From contig NZ_CP042997.1 in the NCBI RefSeq assembly GCF_008087625.1, positions 6,634,001 through 6,698,000 on the forward strand: DNA of 64,000 bases, read 5' to 3'. Origin of the DNA: Aquisphaera giovannonii. Its GTDB lineage: Bacteria > Planctomycetota > Planctomycetia > Isosphaerales > Isosphaeraceae. Below the pieces are notes generated by a model, which had not been told where the DNA came from, searched no databases, and was given only the letters and a program-made list of their open reading frames with translations. A program made the translations under genes and the position numbers. The stretch's first letter is position 1. Every line of letters starts with the position of its first letter. Shown here piece by piece: positions 1-64,000 of this stretch.

Positions 1-309
1 CTCCCCCGCGCCGACGTCGTGACACGCCTCAGGGAGTTCGTGACGGTCCAGCTCTACACCGACCGCGTGCCCATCAACTCGATCACCGCGGCACAGCGGC
101 AGGAGCTCGCGGAGAGGAATCAGGAGCGACAGCTCGACCTGACGCAGGAGGCGACGAACCCGTTCTACGTCGTGATGACGCCCGAAGGGAAGGTCGTCGC
201 GACGATGGGCGGCTACAACGAGCCCAAGGCCTTCGTCGACTTCCTGACGAACGCCCTGGAGAAGTCGCGAGACGCGGCGAAGGTCGCCCAGGCGTCTCCG
301 GGCCGCTGA
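1..309 (+). CDS. C-terminal end of a DsbD-like thiol:disulfide interchange protein (partial)
   Basis: The frame is open from the first base, so the gene begins outside the window; only about 102 residues are visible. The fragment reads as the end of a thioredoxin fold: a beta strand with VTVQLYTDRVP, then NPFYVVMTPEGKVVATMGGY, which is the cis-proline-like strand and hairpin, then a closing helix. Planctomycete DsbD-family reductases carry a very similar tail after the membrane domain, where it passes electrons from the cytoplasm to exported thiols. The CXXC motif would lie upstream and cannot be checked. The GTG at base 19 is probably internal and not a start. A thioredoxin-like protein without the DsbD membrane part is the main alternative. 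Confidence 0.65.
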   Translation, partial: LPRADVVTRLREFVTVQLYTDRVPINSITAAQRQELAERNQERQLDLTQEATNPFYVVMTPEGKVVATMGGYNEPKAFVDFLTNALEKSRDAAKVAQASPGR

Positions 310-316
310 CGACGGC

Positions 317-1348
317 TCAGCGGCGGGCCTCGTAGAGCGGCGGCAGCCCCAGCGAGCGCCGGACGTGCTCGACCTCGAAGGGGTCGTTCACCGGCGACTC
401 GGGGGGCGTGCCGCGGAGCACGGCCGCGACGTCGCGGGCTACCATCGCGGCCATGTTCGTCAGCCCTTCCTCGGTCTGCGCGGCGCTGTGGGGGGTGAGC
501 AGCACGTCCGGGCGGCCGATGAGCGGATGCCCCTGGGGCGGCGGCTCCACCGCAAAGACGTCGGCGCCGTAGCCCCAGAGCCTGCCGGCATCGAGGGCCT
601 CGGCGACCGCCGCCTCGTCCACGACCGGGCCGCGGCTCGTGTTCACGAGGATCGCATCCGGGCGCATGAGGGCAAGGGCGTCGCGGGCGATCATTCCGCG
701 CGTGCTCGGGTCCAGCGGCACGTGCATCGTGACGTACTCGGAGGCCTCGAGGACCTCCCGGAAGCTCGCCCGCCGCGCGCCGGTGCGGACCTCGACGTCA
801 TGCGGCGCGGGGACGATGTCGTTGTAGAGCACGCTCATGCCGAAGCCGAGCCGGGCCGTCTCGGCGACCCGACGGCCGATCCGGCCGAAGCCGATGATGC
901 CCAGCGTCCGCCCCGCGACCTCACGGCCCACCAGGCTCGTTCTCGCGTCATAATTGCCCTTCGCGAGCTCAGAGGTCATCCTCGGGAAATGCTTCGAGAG
1001 GCCGATGAACATCGCGAAGACGTGCTCGGCCACGCTCTGCGTGTTCGCCCCGGGGGTGTAGACGACCTGGACGCCCCGCGACGTGGCCGCGGCGACGTCG
1101 ATCTGGTCGTAGCCCACGCCGTGCCGCCCGACGACCTTCAGGCCCTTGCCCGCCGCGTCGAGCACGGCCGCGTCGATCTTCCCGCCGGTCCGGATGATCA
1201 CGGCCTGGGCGCCCCGGACCTCCCTGCCGATCGTGCCCGGGTCGTTGCCGGTCGCCATGCGGACGTCGCCCGCCTCGCGGAGGAGGCGCAGGCCGGCCTC
1301 CTTCATCGGGTGGATCAGCAGGATCAAGGGGCCGCTCGGGCTGCTCAT
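317..1348 (-). CDS. D-isomer-specific 2-hydroxyacid dehydrogenase (phosphoglycerate dehydrogenase-like)
   Basis: The 343-residue product has the two-domain fold of D-2-hydroxyacid dehydrogenases, NAD-dependent cytoplasmic enzymes that interconvert 2-oxo and D-2-hydroxy acids. Visible marks are the nucleotide loop GIIGFGRIGRR, the NTSRGPVVDE segment with the catalytic Arg region, and LLTPHSAAQTEEG with the catalytic His. SerA-type enzymes are the closest by feel, but there is no C-terminal ACT domain, so the substrate is open and glyoxylate/hydroxypyruvate reductase is equally possible. The start at 1348 (MSSPSGP) is chosen because upstream codons in this frame are not protein-like and run under the opposite-strand gene. 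It is divergent from the glycosyltransferase at 1492, leaving a 143-base shared upstream region. Confidence 0.85.
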   Translation of the reverse strand: MSSPSGPLILLIHPMKEAGLRLLREAGDVRMATGNDPGTIGREVRGAQAVIIRTGGKIDAAVLDAAGKGLKVVGRHGVGYDQIDVAAATSRGVQVVYTPGANTQSVAEHVFAMFIGLSKHFPRMTSELAKGNYDARTSLVGREVAGRTLGIIGFGRIGRRVAETARLGFGMSVLYNDIVPAPHDVEVRTGARRASFREVLEASEYVTMHVPLDPSTRGMIARDALALMRPDAILVNTSRGPVVDEAAVAEALDAGRLWGYGADVFAVEPPPQGHPLIGRPDVLLTPHSAAQTEEGLTNMAAMVARDVAAVLRGTPPESPVNDPFEVEHVRRSLGLPPLYEARR

Positions 1349-1491
1349 GCGAGGGTCATCCGGCCGGAGGAGGACTCGAGGAGGATGGCGGCGAATGCGT
1401 ACGGCACTATTATAGGGACTGACCCGAAAGTTTCCGCCGCGGTTCGGCCTGCCGGCCGGGTCGTCGCGCCCCGGAGGCCGCTGCCCCCCGC

Positions 1492-2757
1492 ATGATCGCC
1501 CCGACACCACCGCGGCTCCGCGCGGACTGGACGCTCCTCGTCCCCCTCTTCATCGGGCTCGTGCTGCGTGCGGCGGCCATGTCCGTGGGCTCCGGGGCGT
1601 TCGAGGATCCGGACAACTACCTGCCGCTGGCCCGTTCCGTCGCCCGCGGCGAGGGCCTCGCCTGGAAGGGCCGGCCGACGGCCTACCGGCCCCCCCTCTA
1701 CCCCCTGATGCTCGCCCCGATCGTCCGCCTGGCCGATCCTCGCCCGAACCCGGCCATCGCGGTGCTCCACCTCATCTTCGGCGCGGCGACGACCTGGCAG
1801 GCGACCATGGCGGCGAGGCGATGGGGCCTGGGAGATCGCCGCGCCCTCGCCGCCGGCCTGATCGTGGCGTGCGACCCCGTCCTCGTCTGGCAATCTCGAT
1901 TCATCATGACCGAGACCCTCGGCGCCCTGCTCGTCGCCGCCGCCGTGGCCGAGCTCGCCCGCCCGGGGTTCCGTGGGTTGCTCGGGGGCGGGCTGGCGCT
2001 CGGCCTGTCCTCGCTCTGCCGCCCCAGCTTGCTCCCCGGCGCCGGGCTCGTCGTCGCGGCGGCCCTGGCCGTCGGCCCGGGCACCGCGAGACGGCGGGCG
2101 GCCCACGCGCTGGCGCTGTCGGGCATCATCCTTGTGGTCCTCGCCCCCTGGGCACTGCGGAATGCCATCGCCCTCGGCGAGCCGGTCTGGACCACGACCC
2201 ACGGCGGCTACACCCTCGCCCTGGCCAACAATCCGACCTATTTCCGCGACGTGCTCGACTCGGCCGGGGCCGAGGTCTGGACGGGCGACGACCAGTGGAA
2301 CTGGTGGGATTCGGTCAACCGGGCCACGGCGGGGATGACCGAGCCGGAGGCCGATCGGTTCCTCCGGGATTCGGTGCTCCGGCTCGTCGCGGAGCGGCCC
2401 CGGGTCTTCGCGCGGGCGTGCCTCGATCGGCTCGCCCGGTTCTGGGGCCTCGCGCCGGCCCAGCCCGTCTATTCGGCCCGCGTCCGCGTGGCCTCGGCGG
2501 CCTGGACGGGACCGCTGTGGGCGGCCCTCCTGGTCGGCCTCCTGAACCGGAAGGCCTGGAGGTGGCCCCGGATCGCGGCCCCCGCCGCCATCCTCGGGCT
2601 GACGATGGTCCACGTCTTCTACTGGACCGACCTTCGGATGCGGGCCCCCATCGTCCCGGCGATCGCCCTGGTCGCCGCGGCCGCGGAGCTGCCGATCCCG
2701 GGACGGATCAGGAGACGGCCGCCGGCTCCGTCTCCGTCCGGCCGGACGGAGCGTTGA
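1492..2757 (+). CDS. ArnT/PMT-like (GT39-type) membrane glycosyltransferase
   Basis: This 421-residue polytopic membrane protein has the plan of the lipid-linked-sugar GT-C transferases (ArnT/PMT, GT39/GT83). The first hydrophobic helix is followed by an extracytoplasmic loop with FEDPDNYLPLARSVARGEG, where the acidic pair typical of GT-C enzymes sits, and then YRPPLYPLML. About eight to ten further hydrophobic stretches follow, with a polar domain after residue 220 (TTHGGYTLALANNPTYF). Members transfer a sugar from a polyprenyl phosphate to lipid, glycan or protein at the outer face of the membrane; the acceptor cannot be told. Its 3' end overlaps the convergent GtrA-like gene by 50 bases. 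Conservation of this architecture is known, the donor is not. Confidence 0.75.
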   Translation: MIAPTPPRLRADWTLLVPLFIGLVLRAAAMSVGSGAFEDPDNYLPLARSVARGEGLAWKGRPTAYRPPLYPLMLAPIVRLADPRPNPAIAVLHLIFGAATTWQATMAARRWGLGDRRALAAGLIVACDPVLVWQSRFIMTETLGALLVAAAVAELARPGFRGLLGGGLALGLSSLCRPSLLPGAGLVVAAALAVGPGTARRRAAHALALSGIILVVLAPWALRNAIALGEPVWTTTHGGYTLALANNPTYFRDVLDSAGAEVWTGDDQWNWWDSVNRATAGMTEPEADRFLRDSVLRLVAERPRVFARACLDRLARFWGLAPAQPVYSARVRVASAAWTGPLWAALLVGLLNRKAWRWPRIAAPAAILGLTMVHVFYWTDLRMRAPIVPAIALVAAAAELPIPGRIRRRPPAPSPSGRTER

Positions 2758-3868
2758 CCGGCTCCTCGATCGGCGGCAGGGCGGCATCCGGCTTGCGGAT
2801 GAACACGACCCAGCGCGACATCGAGAAGCTGATGCCCGTCGCCATCACGATGCCGACGACGGCCGCCGCCAGCCGGTGTTCGTTGAAGAACCGGACATAC
2901 ATGGGGAGCACCAGGCTCAGCGTGAGGCTGACCAGGATCCCCAGGGCATTCCCCATGGCATACGTCAGCAGCTGGCGGGCGATGGACCCCTCGCGCGAGT
3001 CGTTGAAGGTGAGGCGGCGGTTGAGCGTGAAGTTCCAGACCATGGCCACCAGGATCGCCAGGGCGCGGGCCGTCGCCAGCGACCAGGACACCCCGGCCGA
3101 ATCCACGCCCGCCCCGATCCGGCGGAAGGCCGCCTGCAGGAGGGCGTACAGGGTCAGGTCCACGACCATCCCCGAGGCCCCCACGATGCAGAACTGGACG
3201 AGCCGGGAGAACGTGCCGAAGCGATGATCGAGGAGCCGCTTCAACTGTCGGAGGTCGTTCACGCCCGAAACGCGGACTTCCGTGCGGTCGTCCGATCCCG
3301 TGTCCACCGGGACGTCCACGTGGCTCGAGGGCGCCCAGGCCAGGAGGTCCATCACGATCCGCGATCCGACGGCCGAACCCTTCGGGGCCCGCGAATCGAG
3401 GTGGGCCCGGTGCACCGCCATCAGCCCGGAGAAGACGTCCGAGGTGCCCAGCGCGGCCTGCCCGCCCAGGCCCAGGACCCGGCGCGACATCGCCCGGCCG
3501 AACGATCGGCCCGCGGAACGCCGCGGGACCGCGACGGCGAGGTCCGACTTGGAAGCGTCAAGGCCCTCGATCAGCTCGACGAGGGCCCTCGGCGGATAGG
3601 AACGTCGCGGATCGAGCACGATGACGATGTCGCCCGTCGCCGCCTTGATCGCCGCCCGGACCGCTTCCACCTCGCCGCCCTGGGCCTCGATCGCCATGAC
3701 GCCGTTCTCGCGGCCCTCGGTCGCGCCGGCGTCCACCCGCCCGGCCAGGATGATCTCGACCGATTCCGGCTCGAATCGCGCCTCGAGCACGTCCCTGTAC
3801 GGGGCCAGGTCGAGCCCGGCCTCTTGCTCGCGGGACGAGATGAAGACGATCAGGCTGAAGCTGGGCAT
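2708..3868 (-). CDS. degenerate GT2-like domain fused to a GtrA-family membrane domain
   Basis: The 386-residue product has an N-terminal Rossmann-like region of about 190 residues resembling a family 2 glycosyltransferase (dolichyl-phosphate mannose synthase type). The place where the DxD motif is expected reads IVIVLDPRRSYPPRAL, so the usual second acidic residue is missing. The C-terminal part (from RLVQFCIVGASGMVVDLTLY) is a four-helix GtrA domain, which in O-antigen glucosylation flips or binds undecaprenyl-linked sugars; it ends with NRRLTFNDSREG and paired helices typical of GtrA. The start at 3868 (MPSFSLIV) follows a weak GAAG. It lies convergent to the GT39-type gene, so the two may act on the same lipid carrier. 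Whether the N-terminal domain is catalytic is doubtful. Confidence 0.75.
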   Translation of the reverse strand: MPSFSLIVFISSREQEAGLDLAPYRDVLEARFEPESVEIILAGRVDAGATEGRENGVMAIEAQGGEVEAVRAAIKAATGDIVIVLDPRRSYPPRALVELIEGLDASKSDLAVAVPRRSAGRSFGRAMSRRVLGLGGQAALGTSDVFSGLMAVHRAHLDSRAPKGSAVGSRIVMDLLAWAPSSHVDVPVDTGSDDRTEVRVSGVNDLRQLKRLLDHRFGTFSRLVQFCIVGASGMVVDLTLYALLQAAFRRIGAGVDSAGVSWSLATARALAILVAMVWNFTLNRRLTFNDSREGSIARQLLTYAMGNALGILVSLTLSLVLPMYVRFFNEHRLAAAVVGIVMATGISFSMSRWVVFIRKPDAALPPIEEPVNAPSGRTETEPAAVS

Positions 3869-4087
3869 ATCTTCAGGTTCTCTCGATGTACGACCACCCC
3901 GGAGGGTCGCTGGCAAGGAGGGAAGGGGCGGCAAAGGGGGATGGAAGAGGGCGGCTCGTGACGAGGAAGCCGGGGACCTTGCAACTTCGCAACTCGATTC
4001 AACCGGCCCAAGCATAGCGCGGATCGGGAAAATCGGCAAGAGACGCTGGACACTCAGGGAGGGACGACTGACGCAATCCATGCCGGC

Positions 4088-5161
4088 CTACAACGCCGAG
4101 TCGATCCAACCGCCCCCGAGCACCAAGTCGCCCTGGTAGACCGTCACGACCTGCCCCGGGGTGACGGCGGACTGGGGCGTTTCGAACGCGACGCCGACGC
4201 GGCCGTCCGGGAGCACGCTCACGGTCGCCGGAACGGCCTCGTGGCGTGCGCGAATCTGGGCAAGGCACGCCGTGTTCCCGGAAGGCTCCGGCCCCTGCCA
4301 GTTGAATCGCGAGGCCTCCAGGCCGCGTCGGAGCAGGGACTCTCGCCCGCCGATGGTGACGGTCCGCGACGCGGGCTCGATCCGGACGACATATCGGGGC
4401 GCCCCGACCGCCACCCCGAGGCCTCGCCGCTGGCCGATCGTGAAGCCGGCGATGCCGGGATGGGTGCCGACCTGGCCGCCCGCCTCGTCGATCATCGGGC
4501 CGGGAGTCTCCGCGTCCGGGCGCATCTCCCGCACCATGCGGAGGTAATCGTCGTCGGGCACGAAGCAGATTTCCTGGCTCTCCGGCTTGTCGTGGACGGG
4601 GAGTCCGTGGGCCCGGGCGAGGTCGCGGATCTCGGCTTTCGGGTGCTCGCCGACCGGGAAGAGGACATGGCGGAGCACCTCGGGCCGCAGTCCCGAGAGG
4701 ACGTAGGACTGGTCCTTGTGGCGGTCGCGGGCGCGGGCGACCCGGAGGCTGCCGTCCTCCGCGCGGGCGATCCGCGCGTAGTGGCCCGTCGCGACGTGGT
4801 CCGCGCCGACCTGCTTGCCGTACCCCCAGAGCTTGCCGAACTTGAGCCAGACGTTGCACATGACGCACGGGTTCGGCGTGCGGCCGGCTAGGTACTCGTC
4901 CGCGAAATAGTCCTTGATCCGCCCGAAGTCGCCCTCGAAGTCGAGCGCGTAGAAGGGGATGTCGAGCTTGTCGGCCACCCGGCGGGCGTCCTCGGCGTCC
5001 GCGACGCTGCAGCAGGTCTTGGCGCGGCGCTCGGCGTCCTCGGCGTGGGCGCCGGTCCGCATGAACAGGCCGATGACCTCATATCCCTGCGACTTCAGCA
5101 GCAGGGCGGCGACCGAGCTGTCCACCCCACCGCTCATCGCCAGGACGACGCGCTTTCCCAT
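4088..5161 (-). CDS. mnmA: tRNA-specific 2-thiouridylase MnmA
   Basis: MnmA thiolates uridine 34 of tRNA-Lys, -Glu and -Gln in the cytoplasm, using ATP and sulfur relayed from a cysteine desulfurase. The 357-residue product opens with the PP-loop MSGGVDSSVAA, contains the first catalytic cysteine in NPCVMCN, the second in SQEICFVPDDDY, and TPGQVVTVYQGD in the C-terminal barrel. Length and motif order match the family. The start at 5161 (MGKRVVL) is preceded by GAGGG at suitable distance. It lies 101 bases downstream of the large PVC heme protein gene on the same strand, without obvious functional link. Confidence 0.95.
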   Translation of the reverse strand: MGKRVVLAMSGGVDSSVAALLLKSQGYEVIGLFMRTGAHAEDAERRAKTCCSVADAEDARRVADKLDIPFYALDFEGDFGRIKDYFADEYLAGRTPNPCVMCNVWLKFGKLWGYGKQVGADHVATGHYARIARAEDGSLRVARARDRHKDQSYVLSGLRPEVLRHVLFPVGEHPKAEIRDLARAHGLPVHDKPESQEICFVPDDDYLRMVREMRPDAETPGPMIDEAGGQVGTHPGIAGFTIGQRRGLGVAVGAPRYVVRIEPASRTVTIGGRESLLRRGLEASRFNWQGPEPSGNTACLAQIRARHEAVPATVSVLPDGRVGVAFETPQSAVTPGQVVTVYQGDLVLGGGWIDSAL

Positions 5162-5262
5162 GGAACCCTCGCCCCTCGCCTCGATCGCGGCCCGCCCCGC
5201 GCGCGGCCTCGCCCCAGTGTCATCGTAGGGCCGCGGACGGGCCGCGTGAAGCCGTCCCGCGC

Positions 5263-8200
5263 TCACTTTCCTTTGGAAGCCTCGGGCGTGGCCGGCGCGG
5301 GCATGGACTTGAACAGGGCCAGCATGTCGGCGATGTCCTGGTAGCTGAGTGGGTTCAGCAGCCCCTCGGGCATGACCGACTTCGGCGAGGCCTTCTGGTC
5401 CTCGATCTCCGACTTCGGGATCGTCACCTTGGCCCCGTCGGACAGCAGGAGGACGAGGTTCGCCCCGTCGGATGCGACGGGCATCCCGTTGTAGACCTTC
5501 CCGTCCTCCGTGGCGACGGCGAGCGTCTTGTACTGGTCCGAGACCACCTTGGACGGCAAGACGATCGACTCCAGGATCTCCGACGGCCGGAACCGGCTGC
5601 TGACCGTGGTCAGGTCGGGTCCGAGCCCCGCGCCCTGGTCGCCCAGCTTGTGGCAATCCAGGCATCGCGACTTGAGGATGACCTGCCGGCCACGCTCCGG
5701 CGAGGCCGACTGCATGACCGGGGCCTCCAGGACGTGGCTGACCAGGTGGCCCAGGTCGTAGGACTTCGCGTCGGCCGCCTCGCCGCCCGGGCGGGGGCCG
5801 GCTGGGAACTTCTTGCGGTACGCCTCCTCCCAGGCCGCCAGCGCGGCCTCGGTGGTCGTCGACGCCGGTGGCGGAGTGATCCCCGTCCATCGCGAGGCCA
5901 GCTCGTCGATCGCCCTGCGGCTCGCGCCGCCCCGCCGGGCCAGGCCGATCAGGTTCGCCAGGGCCTCGGGCCCCTCCGGGACTTCCTTGATCTTCCGTAA
6001 GGCGTTCATCGCAAGGTTCGTGGTGTTGTCGTCCGTCGAGGCGAGCGCCGAGGCGAGGATCGGCAGGTCGGCCGCCGTCGGGTGCCCCGCGAGGGCCCGG
6101 ACGATCGCATCGCGGCGGGCCGGCTCCCCGCGGTACGCGTCGCGGAGGACGGCGCGGGCCGCCGGCAGTTTGCTGCGGCCCAGCTTCTCCAGGATGAGGG
6201 CGCGGAGGTCATCGGCCTGGCCCCGCGTGCCGGGCGTTTCCCGCAGCCTCAGCTTGCCGTCGAGGGCGACGAGCTCCTCGAGCTGACCGGGCTCGCGGTC
6301 GAGCTCCAGCTCCCGGATCAGGACCCGGGTCGGGAACGGGAACCGGTCGCCGGACGCCAGCAGCTCCCGCCGCTCGGCCGAATCGAGGCGGTTCACCAGC
6401 TCCTGGATCATGCCGTCGAGGTAGCCGAGGAAGCTGTACCCGCCCTCCCAGCGCGAGGCGGTCTCGTACCAGGCCCAGAGCTGCCTCTTCGCGTCCGACG
6501 TCCAGCCGCGGCGGATCGCCCGCAGGCAGTAGGCGTCGAGGATCTGGGACGCGTGATCCGCCACGGCTGCCTGGTTTGCGAGGATCATCGGGACGGCCCT
6601 CGGCTCGTCCAGGAACGCCAGGAGCCGACCCGCCTCGCGATTCGAGGGCGAATCCGCGCCCGGCGCGTACTTCGAGAGCAGCCAGGAGGCGAGCTCGTCG
6701 GACCCCGGTAGGTCGGCCTTCCCGGGGCCGAGGAGGTAGGTCAGCCCGACCAGGCGAATCGCGTCGAGCTGCACGTCCGGGGCGGGATTCGCCTTCAGGA
6801 TCGCGACCTCGCGGCGGAGGAGGTCCTCCTGGGCCCCGCGATCGAGCTTCGTCGCCCGGACGATCGCCAGCATCGCCTCGACCGCGGCCCGCGGCTCGGA
6901 GACGCCCAGCAGGGCCTCGCGATTCCCGAGGACGTCCCCGTGCTCGATGGCCGTCCTGGCCGCGAAGCGGACCCAGCGGTCGGCATCCGACAGCAGGGGG
7001 ATCAGCTCTCGGACGGGGATCTCCGCCGCGCGTCGCTGCATCAGGGTCTCGCACGCATGACGCCTCACGAACGGGTCGGCGTCCCGGCGGGCGACCATCG
7101 CCACGTCCCGGGCGACGCCGTCGCCGGGGAAGCGGTCGGTCAGCGACACGGCCCGCGCCCGGACCTCCGGCATGGGGTCGCGGGCGAGCACGGCGAGGAC
7201 GTGGAACTCGGGGAACCGGCCGCCGGAGAAGAGCAGGTCCATGGCCCGGACACGCTCGCCCGCGGCCCGCCTCCCGGAGGCGTCCATCAGGACCTCCCGC
7301 AGGCCCGCATTCCAGGCCAGCGGGTCGCGCGCCCGCAGCTCCTCCACCTTGCGGCGGGAGAAGCTGGAGAGCGGGCTGTCGATGGCGATGGATTCCTCCC
7401 AGGCCGTGGCCGCGGGCCTGGGCCCGGGGGCCTCCCCCTTGATGCCGACGCGGAAGAGCCCGCCCTGGGTCGCGCGGCCGCCCGTCGTGAAGTAGACCGC
7501 GCCGTCTGGGCCCACCTCGATGTCCGTGCAGTTGAGCGGCTGGCCGGTCACCAGCTCGGTCGCCGATCCCTTGTAGCCCCCGCCGTCGCGGTCCGGCTTG
7601 ACCGCGAGGATCCGGCCCTGGGACCAGTCGCAGATCAGGAACCGATCGCGGTACTCGGCGGGGAACAGGCCGGCCTGGTAGAAGGTCACGCCCGTGGGAG
7701 AGCCGCGGCCGACGTCGAGTATGGCGGGGAGGCTGTCGTTGTAGTAGGCCGGCCACTTGCCCGAGCCGTTCCGCCACCCGAACTCGGCGCCGATGGGGCA
7801 GTGGCAGACGCGGACGGGGCGATACCAGGGGAGGCCGACGTCCCACTCCATGTCGCTGTCGAACGTGAAGATCTCGCCGGCCGCGTTGAAGGCGAAGTCG
7901 TACTGGTTGCGGAAGCCGGCGACGACCCGCTTCCAGGACTTGCCCATGTCGTCGCTGCGGTAGATCTCTCCGCCCGGGGCCATGATGCCCGCCGCATGAC
8001 CGCGGGGGTCGTCGTAGTGCGGCAGCAGCTCGCCCTCGTAGGCGACGTTCACCGGGCTGGCCGCGTCGACCGGCGGCTTGAGGTGGGCGTGGTTGCCGTT
8101 GTTGTAATAGAGGCGGCCGTCCGGCCCGAGGGCCACGGCGTGCGGCCCGTGCTCGCCCATCCCGCCGGCCGTGTCGCGGAGGAGCTCCGCCGTCTCGAAG

Positions 8201-9126
8201 ACCCCGTCGCGATCGGCGTCCGTCAGCCTGTAGAGCCCGGTCCCCTTCGGCCCCTGGCCGACGGCGTAGAGCGCATCGCCGATGAACGAGAGGCCCTGGC
8301 AGTTCTTCATGCCGGGCGTGATCTCGACCCTCCGCTCGTAGCGCCCGTCGCGGTCGTCGTCGTGCAGCCGGGCGATCGGCCCCATCTCGATCGACACGCA
8401 GGGCCGGCCGTCGGGATCGAAGGTGAAGGCGACCACGGAGCCGGTCACCAGCGGCTGGGCCACGGTCTCGATCGTGAACCCGTCGGGCACGTGGAACCGC
8501 TCCGAGGCGCTGCCCAGGCGTGCCGGCTCGCCCCACGGCGGGATGCCCAGGGCGCCCAGGTCCGCCGCTCCAGACCACCCCTTGTCGTCGAAATCGAGCG
8601 CCTTCCAGGCCTCCCCGTCGGGTACCTTGTCGGTCGTCTTCCACGAGGAGTTGGACTGCACGGGCACGCCCTGGCCGAGCGGAAGCACGCCGCCGCGGAC
8701 GAGGAACCCCGCTGCGCCCTCGTCCTCGTTCGTGGCCTTCACCGCGAGGATGTGCGAACCGGTCGAGAGCTTCGCCTCGACCGACTGCACGGTGCTCCAG
8801 TCGTTCCCCTCGGCGACGAGCTTGCCGTCGAGGAAGAGCTGGAACTCGTTGTCCGCGGTCACGTCCACGGCCAGCGTGGAGGGCTCCTTCACGCTGAGGG
8901 CCTTGCGGAGGTAGATCGGGCCGGCCGGATAGCCGCGGCCGGCGGCTGCCTTGCCGTGCCAGATCCAGTGCGGGGCGCTCGCCTCGCGCTGCGCCAGGAC
9001 GGGCCGGGGCAGGAGGCCGGCGATCAGGCAGAGGCCGAGGGCCGCCGCCGCGCATCGCGGCCGTCGCCGGGCGCGGCGGTCGAGTTCCCGAGGTTCGGCG
9101 GTCGCACGCTGTCTCAACTGGGGCAT
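5263..9126 (-). CDS. PVC-type dehydrogenase/HEAT/heme-binding exported protein
   Basis: This 1287-residue exported protein has a signal peptide ending near AQREA. A jelly-roll-like module follows (about residues 50-200; HWIWHGKAAAGRG, FQLFLDGKLVAEG). Next comes a sorbosone/glucose-dehydrogenase-like beta-propeller (about 210-560; DGFTIETVAQPLV, GLPWYRPVRVCHC), the domain called putative membrane-bound dehydrogenase in Planctomycetes. Residues about 600-1050 are helical HEAT-like repeats. The C-terminal heme domain carries CLDCH at about residue 1155 and ends in NPLSYQDIADMLALF. Such proteins are abundant in Planctomycetes and are assumed to oxidise polysaccharide-derived sugars with a cytochrome c tail, but this is not demonstrated. 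It is followed by mnmA and preceded closely by hisE (15 bases). Confidence 0.88.
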   Translation of the reverse strand: MPQLRQRATAEPRELDRRARRRPRCAAAALGLCLIAGLLPRPVLAQREASAPHWIWHGKAAAGRGYPAGPIYLRKALSVKEPSTLAVDVTADNEFQLFLDGKLVAEGNDWSTVQSVEAKLSTGSHILAVKATNEDEGAAGFLVRGGVLPLGQGVPVQSNSSWKTTDKVPDGEAWKALDFDDKGWSGAADLGALGIPPWGEPARLGSASERFHVPDGFTIETVAQPLVTGSVVAFTFDPDGRPCVSIEMGPIARLHDDDRDGRYERRVEITPGMKNCQGLSFIGDALYAVGQGPKGTGLYRLTDADRDGVFETAELLRDTAGGMGEHGPHAVALGPDGRLYYNNGNHAHLKPPVDAASPVNVAYEGELLPHYDDPRGHAAGIMAPGGEIYRSDDMGKSWKRVVAGFRNQYDFAFNAAGEIFTFDSDMEWDVGLPWYRPVRVCHCPIGAEFGWRNGSGKWPAYYNDSLPAILDVGRGSPTGVTFYQAGLFPAEYRDRFLICDWSQGRILAVKPDRDGGGYKGSATELVTGQPLNCTDIEVGPDGAVYFTTGGRATQGGLFRVGIKGEAPGPRPAATAWEESIAIDSPLSSFSRRKVEELRARDPLAWNAGLREVLMDASGRRAAGERVRAMDLLFSGGRFPEFHVLAVLARDPMPEVRARAVSLTDRFPGDGVARDVAMVARRDADPFVRRHACETLMQRRAAEIPVRELIPLLSDADRWVRFAARTAIEHGDVLGNREALLGVSEPRAAVEAMLAIVRATKLDRGAQEDLLRREVAILKANPAPDVQLDAIRLVGLTYLLGPGKADLPGSDELASWLLSKYAPGADSPSNREAGRLLAFLDEPRAVPMILANQAAVADHASQILDAYCLRAIRRGWTSDAKRQLWAWYETASRWEGGYSFLGYLDGMIQELVNRLDSAERRELLASGDRFPFPTRVLIRELELDREPGQLEELVALDGKLRLRETPGTRGQADDLRALILEKLGRSKLPAARAVLRDAYRGEPARRDAIVRALAGHPTAADLPILASALASTDDNTTNLAMNALRKIKEVPEGPEALANLIGLARRGGASRRAIDELASRWTGITPPPASTTTEAALAAWEEAYRKKFPAGPRPGGEAADAKSYDLGHLVSHVLEAPVMQSASPERGRQVILKSRCLDCHKLGDQGAGLGPDLTTVSSRFRPSEILESIVLPSKVVSDQYKTLAVATEDGKVYNGMPVASDGANLVLLLSDGAKVTIPKSEIEDQKASPKSVMPEGLLNPLSYQDIADMLALFKSMPAPATPEASKGK

Positions 9127-9141
9127 GCCTGCTCCCTCCGC

Positions 9142-9486
9142 TCAGTGACCCGGCTTCGCCCGGGAGGCCTTCTCGTCGATGCCGCTGATGCCGAACCGGC
9201 GGGCCAGCTCGTCCTCCACGTCGTCCCAGTGCAGGTCGCGATGGCCGAGCAGGACGAGGGAGTGGAAGACGAGGTCGGCGACCTCCTTCACGAGGTGCGA
9301 GCGGCCTTCGTCGCCGGGCTCGTCGCCGGCCTCCACGACCTCCGCGGCCTCCTCGGTGATCTTGGCGCCGATCTTCGGCACGCCGCCGCGCAGGAGGCCG
9401 GCGACGTAGGATTTCTCCGACTCCGGCTTGCCCTTGCGATCCTCGATCACCGCCATCAGGTCCGTCATCAGGGACGAACGCGTCAT
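9142..9486 (-). CDS. hisE: phosphoribosyl-ATP pyrophosphatase HisE
   Basis: HisE hydrolyses phosphoribosyl-ATP to phosphoribosyl-AMP, the second step of histidine synthesis, in the cytoplasm. The 114-residue product is a stand-alone all-alpha MazG-like fold with the metal-binding EEAAEVVEA (residues 45-53) and KEVADLVFHSLVLL (67-80). It is somewhat longer than typical 90-110-residue HisE because of a C-terminal tail (SGIDEKASRAKPGH). The start at 9486 (MTRSSLM) was chosen over the downstream ATG six codons later; both are possible. No other histidine gene is nearby. It is divergent from the trmB-like gene. Confidence 0.92.
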   Translation of the reverse strand: MTRSSLMTDLMAVIEDRKGKPESEKSYVAGLLRGGVPKIGAKITEEAAEVVEAGDEPGDEGRSHLVKEVADLVFHSLVLLGHRDLHWDDVEDELARRFGISGIDEKASRAKPGH

Positions 9487-9648
9487 CTCGCCGGGACCTC
9501 CGCGACCTGGCCGATCCGCCCGGGGGGCCCGCAGGGACGCGGGACGGGGGGACCTCGATCGATTAGAATGGGACCAGGATAACCCGGCATGCCTCCGCAT
9601 GGGAACAGCCCAGGCGCGGGCCGCCGGGCGGATTGTCGCGAGGCCCGC

Positions 9649-10416
9649 ATGCAGCCCGGAGACATCGAGACCGAACTGGGCCTGCCCATCCCAGGCCGCA
9701 TCCTCGAGGAGGCCGAATGGGCGCGGACCGCCGTGAAGCGCCTGCCCGAGCCCGGCCCGCTCGACTGGGCCGCGATCTTCGGCCGGCAGGCCCCGCTGGT
9801 CCTCGACCTTGGTTGCGGCAATGGCCGCTTCACGCTCGGCAGCGCCCTCGCCCGGCCGGAGCTCAACCACTTCGCGATCGACGTCCTCCCGGTGGTGATA
9901 CGGTACGCGACCCGGCGGGCCAACCAGCGCGGGCTGCACAACGTCCGGTTCGCCGTCAAGGACGCGCAGACGTTCCTCCGCTCCTACGTCGGCGACGCCG
10001 CCGCCGCGGAGATGCACCTGTACCATCCCCAGCCGTTCCACGACCCCCGCGAGGCCCACAGGCGGGTCGTCACCCCGGCGTTCGTGGGCGACGTCCATCG
10101 CGGGCTTGCCCCCGGCGGCCTGTTCGTCGTCCAGACGGACAACCCGGACTACTGGCATTACATGACGAAGATCCTGCCGTACTTCTTCGTCTTCGAGGAG
10201 CACGAGGGCGTCTGGCCCGACGCGCCTGCGGGCCGCTCGCGCCGCGAGATCGTCGCCCGCCAGCGCGGCCTGCACATCTTCCGCGGCGTCGGCACCCGCC
10301 GCGATGACCTCGACCACGCCGAAGCCCTGGAGCTGGCCGCCTCCCTCCCCGAGCCGAGGTTCCGCACCCGCGGCCCGTGGATCGAGCTCGACCGCTGGGA
10401 AGAGAGGAATCGATGA
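9649..10416 (+). CDS. trmB: TrmB-like tRNA (guanine-N7)-methyltransferase, divergent
   Basis: The product (255 residues from the ATG at 9649; an upstream ATG at 9589 would add 20 residues of poor character) is a class I SAM methyltransferase. VLDLGCGNGRFTL is motif I and NHFAIDVLPVVIRYA is the adenosine-binding segment. TrmB makes m7G46 in the variable loop of tRNA. In typical TrmB the tRNA-contacting loop reads near FPDPWPKKRHHKRR; here the same place reads HLYHPQPFHDPREAHRR, so the Asp-Pro-Trp core is altered. The tail GPWIELDRWEER is also unlike Proteobacterial TrmB. I keep the TrmB label for the overall family, with the exact substrate unproven. Confidence 0.75.
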   Translation: MQPGDIETELGLPIPGRILEEAEWARTAVKRLPEPGPLDWAAIFGRQAPLVLDLGCGNGRFTLGSALARPELNHFAIDVLPVVIRYATRRANQRGLHNVRFAVKDAQTFLRSYVGDAAAAEMHLYHPQPFHDPREAHRRVVTPAFVGDVHRGLAPGGLFVVQTDNPDYWHYMTKILPYFFVFEEHEGVWPDAPAGRSRREIVARQRGLHIFRGVGTRRDDLDHAEALELAASLPEPRFRTRGPWIELDRWEERNR

Positions 10417-10480
10417 GGCCGCGATCCGATCCGGATGGATCGCCGCGCGTCGCCCCAGCCTGATGACTCACACCCGGTAG

Positions 10481-10840
10481 GGCGGGACTTCCGGCGCGAA
10501 CGACCACCTCACCATCTACGACCAGCTCATAAGCGGCTACCGCGACAAGGGCACGGACGTCCTCGGCGCCGGCGACACCATCCTCGGCGGCTGCGACACC
10601 TACTCCTGGGACACCGACCGCAACCTCGTCTCCAAGGTCGACGACTCGGGCTCGGTCGCCACCCCCTACTACGTCGAGGGCTACGACTGGGGCCAGGTCG
10701 GCCAGGGCGACACCGGCTCCAGCACCCTGACGACCGACGGCCACGTCTACGGCACCGACACCATCCACTACTCCGAGAACACGGGCTCTACCGCCACCGA
10801 CAGCCAGACCTTCAACAGCGGGAGCTACGCCTGGACGTAA
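10481..10840 (+). pseudogene. 5'-truncated remnant of a Thr/Ser/Tyr/Gly/Asp-rich repeat protein, cut by an IS66 end
   Basis: The frame is open from just after a TAG at 10478 to a TAA at 10838-10840 and has no credible start or ribosome site. The translated 119 residues are rich in T, S, Y, G and D, with segments such as HLTIYDQLISGYRDKG and ENTGSTATDSQTFNSG. This resembles the repetitive surface or Rhs-like proteins common in this bacterial family, but the classic YD-repeat signature is not clear. The stop codon is formed by the terminal bases of the insertion sequence, so the true C-terminus has been removed. It follows trmB by 64 bases. Confidence 0.6.
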
Positions 10841-10853
10841 TTGATTAGCGACC
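10837..10853. repeat. left terminal inverted repeat of the IS66 element
   Basis: Seventeen bases, GTAATTGATTAGCGACC, exactly complementary to 12294-12310. The first bases also create the TAA that ends the upstream remnant frame. Confidence 0.9.
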
Positions 10854-10864
10854 TGGCGTGTCGC

Positions 10865-12253
10865 TCAGGCGAGGCCGGGGGTGGTGGGATGGACGAGCTG
10901 AACGACGGCGTCGAGCAGCTCCGGGCCCGAGAGGGCCCGCGACAGCGTCGCGAGGACGCTCGTCCAGGCCTCGAACGCCCGCGTGCCCCGCGCGTTCTTC
11001 GTGCAGTGCGACACCTTCCGCGCGATCACCGCCGGTCGCAGCGCCCGCTCGGCCCGGTTGTTCGTCGGCTCGATCGATGGGTCGTCGAGGAACCGCACCA
11101 GCGACCCGGCGCGATAGCACCGGCCCAGGCCCTCGAGCAGCCTCCGGTTGTCGCGGTCGGCCAGCCGTCGATCCCTCAGGTGCCAGGCGATGTCGATCTT
11201 CGCCCGCCCGACCCTCGCGGCGTAGTCCGCCGTCGGCGGCCCGGCCCGCCGCTCGTGCCACAGCTCGAGCGCCCGCCTCAGCAGCCCCTTCAGCTCCGAC
11301 CCGAACCACCTCGCGCGGCCGGCCTTCGCCTCGGTCACCTCGGAGATCGACCGCAGCACGTGGGCCAGGCACACCTGGCGCCTGATCGCGGACAGCTCGG
11401 CCGCATCGTACGTCGTGCCGCGGTCGGTGATCATCGTGCCCTCATAGTCGGCCGGGATCCGCTCGCGGACCTCCTCGTTGCGGTGCCGCTGTCGGACCTG
11501 ATACACGGTGACGGTGTCGGTCACGAAGGCCATCAGCCACCGCGGCGAGCCGCCCTGCCGCCAGCCGGTGTCGTCGGTGTGGCACCAGGCCGAGCCGCGG
11601 ACCGAGTCGCAGAGCTCGGCGTACCTGGACCCGACCGCCGCGGCGGCCCCCTTCAGCGCGTCGCGGGTGATCGCCCCCTGCGTGAGGGTGGCCCCGGCCA
11701 AGGCCCGGAGCAGCTCGGGCAGCTTGCGAACCGGGACGCCCAGGCGGTAGTGGAGGTGATGGGCGGCGGCCAGCAGCCGCGGCCCCAGGCTATGCGCCGT
11801 GGCGCCCCGCTGGTCGGCGGCCAGATCGGGGTGCCGTCCGCGGGCGGTGGCGCCGCAGTCCCCGCAGCGATGGACGGCGACGCGGAAGAGGCGGACCCGC
11901 GGCCGGATGACCTCGGGGAGGTCGGTGACCGAGGCCTCCTCGACGCGCTCGAAGGCCAGCTCGCCGCCGCAGGCCGGGCAGGCCGGCCGGTCGACGGGGA
12001 CTTCGATCGGCGGCTCGGAGAGCTGCTCGGGCGTCGGGGCCTCGCGGCGCTTGAACATCCCCTGACCGGCCTTGCGGCCGGGCCGCTTGGGGTCCTCGAC
12101 GCGCGAGCCCTTGGAGAATGGGGCGGCCTGGCGCTTGCCGGAGCGCTTCAGGGCTTCGATCTCGGCGCGAAGCGCCTCGATCGCGGCGGCCTGCTTGAGG
12201 ATCAGGGCCACCAGCTCATCGCGCCCCAGATCGGCGAGGTCGGCGTCGGTCAT
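10865..12253 (-). CDS. tnpC: IS66-family DDE transposase
   Basis: The 462-residue product is a full IS66 transposase. Residues about 1-45 form a leucine-rich helix (LIALILKQAAAIEALRAEI type), followed by a basic linker with GRKAGQG and a zinc-finger-like segment (CPACGG ... HRCGDCG). The DDE catalytic core has HTDDTGWRQ, MITDRGTTYD and EPTNNRAERALRP, giving the two Asp and one Glu. No frameshift or internal stop is seen, so the enzyme could be active. The start at 12253 (MTDADLADLG) was chosen because the codon nine bases upstream is ATT. Confidence 0.93.
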   Translation of the reverse strand: MTDADLADLGRDELVALILKQAAAIEALRAEIEALKRSGKRQAAPFSKGSRVEDPKRPGRKAGQGMFKRREAPTPEQLSEPPIEVPVDRPACPACGGELAFERVEEASVTDLPEVIRPRVRLFRVAVHRCGDCGATARGRHPDLAADQRGATAHSLGPRLLAAAHHLHYRLGVPVRKLPELLRALAGATLTQGAITRDALKGAAAAVGSRYAELCDSVRGSAWCHTDDTGWRQGGSPRWLMAFVTDTVTVYQVRQRHRNEEVRERIPADYEGTMITDRGTTYDAAELSAIRRQVCLAHVLRSISEVTEAKAGRARWFGSELKGLLRRALELWHERRAGPPTADYAARVGRAKIDIAWHLRDRRLADRDNRRLLEGLGRCYRAGSLVRFLDDPSIEPTNNRAERALRPAVIARKVSHCTKNARGTRAFEAWTSVLATLSRALSGPELLDAVVQLVHPTTPGLA

Positions 12254-12293
12254 GGGCGGCAATCTATGGAATCGGTGGCCGTAGAGGCAAGAG

Positions 12294-12310
12294 GGTCGCT
12301 AATCAATTAC
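12294..12310. repeat. right terminal inverted repeat of the IS66 element
   Basis: Seventeen bases complementary to 10837-10853. It contains an in-frame TAA (12300-12302) that closes the frame of the following orphan gene on its upstream side. Confidence 0.9.
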
Positions 12311-12311
12311 C

Positions 12312-13010
12312 ATCAATGTTACCCAGCTAGGTTCTCAGACGTGGTCCATCGTTCCGGGCAACGACGGCCAGATTTCGCTCCTCCTCTCCCCTGAAATCAG
12401 ATTCAGCTTCACGGGGGCGAACAATACCAGTGCAGGGGGGGAGTTTGCGCTGATGCAGATCCTTACATATAATAAGGCCACGGCCACAGCCGGCAACACC
12501 ACGTACTACAAACAGAACAACATAGACTACAGGACTGCCCGTGGCCCGAACTTCAACGGAAATCTCGTCGATGGGGGCAACTGGAATTACTGGTACAGTT
12601 ACAACGGGGGCCAGGATGTCAACAGCACGGTGGTCCCGGCCTCCGGGTCGATTCCAGCTACAGGCGTGAGTGCCCCGACCACGAGTGATGCACCCGAATC
12701 GAACCTGCCGAACGTGATCAATGGGAAGCCTGTTACGGCGGCCTCCATATCTAGCAACTTTTCAATGTACCTTATGTTTAAGTCCCTTGTGCAAGGGTCT
12801 GTTTGGCTCGCAGTGAGCCAGCTCAACTGGTCCTGGTCGGTATCGGTGAGCCAGCAGGGAGGTGCATGGCCGAACCCCAATCCCAAGCAGCAAACGGCCC
12901 CCGGGAACTCCACGACTCCAGCAGGCGCCGGCGCCTTCCCGCCGTGGGTGAACACGACTGCGGCTTACCGGGACTACTACGCGCCGGCACCCACGAATTG
13001 GCGGACCTGA
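12312..13010 (+). pseudogene. orphan low-GC gene, probably 5'-truncated by the IS66 element
   Basis: The frame is open from the right end of the insertion sequence to the TGA at 13008-13010 (232 residues); an ATG at 12453 would give 185 residues. No family is recognised. The protein is rich in N, T, Y, W, Q and S (for example NGNLVDGGNWNYWYSYNGG and QLNWSWSVSVSQQGG), looks beta-rich, and ends with PAPTNWRT. Base composition is about 50% GC near 12450-12600, well below its neighbours, and AAT/ACA/ATA codons are frequent, which suggests foreign origin. It has no visible ribosome site before 12453, and the readable part upstream of that ATG (QISLLLSPEIRFSFTG) is protein-like, so a missing 5' end is more likely than a start at 12453. 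Confidence 0.55.
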
Positions 13011-13036
13011 CGCGGCAGCCACGGAGTCCCGATGCC

Positions 13037-14062
13037 GTGAGACAACTCCCTGCTCGATTCTCCACCCGATCGCTCATGATCGCCGTGGCTATGGTGGGCG
13101 TGAACCTCGCCGGGGGCAGCGCCACCGCGAGGCTCCACCGCGGTTGGGAGAACCACAGCCGGGGCTGGTCATGGTGGCGATGGAACGAGGGCAGCAAGCG
13201 ATGGATGGACATCGTGACCGAGGAGGGTCGAGGCCTGAGGCACCTGGAGGACCCCGATACAGCGCCCTATGTATTTTGTTATGATAATGGATTGATCGAG
13301 GTTGGCGGGGGGTATGGCACCCCGCGGCGGGAGGTCAAGAGGCTCGTGTGCGGGCCCACTCCCCCGACGCTGCGGATCTGGTCGCCGCTCATCGCCAGCT
13401 TCCTGGTGACGCTCCTACTGGTCGCGGTGCCCCTGGAGTCGTCGGGCATGCGGCGACGCGGCGACGCGGGCGGCGGCCGGAGTCTGGCCACGCGGCCGTG
13501 GCGATGGCGGATCGCGGGGCGCCGGCTGTTGATCGCGACCGCGCTCGCCGGGCTGAACCTCGTGGCCGCCACTTACCCGAGGGCCCCCGACCCGTACGAC
13601 GACCGGCTGGAAACGCCCATGCGCAGCACCGCGGACCTCTTCGTCAAGCCGGATGGCGGCATCGAGCCCCGCCCCGTCGGGGGGCACTTCCTCGTGGTGA
13701 AGCCCGATGGGTTCCATGGCGTAGAGCACTTTGGTGGGAGGATTGAACCCCAGATGGATGGATCGTACGTCTCCTACGATGAGCAGGGGACGCGGGTCCC
13801 CTTCAGGTAGGATCGCAACCGGGCCCTTGGCACGATCGTCTACAACCCGGATGGCAGCATCGTAGGTTATGAAGGAAGACCCGGGGAGACGCAGCCCCCA
13901 CCACACGTGATCCGACCGCCGCGCCGGTCGGCCCTGGATATGTGGTTCCCTGTAGTGGCCAGCGCGTCGATCACCCTGCTGGTCCTCGGTATCCTGTGGC
14001 GTCAATCCTGGCGTCTGCGGGCTTGGCGGCCCAAGGGTGTCGACAACCTCCCTTCGGCCTGA
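13037..14062 (+). pseudogene. planctomycete-type membrane protein interrupted by an in-frame TAG
   Basis: Reading from GTG 13037 gives MRQLPARFSTRSLMIAVAMVGVNLAG, a first membrane helix of a kind common in Planctomycetes. A polar part, a second helix (LIASFLVTLLLVAVPL) and a third (RRLLIATALAGLNLVAA) follow. At 13808-13810 the frame meets TAG after TRVPFR, but reading on in the same frame is fully protein-like (DRNRALGTIVYNPDGSIVGY) and contains another membrane helix (WFPVVASASITLLVLGILW) up to the TGA at 14060. The paralog at 14159 has the same ASASITLLVLAL helix. A single nonsense change is the simplest explanation. Without the tail the product is 257 residues. Confidence 0.7.
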
Positions 14063-14158
14063 CTTGTTTCACGGGACGGTTGAGCCACGCCCGGTTGGCA
14101 TCCTCAACGAACCTTGGCCGGCAACAGTGGCACATGGGATCTTGGGCACGGAAGGCGG

Positions 14159-14797
14159 ATGGTCACGACGCGACTGCGTGTCCGCTTCACAATGCAGTGG
14201 CTGATGCTCGGGGTGGCCCTGAACCTCGCTGGGGCCATGGTGACTGTCAAGGAGGAGTGGAGTGGAGGGGGTCGCTCTCTTGCAGGCGAAATCGCTTCGA
14301 GCGTCTTGACCGGCGTACCGAGGACGGTGTCGCCTGTCGCCATGGGCCGAGCTTCCAATCAAACGGGGGACGGGGCGCGAATCCGGGAGGAGTGGCGGCT
14401 GCCGAGGGCGCAGACACATTTCCAGGTCCATTCCCTCGTCATCGCGAGCGCGTCGATCACGCTTCTGGTCCTGGCCCTCCGCTTCTGGAAGTGGGGTGAA
14501 GTCCCTGCAGACGCGCCGCCTGACGCCGGAGTGTGCCGACGCTCCCTGCCTGCCCGCGTGTGGCTCGGGGCGAGATGGGTGGTGCTGGCGGCCGCCCTGA
14601 TCGCTTTGAACGTTGCTGGTGATGTCTATCAGCCACTCTTTGACCTCTACAAGCGCAAGATGGCCGACTGCATGGTTGCCGACATAGCCGATCGGGCCCA
14701 ATGCCCGCACAGGTTCATCCTGTTGATCACGGGAGCCTTCGCGCCCAGCTCAAATGAAACGGCTGCTCCGCGGATGCATGCCGGTGTCGATCTTTAG
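14159..14797 (+). CDS. small membrane protein, paralog of the preceding gene
   Basis: The 212-residue product starts at ATG 14159 (MVTTRLRVRFTMQWLMLG), preceded by GGAAGGCGG. It has three hydrophobic stretches: near residues 10-30 (WLMLGVALNLAGAMV), near 95-115 (SLVIASASITLLVLALRFW) and near 145-165 (GARWVVLAAALIALNVAG). The second nearly repeats the last helix of the interrupted gene upstream, so the two are diverged tandem copies. The C-terminal tail after NVAGDVYQPLF is not recognisably conserved and may be frameshifted. Function is unknown; the location between an IS66 element and a RAYT transposase marks it as accessory. Confidence 0.55.
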   Translation: MVTTRLRVRFTMQWLMLGVALNLAGAMVTVKEEWSGGGRSLAGEIASSVLTGVPRTVSPVAMGRASNQTGDGARIREEWRLPRAQTHFQVHSLVIASASITLLVLALRFWKWGEVPADAPPDAGVCRRSLPARVWLGARWVVLAAALIALNVAGDVYQPLFDLYKRKMADCMVADIADRAQCPHRFILLITGAFAPSSNETAAPRMHAGVDL

Positions 14798-14910
14798 GTG
14801 GACAACCGAGACCTCTTCGACGGCATTCCGAGGGCGCTCAACGTTGCGGAGCCGAAACGGGGACGCAGCTAGTTTGACTCCCGGGCCGGGGGGACTTATG
14901 CTCGGCGGGC

Positions 14911-15642
14911 ATGCCGAGGACAGCGCGCAAGGCACCGGCCGGGCTGATCTATCACGTCCTCAACCGCTCCGTCGGGCGGATGCGGCTGTTCCGCTCGGAC
15001 GCGGACTTCGAGGCGTTCGAGCGGGTCGTGATCGAGGCCTTCGCCCGGTGCCCGCTGCCGGTCCTGTCCTATTGTGTGATGTCGAATCACTGGCACTTCG
15101 TGGTCCGGCCGCGAACCGATCATCAGGTCACCGACTTCTTCCGCTGGCTGGCCCATACCCACGCGATGCGATGGAGGGTCGCCCGGCGGACCGCAGGCTA
15201 TGGGCACCTCTACCAGGGCCGCTTCAAGTGCTTCCCGGTCCAGTCGGATGACCACCTCCTGACGGTGCTCCGCTACGTCGAGCGGAACCCCGTCGGCCCG
15301 GGGCTCGTCGAGCGGGCCGAGCGGTGGCGCAGGGGGTCGCTCTGGGCTCGGCTCCACGACGACGCCCCGACGCGACACATGCTCGCCCCGTGGCCCGTCG
15401 CCTGCCCGGACGACTGGATCGAGCGGGTCAACGCCCCGCTCGGCGCCCGGGAGGTCAGGGCCCTGAAGCCGAGCCTCGAGCGCGGCCGCCCGTTCGGCGA
15501 CGACGCCTGGACCGGCCGGATCGTCCGGCGGCTCGGCCTCGGCCACACGATCCGCCCCGAGGGGCGGCTCCGCAAGGAGGGATCGCCTCCCCCCGGCCCG
15601 GAGACTGCGTCGTCCTCGAGCGCTCTCCCCAGGGGCAGATGA
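14911..15642 (+). CDS. REP-associated tyrosine (HUH/Y1) transposase, RAYT-like
   Basis: The 243-residue product belongs to the IS200-like Y1 transposases that nick single-stranded DNA hairpins. The HUH motif is seen as MSNHWHFVV (His60, His62), and YGHLYQGRFK (about residues 97-106) holds a candidate nucleophilic tyrosine, followed by LRYVERNPV. The N-terminal AGLIYHVLNRSVGR and the length fit the RAYT group, which is normally single-copy and linked to REP repeats. No clear REP pair flanks the gene here. The start at 14911 is the first ATG in the conserved region. Its GC content is again high, unlike the orphan gene upstream. Confidence 0.85.
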   Translation: MPRTARKAPAGLIYHVLNRSVGRMRLFRSDADFEAFERVVIEAFARCPLPVLSYCVMSNHWHFVVRPRTDHQVTDFFRWLAHTHAMRWRVARRTAGYGHLYQGRFKCFPVQSDDHLLTVLRYVERNPVGPGLVERAERWRRGSLWARLHDDAPTRHMLAPWPVACPDDWIERVNAPLGAREVRALKPSLERGRPFGDDAWTGRIVRRLGLGHTIRPEGRLRKEGSPPPGPETASSSSALPRGR

Positions 15643-15874
15643 CCTCGCGTGGACACGACCTGCTCGTTCGGGGGGCCGGGGATCGCAGGGATCTTGCGGT
15701 ACAGACGCCGGACCGGGGTTCTGCGAGACGGGAGCGGAGAGCGGGTGGTGATCACACAGCAGACAGACGGCGGGAGAGGCGACTCGGGATTGCGTCAGCG
15801 AAGGGCAAGCATAGTCCGCGGGTGGCTGATCGCGCACGGCCGATGGTCGCCGTTCGACCGCGGTCAACTCGGGC

Positions 15875-16600
15875 TCACGTCGCGTCCGGGAACGGCCAGT
15901 CCACTCCGAGGGCCTCGCGCTGGAGCAGCCCGAGGCGGTCGATGCCGGACTCGGCCAGGTCGAGGAGCGCCGTAAGCTCGGCGCGGGAGAAGACGCCCCC
16001 CTCGCCGGTGCCCTGGACCTCGACGAGGCCGCCCTTGCCCAGGCGGACGACGTTCAGGTCCACCTCCGCGCGGGAGTCCTCCGGGTAGTTCAGGTCGAGC
16101 ATCGGCGTGCCGTCGATGATCCCCGCGCTGACGGCCGCGATGCTGTCCTTGAGGATCTCGCGGGCGCGGTCGGCGAACTGGCGTCGGACGGCATCGGCCA
16201 CGGCGAGGAAGGCGGCGGTGATGGCCGCCGTCCGCGTGCCGCCGTCGGCATTAATCACGTCGGCATCCACGTGGATGGTGAACGGCCCGAGCGCGCGGGT
16301 GTCCACGATCGCGCGGAGGCTGCGGCCGATGAGCCGCTGGATCTCCGTGGCCCGGCCGTCGGCGCCGCGACGCTTACGGCCCGGGGTGCTGCCGGGGAGC
16401 ATGGCGTACTCGGCCGTCAGCCAGCCGACGCCCTTGCCCTCGAGGAACGGCGGGACCGACTCCGACACCTGGGCCGTGACGAGCACCGCCGTCGCGCCCG
16501 CCCGGAAGAGGACGCTCCCGGCACTGTTGGCGATGAAGCCCCTCTCGATGGAGACCGGACGGAGGTCCGCCGGCTCCCGGCCGTCGACTCGCGCTGGCAT
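15875..16600 (-). CDS. rph: ribonuclease PH
   Basis: RNase PH is a phosphate-dependent 3'-exoribonuclease that trims tRNA precursors. The 241-residue product matches the usual length and shows VSIERGFIANSAGSVLF, the arginine-rich RKRRGADGRATEIQRLIGR used in RNA binding, GGTRTAAITAAFLA and LDLNYPEDSRAEVDLN with active-site acidic residues. The start at 16600 (MPARVDGREP) is the only good one. It lies 25 bases after argF on the same strand and is probably cotranscribed with the arginine genes. Confidence 0.95.
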   Translation of the reverse strand: MPARVDGREPADLRPVSIERGFIANSAGSVLFRAGATAVLVTAQVSESVPPFLEGKGVGWLTAEYAMLPGSTPGRKRRGADGRATEIQRLIGRSLRAIVDTRALGPFTIHVDADVINADGGTRTAAITAAFLAVADAVRRQFADRAREILKDSIAAVSAGIIDGTPMLDLNYPEDSRAEVDLNVVRLGKGGLVEVQGTGEGGVFSRAELTALLDLAESGIDRLGLLQREALGVDWPFPDAT

Positions 16601-16625
16601 GAGTTGATTCCTCGATCGGACCCCG

Positions 16626-17684
16626 TCAGGCCCCGCGCCGCTCGAGCAGCCAGAGGAGGAGGGCCATCTGGAAGTGCATCCGGTTGGCGGCCTGGGGGAT
16701 GACCTTGCTCCTGGGGTCGTCCAGGACGCCGGAGGTCACCTCCTCGCCGCGATGGGCCGGCAGGCAGTGCAGGAAGATGGCGTCCGGGCGGGCCTTCGCG
16801 AAGAGGGCCTCGTTCACCTGGTAGGGGGCGAAGACCTCGCGCCTCTGGTCGGCCTCCTGCTCCTGCCCCATGCTCGCCCAGACGTCGGTGTAGACGACGT
16901 CGGCGCCCTTCACGGCCTTCGCGGGGTTTCGTTCGAAGCCCAGCGGGGTCTCCGGGAACTTGGCCGCGAACCGCTCGGCGAAGCTCTCGGGGAACTCATA
17001 CCCCTCGGGCGCCGTGAGCACGAACTCCACGCCCAGGTGCGCGGACGCCATGGCGAGCGACCGGGCGACGTTGTTCCCGTCGCCGACGAAGACGATCTTC
17101 TTGCCGGCCAGGTCGCCCCGCTCCTCCAGGATCGTGACCATGTCGGCCATGGCCTGGCACGGGTGCGAGTAGTCCGACAGGGCGTTGATCACCGGGACCG
17201 AGGCGTGCCGCGCCAGCTCCTCGATGATCGACTGCGAGAACGTGCGGATCGCCAGGAAGTCGACGTACTGGCTGATCACCCGGGCGAAGTCGGCGACGCT
17301 CTCGCGCACGCCCAGGCCCACGTCCTTGCCGCGGAGGAAGATCGACGCCCCGCCGAGCCTGGCCATGGCCGTCTCGAAGCTGACGCGGGTCCGCAGCGAA
17401 GGCTTCTCGAACAGGAGCCCCAGGGTGCGGCCCTGGAGGCGGGATGCACGGCCCAGGCCGGTCGCGTCGGCCTTGAGCTGCACCGTCCGCTCGATCAGGT
17501 CCGCGACCTCGGCCGGGGCGACGTCGAAGAGGGACACGAAATGCCGCAAGCCCTTCGGCTCCGCCGACGGCCCCGCGACGCCGCGGCGGTCGGCCGCGGA
17601 GAAGCCGTTCTTGCGCTTGCGGCCCGCCGCGGGGATCGGCCCCACCTCGAAGGCCCGGGGGTTGCCCTTGGCTTCCTGGCTCAT
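16626..17684 (-). CDS. argF: ornithine carbamoyltransferase
   Basis: ArgF joins carbamoyl phosphate and ornithine to give citrulline in arginine synthesis. The 352-residue product shows the carbamoyl-phosphate loop FEKPSLRTRVSFE, the HPCQAMADM segment, ornithine-loop FLHCLPAHRGEEV and the closing NRMHFQMALLLWLL. An unusual N-terminal extension of about 45 residues (EVGPIPAAGRKRKNGFSA) comes before the family core at GLRHFVSLFDV. The start codon overlaps the argD stop as ATGA (17681-17684), which implies translational coupling. N-acetylornithine carbamoyltransferase is a less likely alternative. Confidence 0.93.
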   Translation of the reverse strand: MSQEAKGNPRAFEVGPIPAAGRKRKNGFSAADRRGVAGPSAEPKGLRHFVSLFDVAPAEVADLIERTVQLKADATGLGRASRLQGRTLGLLFEKPSLRTRVSFETAMARLGGASIFLRGKDVGLGVRESVADFARVISQYVDFLAIRTFSQSIIEELARHASVPVINALSDYSHPCQAMADMVTILEERGDLAGKKIVFVGDGNNVARSLAMASAHLGVEFVLTAPEGYEFPESFAERFAAKFPETPLGFERNPAKAVKGADVVYTDVWASMGQEQEADQRREVFAPYQVNEALFAKARPDAIFLHCLPAHRGEEVTSGVLDDPRSKVIPQAANRMHFQMALLLWLLERRGA

Positions 17685-18895
17685 GGGGTCACCTCCCGCA
17701 GGACGTCGGCCAGGATGTCGCAGCCCTCGTCGATCTGCTCGTCGGACAGGTTGAGCGCCGGGAGCAGGCGGACGACGTGGCCGTGCGTGGCGTTGATCAG
17801 CAGCCCGCGCCCGAGGCATGCGGAGACGACCGCGGTCGCGTCGAACGAGAGGTCCACGCCGATCATCACCCCGCGGATCCGGATGTCCTTGATGCGATCG
17901 GGCATCTCCTCGCGGAGGGCTTCGAAGCGGGCCCGGAACCGCTCGCCGATGGCGATGCCGCGTTCCAGGAGGCCTTCCTCCTCGATCGTCTCCACCGTGG
18001 CGAGGCCGCCCCGGCAGGCGATGGGGTTGCCGCCGAAGGTGGACGCGTGGAGGCCGGGCTGGAGGAACGCCGCGACCTCCTTCCTCGCCATCATCACGCC
18101 CGCGGCGATGCCCCCGGCGAGGGCCTTGGCGCAGGTCAGGATGTCGGGCTCGATGCCGGAGTGCTGGTAGGCGAACCAGCGCCCGGTGCGGGCCATGCCG
18201 GTCTGGACCTCGTCCAGGATCAGCAGCATCCCGCGCTCGTCGCAGATCTTCCGCAGGCCGGGGAGGTAGTCCTCGTCGGGGACGATCACCCCGCCCTCTC
18301 CCTGGATCGGCTCCACGAGCACCGCGGCCGTCTGGCCGTCGGCCAATTTCGCGACGGCCTCCAGGTCGTTGTAGGGGACGTGGCCGAAGCCCGGGACGAG
18401 CGGCTGGAAGGGCTCCTGGTACTTGGGCTGGGCCGTCGCGGTCAGCGCGGCGAAGGTCCGCCCGTGGAAGCCCCCCTCGGCGGTGATCAGCTTGTAGCGG
18501 CCCTTCGCATGGCCCCAGGCGCGGGCGAGCTTGATGGCGGCCTCGTTGGCCTCCGCGCCGCTGTTGCAGAAGAAGCAGTGGCCGCCGAAGGACCTCTCCG
18601 AGAGGGCCTTCGCGAAGGCGCCTTGCGCCTCCATGTACCAGGTGTTCGGGACGTGGATGAGCTGGCCGACCTGCTCGCGGACGGCCTCGACGATGCGGGG
18701 GGGGCAGTGGCCCAGCAGGTTGCAGCCCCAGCCGGGGAAGAAGTCGAGATAGCGCCTGCCCTCCGCGTCCCAGACCCAGGAACCCTCGCCCCGGACCAGG
18801 CAGACCGGGTAGCGGCGATAGTTGGGGATGACGTACCGCGAGAAGTCCTCGATGGTCTCCGCGGAACTCTGCGGGGCGGCGTGGACGTCTGGCAA
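17681..18895 (-). CDS. argD: acetylornithine aminotransferase
   Basis: ArgD is a class III PLP aminotransferase acting on N-acetylglutamate semialdehyde. It has FFPGWGCNLLGH, the phosphate-binding FCNSGAEANEAAIKLARAW, EPIQGEGGV, LILDEVQTGMARTG and the PLP-lysine region CAKALAGGIAAG. No ATG lies between the end of argB and the conserved domain; the best start is a TTG at 18893-18895 (404 residues), preceded by GGAG about nine bases upstream, so the start is inferred. A CTG further upstream is possible. It lies 47 bases after argB and overlaps argF by four bases. Confidence 0.9.
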   Translation of the reverse strand: MPDVHAAPQSSAETIEDFSRYVIPNYRRYPVCLVRGEGSWVWDAEGRRYLDFFPGWGCNLLGHCPPRIVEAVREQVGQLIHVPNTWYMEAQGAFAKALSERSFGGHCFFCNSGAEANEAAIKLARAWGHAKGRYKLITAEGGFHGRTFAALTATAQPKYQEPFQPLVPGFGHVPYNDLEAVAKLADGQTAAVLVEPIQGEGGVIVPDEDYLPGLRKICDERGMLLILDEVQTGMARTGRWFAYQHSGIEPDILTCAKALAGGIAAGVMMARKEVAAFLQPGLHASTFGGNPIACRGGLATVETIEEEGLLERGIAIGERFRARFEALREEMPDRIKDIRIRGVMIGVDLSFDATAVVSACLGRGLLINATHGHVVRLLPALNLSDEQIDEGCDILADVLREVTP

Positions 18896-18942
18896 CGCAG
18901 GGAACTCCGGCTGCGGAAGTTGCAGGAAAGGGGGGCGGGCGC

Positions 18943-19887
18943 TCAGCGGATCAGGACCGGCTTGCGGCCCGCCGGCGTGCGCGGGGTGACGTCGTCGGCC
19001 AGATCGTTCCCGATCACGGTGCCGATCCCGCTGTCCGTGAAGATCTCCAGGAGCAGCGAGTGGCGGACCCGGCCGTCGATGATGTGGGTCTTCAGGACCC
19101 CGGCCTCCAGCGACGTCAGGCAGGCCTCCACCTTGGGGATCATCCCCTTGTCGATGACCTTCTCGGCGATCAGCTCGCGGCACCCCGCCGGCGTCAGAGA
19201 CGAGATCAGGCTCGAAGGTTCGTTGCGGTCGCGGAGGATGCCCGGCGTGTCGGTCAGGAAGACGAGCTTCTCGGCCTTCAGCGCCTGGGCGACGGCGGCG
19301 GCGGCGGTGTCGGCGTTGACGTTCAGGAGCTTGGTCTCGTCGTCCTCGTCCTCGGCGAGCGAGGGGAGCAGGGGGACCACCCCCGCGAGGCAGAGGTTCT
19401 CGATCGGCTCCACGTCGACTTCGGTGACCTCGCCGACGCGGCCGAGGTCGACCTTGGTGCCGTCGGCCTCCTCGAGCAGGAGCCGGCGCCCGTAGAGGCA
19501 CTGGTGCGTCTTGTGGTGGAGGCCGGAGGCGCGGCCGCCGAACTTGCTGATGTGCCGCTCGATGTCCGCGTTGATCTCCTCCGCGAGCACCCGGGCGACG
19601 ATGCCCAGCGTGGCGTCGTCGGTGTAGCGACGGCCCTTGACCCAGTGCGGGGTGATGCCGGCCTTCTCCATCGCGGCGGTGATCGCCTTGCCGCCGCCGT
19701 GGACGACGACCGGGCGCATCCCGACCGTCTGCATGAAGACGATGTCGACGAGGAGGGCACGCAGGGACTCGGGGTCTTCCATCACCGACCCGCCGAGCTT
19801 GATCACCGTGAACCGGCCGTGGAACTTGCGGATGTACCCGAGCGCCGCGATCAGCACGTCGGCCTTGCGAATCGCCTCCTCATGCAC
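18943..19887 (-). CDS. argB: acetylglutamate kinase
   Basis: ArgB phosphorylates N-acetylglutamate, the usually feedback-controlled step of arginine synthesis. The 314-residue product has FTVIKLGGSVMED, RPVVVHGGGKAIT, NVNADTAAAAVAQALKAEKLVFLTDTPG and DKGMIPKVEACL, all kinase hallmarks. The start is a GTG at 19887, preceded by GAGGGGG; no in-frame ATG fits. The N-terminal helix (EEAIRKADVLIAALGYIRKF) corresponds to the helix that makes arginine-sensitive hexamers in some ArgB proteins, so inhibition by arginine is plausible. First gene of an argB-argD-argF-rph run. Confidence 0.93.
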   Translation of the reverse strand: MHEEAIRKADVLIAALGYIRKFHGRFTVIKLGGSVMEDPESLRALLVDIVFMQTVGMRPVVVHGGGKAITAAMEKAGITPHWVKGRRYTDDATLGIVARVLAEEINADIERHISKFGGRASGLHHKTHQCLYGRRLLLEEADGTKVDLGRVGEVTEVDVEPIENLCLAGVVPLLPSLAEDEDDETKLLNVNADTAAAAVAQALKAEKLVFLTDTPGILRDRNEPSSLISSLTPAGCRELIAEKVIDKGMIPKVEACLTSLEAGVLKTHIIDGRVRHSLLLEIFTDSGIGTVIGNDLADDVTPRTPAGRKPVLIR

Positions 19888-20079
19888 AGCGCGTCCCCCT
19901 CGGCCCCGCGGGCCCACCGATTCGCGGATCGATAAACCGCGATTTTCCCCGGGAGGGCGCCGCTTGTAAAGTGCGGATCGGGCCTCGGAAGGCGTCTTTC
20001 TCGTCTTCTTCATTTCCGCGCGTCATTGCGCGGCGGGGATGCGTCGAGGGCCGCGTCGGTCGCCGTCGGCGCGCAAGGC

Positions 20080-20109
20080 GGCGAGCGCCCGGCAGGCCGG
20101 GCGCTCGCC
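20080..20109 (-). terminator. strong GC hairpin downstream of the small lipoprotein gene
   Basis: A perfect 14-base inverted repeat (GGCGAGCGCCCGGC and its complement) separated by two bases lies 21 bases beyond the lipoprotein stop on the minus strand. There is no T-run after it, so termination is inferred from stem strength and position before argB. Confidence 0.5.
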
Positions 20110-20130
20110 AAGATTCGCGGCCGATCCCGC

Positions 20131-20343
20131 TCAGGACTTCGGCGCGGGCGGGGTGGTCGTGCTGGCCGGGGGAGGGTTGTTCCCCTTCTCCTTGACTTCC
20201 TTGGTCTCCTTGACGGTGGTCGTCCCGCCGGGGCCCGAGACCTTCTTCTCTTCGGTGACGCTGGAGGTGTCACCACAGCCGACGAAGGCCATGGTGGAGG
20301 CCAGGAAACCGGTGCACGCCAGGGCGGAGATGAGCTTCTTCAT
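20131..20343 (-). CDS. small predicted lipoprotein
   Basis: A 70-residue protein that starts MKKLISALACTGFLASTMAF and has a lipobox-like FVGC ending near residue 23. The mature part is short, hydrophilic and low-complexity: charged EEKKVSGPGGTTTVKETKEV and then proline/threonine-rich PPPASTTTPPAPKS. Such tiny acylated peptides are frequent in Planctomycetes and are probably anchored in a membrane; function is unknown. Processing would need Lgt, encoded near the end of this window. It precedes argB but a strong hairpin separates them. Confidence 0.7.
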   Translation of the reverse strand: MKKLISALACTGFLASTMAFVGCGDTSSVTEEKKVSGPGGTTTVKETKEVKEKGNNPPPASTTTPPAPKS

Positions 20344-20575
20344 GAGTATCCTTCGTCGAGTGTGGTTCAGCGACCCGGGCCTCATCCGAGGCCTCGCTAC
20401 GATCGCCGCTGGATGAGAAAATTGCAAGACTCGTGCCAGCCGGGGCGATTTTCTGAGGACGGCTTCATGATGGCATCCGAGGCAATCCCGGGCGCCCCGC
20501 GGGGCCGGCAACCCCGCCGCGAGGCACGCCGATGCGCATCGCCGTGCCTCGCCCCGTGTCGCCGCCTTCGCCGGT

Positions 20576-21115
20576 TCAGCCCCGGCCGGTGCCGACCGGC
20601 AGGTTCGGGATCGAGGGGAGCGAAGGGGCGATCTGGCCGCGCAGGTCCTCGACGGCGTCCCGGGTGATCTCCGAGACCTGGCCGAGGGAGACGCCGGTCG
20701 CCTCGGATCCGAGGTTGAGCGCCAGGTAATCCTCGCCCAGGCCCAGGAAGGCATCGGGCATCCCCAGCCCCCTGTTCAGGGCGATCCGGGCCAGCGGCGC
20801 CACGCAGGCGACGCCCGCGGCGACGACCGCACCCAGGACCGGGATGGACGGGTCGTGCACCCCTTCTTCCTTCATGGCCTCCCGGGCCACGTAGGCGCCG
20901 GAGAGCGCGTGCGGGATCATCAGGGCGGGGCGATAACGGGGCGGGAAGATCCCGACCTTGTCGAGGAACATCTCGCCGAGCGCGGCCAGGGCCCAGGTCC
21001 CCGTGCTGGGGCTCCGACGCTTGGCCGCCAGGAATGCGGGGCCGAGGGCCACCTTGAAGCCGCTCAGCGCCGCCAGGGCCATCGCGCGTTCGAACGGCGT
21101 CTTCGGACTGGTCAT
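20576..21115 (-). CDS. small integral membrane protein, DUF4126-like
   Basis: The 179-residue product has three to four hydrophobic segments: [19 protein letters not shown] (residues 13-31), [30 protein letters not shown] and [18 protein letters not shown]. The order, with an ExxxDK pair after the second segment, recalls DUF4126 proteins, but I am not certain. The C-terminal part ([16 protein letters not shown], then a charged amphipathic helix) is cytoplasmic by the positive-inside rule. The start at 21115 has one of the best ribosome sites in the window, AAGGAGGAG seven bases upstream. No partner gene is evident. Confidence 0.6.
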
Positions 21116-21345
21116 CGCAATTCTCCTCCTTCGATCCGCGTTGGGTTCGCCATTTCGCTCCGGGCACGGGGACCCGTCTCTATCGTGAAAGAAATTGCAA
21201 GAACCGTGCCGCCTGTCCGGGGCCGGCGGCCGGGACTGCGCGTCACGCGGTCCCCGGGCCGGAACGGATGAGGGCGGGCGGCATCGTGTTTGCGAAAAGA
21301 TGTGGCTCCTTTATCGAAAACAGACTCGAAATAGGACCATCCGCG

Positions 21346-22524
21346 ATGAAAGCTCTCTGCTGGCACGGCCAGGGCCACGTGCGCATCGACCAGGTGCCGG
21401 ACGCGAAGATCGAGGAGCCGCGCGACATCGTCGTGCGGATCACGTCGACGGCCATCTGCGGCTCGGACCTCCACATCCTGGACGGCCTGGTGCCGGCCAT
21501 GGAGCGGGGCGACATCCTCGGCCACGAGCCGATGGGCGAGGTGGTGGACGTCGGGCGGGACATCCGGGACGTCAAGAAGGGCGACCGCGTGGTCGTCCCG
21601 TTCACCATCAGCTGCGGATCCTGCTTCTTCTGCAACAGGCAGCTCTACTCGCTCTGCGACACGACGAACCGCGAGCCCGAGAAGGCGAGGCTGGCCATGG
21701 GCCAGGCCCCCGCGGGGCTGCTGGGCTATTCGCACCTCACCGGCGGCTATCCCGGCGGCCAGGCCGAGTATCTCCGGGTGCCCTACGCGGACGTCGGCGT
21801 CGTCAAGGTGCCCGACGGCCTTCCCGACGAGAAGGTCCTGTTCCTCTCCGACATCCTCCCGACGGCCTACATGGCCGCCGAGAATTGCGGGATCGAGCCC
21901 GGGGACGTCGTCGCCATCTGGGGCTGCGGCCCGGTCGGCCAGCTCGCGATCCGATGCGCCTGGATGCTGGGCGCCGGGCGGGTCGTCGCCATCGACGCCG
22001 TGCCGGAGCGGCTCCGCATGGCCGAGGCCCACGGCCGGGCGGAGGTCATCAACTTCCGCGAGCAGGACGTCTACGCCCGGCTGATGGAGATGACCAAGGG
22101 CCGCGGGCCGGACCGCTGCATGGACGCCGTGGGCGCGGAGGCGCACGCGGCCGGCACGCTCCGCTCGGCCCTCGAGTCGGCCGAGCAGGCGGTCGGCCTG
22201 GCCTTCGACCGCCCGTACGTCCTCCAGGAGGCCATCCGCTGCTGCCGCAAGGGGGGCACGCTGTCCATCCCGGGCGTGTACATCGGCCAGTCGGACAAGA
22301 TCCCGATGGGCGCCCTGATGAACAAGGGATTGACCATCAAGACGGGGCAGACCCACATGCCCCGATATATGAAGATGCTCCTCGGCAAGATCGAGGCCGG
22401 GGAGATCGACCCGTCGTACATCATCACCCACCGGGTGAAGCTGGACGAGGCGCCGGAGGCCTACAAGACCTTCCGCGACAAGAAGGACGGGTGCATCAAG
22501 GTCGTGATCACGCCGGGCTCGTGA
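21346..22524 (+). CDS. zinc-dependent alcohol dehydrogenase, formaldehyde-dehydrogenase-like
   Basis: The 392-residue MDR-family enzyme has the catalytic zinc site in [10 protein letters not shown] and GHEPMGEVV, four structural-zinc cysteines in [16 protein letters not shown], and a nucleotide loop [19 protein letters not shown]. The segment [16 protein letters not shown] and the following insertion are typical of the glutathione-independent formaldehyde dehydrogenase-like branch, so aldehyde detoxification is a fair guess, but substrate cannot be read from sequence. The start at 21346 (MKALCWHG) is preferred over a frame-open ATG at 21268, because the domain begins at that residue. A hairpin after the stop separates it from aconitase. 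Confidence 0.85.
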
Positions 22525-22525
22525 A

Positions 22526-22549
22526 GGGCCCGCGCCGGGGGGCGGGCCC
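22526..22549. terminator. bidirectional hairpin between convergent adh and acnA genes
   Basis: An 8-base stem (GGGCCCGC with its complement) and 8-base loop directly after the dehydrogenase stop, 28 bases from the acnA stop. No T-run is present on either side; called from position and strength. Confidence 0.5.
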
Positions 22550-22576
22550 CTCCCGGCGCGCGGCCTTCGCCCCCGC

Positions 22577-25336
<2,760 letters not shown>

Positions 25337-25415
25337 TCCTCGTCCCTTCGAGCTTTCGAGGGGAGGCCCAGGCCGATCCAGGCCGGTTCAGCCCCCCAAA
25401 GCGGTGGGAAAAGCG

Positions 25416-25474
25416 AAGGGGAAGGAGGTCCGAGGCGCCGCCGGCGGGAAAGCTCCCGCGTCGCCCTTCCCCTT
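25416..25474 (-). terminator. hairpin with T-rich tail after mqnD
   Basis: On the minus strand, beginning just after the mqnD stop, AAGGGGAAGG pairs with CCTTCCCCTT across about 40 bases that contain an inner GC stem. The sequence then continues CGCTTTTCCC. The T-rich continuation makes this the best-looking terminator of the left half. Confidence 0.55.
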
Positions 25475-25478
25475 GGGA

Positions 25479-26327
25479 TCATCCTACGAATTGTAAGTCA
25501 ACGTGCCCCGGGACTGAACCCATATCCGCCGCCCGCTCGAGGAAGAGCCTGACCGCCGCGCGGCCCTCCGGCCCGTAGTCCACCGTCCGCTCGTTGACGT
25601 ACATGCCCACGAACCGATCGGCCAGCTTCGGGTCGAGGTCCCTGGCGTACTTCAGGGCATACTCGAGCGCCTCCTGGCGGTGGTCCAGGGCGTAGCGGAT
25701 GCTCTCCTTGATCAGCGCCGCCACCTTGAGGACGAGGTCCTCGCCCAGGTCCCGCCGGACCACGTTCCCCCCCAGCGGGAGCGGCAGCCCCGTCTGGTCG
25801 TTCCACCACTGGCCGAGGTCCAGCACCCGGTGCAGCCCCCGGTCGCCGTAGTAGAGCTGCCCCTCGTGGATGAGGAGCCCGGCCTTCACCTCGCCGGCCG
25901 CGACCGCCGGCAGGATCCGGTCGAACGGCAGCACCGTCACCGGCACGTCCTTCCCCATGCAGAGCTGGAGGGCCAGGTAGGCCGAGGTCAGCTTGCCGGG
26001 GATCGCGATCGCCTCGCCCTTCAGATCATCCAGCTTCATGGGCTCGCGGGTCACCAGCGTCGGCCCGTACCGCTCCCCCATGCTGGCGCCCGAGGACAGC
26101 AGGGCGTACTTGTCGGCCAGGTACGCGAACGCGTGGATGCTCACCGCGGACACCTCGAGCTCGCCGTTGAGCGCCCGCTTGTTGAGCGTCTCGATGTCCT
26201 CGAGCTGGTGGACGAACCGGAGCCCCCCGGTGTCGATCCTGTCGTGCGTCAACGCATAGAACATGAACGCGTCGTCGGAATCCGGGCTGTGTCCGACCCG
26301 GATCGTCGTCTGGTCCTGGGAACTCAT
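25479..26327 (-). CDS. mqnD: 1,4-dihydroxy-6-naphthoate synthase MqnD
   Basis: MqnD makes 1,4-dihydroxy-6-naphthoate in the futalosine pathway to menaquinone. The 282-residue product has the periplasmic-binding-protein-like fold of the family, opening with IRVGHSPDSDDAFMFYAL and containing VSAVSIHAFAYLADKYALL, KLTSAYLALQLCMG, and the active-site region LLIHEGQLYY. Length is normal. It shows that the cell makes menaquinone through futalosine. No other mqn gene is nearby. The start at 26327 (MSSQDQTT) is well placed. Confidence 0.93.
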   Translation of the reverse strand: MSSQDQTTIRVGHSPDSDDAFMFYALTHDRIDTGGLRFVHQLEDIETLNKRALNGELEVSAVSIHAFAYLADKYALLSSGASMGERYGPTLVTREPMKLDDLKGEAIAIPGKLTSAYLALQLCMGKDVPVTVLPFDRILPAVAAGEVKAGLLIHEGQLYYGDRGLHRVLDLGQWWNDQTGLPLPLGGNVVRRDLGEDLVLKVAALIKESIRYALDHRQEALEYALKYARDLDPKLADRFVGMYVNERTVDYGPEGRAAVRLFLERAADMGSVPGHVDLQFVG

Positions 26328-26645
26328 GGACGGCTCTCGTCAGGGGGATGCTCGGCCGAAGCCTCGGCCTGGGGGCGGTAGATCCTTCGCCGGAGGGTGA
26401 CCACTTCGCGGCGTAGCATTGTATGCGTCTGACCACAATCACGCCCAATCTGCTTCCGCAGCCTCGGGCCGCCGGATTCGTTTGACTTCCCGGGCGAGAG
26501 CCGCTCTGGCGAACGTAAGATACTCAGTGAAAATGGTTTGAGGGAGACCGGCGGGCTGCTGACGGCCCGGGATTTCCAAATGCAGCCCGTCCCTGCGGGA
26601 GGCGCTCGGAAGCCACGATGGGCGGCGACGAAGGCGAATCCACGT
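26328..26645. other. 318-base intergenic region between mqnD and kptA
   Basis: It lies upstream of mqnD and downstream of kptA, both read leftward. It includes a candidate mqnD promoter (26418-26448), an imperfect GC hairpin around 26562-26600 (GCGGGCTGCTGACGGCCCG) that could end kptA transcripts, and no coding pattern. Confidence 0.4.
26418..26448 (-). promoter_or_regulatory. candidate sigma70-type promoter of mqnD
   Basis: On the minus strand TTGGGC and TACAAT are separated by 19 bases, about 90 bases before the mqnD start. The -10 box is good (5 of 6), the spacing is long, and the call rests on this match only. Confidence 0.3.
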
Positions 26646-27191
26646 TCATCCGGCCGGGAAGTCGATGAACGCCGCCGGCACTCGATCGGTCAACCAGACC
26701 CCGTTGGCCGAAAGGTAGAACAGGTGGCCGGCCTCGGCCATCTCGCCGGTTCGGATGACCAGGACGACGGGCTTGCCGTGACGCCGGCCGACCTTCGTCG
26801 CCGTCTCCGCGTCGGGCGAGAGGTGGACGTGTCGCCGGTTCGCGGGATGTAGCCCGCCCGCCCGGATCGAGTCGAGGAACCGTGTGGCCGTGCCGTGGTA
26901 GAGAAAGTCCGGCGGCGATGCGGGCGGGAGGGCCAGGTCCACGTCGACCGAGTGCCCCTGGCTGGCCCGGATCCGGGCACCGTCCTCGCTGAAGGCGAAA
27001 CGCGTCTTGTCGTTCTCCGCGACGATCCGATCCAGCAGGGGGCGGGTCAGTCGGACGCCGTGGTCGTTGGAGCGGCGGATCAACGCCTCGACGTCGGCCC
27101 AGCCGTTCGCGTCCAGGACGAGGCCGATCTCCTCGGGCTTGTGCCTCAGGACGAGGGAGAGGAACTTGCTGGCCCGGACGAGATCCGCCAT
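26646..27191 (-). CDS. kptA: RNA 2'-phosphotransferase KptA/Tpt1
   Basis: KptA removes a 2'-phosphate from RNA by NAD+-dependent ADP-ribosylation, the last step of tRNA splicing in fungi. The 181-residue product has the N-terminal winged-helix part [13 protein letters not shown] and the catalytic part with [36 protein letters not shown] and GVWLTDRVP, matching the conserved His/Arg set. In bacteria, which lack that type of splicing, its natural substrate is unknown. The start at 27191 (MADLVRAS) fits. It is divergent from the phosphatase gene at 27467. Confidence 0.93.
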
Positions 27192-27466
27192 CGGAGAGTC
27201 TGCCTTTCGGAAGTCATGGCGCTCGGCACGCCATTGTCTCGGCGTCGCGCCGCGAGATCAAGTGACGCCGATGCGGAGATGACGCCCAAGGCCCTCGCCT
27301 CCGTCCCCCGGGTTCGGATTGACCCTTTGAGGCTGCTGCCCTACCATGCCGGCCCGATCCGCCAGGGATGGCCGGCACGCTGCGCGAGATCCGCGCCGGG
27401 TGCGACCGTCCGGGGCGTCGGCCCGTTCCCGGACTCGCCCGGTTTCCCGTCGCGGGGCTCGTTGCG

Positions 27467-28105
27467 ATGCGCAAGGTGGTGCTCGGATTGCTCGTCCTGA
27501 CAGGGGCCGGCGCGGTCGGGTGGCTGATCCATCTCGACAGGCGGAACCGGCTCGTCTGGGATCACTGGGACACGGTGAAGCCCGGCATCCTCTACCGGAG
27601 CGGCCAGCTCACGGGGGATCAGCTCGCCGCCGCGGCCCGGAGGTACGGGATCCGCACGGTGGTCAACTTCCAGCTGCCCGGCAAGGAGATGAAGGCGGAG
27701 CGGGAGCTGGCCGCGTCGCTCGGCATCGGCTTCGTGAACCTGCCCATGCCCGGGGACGGCTTCGGCGAGCAGTCCCAGTTCCGCAAGGTCCTCGAGGTGG
27801 TCGACGACCCGGACCGACGGCCGGTGCTCGTGCATTGCGCCCGGGGGACGTGCCGGACCGGATCGGCCGTGGCGCTTTACCGCTACGAGCGCGACGGCTG
27901 GACGATCGAGGACGTGGCCGCGGAGCTGAAGCGTCAGGCCTACCGGGACGGCCACATCGCGGGCTACATCTACGCGATGGCCCGGAACAAGCCGTCGCTG
28001 GTGCTGCACAACCCCCAGACCATCGACGACCGGAACGGGACGGCGACGGGGCCCGAGCCGCTGCCGGAGGTGTTCCCTGCCAGGGAGGACGCGAATGATC
28101 GCTGA
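27467..28105 (+). CDS. membrane-anchored tyrosine/dual-specificity-type phosphatase
   Basis: The 212-residue product begins MRKVVLGLLVLTGAGAVGWL, a single membrane anchor or signal, followed by a phosphatase domain with GILYRSGQL, GIRTVVNFQLPG and the catalytic P-loop VHCARGTCRTG (Cys-X5-Arg). The general acid may be the Asp in PMPGDGF. Such small cysteine phosphatases act on phosphotyrosine, phosphoinositides or carbohydrates; the location before a membrane glycosyltransferase, with an 11-base overlap, suggests a role in an exported or lipid-linked glycan, by inference only. The start at 27467 is chosen from the anchor; upstream in-frame codons (from 27368) are not protein-like. Confidence 0.78.
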   Translation: MRKVVLGLLVLTGAGAVGWLIHLDRRNRLVWDHWDTVKPGILYRSGQLTGDQLAAAARRYGIRTVVNFQLPGKEMKAERELAASLGIGFVNLPMPGDGFGEQSQFRKVLEVVDDPDRRPVLVHCARGTCRTGSAVALYRYERDGWTIEDVAAELKRQAYRDGHIAGYIYAMARNKPSLVLHNPQTIDDRNGTATGPEPLPEVFPAREDANDR

Positions 28106-29747
28106 GCCGAACCACGCCGCGACGTCCGGGCCCCCGAGGAGCCGCATCCTCCGCGCCGATGCGAGGTTGAGCCTGCCCTTCCCCGCGGCGGAGCGGTGGC
28201 TGGCCCCGCTGTACGCGACGATGGCGATCGGCTTCGTCCTGATCGGCGCGGGGAACCTGGACCTGGGCCCGGCGGACGCCCGCCTCGGGATCGCCGCGGG
28301 CGAGCCCTTCGGCCCCATCGGCCAGGTGTTCGGCCGGTACGCGCCCGAGCTGTGGCCGGCGAAGGTCGCGCTCTCCCGACTTGCGGGACTATTCGTCGAG
28401 CGCGGCGATGCCGCGCCGGGCATCGTCCACTGGCCCTCGGCGCTCGCGGCCGCGGCGATCGGCTGGATGCTCGCCCGGCGGGCCGCCGCGACGCTGGGGA
28501 CGCGAACCGGCATCTTCGTCGGGCTGGCCTGGCTCGCCTCGGTGGGGGCGATCGACCATTCCGGGGCCGTCGGCCTCGACTTCGTGACGGGACTGGCCGT
28601 CGTGGCGGCCATCGATCGGCTGCTCGACGAAGGATCGGACTGGACGGCCGGAGCATGGACCGCGCTCGCCTTCCTGGCCGGCGGCTGGCCGCCGGCGATC
28701 GTCGTCCTGCTGGTCGTGATCGTGCTGGGCCGTCCGGAGGCCGGCTATTCGGCCCGACTGTTCGTCCCTCCGGCCGTCGCCGCGGCGGCCTGGGCGGCGT
28801 GGGCGATCGCGTCGGCGACCCCGGAAGGCATGGCCGCGGCCCTGGTCCTCCCGTTCAAACACCGGCCCGACTGGTTCATGGCCCTCACGCTCCTCGGCCT
28901 CGCGCTCCCGTTCGGCCCGTTCGCCGCGCTCGCCTGGTCCCCGTCCGTCCGGCGGGGCTGGACACCCGGGGGCGGGCTGCTGATCAAGGGGTGGACGCAG
29001 GCGGCACTCGCCTGCCTGGTCGCCGGCACGGTCGTCCCGGGGATCTCCCAGGCGGCCCGGATCCCGGCGCTCGCCGGGATGATGATCGCAAGCGGGACCG
29101 TCCTGGAGGCCGCCTGGACCGGGTCGCTCTCGCGATGGTCCCGGAGGGCCTTCCTGGCCGCGGCCTTCGGCCTGTCGCTGCTCTGGCTGATGAGCCTGGT
29201 GTACGGCGAATATCTCTGGCTCATGGTCTTCTCCTATTACCGCCCGGTCGGCATCGCCGCGGCCGTCGTCGCCGTCCCGCTGATTGCCCTGGCCTGGTCG
29301 GGTGCGGAGCTCGGGAATTCTCGGCGGGCAACCGTCGCGCTCGTCCTCCTGGCGGCGAGCCTCAAGCTCGTGCACTGGGGGTACTATGTCCCCGAGGCGA
29401 ACTACCGATATGGCCAGGGGCCGTGGGGCAGGGCGATCGGACAGTGGGTCCTCCCGAACTGGACGATCCACACGTTCCATGACTGGCCGCCCGAATTGGC
29501 CTTCGCTACGGGCCGCCCCGTCCGCCAACTCCCGGCGCCCCTTCACATCGCCTATCCCCAGGACGGCGAGTCCAGGCACGTGCTCTTGCTCCAGTCCGAG
29601 TTTGAAAACTGGCCCGAGTCGGCGCCGAGGCTCATCAAGGTCGCGAGCTTCCAGGAGTTGGACGGCAGCGTACGCGTGCTCGCCCGCACCCCGGGCAAGC
29701 TCGTCGCGCCGTCCGGACTTGCTCTCCCAGGGCGGGCCGAGGACTGA
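28095..29747 (+). CDS. polytopic ArnT-like membrane glycosyltransferase
   Basis: The 550-residue membrane protein has an N-terminal TM helix (APLYATMAIGFVLIGAGNLDLG), followed by an extracytoplasmic loop with DARLGIAAGEPFG, and about ten more hydrophobic segments. The C-terminal hydrophilic domain (about residues 430-550, HWGYYVPEANYRYGQGPWG) lies outside the membrane. This is the general plan of GT-C (GT39/GT83) transferases, but the usual acidic loop motif is weak, so the label is a family-level guess. Start ATG at 28095 overlaps the phosphatase gene by 11 bases, suggesting translational coupling. Confidence 0.6.
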   Translation: MIAEPNHAATSGPPRSRILRADARLSLPFPAAERWLAPLYATMAIGFVLIGAGNLDLGPADARLGIAAGEPFGPIGQVFGRYAPELWPAKVALSRLAGLFVERGDAAPGIVHWPSALAAAAIGWMLARRAAATLGTRTGIFVGLAWLASVGAIDHSGAVGLDFVTGLAVVAAIDRLLDEGSDWTAGAWTALAFLAGGWPPAIVVLLVVIVLGRPEAGYSARLFVPPAVAAAAWAAWAIASATPEGMAAALVLPFKHRPDWFMALTLLGLALPFGPFAALAWSPSVRRGWTPGGGLLIKGWTQAALACLVAGTVVPGISQAARIPALAGMMIASGTVLEAAWTGSLSRWSRRAFLAAAFGLSLLWLMSLVYGEYLWLMVFSYYRPVGIAAAVVAVPLIALAWSGAELGNSRRATVALVLLAASLKLVHWGYYVPEANYRYGQGPWGRAIGQWVLPNWTIHTFHDWPPELAFATGRPVRQLPAPLHIAYPQDGESRHVLLLQSEFENWPESAPRLIKVASFQELDGSVRVLARTPGKLVAPSGLALPGRAED

Positions 29748-30008
29748 CACCCCTTTTCGTGGTTTGCGTGCGTGATTGGGTGTCTATTCCGGGGGCTCGT
29801 CGTCACGCACTCTCGCGTTGTACGTCTGTATTTGGGAGGATTTGTATCAAGCTCTTGCCCGAGCTCGCGAACTCCCACCAGGCCAAACCTGCAAACCATC
29901 CTCTCCCGTCGCGAGCCCCGGATCCTAGACTTCCGCATCCCGGAAAGAAGTCGGATCACGAGATGAGATTGCGACCAGCCCCGAGCCGCTTCACGGGAGC
30001 CAGCTGCC

Positions 30009-30920
30009 ATGCTCGCCAAACTTATGGAGATGCTGACGCCCGGTTCGGCTGAGGCCGGGGTGTATCGGAAGCGGGTGAACATCCAGAAGCGGTTCGCCAT
30101 CCTGGCCGACGCCTCCAGCCAGGGGAGCATGTCCAAGGTCTACAAGGCGCACGACCACGAGACGGGGAAGACGGTCTGCCTCAAGGTGCAGCTCCGTCAG
30201 AAGAACGAGGCGGCCGCCGCCAGGGCCTCCCGCGAGGAGGCGAGGCCGCCCGAAGGGGCCATCGCGGTGGCGATCGTCCACCCTCACGTCGTGCGGACCG
30301 TGGAGTATGGCGAGACCACGGCGGGCGAGCAGTATCTCGTGATGGAGTTCATCGAGGGCTACAGCTTCCAGTACATCCACGAGTCGAGGCTCGGCAAGAC
30401 CGCCCAGAAGGTCGAATGGGTCGCCCAGGCGGCCGAGGGGCTGGCCGCGGTCCACGCGGCCGGGTTCATCCACCATGATGTGAACCCGCGCAACTTCCTG
30501 CTCAACCGCGATCACGCGGTCAAGGTCATCGACTTCGGGCTGGCCGTCCCGAACACGCCGGCCTTCCGGGGGCCCGGGAACCGGACGGGGACGCTCCAGT
30601 ACATGGCCCCGGAGCTGATCCGCCGCGAGCCGATCGACGAGCGTATCGACATCTTCAGCCTCGGTGTCGTCGCCTACGAGCTCCTGACGGGGCGCCTCCC
30701 TTACTCGGCCACGGGCTCGTCCACCACGATGCTCCAGCGACTCAACGTCGACCCGATCGACCCGGTGAAGGTCAAGCCGAAGCTCTCCGACGAGCTTTGC
30801 GACGCCCTCCGTCGGCTGACGGCTCGCAGGCGTGAGGACCGCTGGCCGTCGCTCGCCACCCTGGCATCGCACCTGCGATCGATCCCGGCCAAGCGGCCCA
30901 GGCCCGTCGAGCAAGACTGA
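30009..30920 (+). CDS. serine/threonine protein kinase with atypical HHD catalytic loop
   Basis: The 303-residue product is a Hanks-type kinase domain with no transmembrane segment or sensor. The glycine loop is weak (ADASSQGSMSKVYKA), and the lysine is in TVCLKVQ. The catalytic loop reads HHDVNPRNFLL, where most kinases have HRD-x-KPxN, so Arg is His and the Lys is Arg. The DFG is intact (VIDFGLAVP), and the activation segment has GTLQYMAPELIRRE. DIFSLGVVAYELLTGRLPY and a closing RRREDRWPS match subdomains IX-XI. Activity is likely but unproven. The start at 30009 follows a weak GGGAG. Confidence 0.82.
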   Translation: MLAKLMEMLTPGSAEAGVYRKRVNIQKRFAILADASSQGSMSKVYKAHDHETGKTVCLKVQLRQKNEAAAARASREEARPPEGAIAVAIVHPHVVRTVEYGETTAGEQYLVMEFIEGYSFQYIHESRLGKTAQKVEWVAQAAEGLAAVHAAGFIHHDVNPRNFLLNRDHAVKVIDFGLAVPNTPAFRGPGNRTGTLQYMAPELIRREPIDERIDIFSLGVVAYELLTGRLPYSATGSSTTMLQRLNVDPIDPVKVKPKLSDELCDALRRLTARRREDRWPSLATLASHLRSIPAKRPRPVEQD

Positions 30921-30939
30921 ACGTTCGGCGCGAAATCGC

Positions 30940-31863
30940 TCAGCGCGCGTCGTCCCTCACCGCGTGGATGACCCTGGGGTGGTTCCTCAGGTCGTGAACC
31001 GTCGGCAGGAGCCGGTACGCGCCGGCCTCCTCGATCAGGGAGCGCACGGGCTGCTCCTGGGCCGTGCCGATCTCGAGGATCAGGTGGCCCCCCGGGCGGA
31101 GCAGGGGGATCGCCTCGAGGACCAGCCGCGAGACGACCCGGAGCCCGTCCGGGCCGCCATCGAGGGCCATCGCGGGCTCGTGATCGCGGACGCCCGGCTC
31201 GAGCGTTGCGATGTCGGCCGAGGGGATGTAAGGGGGATTCGAGAGGATCGCGTCGAACGGTGACTCCCCCGCGACCGGGGCGAGGAGGTCCCCCTGGTGG
31301 AACCGGATGCGATCGGCCACGCCGTGCTTCGTCGCATTGCGTCGGGCCGTTTCCAGGGCCTCGGCCGACAGGTCGATCGCTTCGAACCGGGCCCTCGCCT
31401 CCTGATGCGCGGAGGCGATCGCCAGGCAGCCGGAGCCGGTGCCGACGTCCACGGCCCGGGGAGCCTCCATCGCCTTCGCGGCCTCGAGGAACTCGACGAC
31501 GACGAACTCGGTCTCGGGGCGGGGGATCAGGACCGCGGGTGAGACCTCGAGCGCCAGGGAGTAGAACTCCTTGCGTCCGACCAGGTAGGCGACGGGCGCC
31601 CCCTCGGCGCGGCGGCGGACCAGCTCGCGGAACTCGCCGCGGGCCCGCTCGCCGACGGGCTCTTCCCAGTGGGTGTAGAGCTGGACGCGCTGCCAGCCGA
31701 GCACCTGGGCGAGCATGACCTCGGCATCCAGCCGGGGGCTCTCCGCGCCCCGTCGGGTGAGGAAGTCCGTGGTCCAGGTCAGGAGCCGGCGGATCGTCCA
31801 GTCCTCGTCGGCCGGCCTCGGTTCGCGGTCGCTGGTCACGTCACGCATCCTTCGAGGGACCAT
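30940..31863 (-). CDS. prmC: peptide chain release factor N5-glutamine methyltransferase PrmC
   Basis: PrmC methylates the glutamine of the GGQ motif in release factors 1 and 2. The 307-residue product has a helical N-domain that contacts the factor (EVMLAQVLGWQRVQLYTH, IPRPETEF) and a SAM-binding domain with AVDVGTGSGCLAIA and the substrate-binding LSNPPYIPSADI. The start at 31863 (MVPRRMRD) shares one base with the prfA stop, TAATG; an internal ATG at 31848 is the alternative. It is encoded immediately after its protein substrate. Confidence 0.93.
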   Translation of the reverse strand: MVPRRMRDVTSDREPRPADEDWTIRRLLTWTTDFLTRRGAESPRLDAEVMLAQVLGWQRVQLYTHWEEPVGERARGEFRELVRRRAEGAPVAYLVGRKEFYSLALEVSPAVLIPRPETEFVVVEFLEAAKAMEAPRAVDVGTGSGCLAIASAHQEARARFEAIDLSAEALETARRNATKHGVADRIRFHQGDLLAPVAGESPFDAILSNPPYIPSADIATLEPGVRDHEPAMALDGGPDGLRVVSRLVLEAIPLLRPGGHLILEIGTAQEQPVRSLIEEAGAYRLLPTVHDLRNHPRVIHAVRDDAR

Positions 31864-32930
31864 TAGAGGTCGCCGAGCGACTCCCGGCGATCGTGGTCGA
31901 TGAGCGCCCGGGTGAGCGGGAGCAGCGAGCCCTGGATGACCTGGTCGAGGTTGTAGAGCGTCAGGTTGATCCGGTGGTCGGTGACGCGGTTCTGGGGGAA
32001 GTTGTAGGTGCGGATCCTCTGCGAGCGATCGCCCGAGCCGATGAGGCTGCGCCTCGCCTGGTCGCGCTGGGAGCGGGCGTTCTCCTGGATCTGCTCGTAG
32101 AGCCGGCTGCGGAGGATCCGCATGGCCTTGGCCTTGTTCTTGTGCTGGCTGCGCTCGTCGCGGCAATTGACGACCAGGCCGCTCGGCAGGTGGGTGATCC
32201 GCACGCCGCTCTCGGTCTTGTTCTGGTGCTGGCCGCCGGGGCCGCCCGACCGCATGACGTCGATCTGGAGGTCCTCGGTGCGGATGTCGATCTCCACGTC
32301 CTCCGGCTCCGGGAGCACGGCCACGGTCGCCGCGGAGGTGTGGATCCGGCCCTGGGCCTCGGTCTCGGGCACCCGCTGGACGCGATGGCCGCCGCTCTCG
32401 AACTGGAGATTGCGGAAGGCCGCCTCGCCCTTGACGCTGAAGGAGACCTCCCGGAAGCCGCCCAGCTCGGTGGCCTCCATGTCCAGTAGCTCGAACTTCC
32501 AGCCCTGGGCCTCGGCGAACCGGCGGTACATCTCGTAGAGGTCGCGGGCGAAGAGGGCCGCCTCGTCGCCGCCGGTGCCGGCTCGGATTTCCATGATCAA
32601 CGCGGCGTGGTCGGCGCCGGCCTGGCGGTCGTAGAGCAGGTCGCGGAGCGACTCGCCGACCTCGGCCTGCTTGTCGCGGAGGCCCGCGATCTCCCCCTCG
32701 GCGTAGGACCGCATCTCGGGGTCGGACTCCGACTCGGCCAGGGCCTCGGCCTCGTCGATCTGGCGGCCGAGCTCCAGGTACCGGCCGTACGGGACGCAGA
32801 GCTTGGCGAGGGCCCCACGCTCCCTGGCCAGGGACGCCACCCGCGACGCGTCCGCGGTCACGTCCGGATCCACGAGCGATCGCTCGATCTCCTGGAACCT
32901 GTGGTAGTCGGCCTGGAGCTTCTCGAACAC
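31863..32930 (-). CDS. prfA: peptide chain release factor 1
   Basis: RF1 recognises UAA and UAG stop codons and triggers peptide release. The 355-residue product shows the codon-recognition PxT-type tripeptide in [12 protein letters not shown] (PET), followed by [14 protein letters not shown], and the catalytic GGQ loop in [17 protein letters not shown]. Domain 1 ([18 protein letters not shown]) and the C-terminal [20 protein letters not shown] are standard. It sits between rpmE (126 bases upstream) and prmC (one-base overlap), the order found in many bacteria. Confidence 0.96.
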
Positions 32931-32993
32931 GGGGGAGAGTGTCCCGGATCAGGGTCGGTCGATCGGTCGAGGCCACGCCGCCGGAAACGCAGA

Positions 32994-33034
32994 AGGCCCG
33001 TCGCGCGACACCCAGGGGAGTCGCCCGGCGGGCC
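32994..33034 (-). terminator. intrinsic-type hairpin between rpmE and prfA
   Basis: On the minus strand GGCCCGCCGGGCGAC pairs imperfectly with GTCGCGCGACGGGCC across a short loop, followed by TTCTGCGTTT. It lies 22 bases after the rpmE stop. Stem and partial T-tail resemble a rho-independent terminator, perhaps partial, since prfA lies downstream. Confidence 0.5.
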
Positions 33035-33056
33035 GTCCTGACGTTCGGTCCGGGAA

Positions 33057-33299
33057 CTAGGCCTTGGCGGGCTCGGCCTTTTCCTTCTTCGCCTTGCCGT
33101 AGGTGCCCTGGAACTTCTTGTTGAACTTGTCCACCCGGCCGGCGGCGTCCACGAACTTGACGGAGCCGGTGAAGAACGGGTGACACTTGGAGCAGACTTC
33201 CACCATGATCTTCGGCTTCGTGCTGCGGGTCTGGAAGGTATTCCCGCAGCCGCAGGTCACGGTGCTGTCCACGTACTTGGGATGGATTCCGTCTTTCAT
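33057..33299 (-). CDS. rpmE: 50S ribosomal protein L31
   Basis: L31 bridges the two ribosomal subunits. The 80-residue product is the zinc-binding (C+) form with Cys16, Cys18, Cys36 and Cys39 (TCGCG and CSKCH). The sequence [33 protein letters not shown] is typical; the C-terminus has a lysine/glutamate-rich tail ([12 protein letters not shown]). It is the first gene of the rpmE-prfA-prmC group. Confidence 0.96.
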
Positions 33300-33429
33300 C
33301 TCAGTCGATCCGCACCAGCGTGAGAGGGATTGAATCGGTCAGGTCAGCTCTATCCTACGAGCGGGTCAAGCCGACGGTTCGTCGGGGCAAGGCTGCCATG
33401 ATATCACGAAGGCGGCACATTTCCCAGAG

Positions 33430-33984
33430 TCATTTCGACCCGAGCCTCGCCGCGACTTCCCGCTCCACGTCCTCGTAGGTGAACTGGTGGTCGGGGTCGT
33501 CCATGGTGAACCGCTTCAGCTCCTTCCCGTCGGGGCCGAACAGGAAGACGGCCGGGATGGCGTTGATGTCCAGCTTGTCGAACCCGTCGCCGAAGTTCTC
33601 GTCCAGGAGCACGTTGGTGAAGACGGCTTCCTTCTCCTTGAGGAACTTCTCCGCCGCCGCGACGGCCTTCTCGTCGGTCGGATCGTCGAGCGTGACCGAG
33701 ACGACATTCAGGCCCTTGGACCCATACTTCTTGTGCATCTCGACGAGGTGCGGGAAGTTCGCCTTGCAGGGGCCGCAGGTGGTGGCCCAGGCGTCCACGA
33801 GCGTGAGCCTGGACGACTTCGCGGAGGCGAGCCGCTCCCGGAACGCGTCCCACTTCAGCCGCTCCAGCTTGACTCCGGAGCCCGGGGCCGCCGCGCCCTC
33901 ATCCGCCGAGACGCCGGGGTGGGATGCGAGGAGGAGCCCGAAGGAAACCAGGCCGATCGAGCAGGCGACGATCGCGGTCTTCAT
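33430..33984 (-). CDS. TlpA-like exported thioredoxin-fold protein
   Basis: The 184-residue product has a signal peptide (MKTAIVACSIGLVSFGLLLA to SADEG) and a TlpA/ResA-like thioredoxin domain with the active site DAWATTCGPCKANFPHL (CGPC). The strand INAIPAVFLFGPDGKEL supplies the cis-proline. The protein would reduce or oxidise exported thiols, for example in cytochrome c maturation, in keeping with the many c-type cytochromes in this window. The start is set at 33984 from the signal peptide. It lies 158 bases downstream of another thioredoxin-fold gene. Confidence 0.85.
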   Translation of the reverse strand: MKTAIVACSIGLVSFGLLLASHPGVSADEGAAAPGSGVKLERLKWDAFRERLASAKSSRLTLVDAWATTCGPCKANFPHLVEMHKKYGSKGLNVVSVTLDDPTDEKAVAAAEKFLKEKEAVFTNVLLDENFGDGFDKLDINAIPAVFLFGPDGKELKRFTMDDPDHQFTYEDVEREVAARLGSK

Positions 33985-34047
33985 GATGGTGCCATTCCTG
34001 ACTTGCTGGGGCGAGGATCGGGGCATGACAGGGCCAGGCATGAGCGG

Positions 34048-34081
34048 GCAGGGCCCGCGCGGTCGACCGCACGGGCCCTGC
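34048..34081 (-). terminator. 10-base GC hairpin between the two exported thioredoxin-fold genes
   Basis: GCAGGGCCCG and its complement enclose 14 bases that themselves contain GGTCGACC. No T-run follows on the minus strand, so it may be a terminator of the upstream gene or an attenuating hairpin for the downstream one. Confidence 0.4.
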
Positions 34082-34142
34082 CTCTTGTCGAGATTTCAGG
34101 CTCCGCGGGCGAGCGGCCCGCGGGGCCGTCGGGCGGGGGCGG

Positions 34143-34751
34143 TCACTTGGCGTAGCTGATCCCGCAACCGGCCGGACGGGTCTCCTCGACGGGTGGCGTG
34201 TTGCCGGCGAGCAGGGCGTCCACGGCGTCCTTGAGGTAGTGCTTCGTCACCTTGGTCTCGTTCATGACGTTGTCGTCCATGGCGCCGATGTAGCGGATCT
34301 TCCGCTCCTTGTCGAGGACGAAGAAGTGCGGGGTGTTGCTGGCGCCGTAGGCCTTGCCGATCGCCTGGGTCTCGTCATGGCCGTAGGTGTAGTTGATCTT
34401 CTTCTCCTTGGCATGGTTCTTGATGCCAGGGAGCTTGTCCTCGTCCGCGTTGCTGACCGCGACGGCGACGACCTTGACCGGCTTGTCCTTGTACTCGGAG
34501 GTGAACTCGATGATCCGGTCGTCGGCGGCCAGGACGGCCGGGCAGTGATTGGCCAGGAACACCAGGACGACCACGTCTTCCTTGATGTCGCCCAGCGTGA
34601 GGCTGGTCTGCTCGCCATTGGGGGCGACGGCCGGGATGCCGGAGAAGTCGGGCGCCTGGTCGCCGACCTTCACCTTCTTGTTGTAGTGGTCGGCGGCGTA
34701 GGCCGGGACGGCCAGCGCGAGGACGGCCAGGCTCAGAAGCACCTTCCGCAT
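34143..34751 (-). CDS. exported redoxin (AhpC/TSA-like) with single active-site cysteine
   Basis: The 202-residue product has a signal peptide (MRKVLLSLAVLALAVPAYAA) and a redoxin domain: KVGDQAPDFSG, then VFLANHCPAVLA, where only the first Cys of the usual CXXC remains, then ASNTPHFFVLDKERKIRYIG. An extra Cys lies near the C-terminus in RPAGCGISYAK. This N-HCP-A/V type is frequent in Planctomycetes and is expected to be a peroxiredoxin- or thioredoxin-like exported protein of unknown partner. The start at 34751 follows GGAGAGA. Confidence 0.83.
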   Translation of the reverse strand: MRKVLLSLAVLALAVPAYAADHYNKKVKVGDQAPDFSGIPAVAPNGEQTSLTLGDIKEDVVVLVFLANHCPAVLAADDRIIEFTSEYKDKPVKVVAVAVSNADEDKLPGIKNHAKEKKINYTYGHDETQAIGKAYGASNTPHFFVLDKERKIRYIGAMDDNVMNETKVTKHYLKDAVDALLAGNTPPVEETRPAGCGISYAK

Positions 34752-35222
34752 CGTTGATCTCTCCAGTCGGTGTTGGATTCGCGGGGGACGGGCCATCCCT
34801 GAAAGACCCATCCGGAGGACTCACTCCGAGACGCGAGACAGGTCGGCGACGCAGTCGACGAAATCCCGAGCTGCCATGGAGCGCAACCGGGCGGTTGCCG
34901 AGAACAGGAGCGACAAAGCCGGGCACATGGGCCGGCGAATCCGCCGCAATGACGGATCACCTGCGATCCTCGCGACGTGTCACCGCCGCAGGAGATCGGG
35001 ACGATTATTAGTCGCGGACCCACGCCGAGTCAACGGGCGGGAGACGCTCACGGAATACCGAAGCGGTCATGCATGTCGACAAACGTTCTTGATTGTATTA
35101 GGCATTTTTCCTTAAGGGAGGCCGAGACCGGGGACTCGGGGTGAGCTATTTGCATGGAATCCCTGATCCGCCGGGGCCGTCCGCCCCCGATTTGATGATC
35201 GGACACCAGGAGTCATTACGAC
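34752..35222. other. 471-base divergent control region between a redoxin gene and katE
   Basis: The region is the shared upstream DNA of two oxidative-stress-type genes. It is notably AT-richer around 35000-35115, the likely promoter area, with TTGATT at 35089-35094 and a weak TTAAGG 17 bases on. A good ribosome site (AGGAG) stands about ten bases before katE. No operator resembling an OxyR, PerR or Fur box was recognised. Confidence 0.45.
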
Positions 35223-37334
<2,112 letters not shown>

Positions 37335-37368
37335 CCGGGCGGGCGATGCGGACTTCGGTGCGGTTCGC

Positions 37369-37390
37369 GGGGCCGGGATCGGCCGGCCCC
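37369..37390. terminator. hairpin between convergent katE and ThuA-like genes
   Basis: GGGGCCG and CGGCCCC form a 7-base stem with an 8-base loop, between the two stop codons (35 bases after katE, 8 bases before the ThuA-like stop). It would work in both directions. Confidence 0.45.
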
Positions 37391-37397
37391 GGGCCGC

Positions 37398-38180
37398 TCA
37401 GCAACGGCGGCCGGCCCACAGGGCGGAGTTGGACACGGCGCGGCGGACGGACGGGTGGAAGAGGACCGGGTAGCCGTCGGGCCCGGTCCGCAGGTAGGCG
37501 ACGCGGCCTTCCCCCACGGTCCAGGTCAGGCCGCTCCGGAGCGTCTCGCCCTTCTCCCAGGAGGAGACGAAGACGACGGCCTCCGGCTTCGGCACGGCGA
37601 AGGGCTCGCAGTACATGTCGGTCCTGGGGATCGTGAACGGGGCGATCCCGCGGGCGATCGGGTGGTCGGGGGCCTTGACGCTGACGTGCTCCGGGCGCCC
37701 GTCCTCCCGCCAGCCGCCGGGCTGGCAGGAGGTCTTCATGAGCTCCTTGAAGGGCTTGCTGCAGCACGAGGCATAGAGCGCGACGAAGCCGAGCCGCCCT
37801 TCCTGGACGCGACGGGCGACCGCCGCGGCCCGGTCGTCGGGCAGATCATCATGCCGCAGGTGCCCCCACCAGATCAGGACGTCGGTGCGGTCCAGGAGGG
37901 CATCGGAGAGGCCCGCCTGCGGATCGCCGATCTGCGATCGGGCCAGCTCGATGCCGTCCCCGCGGCCAAGATGACCCGCCAGGGCGCCGTCGACGTCGTC
38001 CGGGTAGACGGCCTTCGGCGCAGTCCGCTCGCACCAGATTCGGACCCGCAGAGGCTCGTCTTTCGCAGGTGCCCGCCCCGGGGCCGGCTCCTCGCCACGC
38101 GAATCTTTCGAGCCGAGGACGTGTATGGCCGGGAATCCACCGGCCAGCGAGCGCACGAACGATCGGCGATCGACGCGCAT
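37398..38180 (-). CDS. Tat-exported ThuA-like (trehalose utilisation) protein
   Basis: The 260-residue product opens with the twin-arginine motif RRSFVRSLAGGF, so it is probably exported folded. The rest is a ThuA-type glutamine-amidotransferase-like fold: VRIWCERTAPKAVYPDDV, TDVLIWWGHLRHDDLPD, GFVALYASCCSKPFKELM and RVAYLRTGPDGYPVLF. ThuA proteins take part in trehalose or disaccharide keto-sugar metabolism in rhizobia; Planctomycetes have many copies with unknown role. A pair of cysteines (ASCCSKPF) could be reactive. The start at 38180 is set by the Tat signal. Confidence 0.85.
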   Translation of the reverse strand: MRVDRRSFVRSLAGGFPAIHVLGSKDSRGEEPAPGRAPAKDEPLRVRIWCERTAPKAVYPDDVDGALAGHLGRGDGIELARSQIGDPQAGLSDALLDRTDVLIWWGHLRHDDLPDDRAAAVARRVQEGRLGFVALYASCCSKPFKELMKTSCQPGGWREDGRPEHVSVKAPDHPIARGIAPFTIPRTDMYCEPFAVPKPEAVVFVSSWEKGETLRSGLTWTVGEGRVAYLRTGPDGYPVLFHPSVRRAVSNSALWAGRRC

Positions 38181-38375
38181 GAGAGAGGGTGCTCCTGGAT
38201 CTCGGCCGGATGACCGCGACGCGGCGCGGCTCGTGTGGCGAGGATGTAGCGCGGGAGGTAGGGGAGGATCGCGTCGGGCGTCCTCGGCAGGTTACGATGC
38301 GTTCATACTAACCGGCGAGTGGGCGGGTCGCAAGCGGGCGTCCGGCCGTCGGCGGAAAACCGTAGGAAGGAAGGC

Positions 38376-38409
38376 GGGCGCACCCCGCGGTCGACGGCGG
38401 AGTGCGCCC
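38376..38409 (-). terminator. long hairpin after a lipoprotein gene
   Basis: On the minus strand GGGCGCAC plus CCGC pairs with GCGG plus GTGCGCCC across 8 bases, 28 bases after the stop at 38438. It is followed by a pyrimidine-rich CCTTCCTTCC. A good intrinsic-type terminator candidate. Confidence 0.55.
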
Positions 38410-38437
38410 CGGAAACCTGGAAGGAGCCCGGCGGACG

Positions 38438-39151
38438 TCAACGCTGGTTGAACTTCACGTCCTGGATCACGTCGTCCTCGGAGTGCTCGACGAAGTGCCA
38501 GGAGCATTCGCCGCCGACGACCTGGATGAACTTGTTCTTGAACGCCATCCGGCCCACGCCGGACTCCATGGGCACCGGGCCGCGGATGGGGAAGGTGCTC
38601 TCCTGGTAGTTGTCGTAGATCTCGTGGGCTTCCTTGGGCTGGTCCTTGATGGACTTCCCCTTGCTGTTCTTGGGGTAGTCCATCTCGGTCGCCTTGATGT
38701 GGACCCGGGCGCTGCCCTGGAGCACGTTGAGGTCGCCGGGTTCCTGGATCTGGAACGTCTCCAGCTCCAGGAAGATGACGACGTCCGCCTCGAAGTCGCG
38801 GGCGGCGTCGGACGGGTCGGTGGAGTTGGGATGGCCTTCCATCCAGGTCTGGACCTTCTTCTGGTCCACGACGGTGATCTTCTTCGCCTTCTTCTTGAGG
38901 TTGCTGACGAACTGCGTGGTGAGCTCCCGCTCGATGCCCGGGAACTCGGACTGGCTCTGCGAGGTGCCGTGGGCGAGCACGACCACCTTCTTGTTCGCTA
39001 GCGACGGCCCTGGTGCGGGGATCGTGGGCTCGAACGGCTGGAGGAAGTAGAAGAACGGACGGGGGTCGCAGCCCACCGCGGAGGCCAGGCCGCCGGCCAG
39101 CACGACGGCGGCGGCGACGCGCCGCAAGGTTTCGAGAGTGCGAGGGGTCAT
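38438..39151 (-). CDS. conserved-looking planctomycete lipoprotein, function unknown
   Basis: The 237-residue product has a signal with lipobox SAVGC (LASAVGCDPRPFF), so it is probably acylated. The mature part has a Rossmann-like beginning (NKKVVVLAHGTSQSQSEFPGIERELTTQF), a segment KVQTWMEGHPNSTDPSDAA, then VVIFLELETFQIQEPGD and a C-terminal beta part FIQVVGGECSWHFVEHSED. No family is certain. The early part suggests an enzyme- or LptE-like fold, which I would not press. The start at 39151 is set by the lipobox. A DUF2752 gene lies 34 bases upstream. Confidence 0.65.
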   Translation of the reverse strand: MTPRTLETLRRVAAAVVLAGGLASAVGCDPRPFFYFLQPFEPTIPAPGPSLANKKVVVLAHGTSQSQSEFPGIERELTTQFVSNLKKKAKKITVVDQKKVQTWMEGHPNSTDPSDAARDFEADVVIFLELETFQIQEPGDLNVLQGSARVHIKATEMDYPKNSKGKSIKDQPKEAHEIYDNYQESTFPIRGPVPMESGVGRMAFKNKFIQVVGGECSWHFVEHSEDDVIQDVKFNQR

Positions 39152-39185
39152 CCTTCCCCCCTCCTTCCTTGGTTCGGGTGCCGGC

Positions 39186-39671
39186 TTACCGGAATCCGGC
39201 CGGCGGGGGCCCGGGGATTCCCGGCGGGACGGGTGCACCGAGGACACGAATGGACCAGCAAATGACGCCGAGGACGACGACCGCCACCGCGAGCCGCATG
39301 AGCGCCTCGCCGATTCTCGGCGTGCCGATCGGCCTCCCCAGCCAGACGCAGGCGAGCAGCCAGGTCGCGACGGGCGCCGCCAGCAGGGCGATCACGCACC
39401 CCGCCGGGTTGGCCCCCCACGACCGGCCCGGGTCACCCCGCGAGAGCCAGGCGAAGGCGGTCGTCATCCCGCAGGTCGGGCAGGGACGCCCCGTCAACTC
39501 CCGGAACGCGCAAGGGCCGAGGCCGAGCTGCGTGTGAGTTCCGTAACCGCGGGGGTCGGGTTCCAGCCCCCGCGCCAAAACCAGGATCCCGAGCAGGCCG
39601 GCCGACAGCAGGAGGAGGAGCCACCGGGGCCTCCCCTCCAGTCGTCGCGTCTCAATCGGGTGACCATCCAT
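39186..39671 (-). CDS. DUF2752 membrane protein
   Basis: The 161-residue product has the DUF2752 mark, LGLGPCAFRELTGRPCPTCGMTTAFAW, where paired cysteines (CPTCG) sit between two membrane helices. Four hydrophobic stretches are seen: LLLLSAGLLGILVLARG, TAFAWLS area, VIALLAAPVATWLLACVWLG, and RLAVAVVVLGVICWSIRVL. The family is common in many bacteria with unknown function; the cysteine pair hints at metal or thiol binding. It is followed by the lipoprotein at 38438 and preceded by a DUF374 gene. Confidence 0.85.
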   Translation of the reverse strand: MDGHPIETRRLEGRPRWLLLLLSAGLLGILVLARGLEPDPRGYGTHTQLGLGPCAFRELTGRPCPTCGMTTAFAWLSRGDPGRSWGANPAGCVIALLAAPVATWLLACVWLGRPIGTPRIGEALMRLAVAVVVLGVICWSIRVLGAPVPPGIPGPPPAGFR

Positions 39672-39786
39672 CGGTGGCCGTCTGTCTCTTTCGCCGCGTG
39701 TCGAGATGGGTCGGCCCGCGCGACGAGTTCCTGGAAATGCCCGGGTAACCTATCGCGGGGCCGGGAACGTGGCAATGCCAATCGGG

Positions 39787-40452
39787 CTACAACGCCTCGA
39801 CCCAGCGCTCGGCCTCGCCCATCGCCCGGTTCATCCGGGCCTCGACCTCCAGCCGGCAGGCCTCCAGGGTCTCCCGGTCGGCGTCCGGCGGGACGACGAC
39901 GGCGGCGGGCGCGACGCAGGCCGCCTGGCAGAACGGCCTGGGCACCGCGAACCGGTCCCAGCTCCTCGCCCGCCATGGGCCCTTGAAGGCCATCCCCGCA
40001 CCGACCACGGGCAGGCCGGTCCGGCTGGCGAGGTAGACGAGCCCCTGGTGGACGTGCCGCCTGGGACCCCTCGGGCCGTCGGGCGTGACGCACAGGTTGT
40101 CCTGCTCGATCTTCGTGGTCATCTCGCGGAGCGCCCGCGCGCCGCCGCGGGTCGTGGAACCCCGGACGACGCCGAACCCCAGGCGCCTGACCACCTGGGT
40201 GATGAGCTCCCCGTCGCGATGGTCGCTGATCAGGATGTGCATCGTCGGCCACGCCCAGTAGTGCGCCGGGAACAGCATGACCTCGTGGAAGAAGGCGTAA
40301 ATGTACCGGCCGCCGAGCCGCCGGGCGACCTCCGGGTTCACGAGCGGATCCTCGTACCGGAAGTGGTAGTCGATCGTGTCCCCGAGCCGACGCACGAGGA
40401 ACGACCCGGCGACCCCGACGGCCTTGATCAGGAGCGGATGCTGGATCTTCAA
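39787..40452 (-). CDS. DUF374 lysophospholipid acyltransferase-like protein
   Basis: The 221-residue product matches DUF374 (LPLAT superfamily): YIYAFFHEVMLFPAHY, ILISDHRDGELITQVVRRLGFGVVRG, STTRGGARALREM, DNLCVTPDGPRGPRRHVHQGLVYLA. The family is related to acyltransferases for lysolipid or lipid A, so a role in outer-membrane lipid is plausible. The usual H-X4-D catalytic pair is not clear here (HEVMLF). Start 40452 (MKIQHPLLIK) is well placed. Confidence 0.8.
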   Translation of the reverse strand: MKIQHPLLIKAVGVAGSFLVRRLGDTIDYHFRYEDPLVNPEVARRLGGRYIYAFFHEVMLFPAHYWAWPTMHILISDHRDGELITQVVRRLGFGVVRGSTTRGGARALREMTTKIEQDNLCVTPDGPRGPRRHVHQGLVYLASRTGLPVVGAGMAFKGPWRARSWDRFAVPRPFCQAACVAPAAVVVPPDADRETLEACRLEVEARMNRAMGEAERWVEAL

Positions 40453-40827
40453 GCCGGCCTCCGTGTTCCTTCCGTGGAGACGGAATGCGAGATGAGCCCA
40501 GGCGGAGCGTACGCAAATGACCCGGACCGGGCCAGTGCAACTCGGGTGCGTTCAGACCGGACGCCCGGTCGCCTCTGGTTCCCGGAGCCCTATCTGGCGC
40601 ACAAAATGTTGATCTTGATTTCAGACAAAACCGAAACTACCATCGAATCAGTCTGTACTGTCCAGAGGTCAGGGCGGTCGGATTTTGAGGAGAAATGGAG
40701 AGTCGGCTCGACGATCCATCCATGACCTCGGGGCCGGTCGGCGATCGGCCCGATCTCGGCCCGTCTCTGACATCTGAATTGGCCTGCAACGGCCCGCGGT
40801 TCCGGGCCGAGTGGGACGATCCCCCTA
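40453..40827. other. 375-base intergenic region between DUF374 and chorismatase-family genes
   Basis: The genes diverge, so both may be started here. The central part (40600-40700) is AT-rich and holds a good promoter match for the rightward gene (40615-40643). The rest is high-GC with no coding pattern. Confidence 0.4.
40615..40643 (+). promoter_or_regulatory. candidate sigma70-type promoter for the chorismatase-family gene
   Basis: TTGATT and TACCAT with an ideal 17-base spacer, in the only AT-rich block of the region, 185 bases before the ATG at 40828. The match is by eye only. Confidence 0.4.
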
Positions 40828-42063
40828 ATGATCACGCATGCTGGTCCAATGCTCAGGAAGGTCAGCCGCGACGGCTGCGGCTACTCGGTGGTCGAGCTCT
40901 ACGACGTCCGGCACGTCCTGGCGGTGGCCGTGCCCCGGGGCGGGGGATCCCTCGAGGTCCAGGCGCACGACGCCTTGCGGACCATCGAGGCGGTGCATGC
41001 CGAGGAGGGCACGAGGGGGTCGATCGTCCACCAGGCGGTCTTCATCCCCACGCCGGAGCTCGTCCCGCAATGCCGCGAGATCATCCGGGATTTCTACGGC
41101 GACGAGCAGCCGGCGACCTCGTACGTCGTGCAGCCTCCCTGCGACGGGAAGCTCCTGGCGGTCGAGGCCATGGGCGTCGGGCGGGGTATGGGGGAGGTCC
41201 GGATCGAGCGTTTCGGCGATCAGGCGGTGCGGGTGACGCACAATGCCCTGTCCTGGCTCCACTGCGCCAACGTCACGCCCCGCGACGACGTCACGGGCGT
41301 CTACAACCAGACCATCAGCGCGATGTCACGAATGCGCGGTGTGCTGGCGAAGCGGGGCATCGGCTTCGACCGCGTCATCCGGATGTGGAATTACCTGGGG
41401 AGCATCGTCGAGGACGAGGGCGGCGTCCAGCGCTACAAGGAGCTGAACCGGGCCCGGACGGCCTTCTTCGAGGGCGTCCATTTCCTGCGGGGTTGCCAGG
41501 CGGGCCTGCCCAGCTCGGCGGAGGTCTACCCGGCGGCGACGGGGATCGGCATGCAGGGCACGGGCCTGATGCTCGGCTGCATCGCGCTGGCGATGGACGA
41601 CCGCCCGGACGTCGTGGCCATGCCGCTGGAGAACCCCAACCAGACCGCGGCTTTCCACTACGGCGCCCGCTACAGCCCGAAGAGCCCGAAGTTCGCCCGC
41701 GCCATGGCCCTCTCGTGCGGGGCCTTCGCCACGATCTTCGTCTCGGGGACGGCCAGCATCCTCGGGGCGGAGACGGTCCACCCGGGCGACGCGGAGGCCC
41801 AGACACGCCAGACCCTCGACAACATCGAGGCGCTGATCTCGGAGCGGAACCTCCGCCAGCACGGGCTGCCGGGCCTGGGGGCGAGGCTCGAGGACCTGGG
41901 CATGATCCGCGTCTACGTCAAGCGGCAGGACGACTACGAGACGGCGCGGGCCGTCTGCAGGGCCCGGCTGGGCGACCTGCCCATGGTCTTCGCCATCGCC
42001 GACGTCTGCCGCCCGGACCTCCTCGTCGAGATCGAGGGCATGGCGTTCTCGCGGCGGAAATGA
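40828..42063 (+). CDS. chorismatase-family (FkbO/Hyg5/XanB2-like) protein with tandem Rid folds
   Basis: The 411-residue product has the chorismatase signature: GFDRVIRMWNYLGSIV, RYKELNRARTAFFEGVHF, LPSSAEVYPAATGIGM, then SGTASILGAETVHPGDAEAQ before RQTLDNIEALI. Chorismatases hydrolyse or aromatise chorismate to cyclohexadiene diols or hydroxybenzoates, and have two linked YjgF/Rid-like domains. At 411 residues it is larger than the roughly 340 of FkbO or XanB2, by extra residues at the N-terminal domain. Product cannot be told from sequence. No polyketide or pigment cluster surrounds it; the downstream neighbour is an FG-GAP lipoprotein. An alternative start is ATG 40849. Confidence 0.8.
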   Translation: MITHAGPMLRKVSRDGCGYSVVELYDVRHVLAVAVPRGGGSLEVQAHDALRTIEAVHAEEGTRGSIVHQAVFIPTPELVPQCREIIRDFYGDEQPATSYVVQPPCDGKLLAVEAMGVGRGMGEVRIERFGDQAVRVTHNALSWLHCANVTPRDDVTGVYNQTISAMSRMRGVLAKRGIGFDRVIRMWNYLGSIVEDEGGVQRYKELNRARTAFFEGVHFLRGCQAGLPSSAEVYPAATGIGMQGTGLMLGCIALAMDDRPDVVAMPLENPNQTAAFHYGARYSPKSPKFARAMALSCGAFATIFVSGTASILGAETVHPGDAEAQTRQTLDNIEALISERNLRQHGLPGLGARLEDLGMIRVYVKRQDDYETARAVCRARLGDLPMVFAIADVCRPDLLVEIEGMAFSRRK

Positions 42064-42186
42064 TCCATGCGAGGTCCGATCGCCGCCGGGCTCGAGCTGG
42101 CGCGATCCGACACGGAATGCACGCTCGGCTACGCCCTCGCGGCGGCCGCCACGCTTCCTCGTCCTCATCGTCCGGAGTCGTCCTCG

Positions 42187-45100
42187 ATGGAACCCGACTG
42201 GCGGCGTGAGCCGCAGGCGCCCGCGCCGCAAGGCCGTCCTCGACCCGCTCCCTTCCTCTGGTTGCTCGTGCCGGCCCTCCTGATGACCGCAGGTTGCCGC
42301 GGTGACGCCAATCCGCCTGGCGCACCGCCTCGCGGCGCGACCCGTCGGGCGGAAGGTGAGGCGAAGGCTGCGTCGCCCGCCATGCCATCCGCGGGCGAAC
42401 CCGCGAAGGCCCTGGCGGCGTTCAACCAGGGCACGGCGCTGCTGGAGCAGTACAGGTACAAGGACGCGGCGGCGAAGCTGCGGACCGTCGTCGAGGCCTT
42501 CCCCGAATGGACGGCGGCGCGATTCAACTACGGCCTGGCGCTCCTGAATCTGCCCGATGACGCCGACGCCCTCAAGAAGGCCGGCGAGGAGCTGGGCAGG
42601 GTCGTTGCGACGACGCCCGAGCACCGCCCGGCACAATTCTGCCTGGGCATCTTGGAGGCGCACGGCGGCGAATACTCGAAGGCGGTCGGGCATTTCGCGA
42701 AGGTCCACGAGGCCGATCCCGAGGATGCTTTCGTCGCCTTCGAATACGCCGAGGCGCTCCGCAAGCTCGATCGCAACGACGAGGCCCTCGGGGTGCTGGA
42801 GCGGGTCGTCGAGCGGGACCCCGGCTTCGTCTCCGCGTGCTACAGCCTGGGCATGCTCTACAACCGGATGCGGCAGCGGGACAAGGCCGTCGCCGTGCTC
42901 AAGCGCTTCGGCGACCTGAAGTCCCAGGAGTTGGCGGTCGGGTCCTATGGGGTCGTGAAGCCGTACGCCGGGCGTGGCAAGTACTACACGGCGCTCGGAG
43001 CCGACAGCCTGCCGATCCCCGCGACGCCCATGTCCCCGGCGCCCCGGCTCCTCTTCGCGCCGGAGATCCGCTCGATCGACTGCGTCCTCTCCGCCTGGTC
43101 CTGGGCCGGAGGCGAGGTCGCGCTGCCGGGCATCGCCGTCGGCGACGTGGATGGGGACGGGGACCAGGACGTGATCCTCTGCGGGGCCGGCACGGACGGC
43201 GGCGTGGTGCTCCTCGCGAATGACGGCAAGGGGGCCTTCGGGAGGCCGGTCCGCCTCGCCGATCGGGGCGTCTCGCCCTGCCTGGGCGACCTGGACAACG
43301 ACGGCGACCTGGACCTCTGGCTCGGGCGCGACGGGCAGGACCAGCTTCTCCTCAATGACGGCAGGGGGGCGTTCAAGCCGGCGCCGATCTCGACCGCGAA
43401 GGACGGGGCCTGCCTGACCGCGTGCGCCCGCCTGGCGGACCTGGACAGCGACGGAGACCTGGACCTGATGTCGCTGCGGATCAAGGCCGGAGCGGTGCCG
43501 GGCGATGCCTCGCAGACGGCGAGCCCCTCGACGCTCCTGAACAACAACGGCGACGGCACGTTCCCGGACCTGGCCGGGGTCCTCGGGCTGGACCTGCCCG
43601 ACAGGCCGAGTTCGGCGGTGGTGTTCGACGACTTCGACGACGACCGGGACGTCGACCTGGTGCTGGTCTCGCCCAAGGCACCCCCGCTCGCCTGGGAGAA
43701 CCACCGGGTCGGGCGCTTCCGCATCCTGGACTCGAAGGTCACCCGGCTCGATCTCGCGGGCGCACGGAGCGTGACGACCGGGAATCCATTCAAGACCGGG
43801 AAGCGTGACCTCCTCCTCTTCGCGGGCAAGGAGCTTGCCCTCTACCACAACCGAGGCGGCTGGAAGTTCGAGCGGGACGATGAGTTTTCCTCGAGATACG
43901 GGACCCTCGGGGGCACGAGCGGGCAGTTCGCCGACCTGGACAACGACGGCGACCTGGACGTGCTGATCGCCGACGCACACCGCCGCGACGGGAGCCGAGG
44001 GCCGGCCGTCCTCCTGAACGACTGGCCCATCAAGCGGTTCATCGAGGCCACCGAGGCGGACGCCGGCAGCCTGCTCCCGCGCTGGAAATGCGCGGGGGAT
44101 GCCGTCGCCGTCGCGGCGGACTTCGACGGCGACGGGACGCTCGATCTGCTGGTGGCCTCGATGGGGGGGCCGCCGGTCGTCTTCGACAACGCCACGCGCG
44201 GGTCCCACTGGCTGGCCCTCGATCTGAAGGGCCAGCGAGGGCAGGATCAGAACTCCCGCTCGCCCTCGACGTCGATCGGCGCACGGGTCGAGTTGCGTTC
44301 CGGGGCCGTCTCCCAGCAGTACGTCGTCGGGACTCCGGCGGGCGGGACGGCCATGCCGCCAACACGGGTGCACGCGGGGCTCGGCGCGTCGCCTTCGGTG
44401 GACTGGCTGCGCGTCAACTGGCCCGACTCGCTGCTCCAGGCGGAGGTCGAGGTCCTCGGCGACCGGCCCCTGACCCTGAATGAGGAATCGCGTCGGCCGA
44501 GTTCCTGCCCGCACCTGTTCGCCTGGAACGGGCACGCGTACGGGTTCGTCTCGGACTTTGGCGGTGTGGGCGGCCTCGGCTTCCGCACCGGCCCGGGCTC
44601 GTTCGCGACGCCTGACCCGACGGAGTACGTCGCCATCCCCAACCTCGCCCCCCTCGACGGCGAGTACATCCTCCAGGTCGTCGAGCCGCTCCAGGAACTC
44701 GTCTACTTCGACGAGGCCAAGCTGATCGCGGTCGATCACCCGGCCGGCACGACGATCCTGCCGAACGAGATGGCCGCCGTCGGCCTCGCGCCGCCGCCCT
44801 TCGAGGTCTTCTGCTTCCGCGAGGCCATCGCGCCGGTTCGCGCGACCAACGGGCGCGGAGACGACGTGACCGACGCCCTGGCCCGGACCGATCGCGTCTT
44901 CGCGGGCCCGGTCGAATGCGACCGGCGGTTCGTCGGCTTCGCGAAGGACCATTTCGTGGAGCTCGACTTCGGCGATCGCCTGGAGTCGCTGCCGACCGAC
45001 ACCCGTCGCATCCTCTGCCTTGACGGCTGGGTCGAGTACAGCGATTCCACCTCGAACTTCGCCGCCAGCCAGGCCGGGCTGCGCCTGAAGGCGCCGAGCG

Positions 45101-45762
45101 TCCTGGTGGAGCGCGACGGCAAGTGGACCGAACTGCTCCACGAAGCCGGCTATCCGGCCGGGATCAACCACACGATGACGCTCGACCTGACCGGCAAGCT
45201 GCGGCCCGGCGACCGCCGGATCCGGATCGCGACGAACATGGACGTGAGCTGGGACCGGATCTACGTCGCCCTGCCCGGTCCGGCCAGCTCGTTCGGGCTG
45301 AAGGAAGTCGCGCCGCGGAGGGCGGACCTGCACTTCCTCGGCTATCCGCGCGAGTATTCTCCGGACGGCCGCCAACCGACGCTCTTCGACTATTCGAAGG
45401 TCAGCAAGTCGGACACCTGGCACCGGCTGCCCGGCGCCTACACGCGGTATGGCGACGTCCTCGACCTGGTGACCCGGACCGACGACCGATTCGCCGTCAT
45501 GGCCGCGGGCGACGAGATCACCCTGCGGTTCCCGGCCGACGCCTTCGGACCCGTCCCGGCCGGCTGCGTCCGGACCTTCCTGCTGAAGTCCGACAGCTTC
45601 TGCAAGGACATGGACCTCTACACCGGCGCGGGGGACAACGTGGAGCCGATGCCGTACCACGACATGAAGGAATACCCCTACGACCCGGCGACCGCCCCGC
45701 CCGTGCCCGAGGACGTACGGCGGTCGCGCGATCAGTACAACACGAGGGTCATCGCGCCGTGA
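42187..45762 (+). CDS. large TPR + FG-GAP/ASPIC (CRTAC1-like) lipoprotein
   Basis: The 1191-residue product from ATG 42187 (MEPDWRRE) has a signal with lipobox LMTAGC. TPR-like helices cover about residues 70-230 (ALAAFNQGTALLEQYRYKDA and similar, three or four repeats). FG-GAP/VCBS calcium-binding repeats follow, each with DxDxDGDxD-type loops (VGDVDGDGDQDVIL, GDLDNDGDLDLWLG, ADLDNDGDLDVLIA). An ASPIC/UnbV domain has IGARVELRSGAVSQQYV and VDWLRVNWPDSLLQ. The last 400 residues (SCPHLFAWNGHAYGFVSD onward) are a further beta-rich region. It is exported and probably anchored on the outer face. It ends convergent to a binding-protein gene, with a 14-base overlap. Confidence 0.85.
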   Translation: MEPDWRREPQAPAPQGRPRPAPFLWLLVPALLMTAGCRGDANPPGAPPRGATRRAEGEAKAASPAMPSAGEPAKALAAFNQGTALLEQYRYKDAAAKLRTVVEAFPEWTAARFNYGLALLNLPDDADALKKAGEELGRVVATTPEHRPAQFCLGILEAHGGEYSKAVGHFAKVHEADPEDAFVAFEYAEALRKLDRNDEALGVLERVVERDPGFVSACYSLGMLYNRMRQRDKAVAVLKRFGDLKSQELAVGSYGVVKPYAGRGKYYTALGADSLPIPATPMSPAPRLLFAPEIRSIDCVLSAWSWAGGEVALPGIAVGDVDGDGDQDVILCGAGTDGGVVLLANDGKGAFGRPVRLADRGVSPCLGDLDNDGDLDLWLGRDGQDQLLLNDGRGAFKPAPISTAKDGACLTACARLADLDSDGDLDLMSLRIKAGAVPGDASQTASPSTLLNNNGDGTFPDLAGVLGLDLPDRPSSAVVFDDFDDDRDVDLVLVSPKAPPLAWENHRVGRFRILDSKVTRLDLAGARSVTTGNPFKTGKRDLLLFAGKELALYHNRGGWKFERDDEFSSRYGTLGGTSGQFADLDNDGDLDVLIADAHRRDGSRGPAVLLNDWPIKRFIEATEADAGSLLPRWKCAGDAVAVAADFDGDGTLDLLVASMGGPPVVFDNATRGSHWLALDLKGQRGQDQNSRSPSTSIGARVELRSGAVSQQYVVGTPAGGTAMPPTRVHAGLGASPSVDWLRVNWPDSLLQAEVEVLGDRPLTLNEESRRPSSCPHLFAWNGHAYGFVSDFGGVGGLGFRTGPGSFATPDPTEYVAIPNLAPLDGEYILQVVEPLQELVYFDEAKLIAVDHPAGTTILPNEMAAVGLAPPPFEVFCFREAIAPVRATNGRGDDVTDALARTDRVFAGPVECDRRFVGFAKDHFVELDFGDRLESLPTDTRRILCLDGWVEYSDSTSNFAASQAGLRLKAPSVLVERDGKWTELLHEAGYPAGINHTMTLDLTGKLRPGDRRIRIATNMDVSWDRIYVALPGPASSFGLKEVAPRRADLHFLGYPREYSPDGRQPTLFDYSKVSKSDTWHRLPGAYTRYGDVLDLVTRTDDRFAVMAAGDEITLRFPADAFGPVPAGCVRTFLLKSDSFCKDMDLYTGAGDNVEPMPYHDMKEYPYDPATAPPVPEDVRRSRDQYNTRVIAP

Positions 45763-46954
45763 ATCGATCGACCTTCCCGTCCCGGATCGTGGCCAGTGAA
45801 ACGGGGCGGGTGTTGCTCCCGAGGCTGTCCCAGGCGATCGTCCCCGAGACGCCAGGATAGGGACTGAGAGACCGCAGGGCGTCGCCGATCCTAGCCCGGT
45901 TCAGGCCGCCGGATCGGACGGCCTCGACGAGGAGATTCGCGGCGTCGAAGCCGTGGGCGGCGGCGTAGTCGGGGGGCTCGTGGTAGCGGGTCTCGTACTC
46001 CGAGCGGAACGAGGCCGGCATCGCGTCGGGATCGCAGACGAGCGGGAAGACAACGCCTTCCGCCGCAGGTCCGGCGAGGCGTGCGAAGGCGGACCGGCCC
46101 ATCCAGTGGCCGCCGAGGATCGGGCCGCGGAAACTGTCGTTTCGGAGCTCGCGGGCGATCCCGGCGGAATCCCTCGCGTTCGCGGCGATCATCACGGCAC
46201 CAACGTCCTCGGCGACGACCTGGCGGGCCGCGGCGCCGAAATCCGGGTTGTCGGCGGCGAGCACGTGGGAGAACCTCGGCGAGGCTTTTCGAGCCTTCAG
46301 GGCCCGATCGAGCTGGACGAGGAAAGCCCTCGGATCGTGGTCGGGCGTCGAGACGAAGGCGAATCCGCGCGGGCCCGATCGCGCGACGAGGGCGTCGGCG
46401 AGAACCGGTGCCTGAAGGTGGTCGGCCGGCATCGCGGAGAAGAACCAGGGGACGTTCGCCCCGTTGGCCGTGCGGTCGCCGTTGAGCGGGCAGACCAGTG
46501 GCAAGTTCGCCTTGGCGACGACCTGCTCGGCGAGGTGGGCGGAGGGGCCGTCGATCCCGCCGAGGATCGCCCAGGCCTTCTCACGATGCGCCATCCTCGC
46601 CAGGCCACCGACACCGCCCTTCCACGGGTTGTCCGACCACGAGGCCGCGAGCCGGAATGGCTTGCCGCGATAGCCTCCTTCCACGTTGGCGAGGCGGATC
46701 GCCATGTCGGCGCCTCGCCAGACGGCACCTCCTTCGGCGTGGTCCGAGTCGTCGGGGCCGAAGTAGCCGAGGAGGACTTCCTTCGTCTCCTTCGGCTCGG
46801 CCAGCTCGCGCCCGGGGCCGGAGTAGGGGGTGGCCCGGTCGCGGAAGTCGACGTAGGGCTCGACGCGGTGTGAGGAAGGAGTCTGCGCCGCGGAGGGAGC
46901 CTGGACGATGGCCCAGACGTATGCGGCCAATAGCAGGTAAATGACCTGCACCAC
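45749..46954 (-). CDS. ABC-type solute-binding protein (type I periplasmic binding fold), second copy
   Basis: The 401-residue product resembles branched-chain amino acid/urea-type binding proteins (Peripla_BP_6). KEVLLGYFGPDDSDHAEGG starts the domain, with MAHREKAWAILGGIDGPSAH, VPWFFSAMPADHLQAPVLA and a C-terminal GLNRARIGDALRS. The N-terminus is a signal anchor, VIYLLLAAYVWAIVQAPS. No ATG fits; the start is set at GTG 46954, the adjacent GTG 46951 is equal, and an upstream ATT is possible, so the start is uncertain. It shares the fold with the 47224 gene and is probably a diverged copy. No transporter membrane or ATPase gene is next to it. Confidence 0.78.
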   Translation of the reverse strand: MVQVIYLLLAAYVWAIVQAPSAAQTPSSHRVEPYVDFRDRATPYSGPGRELAEPKETKEVLLGYFGPDDSDHAEGGAVWRGADMAIRLANVEGGYRGKPFRLAASWSDNPWKGGVGGLARMAHREKAWAILGGIDGPSAHLAEQVVAKANLPLVCPLNGDRTANGANVPWFFSAMPADHLQAPVLADALVARSGPRGFAFVSTPDHDPRAFLVQLDRALKARKASPRFSHVLAADNPDFGAAARQVVAEDVGAVMIAANARDSAGIARELRNDSFRGPILGGHWMGRSAFARLAGPAAEGVVFPLVCDPDAMPASFRSEYETRYHEPPDYAAAHGFDAANLLVEAVRSGGLNRARIGDALRSLSPYPGVSGTIAWDSLGSNTRPVSLATIRDGKVDRFTAR

Positions 46955-46978
46955 AACCCAGGGCCAGGGAATCCTCTT

Positions 46979-47145
46979 ATCCCCTCCCCCCTGGTGGGGG
47001 AGGGTTAGGGAGAGGGGGAGAGGCTGGCCTTGGACCGCGAGCCAAGCCGCGGATTGAGCTCGGCCCGGTTCGCGGCCGGAATCCTTGCCTGTCCGAGGCG
47101 GTCGCCCCCTCTCCCTAACCCTCCCCCGCGGAGGGGGGAGGGGAT
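46979..47145. repeat. inverted pair of REP-like 41-base GC-rich units
   Basis: Two copies of one motif face each other: 46979-47020 and 47105-47145, separated by 84 bases. Each has an internal 8-base stem (CCTCCCCC and GGGGGAGG) around a 5-base loop, followed by a conserved GTTAGGGAGAGGGGG tail. They differ mainly in the loop (CTGGT against a different GC-rich one). This is the form of bacterial REP/BIME elements, or of a small MITE. The pair lies between the two binding-protein genes, so the message would carry a long stem. Confidence 0.75.
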
Positions 47146-47223
47146 AGAGAGTCGGGGCCGAGCCCGCAGGTGAGAGCAGGTTCGCCTGGTGAGTGGTAGA
47201 TAGAGCATCCCATCCTCGAGCTC

Positions 47224-48666
47224 TCAGGGTTTCTTCCCCTCGCCGCCGGACCTGGGGATGCCCAGGTCGTCGCGGCTGTAGAACTTCCAATGGTCCCCCT
47301 CGCGGCGGGCGAGGTACACCTCGCCGACATCGTCGAGGACGGGGCTGAGGCGGATCTCGCCGGTGACGCCCTGCCAGGGCTCGGTCCGGTACGCGATCAG
47401 GTCGCGGATCTTGGCCCGGTTGAGCCCCGCATTCTGGATCGCCCATATCAGCATCTGCATGCCGTCGTAGGCGTGGGCGGCGTAGGTCTCCGGCCCCTCG
47501 TGGAAGCGGGCCCGGAAGCGCCGGCAGAACTCCCGATAGTGCGCATCGTCCCGCGTCGGGTCCCACGGGTAACCGCAGACCACGCCCTCGGCGTTCTCGC
47601 CGGCGATCCTGACGAACTCATCGGTGACGCATCGGTCGCAGGCGACGAAGGGCTGCTTCATGCCCATGGCCCGCATCTGGTTCAGGATCTTGGCGCCCTC
47701 GACGTCGTCTCCCCAGTGGATCACCACGTCCAGGCCGGCCTGCTTGAGGCGCTCGATCTCCAGCGAGAAGTCCTCTCGGCCCACCTTGTAGGCCATCTCG
47801 ACGGCGATGGGGTGCTCGAGCCGTCGGCTCGCGTCGACGATCTCGCGGACGCCGAAGCGGCCGTAGCGGTTGCTCGACCGGATGATCCCCGCGTGCCGGA
47901 ATCCAGCCTTCCTGTACAGGTAGTCGGCCAGGATGTAGTTCATCTGACGGTCATCGCCGATGTTGCGGGCCACCCAGGGGATGTTCGTCTCGATGAACGT
48001 CGGGTCCGTGTCCCCCGTGTTCATCATCAGGACCTCGCACTTGAGCGCGACCCGGATGGCGATGTGACTGTTGGCTCCGTCGATGGTGCCCAGCATCGCC
48101 CAGACCTTGTCCTTGTAGCTCTGCTTGACGATCTCGTTGCCCGACGAGCCCCAGAGCCCGTTGTCGTTGGAGACGACGAGCTCGAACGGCAGCTTGCGCT
48201 TCAGGTAGCCGCCGTCGGCGTTCGCCTCCTCGATCGCCAGCAGGGACCCCTGGTACATCTTCTTGCCGAGGGCCTCCTCGTGGCTCTTGCCGCCGGTGGC
48301 GACGGAGACCGTCGGATACAGGGGACCGATGAAGCCGATCTTGACCGACTTCAGGTCGCCGGGCTCGGGCACGGACCGGCCCGCCCCCGTGTATTCGAGC
48401 TGGGTGCGGAAGTGCGTCCTGTACGGTTCGACGTGGTGGAACGGCTCCAGCTCCTTGACCGTGTGCGCGTAGCGGAGGTCATTCTTGAGCGGCAGCGCGG
48501 GGACCTGGTACGGGCTGACGGCGTCGATGGCCTTCAGAATCTCATCCGTTTTCAGGTCCCGCGGGGCGGCGGCCTGCGGGGCGGCCCGGGGGGCGTCCTG
48601 CGCGGCGGCCTGCCACGTGATGTAGGTAGAGGAGAGAACCAGGAGGGACCATTTCAGCGTTCGCAT
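47224..48666 (-). CDS. ABC-type solute-binding protein (branched-chain amino acid/urea type)
   Basis: The 480-residue exported protein (signal MRTLKWSLLVLSSTYITWQ) has an N-terminal extra region of about 95 residues with a lot of alanine and proline. The Peripla_BP_6-type lobes follow from VKIGFIGPLYPTVSVATGG. Visible blocks are GKKMYQGSLLAIEEANADGGY, KVWAMLGTIDGANSHIAIR, AGFRHAGIIRSSNRYGRFGV and KQPFVACDRCVTDEFVRIAGE. In ABC uptake systems such proteins bind a small ligand. No permease or ATPase is present, so a sensor or accessory role for the adjacent cytochromes is possible. It follows the propeller gene by 105 bases. Confidence 0.82.
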   Translation of the reverse strand: MRTLKWSLLVLSSTYITWQAAAQDAPRAAPQAAAPRDLKTDEILKAIDAVSPYQVPALPLKNDLRYAHTVKELEPFHHVEPYRTHFRTQLEYTGAGRSVPEPGDLKSVKIGFIGPLYPTVSVATGGKSHEEALGKKMYQGSLLAIEEANADGGYLKRKLPFELVVSNDNGLWGSSGNEIVKQSYKDKVWAMLGTIDGANSHIAIRVALKCEVLMMNTGDTDPTFIETNIPWVARNIGDDRQMNYILADYLYRKAGFRHAGIIRSSNRYGRFGVREIVDASRRLEHPIAVEMAYKVGREDFSLEIERLKQAGLDVVIHWGDDVEGAKILNQMRAMGMKQPFVACDRCVTDEFVRIAGENAEGVVCGYPWDPTRDDAHYREFCRRFRARFHEGPETYAAHAYDGMQMLIWAIQNAGLNRAKIRDLIAYRTEPWQGVTGEIRLSPVLDDVGEVYLARREGDHWKFYSRDDLGIPRSGGEGKKP

Positions 48667-48771
48667 GTCGAGTCTCGCAAAGCCGGGGCCCGGTCCGGAT
48701 GACGGGAATGGACGAGACGCCGGCCGCCGCGGCGCGGGCGGGATGCGGCGACCGGAGGAGGTGCCCGGCGG

Positions 48772-50079
48772 TCAGGGCCGCGCCTGCGCCGGGATCAACG
48801 TCGCCCTCGCGGCCGGATCCTTGGCGGCCGGGTACGGTCTCCCGTCGGGCGTCCGCACGCCCGGGAAGTAGTCGTCGCCCATCGCCCAGCCGAGGCCCTT
48901 CCCGGTTGCCACCCATACGTCCTTGCCGTCGATGTCGAAGTTGATGATGAAGTTGTGCGGCACTCCCGTCTCCATGTCCACCGACTTCAGGAGCTTTCCC
49001 CGGCGGTAGACCTTCGCCACGCCGCGGAGGCTCTGCGGGTCGCGGGTGTACGCGACGTAGGTGTCGGTGAAGAAGTCGGCCACGACGCCCACGCCCTTGT
49101 CGGTCCCGAACCAGCCCTCGGCCGCGCTCCGGCCCCGGACGGCGTTCGTGAAGTCGCTCGGGATGCCCGTCTCGTGCGAATAGAAGCCTCGCCAGTTCCG
49201 GCCGTCGTACCGGCAGTTGCCGAAATACGACGAGATCCAGAGTGTGCCGTCGACGTGCGTCGCCCCCGTGACGATGACGTGGACGATGCCGTCATCCCGG
49301 TAGAGGTCGATCTCCATCTCGCCGTCGGGATCCAGGTATTCCTTCCAATGCTTCGTCTGGAGGTCGTACTCGAGGCAGCCGCTCCCCCAGACGCCCAGGT
49401 AAACTTTCCCCTCGTCATGGGATACCGAGTAATTCCAGATCTCCTCCATGGGCGCGTTCTTCTCGTTGAAGATGGTCCACTCGCGCGTTTTCGTGTTGTA
49501 CCGGCTGCAACCGGCCGTCGTGGCGGCCCAGACCGAGTCTCCCTCGATCGTCACGCCGTAGACGACGTCGTTGACGAGCCCGCTGTTGAGCTGGGTGAAG
49601 TGGTCGAACCGGCCGCCGCTGAATCGGGCCAGCCCGCCGCCGAAGAGGCCGAGCCAGACGTCCCCGGTGTTCCTGTCGACGTCGATCGCCGTGACGGCCT
49701 GGAACGGCAGGCCGTCCTTCTCCTTCCAGCTGCGGATCTTGCCCGTTCGTCTGTCGAGGCAGGCCAGGCCGTCCTCGGTGCCGATCCAGACCCTCGGCCC
49801 GTCAACCTTCACCGAGAAGACGTGGTCGTCGGGCAGGCCGTCCTTGACCGTGAAGTGCCTCCACTTCGTGTAGACGTACGGCAGGGCCTCATCGGGCACG
49901 TCCTTGATCTGCGTCGCCGCGAGGGGGACCTGCCCGGGGACGATCGGCGGGGTCGGCTTGGGGGCCCGGGTCGGTCCGTGGGCGGGCCGAACCGGCTTCG
50001 GGTCGTCGGCACTCAGCAAGCCGGCCGGCATGGCGGCGAGGAGCACCGCCCATGCGGGCAAGGCGTTGAGGTATTTCAT
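48772..50079 (-). CDS. secreted beta-propeller (Reg_prop-type) protein
   Basis: The 435-residue product has a signal peptide (MKYLNALPAWAVLLAAMPAG) and then six to seven propeller-like blades. Examples are FTVKDGLPDDHVFSVKVDG, RVWIGTEDGLACLDRRTGK, DVWLGLFGGGLARFSGG, SVWAATTAGCSRYNTKT and VWVATGKGLGWAMGDDYF. This pattern resembles the two-component regulator propeller (Reg_prop), usually a periplasmic sensor domain of hybrid kinases, here without any kinase. It lies 42 bases after the ten-heme gene and 105 before a binding protein. The start is at 50079. Confidence 0.78.
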   Translation of the reverse strand: MKYLNALPAWAVLLAAMPAGLLSADDPKPVRPAHGPTRAPKPTPPIVPGQVPLAATQIKDVPDEALPYVYTKWRHFTVKDGLPDDHVFSVKVDGPRVWIGTEDGLACLDRRTGKIRSWKEKDGLPFQAVTAIDVDRNTGDVWLGLFGGGLARFSGGRFDHFTQLNSGLVNDVVYGVTIEGDSVWAATTAGCSRYNTKTREWTIFNEKNAPMEEIWNYSVSHDEGKVYLGVWGSGCLEYDLQTKHWKEYLDPDGEMEIDLYRDDGIVHVIVTGATHVDGTLWISSYFGNCRYDGRNWRGFYSHETGIPSDFTNAVRGRSAAEGWFGTDKGVGVVADFFTDTYVAYTRDPQSLRGVAKVYRRGKLLKSVDMETGVPHNFIINFDIDGKDVWVATGKGLGWAMGDDYFPGVRTPDGRPYPAAKDPAARATLIPAQARP

Positions 50080-50121
50080 GTGAGATTATCCAGGAACCAA
50101 GAGAAGGCGATGTTCGCGGAA

Positions 50122-53046
50122 TCACAAGGTCTTCAGGTACTCGATCAAGTCATTGAGCTGGTCCTTGGTCATGTCGTTGGTCACCCCGTGCGTGTCGCGC
50201 GGGTTGTAGACGGTCCAGATCTCCTCGAGCGTGGCGGCGATCCCGTTGTGCATGTAAGGGGCCGAGTCGTAGATGTTGTTGAGGTGGGGAACGTCCACCT
50301 TGTCGTCGATGTCCGGCGCCATCTTCGAGCCGATGTCGTGCCTCTCGCGGTCGGTGTACAGCGGCGGGAAGTGGCACGTCGCGCAGCGGTTCTGCTTGCG
50401 GATCGGCCGCCCGTCGTTGGTCGCCGTCCGCTCGAAGATCGCCTTGCCGCGTCGCTGGGCGGGCGTCAGCTCGGCCCCCAGCGGCCGATAGCGGTTGGGC
50501 GGCCTCGGGATCGTGCTGATGTAATGGTCGACCGCCTCCAGCTCCTCCGACGTGTAGGGCTGGATCCGCGTGAAGTACACCGAGAGCCTGGGCCCGCACT
50601 GGCGCGACAGGGTCGCGTTGCCGCCGTTCCACTTGAACGGGCCGGTGTCGAGGATGCCCCGGAGCGTCCGATTGTCCACCGGCGCCGTGCCGATGCCATC
50701 GGCCTCGATGTCGTACGTTAATCCGTCCACGTGTCCGTCGGGATGGCAGGTGTGGCAGGAGAGCTGGCGGCGTAAGGCGATCCCGGCGTTGTTGAATAGG
50801 CGTTCGCCGAAGCGGGCCCGCGAGATCTCCTTCGGCCCGCCCAGATCGACCCGGCGGACCTCCTTGCGGGCGGCGATGTCGATGACCGCGACCGCGTCCT
50901 CGAGGGCGCAGGCGACCCATGCCGTCTTGCCGTCGGGTGCGACGGCCAATCCGCGGGGATTGATGCCCGTCGCGATCCGCCCGATGACGAATTCCGACGC
51001 CTTGCCGAGGTGGTTGGGCAGGACGTCCTCCCGCTCCCGGGGCGTCGCCACGGCGATCACCTTGCGCAGCCTCGCGACGTCGACCAGCGCCACCCGGTCC
51101 GAGCCGGAGCTCGTCACGAGCGCGAGCGTGCCGTCCGGAGTGAAGGCGACGTCGGTCGGGTCGGGGAAGGACTCGCCCGGATCATCGAGGAGGACCTGGT
51201 CCACCTGCCCATCCGCGCCGATCACCGCCAGGCCGTTCGTGACCGTCCATCCCTGGGTCATCCGGGTCATGGGCACGAGGTTCTTCGTCCGCTCCAGCGT
51301 CGCCAGGGCGAACTCCCCGGAGGGATGCCAGGCGATCCCGAGGAGCATGTTGGCGCCCGGCGCGGCGTGGCGATCGTCGACCACCTCGCGGGACGCGTCG
51401 ACCGCGGTGATCTCCGAGACCGACGGCTCGCGGAACGGGACGAACCGCGAGAGGGCGTTCGTCACGAGCATCCGCCCGCCGTCCGGCGAGAGCGCGATCG
51501 ACCAGGGGGAGCGGCTTGCGGAGAGCCTCTTCCGCTCCCGGAGGGTCTTCGCGTCGAGGACCGAGATGTCGTCCGACGCGGTGTTCACCACGTACAGCGT
51601 GCGGCCCGAGGCGTCGGTGCGTACGCCATGCGGCTCGTCACCGACGGGCACGGTCGCCGTCACGCGGCGGGCCGTCGCGTCGATGACCGACAAACTGTCA
51701 TCGAGCCGGTTGGTCACGTAAGCGCGAGAGCCATCCGGGCTGAACGTCACGTCCGTAGGCTGGCCACCGACGGGGATCTCGGCCACCTTCGTCATCGATT
51801 TCGAGTCGAGCACGCAGACCGTCGCCGAGGCCTCGCAGGTGACGTAGACCTCTCGCCCGCCGGGGCGGAAGGCAAGCCGGAGCGGCGTCTTGTAGCGGGC
51901 CTCCCTGGACACGGCCGGGGGCCTGGCCGGGTGCGCGATCGCCTTGAGGGCTTCCTCGTGGGCGAAGGGCTTTCCCCGGTTCTCGTCGTGGCACGAAGTG
52001 CATGTCTCGCTGGACGTGGCCAGGAGGCCCGTCTTGAACGTCCTCGGCCTCTCCTTCAGCTCGGCGGCAGCCGTGGCATGTTCGCTCCCCGGGCCGTGGC
52101 AGGCCTCGCAGCCGACCCCTTCGAGCACGGAGTAGGTCTCGGCCGCGCCCGCGGAGTCGCGATGGTACGCCGTGGCGTGGCACTTCAGGCACTCGGTGCT
52201 CATCTGGGGATCGTCGTTGATCCCCTTCTCGAGGGCCACGTTCTTCGCGTGCGGCGTCCCGAGCGCGGCATACGCCCGGGCGTGGGGCGTGTCCCGCCAC
52301 TTGCAGAACTGCGAGCCCTTCTCGGCGGCGTCGTGGCACTCGGCGCAGGCGTGCGAGCCGATGTAGGAGGCCCCCGCGCCCTCCCTGGTGGGGAAGGGGG
52401 GCGGCTGCATCGCGACCGGCTTCGCGTCCTTCGGGGTCGGATGGGAAACGGCCTTCAGGGCCGCCATCAGGTCGAAGGGCGTTTCCGCGCGGTTGGGACG
52501 GCGGGGCTTCGCGGGGAGGATCCTCGTGTGCGACGGCTTTTCCTTGTGGCAGTTCATGCAATCCGCGGGGAGCGGATTGGTGAGCGCGATGCGGGCCGAC
52601 CCGTCTTTCCCCGGCGCCCAGGACTCGACGTGCTCGCTACCCGGGCCGTGACACTTCTCGCACTGGACCCCGTCGCGCAGCGAGAACGTGTCGTCCTTCT
52701 CCGCGGGCTCGGCGTCCGACCCGGTGGCGTGGCAGCCCAGGCAGAGCGGCGACCTCTGCGGCTCGATCGGCACGCCGCTGATCGCGGCGATGGATCGCGC
52801 CTCGGGCGTTGCCAGGCTGGCATAGGCCTTGGCGTGCCGCGTCCCCATCCAGAGCGTCGCCTGGTGGCCCATGTTCGGGCCGTCGTGGCAGGTCGCGCAG
52901 ACCTTCGCCCCCACGTAGACGGGCTTCCTGGGCTGTGCCCGGGCCGTCGTCGGCCAGGCGAGACACGCGAGCGAGGCGGCGAGGACCGCCGGCAGGGATA
53001 GGATCGAGGCTCGCTCGGATGCCCAGTCGTTCGCACCGCGGCACAT
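50122..53046 (-). CDS. ten-heme cytochrome/beta-propeller/MauG-type di-heme fusion protein
   Basis: The 974-residue exported protein has three parts. Residues 50 to about 370 hold eight CXXCH heme sites (CATCH at 50, then CLGCH, CEKCH, CMNCH, CAECH, CLKCH, CEACH, CTSCH), resembling c554-type multiheme proteins. Residues about 390-750 form a YVTN-like beta-propeller (VTNRLDDSLSVIDATARRVTA). Residues 764-974 have two more heme sites, CHTCH at 764 and CATCH at 888, in a MauG/di-heme peroxidase-like arrangement. A signal peptide ends near ARAQP. In known families the MauG part reduces peroxide or oxidises a protein; the combination here is inferred. Ten CXXCH in total. Confidence 0.88.
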   Translation of the reverse strand: MCRGANDWASERASILSLPAVLAASLACLAWPTTARAQPRKPVYVGAKVCATCHDGPNMGHQATLWMGTRHAKAYASLATPEARSIAAISGVPIEPQRSPLCLGCHATGSDAEPAEKDDTFSLRDGVQCEKCHGPGSEHVESWAPGKDGSARIALTNPLPADCMNCHKEKPSHTRILPAKPRRPNRAETPFDLMAALKAVSHPTPKDAKPVAMQPPPFPTREGAGASYIGSHACAECHDAAEKGSQFCKWRDTPHARAYAALGTPHAKNVALEKGINDDPQMSTECLKCHATAYHRDSAGAAETYSVLEGVGCEACHGPGSEHATAAAELKERPRTFKTGLLATSSETCTSCHDENRGKPFAHEEALKAIAHPARPPAVSREARYKTPLRLAFRPGGREVYVTCEASATVCVLDSKSMTKVAEIPVGGQPTDVTFSPDGSRAYVTNRLDDSLSVIDATARRVTATVPVGDEPHGVRTDASGRTLYVVNTASDDISVLDAKTLRERKRLSASRSPWSIALSPDGGRMLVTNALSRFVPFREPSVSEITAVDASREVVDDRHAAPGANMLLGIAWHPSGEFALATLERTKNLVPMTRMTQGWTVTNGLAVIGADGQVDQVLLDDPGESFPDPTDVAFTPDGTLALVTSSGSDRVALVDVARLRKVIAVATPREREDVLPNHLGKASEFVIGRIATGINPRGLAVAPDGKTAWVACALEDAVAVIDIAARKEVRRVDLGGPKEISRARFGERLFNNAGIALRRQLSCHTCHPDGHVDGLTYDIEADGIGTAPVDNRTLRGILDTGPFKWNGGNATLSRQCGPRLSVYFTRIQPYTSEELEAVDHYISTIPRPPNRYRPLGAELTPAQRRGKAIFERTATNDGRPIRKQNRCATCHFPPLYTDRERHDIGSKMAPDIDDKVDVPHLNNIYDSAPYMHNGIAATLEEIWTVYNPRDTHGVTNDMTKDQLNDLIEYLKTL

Positions 53047-53062
53047 CGCGTCGTCACTCCAG

Positions 53063-54715
53063 TCAGCGGGGTGGCTGCACCACTCTCAGGATCTGGTTCG
53101 CCGGGACGTCCGTCAGCACGGTCGTCCCGGCACCCGGCCAGCGGATCTCAACCGTCTCCGCCCGTGCCGCCTTCCCGAGCCCGAAGTGCGGCCGCGGGTC
53201 GCCCTGGGAGAGGTAGCCCCGCACCGGGATCAGGTCGTCGATCTGGACGAGGCCCCCGACGCGGACCGAAACCCTTGCACCGATGGCCGGCGTCTTGCCG
53301 CCCGGCCCGCGGGCGTCGATGGTCAGCCAGTTGTTGAGCGCGTTCCCGCCGTCGTTGCGGAGCAGCCTCGGCGAGTCGCCCAGATTGATGACCAGGATGT
53401 CGACGTCGCCGTCGTTGTCGAAGTCCCCCCAGGTCGCCCCCCGGCCCACGAATTTCTGGGAGAAGTAGGGGCCCGATCGCCCGGCGACGTCCACGAACTT
53501 CCCCTTGCCCGCGTTGCGGGCCATCACGGCGCCCTCGCCGTATTCGTGATGGGCGTCGCCATTGGCGACGAAGAGATCCGGCCAGCCGTCGTTGTCGAAG
53601 TCCTGGAGGATGGCCCCCCATCCCGTGTACTGGCCGCAGATCATGGCCAGGCCCGAGGCGTTCGTCTGGTCCTCGAAGAACTCGCCCCTGTTGATGTGCA
53701 GGCAGCCGTAGCCCATGTCCGGGATGTAAAGGTCGAGCCTGCCGTCCCGATCGACGTCCCCGAAGACCGGGCCCATGGATGAGACCCCCTGGCCCCCCTC
53801 GCCGAAGGCCAGCCCCAGGACCAGGCCGTCGCTGGTGAACTTCCCGCCGCCGTGGTTGCGGTAGAAGTAGCTCTCCATCGCGTCGTTGGCGACGTAAAGA
53901 TCCAACCGGCCGCTGTTGAGGAAGTCGGCCGCCGTCGCGCTCATCGCGCGGCCGTCCTTGTTGAAGACGCCGGCGGCCCGGGTCACGTCGGTGAAGGTGC
54001 CGTCCCCGTTGTTCCGGAAGAGCCGATCCGCCTGGCCCGGGTAGCTGAGCGGGCCCGGATACCCCGCAGCCGCGTAATAATTGCGGAATTTGCCGCCGTC
54101 GTACTGGAGATACGTGGCCACGAACAGGTCGAGCTTGCCGTCGATGTCGTAGTCGAACCAGACCCCTGAGAGCGACCAGTCGCCAGGGGCGTCCAGGCCC
54201 GACTTCTTCGAGACGTCCGTGAAGGTGCCGTCGCCGTTGTTGCGATAGAGGATGTTCGGCCCGTAATTCAGGACCAGGAGATCGGTGAATCCGTCGCCGT
54301 CGTAGTCGGCCGCCGAGCAGGCCACGCCATAGCCGTCGCCCCCGCCGACCCCGGCCTTGCTCGTCACGTCGGTGAAGGTGCCATCGCCGTTGTTGCGATA
54401 GAGAAAATTGGCCAGCTTGCCCCTGAGGCGACGGCCGGTGTTGTCGTTGACCTCGGGCTTGTAACGGCCGTTCACGATATAGACGTCGAGCTTCCCGTCG
54501 TTGTCATAATCGAAGAACATGCAGCCGGAGCCGGTCCCCTCGACGATGTTGCTCAGCTCCTTGTCGCCGAAGCTCAGGGTTGCCTTGATGCCGGCCCGCT
54601 CGGTGACGTCGGTGAAGACCGGCACCGGCGGATCGTCGCCGCGGGCCGGGAGGATCGGCGCCGCGAGGGCGGCGAGGAGGAGGGCATGACGGATATCGCG
54701 AAGACGACTCTTCAT
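53063..54715 (-). CDS. CRTAC1-like FG-GAP/ASPIC exported protein
   Basis: The 550-residue product has a signal peptide (HALLLAALAAPILPARG), six to eight FG-GAP repeats and a C-terminal ASPIC/UnbV domain (WLTIDARGPGGKTPAIGARV, ETVEIRWPGAGTTVL). Three repeats are nearly identical, each with YRNNGDGTFTDV. FG-GAP loops bind calcium and make a propeller. Such proteins are abundant in Planctomycetes and of unknown function. It starts on the ATG that overlaps the stop of the upstream HzsA-like gene, and is followed by the ten-heme gene after 16 bases, which strongly suggests an operon. Confidence 0.9.
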   Translation of the reverse strand: MKSRLRDIRHALLLAALAAPILPARGDDPPVPVFTDVTERAGIKATLSFGDKELSNIVEGTGSGCMFFDYDNDGKLDVYIVNGRYKPEVNDNTGRRLRGKLANFLYRNNGDGTFTDVTSKAGVGGGDGYGVACSAADYDGDGFTDLLVLNYGPNILYRNNGDGTFTDVSKKSGLDAPGDWSLSGVWFDYDIDGKLDLFVATYLQYDGGKFRNYYAAAGYPGPLSYPGQADRLFRNNGDGTFTDVTRAAGVFNKDGRAMSATAADFLNSGRLDLYVANDAMESYFYRNHGGGKFTSDGLVLGLAFGEGGQGVSSMGPVFGDVDRDGRLDLYIPDMGYGCLHINRGEFFEDQTNASGLAMICGQYTGWGAILQDFDNDGWPDLFVANGDAHHEYGEGAVMARNAGKGKFVDVAGRSGPYFSQKFVGRGATWGDFDNDGDVDILVINLGDSPRLLRNDGGNALNNWLTIDARGPGGKTPAIGARVSVRVGGLVQIDDLIPVRGYLSQGDPRPHFGLGKAARAETVEIRWPGAGTTVLTDVPANQILRVVQPPR

Positions 54716-56712
54716 GGATTGGACCCCGATTGCGCTTGCCGTCGTGCCTCGGGAATCGCTCCGCGGCGGGCGCCCAGGTCGATCCAGCGGATGATCGTCC
54801 CTATCTCGGCGTCGGTCAGCTCAGGGGCCCGGCCGACCGGGATGGGCTTGAACCCACGTGACCCCTCGGCCTCGTCCCAGGGCCTGGCCGTGCGGGCCCC
54901 GACGACGTGCCAGGCCAGCGGGCTCGTCCGGGCTCGGCCCGGGTGGATGTAAGTCCCGCACCAGATTGCCCGTTCCCCGGGCCCGGCCGCCCCGAGGAGG
55001 CCGGCATGGAGCCGGTCCAGTGCGGCGGGATCGCGGGCACCGGCGGCCGGCAGCTCCGGCGTCTGATTGCCGGCCCCGTGGCAGGGCAGGCACCTCGATT
55101 CGACGATCGGGACGATGTCCCTCGCGAAATCGGGCGTGGGGCACGCCGGGTCGGGGACCGTCGCGTTGGCGACATCGGTCCTGAGGGCTTCGGGCACGCG
55201 ATTCGGCGGGGTCCGCTCGGGATCCTCGTGGCAGCCGATGCAGCCCTGGGCCTGGTGGCTCCGCGACCAGATCCAGCCGCACGACCGGATCGCCAGCCCC
55301 CGCCCGTCCAGGGCCTGGAGCTGGATCGGCACGTTGGCCGGGACCTTGGCGTGGAACGAGCCGTCGGCCTGCACGGGTATCTCGGCGAGGATCCGACGGG
55401 GCGAGAGTTCCGCGACCGGGGACATCGCCGACGCTTCGCGCCTCGAGCCCGGTTCCGCGCCCCCGGTCGGCATCCCCTCGACGATTCGGATCGACTTCAC
55501 CGCCCCGGCCGGCATCCACGACGGGTCGGGCAGGTCGTGGATCGACACGTCCAGGCAGTAGATCTCGGCCTCGCGATCGTCCGGCGAGACCACGCTCGAC
55601 CGGCCGTCCGGGCGCGGGCGGGGATGGACGGCCCGCGGCCAGCTCAGGTCGAAGCCCGTTTCCTCGCATACGGGCGCGAGTGTCCTGGCCCCGCCGTCCA
55701 GCCGACAGATGCCCCGGACGGTGGCGTCGGCGCCCCGCCAGGCGACGAGCAGCGTGCCGTCGGGCAGGGGGGACGGCGAGGAGAAGAGGCCGTCGTCGGG
55801 CCCGGTCAGCCTCTCGTACGTGTGGAGGGGCCGGCGGAGCGAGACGCGGGCAAGCGAGCCCTCGCCCCGCCCCGTTTCCCGCACGGATTCCACGAAGACG
55901 AGGTCTCCGCCCGGCGTCACGCAGGGGCCCCGGCGAGCCGCCCCGGAACGCGGAGCGATCGACGCGCGGTCGGAACCGTCCGTGTTCAGGCTCTCGAGCG
56001 CGAGGCGTCCGGCCCTGCCGTCGCCGAGATCGGCGCGATGCCACGACGCATACGCGAGGCGTCCATCGGGCAAGATGGCCGGGTCGAGGTCGCTCGCCAG
56101 GTTGTAGGTGATCCGCTGGACGTAAGAGCCGTCGAGCTTGCAGGTCCAGATCGCCGTCGCCGGCCCTCCGGTCCTCTCGTCCCTCCGATCACCGGCCGGG
56201 CGGACGAACGCGATCTGGTCCCACGGCTCCTTCTCGGTGATCGTGTAATAGCTCGACGTGTAGACCGGCGAGCGGCAGGGGCCGAGGTTGCGGGTGACCC
56301 GGCGGACGTGGCCGCCGTCGGCGTCCATCTCGAAGATCTCCCAGCCGTCCACCGCGTCGTGCTTGCCCGCGAACAGGATGCGGCGGCCGTCGATCGAGAC
56401 GTCCGGTTCGCCGGCCGAGTGGAAGCCCGCGGTCAGGACGCGCCTCGTCCCGTCCGGATCGAGGCGGACGAGCTGCGCACCGTCGCCGGGTCCACCTCGC
56501 CCCGCGGGTTGTCTCGCGTAGACGACCGGGCAGGGCATCGTCGCCGCGTCCGACCTGCGGTCGAGCGGTCGGTCGGTGTCCGACGCCTTCGCTGCGGGAG
56601 GGCCGGCCCCCAAGAGACCCGCAAAGAAGCCGGCGGTAGAAACCCAACACAAGCAGACAGCCCGAAGCGGCCGCCGTCCTCGAAGATGAGGACGAAGAGG
56701 GACTCCAATCAT
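54712..56712 (-). CDS. HzsA-related exported di-heme beta-propeller protein
   Basis: The 666-residue product (start at 56712, MIGVPLRP) has an N-terminal signal. A TolB-like propeller follows (LVRLDPDGTRRVLTAGFHSA, GRRILFAGKHDAVDGWEIFEMDADG, TAIWTCKLDGSYVQRITYN), with the overall plan of the hydrazine synthase alpha subunit (HzsA) family. Two CXXCH sites sit near the C-terminus: CIGCH at about residue 491 and CLPCH at about 541, the latter in VPIVESRCLPCHG. Related proteins are common in non-anammox Planctomycetes, so hydrazine synthesis is not implied. It overlaps the CRTAC1 gene by ATGA. Its start could also be 56763. Confidence 0.75.
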   Translation of the reverse strand: MIGVPLRPHLRGRRPLRAVCLCWVSTAGFFAGLLGAGPPAAKASDTDRPLDRRSDAATMPCPVVYARQPAGRGGPGDGAQLVRLDPDGTRRVLTAGFHSAGEPDVSIDGRRILFAGKHDAVDGWEIFEMDADGGHVRRVTRNLGPCRSPVYTSSYYTITEKEPWDQIAFVRPAGDRRDERTGGPATAIWTCKLDGSYVQRITYNLASDLDPAILPDGRLAYASWHRADLGDGRAGRLALESLNTDGSDRASIAPRSGAARRGPCVTPGGDLVFVESVRETGRGEGSLARVSLRRPLHTYERLTGPDDGLFSSPSPLPDGTLLVAWRGADATVRGICRLDGGARTLAPVCEETGFDLSWPRAVHPRPRPDGRSSVVSPDDREAEIYCLDVSIHDLPDPSWMPAGAVKSIRIVEGMPTGGAEPGSRREASAMSPVAELSPRRILAEIPVQADGSFHAKVPANVPIQLQALDGRGLAIRSCGWIWSRSHQAQGCIGCHEDPERTPPNRVPEALRTDVANATVPDPACPTPDFARDIVPIVESRCLPCHGAGNQTPELPAAGARDPAALDRLHAGLLGAAGPGERAIWCGTYIHPGRARTSPLAWHVVGARTARPWDEAEGSRGFKPIPVGRAPELTDAEIGTIIRWIDLGARRGAIPEARRQAQSGSNP

Positions 56713-57270
56713 GGAGCTTGCACCTGTCCCCGGGAGTCGAGGGGCGTGCGGCAAAGCTCTCACGGCGTCCGACCTGGATCGGGCGAGGTGGGATGGCCTT
56801 CGCGGCCGCGGCCATTTCCCGGGTCAATCACCCGCCCGATACGCATTCATCGCGATCGGCCGGATGCAACGTTTTGTCGATCGTTTTAGTCAGTTTTCTT
56901 TTGTCTTGAATTCACATCTGTCGCGGCAAGGCCAGAGGATTTCATCGTACAATCGCGTTCGATGAATGAAAGAGCCTACCGTCCGGGCCCCCCCGAATTC
57001 CGCGGTCGGCCCGGATGCTTGCGCCGAACGACCGTCGGAGGACTGCTTGCCTCACTACGACCCGTGCATTAAGATGGTTCGCTGTGAGGGCCGGCAGTTT
57101 GAAGCTACCCGAGGCCGGGGCGGGATGCGTCCGCCACCCCGGGCAATGCCGGACCAGGATGACGGGGGCATTGGGATCCCGGGGGCCCGCGGGCGGCCTC
57201 CTCGCGGGATCCCGTTCGCCTTTCCGGCGCCGCGAATGGCCTCGAACCGATCCGAGGGAGATTCTCGACG
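56713..57270. other. 558-base region between the redox cluster and the small basic protein gene
   Basis: The genes diverge. The block 56870-56960 is clearly AT-rich (runs of T and A), a probable promoter region for the leftward cluster, and a candidate rightward promoter lies at 57047-57075. No open frame here looks coding. Confidence 0.45.
57047..57075 (+). promoter_or_regulatory. candidate promoter of the small basic protein gene
   Basis: TTGCCT and TAAGAT with a 17-base spacer. The start codon is about 195 bases downstream, so a long leader would be made if this promoter is used. Confidence 0.4.
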
Positions 57271-57468
57271 ATGTCGCTGGACAAGAGCCTGAAGAAGGGG
57301 GGCGGACTGGCCCGCGCCCGGAACGTCCTCACGAGGGCCGAGCGGCTGGCCGTGCTCCAGGAGGACGACCGCTGGAAGCCGGAGCAGGGGGTCTTCAACC
57401 TCCCGAAGACCAAGTTCCGCCGCCTCGCACCCGGGCAGTCGGGCCCCAAGCGCGTCGAGAAGTCGTGA
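57271..57468 (+). CDS. small basic protein conserved in the PVC group
   Basis: The 65-residue, lysine/arginine-rich product begins MSLDKSLKKGGGLARARNVL and has RAERLAVLQEDDRWK and GVFNLPKTKFRR. It matches the pattern of the small basic protein family found across Planctomycetes, Verrucomicrobia and Chlamydiae, whose role is unknown; it is thought to be related to RNA or ribosome function by its charge and universality. The start follows GGAG-containing AGGGAG. A hairpin terminator follows, so the gene is likely single. The label is from memory of the family and not checked. Confidence 0.8.
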   Translation: MSLDKSLKKGGGLARARNVLTRAERLAVLQEDDRWKPEQGVFNLPKTKFRRLAPGQSGPKRVEKS

Positions 57469-57551
57469 CGCCGGCGAGGCCGCCCGCCCGACCTCAACCC
57501 TAGCTGGGCGGAGGCGAGAACCTTCCCGGCTGGCGCAGGAGAGGAAATCAA

Positions 57552-57580
57552 CCCCGGTCCTTGGGCCGGGGATTTTTCTT
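57552..57580 (+). terminator. intrinsic terminator after the small basic protein gene
   Basis: CCCCGG and CCGGGG arms with a short inner loop, followed by ATTTTTCTT. This is the clearest rho-independent terminator in the window. Confidence 0.8.
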
Positions 57581-57604
57581 GCCGGGCTTCGCGTCGGCAA
57601 CTCC

Positions 57605-57892
57605 TCAGCGGTCCGTCGGGATCGCCGCGAGGTCCGAGATCAACGAGAAGTCGCGCTCGGTGAGGCCGCCCACGTCGTGCGTGGAAATCTCCAGGCGGAC
57701 GTCGCGGAATTGGATATGGATCTCGGGGTAATGCCCGGACTTCTCGGCCAGGGCCGAGACGTTGTTGACGAATTCGATCGCCCGGCGGAACGACGGGAAT
57801 TGCCACGTGCGGGTGAGCATGTCCCCGTGCCGCTCCCAGCCCTTCGCCGCGGGCAACCTCGCGGCGATCTCGGTCTCCGTGAGTTTGGACAT
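57605..57892 (-). CDS. phhB: pterin-4a-carbinolamine dehydratase
   Basis: The 95-residue product has the family core: WERHGDMLTRTWQFPSF, FVNNVSALAEKSGHYPEIHIQF and EISTHDVGGLTERDFSLIS, where the HYPE segment holds the active-site histidine. The enzyme dehydrates the 4a-carbinolamine pterin after aromatic hydroxylase reactions. No hydroxylase is nearby, and in many bacteria this protein has an uncertain role. The start at 57892 (MSKLTETE) fits. Confidence 0.93.
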   Translation of the reverse strand: MSKLTETEIAARLPAAKGWERHGDMLTRTWQFPSFRRAIEFVNNVSALAEKSGHYPEIHIQFRDVRLEISTHDVGGLTERDFSLISDLAAIPTDR

Positions 57893-58042
57893 GGTGCTGG
57901 CTCCCGGATCGCGTGGGTGGGGCAGGGGAGGGGTTACCTCGATCGACCTGCCAGGGCCTTCTCGCTCACTCGCCCCGTCCATTATCCCGCCCGCCGACCG
58001 ACGAACAAGGGTTGAACACCGCAGCGGAGCCCCCGCGCCGCC

Positions 58043-58867
58043 ATGATGCCGGTCCTCTCTCTGTTCTGCGTGCTCATCGTGGCGGTCAGCGTGCTGGGCG
58101 GGATCTTCCCGCTGGCCAGGCTGCTCGACCATACCCGGCTCCAGGTCTATCTCAGCTTCGCCGCGGGGAGCATGCTCGGGGCGGCATTCTTCCACATGCT
58201 CCCGGAGGCCGTGGAAGGCGGTTCGCCCTCCACGATCAGGTGGACCGGGGTCGGCCTGCTCGGGCTGTTCTTCCTCGAGCGCTTCTTCTCGTTCCACCAT
58301 CATGAGCCCCAGGTCCCGTCGCCTGAGGGCGGCCATGATCACGGGCACGCGTCCCACGGCCGCCATCCGTCGCGAAACACCCCCGATGCCCTCTCGTGGT
58401 GGACCGCGGCCTTCGGCCTGGCCGTGCACTCCCTCGTGGGGGGCGTGGCCCTCGCCAGCGCGGTCGCGGCCGATCACGCCGCCCGCGGTGCAATCGGCGC
58501 GACGGGATGGGGCGTCTTCCTGGCGACCCTCCTTCACAAGCCCGCCGACTCCCTGACGATCGTCACGCTGATGCTCCGCTCCGGGGCCCCGCGGCGGCTC
58601 GCCCACGCGGTGAACCTGGGCTTCGCCGCGATGATCCCGCTCGGCGTGCTCCTGTTCGTCCTCGGGCTCGGCGGGTTGAGCGCCGATGCGGCGAGCCGAG
58701 GCAGGTCGATCGCGCTCGCCTTCTCGGCCGGCACCTTCCTCTGCATCGCGCTCAGCGACCTCCTGCCCGAGCTCCAGTTCCACTCGCACGACCGCTGGAA
58801 GCTCTCCGTCGCCCTCATCGCGGGGTTCGCCCTGATGGCCGGTACCGCCTCGATCGAGCTCTTCTGA
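58043..58867 (+). CDS. ZIP-family divalent metal transporter
   Basis: The 274-residue membrane protein has about eight hydrophobic segments and a His-rich cytoplasmic loop (FHHHEPQVPSPEGGHDHGHA, about residues 89-110). The transport motifs are FGLAVHSLVGGVALASAVA in the fourth helix and FLATLLHKPADSLTI in the fifth, the ZIP metal-binding pair. Zinc is the usual substrate, iron or manganese possible. The start at 58043 has the alternative ATG one codon on. No regulator is next to it. Confidence 0.9.
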   Translation: MMPVLSLFCVLIVAVSVLGGIFPLARLLDHTRLQVYLSFAAGSMLGAAFFHMLPEAVEGGSPSTIRWTGVGLLGLFFLERFFSFHHHEPQVPSPEGGHDHGHASHGRHPSRNTPDALSWWTAAFGLAVHSLVGGVALASAVAADHAARGAIGATGWGVFLATLLHKPADSLTIVTLMLRSGAPRRLAHAVNLGFAAMIPLGVLLFVLGLGGLSADAASRGRSIALAFSAGTFLCIALSDLLPELQFHSHDRWKLSVALIAGFALMAGTASIELF

Positions 58868-59056
58868 GCCGCCCGACGGGCCGGCGATTCGCCGAATAGC
58901 CGGCAGATTCGGGCCAATCGATAAAGTCGCCGGCCGGGGCGGTCGATCTCAGAGAGAGTCCGAGGGGAGGGCTGCGCCGCGAGCCCGCGACCGAATTCCC
59001 ATCCCCGCCGGGCGATCGAATCAGTCCAGCCATGGCGACCGGGGGTGTTCGGGACG

Positions 59057-60661
59057 ATGAGATGCGCCGTGACCGGTACCTTGGCCGCTGCCCTGCTGCT
59101 CGCCAGCCCGGCCGCGGCACAGGATGCGCCGCGGCAAGAGATCGGCGTGGCTCCGCCGCCCGCCGCTCCCGAGCTTCGATCGCCCCCTCCCTCCGTGCCC
59201 GAAGCCCCGATGACCCCGCGCGAGGCTCAACTCGAGCAGCGAGTCCGCCAGCTCGAGTCGATGGTGAAGCAGCTCTCCGCGCAGATGCAGTCACGCCAAG
59301 GTGTGGGGGCCGGCGGGGCGGCGCCCGATCCCCCGAACGCGGCGACGGCCGTTGCTCCATCGGCCACCGGGGGCGTCTCGGGCCCGGGGCAGTCGCTGCC
59401 ACCCAATCCGCCCCCCTCGTCGCGGTTCGACAGCCCGCCCGTGCTGGCGAACAAGAAGGCGAGCGTCAAGTTCGGCCCGGGCTTCGAGATCCGCTCGGAC
59501 GACGACGAGTTCATCTTCCAGTTCCACAATCTGACGCAGTTCGAATACCGCGGGTATGAGCAGAGCAATGAGCAGGGGGCGGTGAGGGATAGCTTCCTCA
59601 TACCCCGCCAGTGGTTCATGTTCAGCGGCCGGATGTCGAAGCCCATCGGATATTTCGTGTCCCTGGCCAACGGGTTCGACAACGTCACCGCGCTCGACGT
59701 CTTCATGGACTTCGACTTCGACCCGAGGCTCCGCATCCGGGCTGGTCGCTACAAGGCGCCGTTCACGTACGAGTTCCTCGTCGAGCCGGTCCAGGGCCTG
59801 ATCCAGCCCGAGCGGTCGATCTTCTTCAACAATTTCGGCCAGAACCGAGACCTCGGCGTCATGGCCTTCGGACGGCTATTCCGGGATACGTTCGACTACG
59901 CGGGCGGCATCTTCAACGGCAATCGGAACGGATACATCGCGCCGGCCGACTCGAAATTCGGCTCCGCGTTCGTCAACTGGAAGCCCTTCGCCAACGCCGA
60001 GGGCTCGCTCCTGCAGAACTTCAACGTCGGCGGCTCCGTCTTCGGCGGCAATTCGCTGCAGCAACCGGCCCCCGCGACCTTCCGGACGGTCGTGCCCCTG
60101 GTCGGCAACGCCGTGGCCGGCGTGCCCTTCCTCGCGCTCAACGGCAACGTCCGCGAGTCGGGCCCCAAGACGTTCTGGGATATGCACGCGGCCTATTTCT
60201 ACAAGCAACTGGCCGTCATCGGCGAGTGGGGCAGCGGCTTCCAGGATTACGCCCTGGCCAACACCCCCGCCCGGCGTACCCGGCTGGGGGTGCAGAGCTT
60301 CTACGCCCAGGCGGGCTACCTCCTCACCGGAGAGACCCGCAGCAGCGTCGGCATCGTGCGGCCCAGGCATCCCTTCAGCCTCAAGCCCGGCACGTTCGGC
60401 CTGGGTGCCTGGGAGCTCGTCGGCCGCTACCAGCACATGGACATGAGCAGCAACGTGTTCAGCGCCGGCCTCGCGGACCCCAACCTCTGGGCGAACCGCG
60501 TCGAGATCGTGGACCTGGGCTTCAACTGGCACATCAACCAGTACTTGAAGTTCTATTTCGAGTGGGAGCACGCGATGTTCAACCAGCCCGTCGAGTTCTC
60601 CCCCGGCAGGTACCAGATCAACAGCGACCTGTTCCTGGCCCGCATGCAGCTCTATTTCTGA
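59057..60661 (+). CDS. OprP/OprO-like outer-membrane porin
   Basis: The 534-residue product (ATG 59057; a GTG at 59045 is possible) has a signal peptide ending LASPAAAQ. A proline-rich region and a coiled coil (LEQRVRQLESMVKQLSAQM, about residues 65-85) follow. The beta-barrel region begins with SVKFGPGFEIRSDDDEFIF and closes with YQINSDLFLARMQLYF, whose final aromatic is typical of outer-membrane barrels. Similarity to phosphate-selective porins is by overall pattern (RAGRYKAPFTYEFLVEP, WEHAMFNQPVEF). It implies an outer membrane in this organism. The substrate is not known. Confidence 0.85.
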   Translation: MRCAVTGTLAAALLLASPAAAQDAPRQEIGVAPPPAAPELRSPPPSVPEAPMTPREAQLEQRVRQLESMVKQLSAQMQSRQGVGAGGAAPDPPNAATAVAPSATGGVSGPGQSLPPNPPPSSRFDSPPVLANKKASVKFGPGFEIRSDDDEFIFQFHNLTQFEYRGYEQSNEQGAVRDSFLIPRQWFMFSGRMSKPIGYFVSLANGFDNVTALDVFMDFDFDPRLRIRAGRYKAPFTYEFLVEPVQGLIQPERSIFFNNFGQNRDLGVMAFGRLFRDTFDYAGGIFNGNRNGYIAPADSKFGSAFVNWKPFANAEGSLLQNFNVGGSVFGGNSLQQPAPATFRTVVPLVGNAVAGVPFLALNGNVRESGPKTFWDMHAAYFYKQLAVIGEWGSGFQDYALANTPARRTRLGVQSFYAQAGYLLTGETRSSVGIVRPRHPFSLKPGTFGLGAWELVGRYQHMDMSSNVFSAGLADPNLWANRVEIVDLGFNWHINQYLKFYFEWEHAMFNQPVEFSPGRYQINSDLFLARMQLYF

Positions 60662-60740
60662 CCGGGGGGCGGACGTCCGGACCGTCGCGGTGCGACACCC
60701 GGCCGGCGACCCGCGACCGGACTTGTCGGGCAGCTCCCCC

Positions 60741-60749
60741 TGGTACTAT
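60741..60749 (+). promoter_or_regulatory. candidate extended -10 element before the redoxin-heme-copper gene
   Basis: TGGTACTAT is an extended -10 (TGnTACTAT) with TTGTCG about 15 bases upstream, 59 bases before the GTG start at 60808. Spacing of the -35 is short, so the call is weak. Confidence 0.35.
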
Positions 60750-60807
60750 GGTACAGGATGCCATGCCGCCTGTTTGAGGAGTCGAGCACCGATCCGGGAG
60801 CCGCCGC

Positions 60808-62730
60808 GTGAACATCGCCTCTTCGTCCAGGGGGGCCGTCCCCCTCCTTTCGCTCTCGCTCTCGTTCTCGCTCGCCTGCATGCTGGCCGCCGTATCGGGC
60901 CCCGGCCTGCGGGCCGACGACGAGCCCGCCGCCGCCGTGAAGCTCGGCCTGCACCGCGGCCCGGACGGCCGCGACCTGGACCTGACGGCCGCCCCCGACG
61001 GCATCACGGTCCTCCTCTTCTATTCGCCCGAATGCCCGATCTCCAACGCCTACAGCCCGACGCTGGCGGCGCTCGTGGACGACTACAAGTCGAAGCCGGT
61101 GAAGTGGGCCGGCGTGTGCGTCGATCCGGAGATGGGCGACAAGGACATCCTGGAGCACGCCCGCGATTTCGGCCTCAAGTTCCCGGTCCTGCGCGACCCG
61201 CGTGGCTCGCTCGCGCGGAAAGTCGGTGCCACCGTCACGCCCGAGGCCTTCGTGATCGACGACGCCGGCAAGGTCCGCTATCACGGCCGGATCGACGGGC
61301 AGTTCGCGAAGCGGGGAGTGCGGAATGCCAACCCCGCCGGCAACGAGCTGAAGGACGCGATCGCGGCGGTCCTCGGCGGCAGGCCCGTCGCCCAGCCGTT
61401 CGTCGCGGCGGTCGGCTGCCCGATCCCGCTTCCGAAGGAGGCCGACGCGCATCCGTCCTACAGCAAGGACGTTTCCCGCATCCTCCAGCAGAATTGCCAG
61501 GAATGCCACCGCAAGGGCCAGGTCGGCCCGTTCCCGCTGGAGACCTACGATCAGGCCAGGAAGCGCGCGGCCGACATCGCCTCCGTGGCCGAGGACCGCT
61601 CCATGCCGCCGTGGAAGGCCGCGCCCGGGATCGGGCCGAAGTTCAAGCACGACCGCTCCCTCACCCCCGGGGACATCGCGACGCTGATGTCCTGGGCCGA
61701 GGCCGGCGCGCCGGAGGGCAACCCGGCCGACCTGCCGGCCCCTCGCCGCTTCCCGACCGATTGGGTGATCGAGGGGGGCCCCGACCTGATCCTCGACATC
61801 GGCACCGACTTCGAGGTCCCGGCGGCCGGCGGCGACATCTATCGCTGCTTCGTCGTGCCCGTGAGCCTCCCGGCCGATCAATATGTCTCCGGCATCGAAT
61901 ACCAGCCGGGCAACCGCCGCGTCGTCCACCACGTGCTCTCCTACGTCGACGTGTCGGGCGAGGCCCGCAAGCGCGACGAGGCCGAGCCCGGCCCCGGCTA
62001 TACGTGCTTCTCCGGGCCCGGGATCGAGGTCGTCGGCGACCTCGGCGGCTGGGCGCCCGGCAACCAGCCGACCCAGCTCGAGGACGGCATCGGCCGGGCC
62101 CTGCCGGCGAAGTGCGACGTGGTGATCCAGGTCCACTACCATCCCAGCGGCAAGCCGGAGACCGACCGCACGCGGATCGGCCTCCGCTTCGCCCGCAAGC
62201 CGATCCGCCAGGTCCTCCACTGGAACGCGGCGCTGAACACCGACATGAAGGTCCCGGCGGGCGAGTCCAACGCCGAGGTCCAGGCCTCCTGGCCGGTCCC
62301 CACGGACCTGCTCGCCCACGCCGTCGTCCCCCACATGCACCTGCTGGGCAAGGACATGCGGATGACCGTCACGTTCCCGGACGGCAAGACCCAGGACCTC
62401 GTGCAGATCAATGACTGGGACTTCAACTGGCAATACGCCTACTATTTCGAGAGCCCGATCGAGCTCCCCAAGGGCTCGATCGTCAAGGTCGTCGCCCACT
62501 ACGACAACTCGGACTCGAATCCTCGCAACCCGAACAAGGTGCCGCACGAGGTGAAATGGGGCGAGGCCACGACCGATGAGATGTGCATCGGCTTCATCGC
62601 TGTCACCAAGAAGGGGCAGGACCTGACTCGCCCCGGCGAGAAGGATGACCTGAACGACATCTTCAAGGCCCAGTCGGAGGGCTACGAGAAGAAACGCGCG
62701 GAGGGCCGCAGGCCTCGACGCGACGGCTGA
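60808..62730 (+). CDS. redoxin-cytochrome c-copper type II monooxygenase-like fusion protein
   Basis: The 640-residue exported protein (GTG start; signal through GLRADDEP) joins three modules. Residues about 45-195 are a redoxin (YSPECPISNAYSP with Cys; LARKVGATVTPEAFV). Residues about 210-310 have one heme site CQECH and PFPLETYDQARKRAAD. The C-terminal half is like peptidylglycine alpha-hydroxylating or dopamine beta-monooxygenase: NRRVVHHVLSYVDV, VIQVHYHPSG and AVVPHMHLLGKDMRM carry the copper histidines and methionine. Those enzymes hydroxylate with O2, copper and ascorbate. The role in Planctomycetes is unknown. It follows the porin by 146 bases and overlaps the end of lgt. Confidence 0.85.
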   Translation: MNIASSSRGAVPLLSLSLSFSLACMLAAVSGPGLRADDEPAAAVKLGLHRGPDGRDLDLTAAPDGITVLLFYSPECPISNAYSPTLAALVDDYKSKPVKWAGVCVDPEMGDKDILEHARDFGLKFPVLRDPRGSLARKVGATVTPEAFVIDDAGKVRYHGRIDGQFAKRGVRNANPAGNELKDAIAAVLGGRPVAQPFVAAVGCPIPLPKEADAHPSYSKDVSRILQQNCQECHRKGQVGPFPLETYDQARKRAADIASVAEDRSMPPWKAAPGIGPKFKHDRSLTPGDIATLMSWAEAGAPEGNPADLPAPRRFPTDWVIEGGPDLILDIGTDFEVPAAGGDIYRCFVVPVSLPADQYVSGIEYQPGNRRVVHHVLSYVDVSGEARKRDEAEPGPGYTCFSGPGIEVVGDLGGWAPGNQPTQLEDGIGRALPAKCDVVIQVHYHPSGKPETDRTRIGLRFARKPIRQVLHWNAALNTDMKVPAGESNAEVQASWPVPTDLLAHAVVPHMHLLGKDMRMTVTFPDGKTQDLVQINDWDFNWQYAYYFESPIELPKGSIVKVVAHYDNSDSNPRNPNKVPHEVKWGEATTDEMCIGFIAVTKKGQDLTRPGEKDDLNDIFKAQSEGYEKKRAEGRRPRRDG

Positions 62731-63599
62731 GCGGGGGCGGCAGCGGGCGCGGCCATCGTCCCGCGGGCGCCATCCGCCAGTCGGCCCGGGGGCGTCCGCC
62801 GGAGCCGCACCCAGAGCATGCCGGCCAGCGCCAGCAGGCCGATGCTGATGATCTGGGAGATGGTCATCCCGGCGATCAGCGCGTCGTCGTCGCCCCGAAG
62901 CGACTCGATCGGCCAGCGGGTGACCGCGTAGAGAACCATCATCCAGAACATGACCTCGCCGTCGCGTCGCCGGCGGGGGAAGAACCAGGTGAGGTAGGCC
63001 AGGATCAGGAGCCCGGCCAGCGCGCCGTAGAGCTGCGTCGGGTGGACGGGGAGCGACCAAGCGGCGGCCGGTGCCAGGTCGCCCTGATCGAGGTGCGCCA
63101 TCCAGGCGTGAGAGCCGGCCGGGAAGCGGATGCCCCAGCTTGCCCCGCAGACGGCGCCGTGGCAGCAGCCGGCGAGGAAGCAGCCGATCCGACCGAACAT
63201 GACCCCGACCGCGAGCCCAGGCGCCACGGCGTCGGCCATCGGCAGGAAGGGGAAAGGGTGCCGCTTCCAGTAGATCAGGGTGCCGACGAGCCCGCCCATG
63301 ATGCAGCCGTAGAAGACGTTCCCGCCCTGCCAGCTCCGGACGATGTCGGCCGCGGAGTGGACCAGCTCCGGATGCTGGGCGATGAAGAGCAGCCGGGCCC
63401 CGATGAACCCTCCGGTGAAAAGCCAGGCCGCCAGCTCATAGACGCTGTTGACCCGCAGCCCCTCCCTCCCGGCCCTCCAGGCGGAGATGCTGAGGGCGCC
63501 GGTGCACGCCAGCAGGATCATCACGCCGTACGCGTGGACCTTCAGCCCGAACGCCGGCATCTCGAACAGGATCGGGTGCACCTGAGTCATCTCCTTCAT
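62682..63599 (-). CDS. lgt: prolipoprotein diacylglyceryl transferase
   Basis: Lgt attaches diacylglycerol to the lipobox cysteine at the inner membrane. The 305-residue product has seven hydrophobic segments, the typical LKVHAYGVMILLA, a GGNVFYGCIMGG stretch, FGRIGCFLAGCCHG in the active region and HPTQLYGALAGL. The start is set at 63599 (MKEMTQVHP), with MTQVHP at 63590 as the other choice. The C-terminus overlaps the preceding copper monooxygenase gene by 49 bases. Several lipoproteins in this window would be its substrates. Confidence 0.93.
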   Translation of the reverse strand: MKEMTQVHPILFEMPAFGLKVHAYGVMILLACTGALSISAWRAGREGLRVNSVYELAAWLFTGGFIGARLLFIAQHPELVHSAADIVRSWQGGNVFYGCIMGGLVGTLIYWKRHPFPFLPMADAVAPGLAVGVMFGRIGCFLAGCCHGAVCGASWGIRFPAGSHAWMAHLDQGDLAPAAAWSLPVHPTQLYGALAGLLILAYLTWFFPRRRRDGEVMFWMMVLYAVTRWPIESLRGDDDALIAGMTISQIISIGLLALAGMLWVRLRRTPPGRLADGARGTMAAPAAAPAQPSRRGLRPSARFFS

Positions 63600-63755
63600 T
63601 CGGTCCGGGCCCGCGAACGGTCGCCGCGGGCGCACGGTCGCGCGGGAGGATGCCAGGAAGCCGCGAATCCGGCAAGCCGAGCCGTCCCTTATGATGATCG
63701 GTGGGAGGCCGGCCGCACGGGGCCGGTCCAGGACCGATCTCGGGGAGGAGCGGAC

Positions 63756-64000
63756 ATGCCCGACGCCAGGACACACCGCGGCCCAGACCCCCGCGACGAC
63801 GAAGCCTTCGGCCCCGATGCCGTGGCGGCCCTGCGGGGGGCGGTCGAGGACCTCGCCTGGCTGCTCGGGCGGGGATATGCCGTGGTCTCGTCGCTCAAGC
63901 TGGTCGGCGATCGCTGGCGCCTCACGGAGCGGCAGCGGATGGCGGTCCGTCGGGCGTCCTGCTCCGACGAGGCACGCGCGAGCCGGCTCGCACGCAGGCT
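63756..64000 (+). CDS. DUF434-family protein, N-terminal part (runs off the window)
   Basis: The visible 81 residues begin MPDARTHRGPDPRDDEAFGP and contain WLLGRGYAVVSSLKLVGD and RWRLTERQRMAVRRASCSDE. This matches the start of DUF434 proteins (a helical part followed by YxxxSxLxLVGDRxxLxxRxR). These are about 200-250 residues, soluble and of unknown function. The ATG at 63756 has GGGGAGGAG upstream. The rest lies outside. It is divergent from lgt. Confidence 0.75.
   Translation, partial: MPDARTHRGPDPRDDEAFGPDAVAALRGAVEDLAWLLGRGYAVVSSLKLVGDRWRLTERQRMAVRRASCSDEARASRLARR

Follow-up and report, generated by a model that had tools for sequence, protein, structure and literature searches.

What does a compact, exported, heme-rich gene cluster do in the planctomycete Aquisphaera giovannonii? 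A sequence-only reading of the DNA had held that no named pathway contains this set of genes. That statement stands, with the qualification that the alpha/CRTAC1/beta-gamma core of the species was published in December 2025 by Hagglund et al. (PMC12758564), who judged it not to be a hydrazine synthase (HZS). According to the same text, HZS was earlier thought to have no homologues outside anammox bacteria. The organism is placed there among the obligate anaerobes and is given as strictly aerobic in Table 1 of PMC7716859.

RESULTS

Six adjacent genes lie on the minus strand of the window, the 64,000-nucleotide stretch that was analysed, and their open reading frame (ORF) coordinates bear out the tight packing that had been noticed. 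The first, g1 (54712..56712), encodes an exported diheme protein resembling HZS alpha, 666 aa long from the ATG at 56712; its ORF stays open back to a GTG at 56763. It shares a 4-base ATGA overlap with g2 (53063..54715), an exported FG-GAP propeller of the CRTAC1/UnbV type (550 aa; PF13517 and PF07593). Gaps of 16, 42, 105, and 269 bases then separate g2 from g3 (50122..53046), g3 from g4 (48772..50079), g4 from g5 (47224..48666), and g5 from g6 (about 45749..46954, from an inferred GTG start at 46954). These gaps are too small to hold a permease or an ATPase, as had been said of the two binding proteins, g5 and g6. The predicted total of twelve CXXCH hemes was likewise recovered by motif count (2 in g1 and 10 in g3), and the N-termini of all six genes look signal-peptide-like by eye, as claimed; that of g6 may instead be an anchor. 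An inverted repeat (46974..47149; arms of 48 nt, 79% complementary) occupies the g5-g6 gap. A promoter scan of the cluster returned 0 sites, and terminator-like sites numbered 6, compared with 6.1 in shuffled sequence.

The g1 product scored 71.2 bits against the HZS alpha family PF18582 and matched the HZS alpha chain 5c2v_A with an E value of 2.4e-38 in four stretches that cover the whole chain. The same chain was the best PDB match of its AlphaFold model (E value, 4.1e-39; TM score, 0.70 on the query), in which the propeller, middle domain, and C-terminal heme domain of HZS alpha are all found. On alignment and predicted structure together, g1 reads as a full-length HZS alpha homologue, and the earlier label "HzsA-like" thus named the right family while missing that the protein is full length and is the partner of the beta-gamma protein g3. 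Residues of the anammox enzyme are not all retained, however. Tyr591, which ligates heme alpha-I in HZS, and Ser590 are present in 5/5 HZS rows, and the alignment has a gap of two residues in their place in all 55 alpha rows from outside anammox bacteria. The distal ligand of heme alpha-II, HZS alpha His772, is a gap in g1 in a single pairwise alignment, and clade I of the HZS homologues also lacks it (PMC12758564); the alpha Cys303/zinc site is not conserved in HZS homologues (PMC12758564). Across the alpha rows only the heme-motif His is fully conserved, the best Tyr reaches 92%, and the alignment survey found no conserved Met or Lys, so that heme alpha-I is probably open.

The g3 product carries two tetraheme C554 domains (residues about 1 to 365), an HZS beta-like propeller (about 385 to 724), and a gamma-like diheme domain (about 738 to 974). 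The C554 part resembles Nitrosomonas-type cytochrome c554 (1bvb, E value of 1.2e-10; NF043010, 61.2 bits). The HZS arrangement of a beta propeller followed by a gamma diheme domain is present, the gamma domain by sequence only, and the structure model has low confidence in that domain at 773 to 829 and 924 to 934. Profiles and model together identify g3 as a fusion of an octaheme C554 part to HZS beta and gamma. The "ten-heme propeller" and "MauG-type part" of the sequence-only reading were therefore correct as to the hemes and are both pieces of one HZS beta-gamma fusion with C554 domains. Because g1 is an HZS alpha homologue and g3 a beta-gamma fusion, the cluster is a divergent set of the HZS family.

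Within the gamma domain, the heme ligands, the distal His of heme gamma-II, and H953 are kept. Every clade-I row that has a residue at the gamma Cys165 position has Cys (60/60), as do 9/9 clade-III rows, 5/5 HZS rows, and 3/8 paralogues. The triple-cysteine gamma-I site is accordingly present in the g3 alignment, and a third covalent heme bond is predicted. Other positions depart from HZS: the place of His144 holds Trp in all clade-I (59/59), clade-III (9/9), and paralogue (8/8) rows, and that of Asp168 holds Leu in 59 and Phe in 1 of 60 clade-I rows. Four residues past the CXXCH His of gamma-I, all clade-I, clade-III, and paralogue rows have a His (gamma-domain His772) where HZS has Gln; as a ligand of gamma-I, this His could leave the site closed.

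The cluster shares with anammox HZS (5c2v; NF052339, NF052340, NF052341, and NF052342) the alpha architecture of propeller, middle, and C-terminal heme domains, the beta propeller, and a diheme gamma domain in which Cys165 and the bis-His ligation of gamma-II are kept, and it shares with Scalindua HZS the fusion of beta to gamma. In contrast to anammox HZS, it lacks Tyr591, His144, and Asp168, adds the octaheme C554 part and partner genes, and has the alpha gene ahead of beta-gamma. The clade-I homologues of PMC12758564, A. giovannonii among them, likewise consist of alpha, an intervening CRTAC1 gene, and beta-gamma with eight extra N-terminal hemes, and the window cluster has the intervening CRTAC1, the eight extra hemes, gamma Cys165, and Trp at 144. 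That paper also mentions two ABC binding proteins downstream of the cluster, possibly that of clade I; in the parts cited, its main text does not mention a Reg_prop gene, Rid, TPR, or nitrilase.

Is the six-gene neighborhood kept in relatives? Relatives were taken from the best 80 of 544 matches in a genome scan, and the counts are lower bounds biased to close relatives. L100 (on the contig of L028), L145 (on the contig of L056), and L165 to L179 (C554 part only) were left out, loci on contigs that end early were excluded gene by gene, and one ORF was counted per gene. Among the loci listed, 36, from Planctomycetota, Acidobacteriota, Verrucomicrobiota, and a few other groups, could be tested for all six genes, and 30 of them keep the six colinear. 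We conclude that the neighborhood is not due to chance. Conservation in relatives was the check that the sequence-only reading had proposed for itself, and its idea of a coherent exported electron-transfer set is supported. Among the same loci, g4 was found in 54/54, g2 in 52/56, g5 in 46/50, and g6 in 37/44 testable clade-I loci, and g1 in 49/50 testable loci; our literature search found no earlier report of either the universality of g4 or the six-gene colinearity. The six exceptions lack g6 (L105 and L129), have g6 elsewhere on the opposite strand (L154), lack g2, g5, and g6 (L148 and L151), or retain only g4 of the partners (L144), and the partners are therefore not essential to every core. 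A tree unites 61 clade-I rows (SH-aLRT, 99, with no bootstrap), and pairwise distances correlate among the six genes, compared with each other and no background gene (Spearman, 0.40 to 0.76). By these comparisons, g2, g4, g5, and g6 are identified as conserved gene partners of the core. Clustering of flanking ORFs gave mostly what we read as antisense shadow ORFs, and further families recurred in 2 to 7 loci; a C-N hydrolase gene sometimes accompanies the cluster.

The g4 product is an exported beta-propeller of the two-component-regulator type (Reg_prop; 435 aa; PF07494), and g5 (480 aa) and g6 encode Peripla_BP_6 solute-binding proteins (PF13458), g5 being of the Leu/Ile/Val/amino-acid type. 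Structure-library matches were 3ip5, 4mlc, and 1usg for g5 and 4gnr and 3hut for g6. The g5 motifs are strongly conserved in 48 rows, including, at 95% or more, an Asp that aligns with Asp of 3ip5 and Glu of 1usg, a position that we take to contact the ligand amino group. In clade-III loci L057 and L058, the g4 and g5 matches adjoin in a single uninterrupted ORF, and the two thus occur as one fused protein in two genomes, for which the literature search found no earlier report. Titles on bacterial CRTAC1, the part of that literature consulted, held nothing bearing on the role of g2.

The gene set extends past the six genes, as relatives of g7 and of a Rid-type gene adjoin other copies of the cluster. 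On the plus strand and convergent with g6, g7 (42067..45762) encodes a TPR, FG-GAP, and UnbV protein, with homologues above 100 bits in 10 of the 67 loci listed, the window's own locus counted; by eye, its N-terminus is lipobox-like and its likely start is near 42187. Next to it, also on the plus strand, a Rid/chorismatase-like protein of 411 aa (40828..42063; PF01042, 50.2 bits; PF21168, 42.4 bits) matches 5ag3_A with an E value of 4e-43, and its sequence relation to 5ag3 and 4bps is clear. Against the FkbO/Hyg5 chorismatase model TIGR04444 it scores 194.6 bits, below the cutoff of 325. All clade-III clusters placed in the tree have a Rid gene (9/9), and a whole-genome search put Rid on those contigs as well; the nine omit L066 (Rid present, outside the tree) and L047 (a 3,082-base contig that ends inside g4, where no Rid was seen), and with both the count is 10/11. 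Each clade-III genome has at least 2 to 6 Rid matches, lower bounds because the window's own divergent multidomain Rid escaped this search. Of the 28 listed clade-I loci with 3 kb of room on each side, 13 have Rid at a distance of at most 5 kb and the search found none in 15; for clade I, Rid may therefore be a passenger gene. The literature search found no earlier report of a Rid association in either clade. An Arg shortly before E-x-[ED] is present in 32/32 Rid rows, two of which duplicate two others (22 by a pattern in which the Arg had to be followed by P, L, or A, and 10 by eye).

DISCUSSION

How the cluster might work is suggested by its parts. Our leading reading, held with a little less than even confidence, is that its products are exported and make up a multiheme redox complex, one that belongs to clade I of the HZS family without being a hydrazine synthase. 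Alpha (g1) and beta-gamma (g3) would assemble as one complex, as in HZS. The C554 hemes would exchange electrons with bis-His heme gamma-II and, through it, with heme gamma-I at the three-cysteine site, and heme alpha-I, with the CXXCH His as proximal ligand, would be a second open site. The amino-acid-type binding proteins g5 and g6, with no adjoining permease, may supply the complex with a small amine, amino acid, or amide, with g5 perhaps docked on the propeller g4 and g2 playing a structural part, and the cytosolic Rid protein could process an enamine or imine product. Our best guess is chemistry at the two sites on a small nitrogen compound.

Two other redox chemistries deserve consideration. 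The peroxide chemistry and the ligand response suggested by the sequence-only reading are supported indirectly and are treated here as rivals. An enzyme of the MauG or cytochrome c peroxidase type, in which gamma-I meets peroxide or O2 and either detoxifies the peroxide or acts as the oxidant of a partner protein, C554 being the electron source and the propellers the targets, is unlikely in our judgment. It would suit a strictly aerobic host and the two c hemes with Trp at the HZS His144 place, as in CCP/MauG (PMC12758564). The MauG and MbnH matches of g3 are weak, however, and far below the curated cutoffs (25.4 of 443.85 and 24.0 of 362.85 bits). Peroxidases should have a distal Glu about 20 residues after the Trp, where g3 has Thr, and both the alpha subunit and the amino-acid-type binding proteins would be left unexplained. 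Turnover of hydroxylamine or nitric oxide, for detoxification or electron scavenging, would correspond to an ancestral half-reaction of HZS, the C554 domains acting as in Nitrosomonas, and we consider it rather improbable. The resemblance to Nitrosomonas cytochrome c554, the retained triple-cysteine site, and a multiheme HAO-type match elsewhere in the genome (n = 1) speak for it. Nevertheless, Asp168, for which redox-coupled protonation has been suggested in HZS (PMC12607021), is replaced in every clade-I row, the only NO source searched for, Cu nitrite reductase TIGR02376, had no match in the genome, and the binding proteins and Rid would be unaccounted for.

Two binding proteins with no permease, a Reg_prop protein fused to one of them in two genomes, response-regulator-like ORFs near 6 of the 67 clade-I loci listed (L119, L121, L124, L125, L134, and L157; two checked with Pfam), and an ECF sigma factor family near 4 (one checked) might instead indicate a surface module in which the binding proteins sense a ligand and the heme proteins report it. 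Such regulator families are common generally and were seen at few loci, and sensing poorly explains ten hemes conserved down to the ligand residue; we regard it as very improbable. That the cluster is a genuine hydrazine synthase in a non-anammox planctomycete is exceedingly improbable despite homology to all three subunits, and we reject it on residues and profile scores. The Tyr591, His144, and Asp168 positions are changed as above, the NCBIfam HZS cutoffs are missed widely (149.6 of 800, 175 of 1250, 154.2 of 560, and 73.5 of 625 bits), the gene order is reversed relative to anammox bacteria, and the host is a strict aerobe. HZS-like genes of Phycisphaerae metagenome-assembled genomes (MAGs) have been proposed as possible anammox genes (PMC10732223), and loci L150 and L151 bear the MAG names OFTM321 and OFTM286 of that paper. 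Both have an alpha-like gene beside a fused beta-gamma with a C554 part, followed by g4; they differ in heme number (six for g3, one for alpha). L150 lies on a short contig, and the search of L151 found no g2, g5, or g6. In L151, Tyr591 is missing and Trp replaces His144, which counts against the anammox proposal.

Gene sets for PQQ-dependent alcohol dehydrogenases pair a TIGR03866 propeller with a TIGR03863 binding protein. Like them, the cluster has a periplasmic binding protein next to an exported propeller of the YVTN type, but g3 reaches only 110.8 of 287.3 bits for TIGR03866 and TIGR03863 is absent among the g5 and g6 matches; a PQQ accessory set is rejected on these cutoffs. L-NosZ is rejected as well, at 57 of 700 bits over the propeller part.

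Returning to the redox complex that we favor, we speculate, as a quite unlikely extension, that it is a two-site nitrogen-bond enzyme older than anammox and also broader. Gamma-I would bind or make a reactive nitrogen (or oxygen) species, and alpha-I would join it to, or split it from, an amine delivered by the binding proteins. An exported organic N-N or N-O chemistry of a general kind would then occur in Planctomycetota, Acidobacteriota, and Verrucomicrobiota, a strict aerobe included, and anammox HZS would have branched from it as the form that uses ammonia. The residue survey advises caution in calling anammox from hzs-like metagenome matches, and the partners (g4, the binding proteins, the g4-g5 fusion, Rid, and sometimes a C-N hydrolase) hint at substrate class and assembly. 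Ultimately, a six-gene relative of HZS whose order is kept across phyla, in a cultured strict aerobe, makes the function of the ancestor of the anammox enzyme a question that can be approached in a workable organism.

Results

The six genes are a hydrazine synthase (HZS) family set that is not a member at curated thresholds, as follows from the homology of g1 and g3 and from the score of g3, for which the top NCBIfam model, a beta-gamma fusion, gives 175 bits against a cut-off of 1250. The first gene, g1 (54712-56712, -), matched HZS alpha (5c2v_A) at E 2.4e-38 in four stretches across the whole chain, and 5c2v_A was also the top match of its AlphaFold model (pLDDT 81.7; E 4.1e-39; TM 0.70 on the query). 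In g3 (50122-53046, -; model pLDDT 78.1), two C554 domains are followed by a propeller and then a diheme domain. The propeller matched HZS beta (E 2.8e-34), with 5c2v_B the first PDB match of its model (TM 0.91 on the target), and the diheme domain matched HZS gamma (E 2.7e-17). The genome also holds two more beta-gamma-like paralogues without C554 (C1:8635192 and C1:4803122), and no g1 match was found in the 16 to 18 kb around them.

The compact arrangement proposed in the sequence-only reading was confirmed by ORF coordinates: six genes, with an ATGA overlap between g1 and the CRTAC1/UnbV propeller gene g2 (53063-54715, -), then gaps of 16, 42, and 105 bases through g3 and the Reg_prop propeller gene g4 (48772-50079, -) to the binding-protein gene g5 (47224-48666, -). 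The gap from g5 to the second binding-protein gene, g6 (about 45749-46954, -), is 269 bases provided that g6 starts at GTG 46954. Its count of twelve CXXCH motifs was reproduced (2 + 10), the N-termini look exported by eye, as it had suggested, and the gaps are too small to hold the permease or ATPase that it reported missing. The g5-g6 gap contains an inverted repeat (46974-47149) that may be a dispersed palindromic element and whose 48-nt arms contain much CCCTCTCCCTAACCC-type sequence. Elsewhere in the window, a large ORF (35223-37334, +) is catalase-like by eye.

Gene order is conserved well beyond the genus. The nearest relative of the cluster, L028 in a genus mate (G002), keeps the order up to a contig end before g6, and order is also kept in L029, from another family of the same class, and in the planctomycete locus L056. 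When 84,980 species were scanned with four g3 orthologues as queries, 67 loci were used from the best 80 of 544, and among these the expected side was occupied by g4 in 54/54 testable loci, g1 in 49/50, g2 in 52/56, g5 in 46/50, and g6 in 37/44. All six genes were colinear in 30 of the 36 fully testable loci from that set, in line with the neighborhood conservation expected by the earlier reading; the exceptions were L105, L129, L144, L148, L151, and L154. Locus titles among the best 80 of 544 named Planctomycetota, Acidobacteriota, Verrucomicrobiota, and a few others. Within the phylum, 16 of 392 sampled genomes matched g3 with an E value of 1e-75 or lower and 75 had an HZS_alpha match; comparison of the two lists placed HZS_alpha in 15 of the 16, G281 being the one missing from the HZS_alpha list. 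Beta-gamma relatives at a looser threshold were more frequent (32/59 relatives at E 1e-60), mostly paralogues that lack C554 and share about 33% identity.

Partner genes were compared by the HZS-homologue clades of PMC12758564. In two clade-III loci, L057 (7996-10509) and L058 (4055-6970), matches to g4 and g5 lie within one uninterrupted ORF, a fusion suggesting contact between propeller and binding protein. All nine clade-III clusters in the tree contain a gene of the Rid/YjgF family (PF01042), which lies between g4 and g5 in six of them and follows the binding proteins in the other three. A whole-genome search listed the cluster Rid in 9/9 clade-III genomes, with at least 2 to 6 matches per genome, counts in which several matches are domains of one gene, which come from related and thus nonindependent genomes, and which are lower bounds because the window's own Rid was unlisted in that search. 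Given those counts, chance adjacency of Rid to clade-III clusters is unlikely. Of the 28 clade-I loci from the best 80 of 544 that have 3 kb on both sides, 13 had a Rid gene within 5 kb, none was found in the other 15, and 6 had a C-N hydrolase nearby; over all loci from the best 80, the hydrolase was near seven, on the opposite strand in six. In the window, a Rid/chorismatase-like protein (40828-42063, +), scoring 194.6 of 325 bits with the FkbO/Hyg5 model and retaining by eye the Arg and Glu of the Rid motif, adjoins the TPR/FG-GAP/UnbV gene g7 (42067-45762, +). Among the 67 loci from the best 80 of 544, g7-like TPR/FG-GAP proteins were near 10 and response-regulator-like ORFs near six (L119, L121, L124, L125, L134, and L157), one with a sigma-54 activator domain. 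An ECF sigma family occurred near L129, L142, L143, and L160. Beside the A. insulae cluster, L100 422-2446 (-) encodes redoxin, cytochrome, and Cu-type II monooxygenase C-terminal domains in one protein, and its gene adjoins a porin gene.

HZS residue roles were taken from PMC12607021 and PMC12758564. The alpha alignment had 60 rows (50 clade I, 4 clade III, 1 other, 5 anammox), and the columns of Ser590 and Tyr591 were gaps in 55/55 non-anammox rows, with C-x-G-C-H-E there instead. In clade-I alpha, the only His residues conserved throughout belong to the heme motifs, no Met or Lys is conserved, and the best Tyr reaches 92%; heme alpha-I therefore probably has its CXXCH His on one side and an open other face. 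Heme alpha-II is missing from some rows. In the 83-row beta-gamma alignment (61 clade I, 9 clade III, 8 paralogues, 5 anammox), the gamma heme ligands are retained, and gamma Cys165 is present in 60/60 clade-I, 9/9 clade-III, and 3/8 paralogue rows. The His144 position is Trp in 59/59 clade-I rows, and that of Asp168 is Leu in 59/60 and Phe in 1/60. Just past the gamma-I heme motif, every row of clade I, clade III, and the paralogues has His772 where HZS has Gln, which would speak against an open gamma-I heme.

A quick beta-gamma tree (SH-aLRT, no bootstrap) grouped the 61 clade-I rows (99), the 9 clade-III rows (93), and the 5 anammox rows (100), and joined two long paralogue branches of unsure placement. 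L160, on a contig titled Arcobacter sp., nests among Bryobacteraceae and is probably misbinned. In L155 (9683-12528) and L156 (1390-4112), a beta-gamma ORF with two CXXCH motifs is followed by a separate small ORF with four CXXCH motifs that matches the C554 portion of g3, an arrangement that we read as the C554 domain split off from the fusion and moved. One anammox-type genome carries a second beta-gamma copy (G420:C26:45160-47245; L196), which the HZS model matched in pieces with many stops; this copy shares its contig with an HZS_alpha match and looks decayed or misassembled. L150 and L151 are the MAGs OFTM321 and OFTM286; L151, from a group proposed as possible anammox bacteria, is without Tyr591, and Trp replaces His144.

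Discussion

How the cluster works can be framed from what is demonstrated at the level of homology, gene order, residue conservation, and g4-g5 fusion. The alpha and beta-gamma proteins may form a complex in which electrons would pass through the hemes and some heme sites would be open. For the substrate class that such a complex might act on, g5 gives a binding-protein clue, its conserved motifs aligning to 3ip5 and 1usg. Rid proteins hydrolyze enamines and imines, and this activity gives a clue on chemistry. The A. giovannonii genome gave one multiheme HAO-type match and, at an E threshold of 0.001, none to Cu nitrite reductase. The source genome (G000:C1:6634001-6698000) has 10,526,296 bases in three contigs; Table 1 of PMC7716859 gives strain OJF2 10,526,296 bp, two plasmids, and a strictly aerobic lifestyle.

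The kind of system is known, and its core in A. giovannonii is already published. Hagglund et al. 2025 (PMC12758564) sort homologues of alpha and of beta-gamma into clades I to IV and place A. giovannonii in clade I. For that clade they describe a CRTAC1 gene separating alpha from beta-gamma, eight additional hemes, gamma Cys165, and the Trp, and they conclude that it is not a hydrazine synthase. In Dalcin Martins et al. 2023 (PMC10732223), hzs-like genes were found in Phycisphaerae MAGs, and either anammox or a broader enzyme family was raised. In the portions of the literature searched, no account combined an invariably present g4 and its fusion to g5 with Rid, hydrolase, and TPR partners and an aerobic host; the figures and supplements of PMC12758564 may show g4. 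The core finding belongs to these two studies. Clade-I members outside Planctomycetota (Syntrophobacter, Paludibaculum, and Opitutus) already appear in PMC12758564, and the wider taxonomic range is therefore an extension rather than a discovery. The present analysis reproduces and extends that earlier work.
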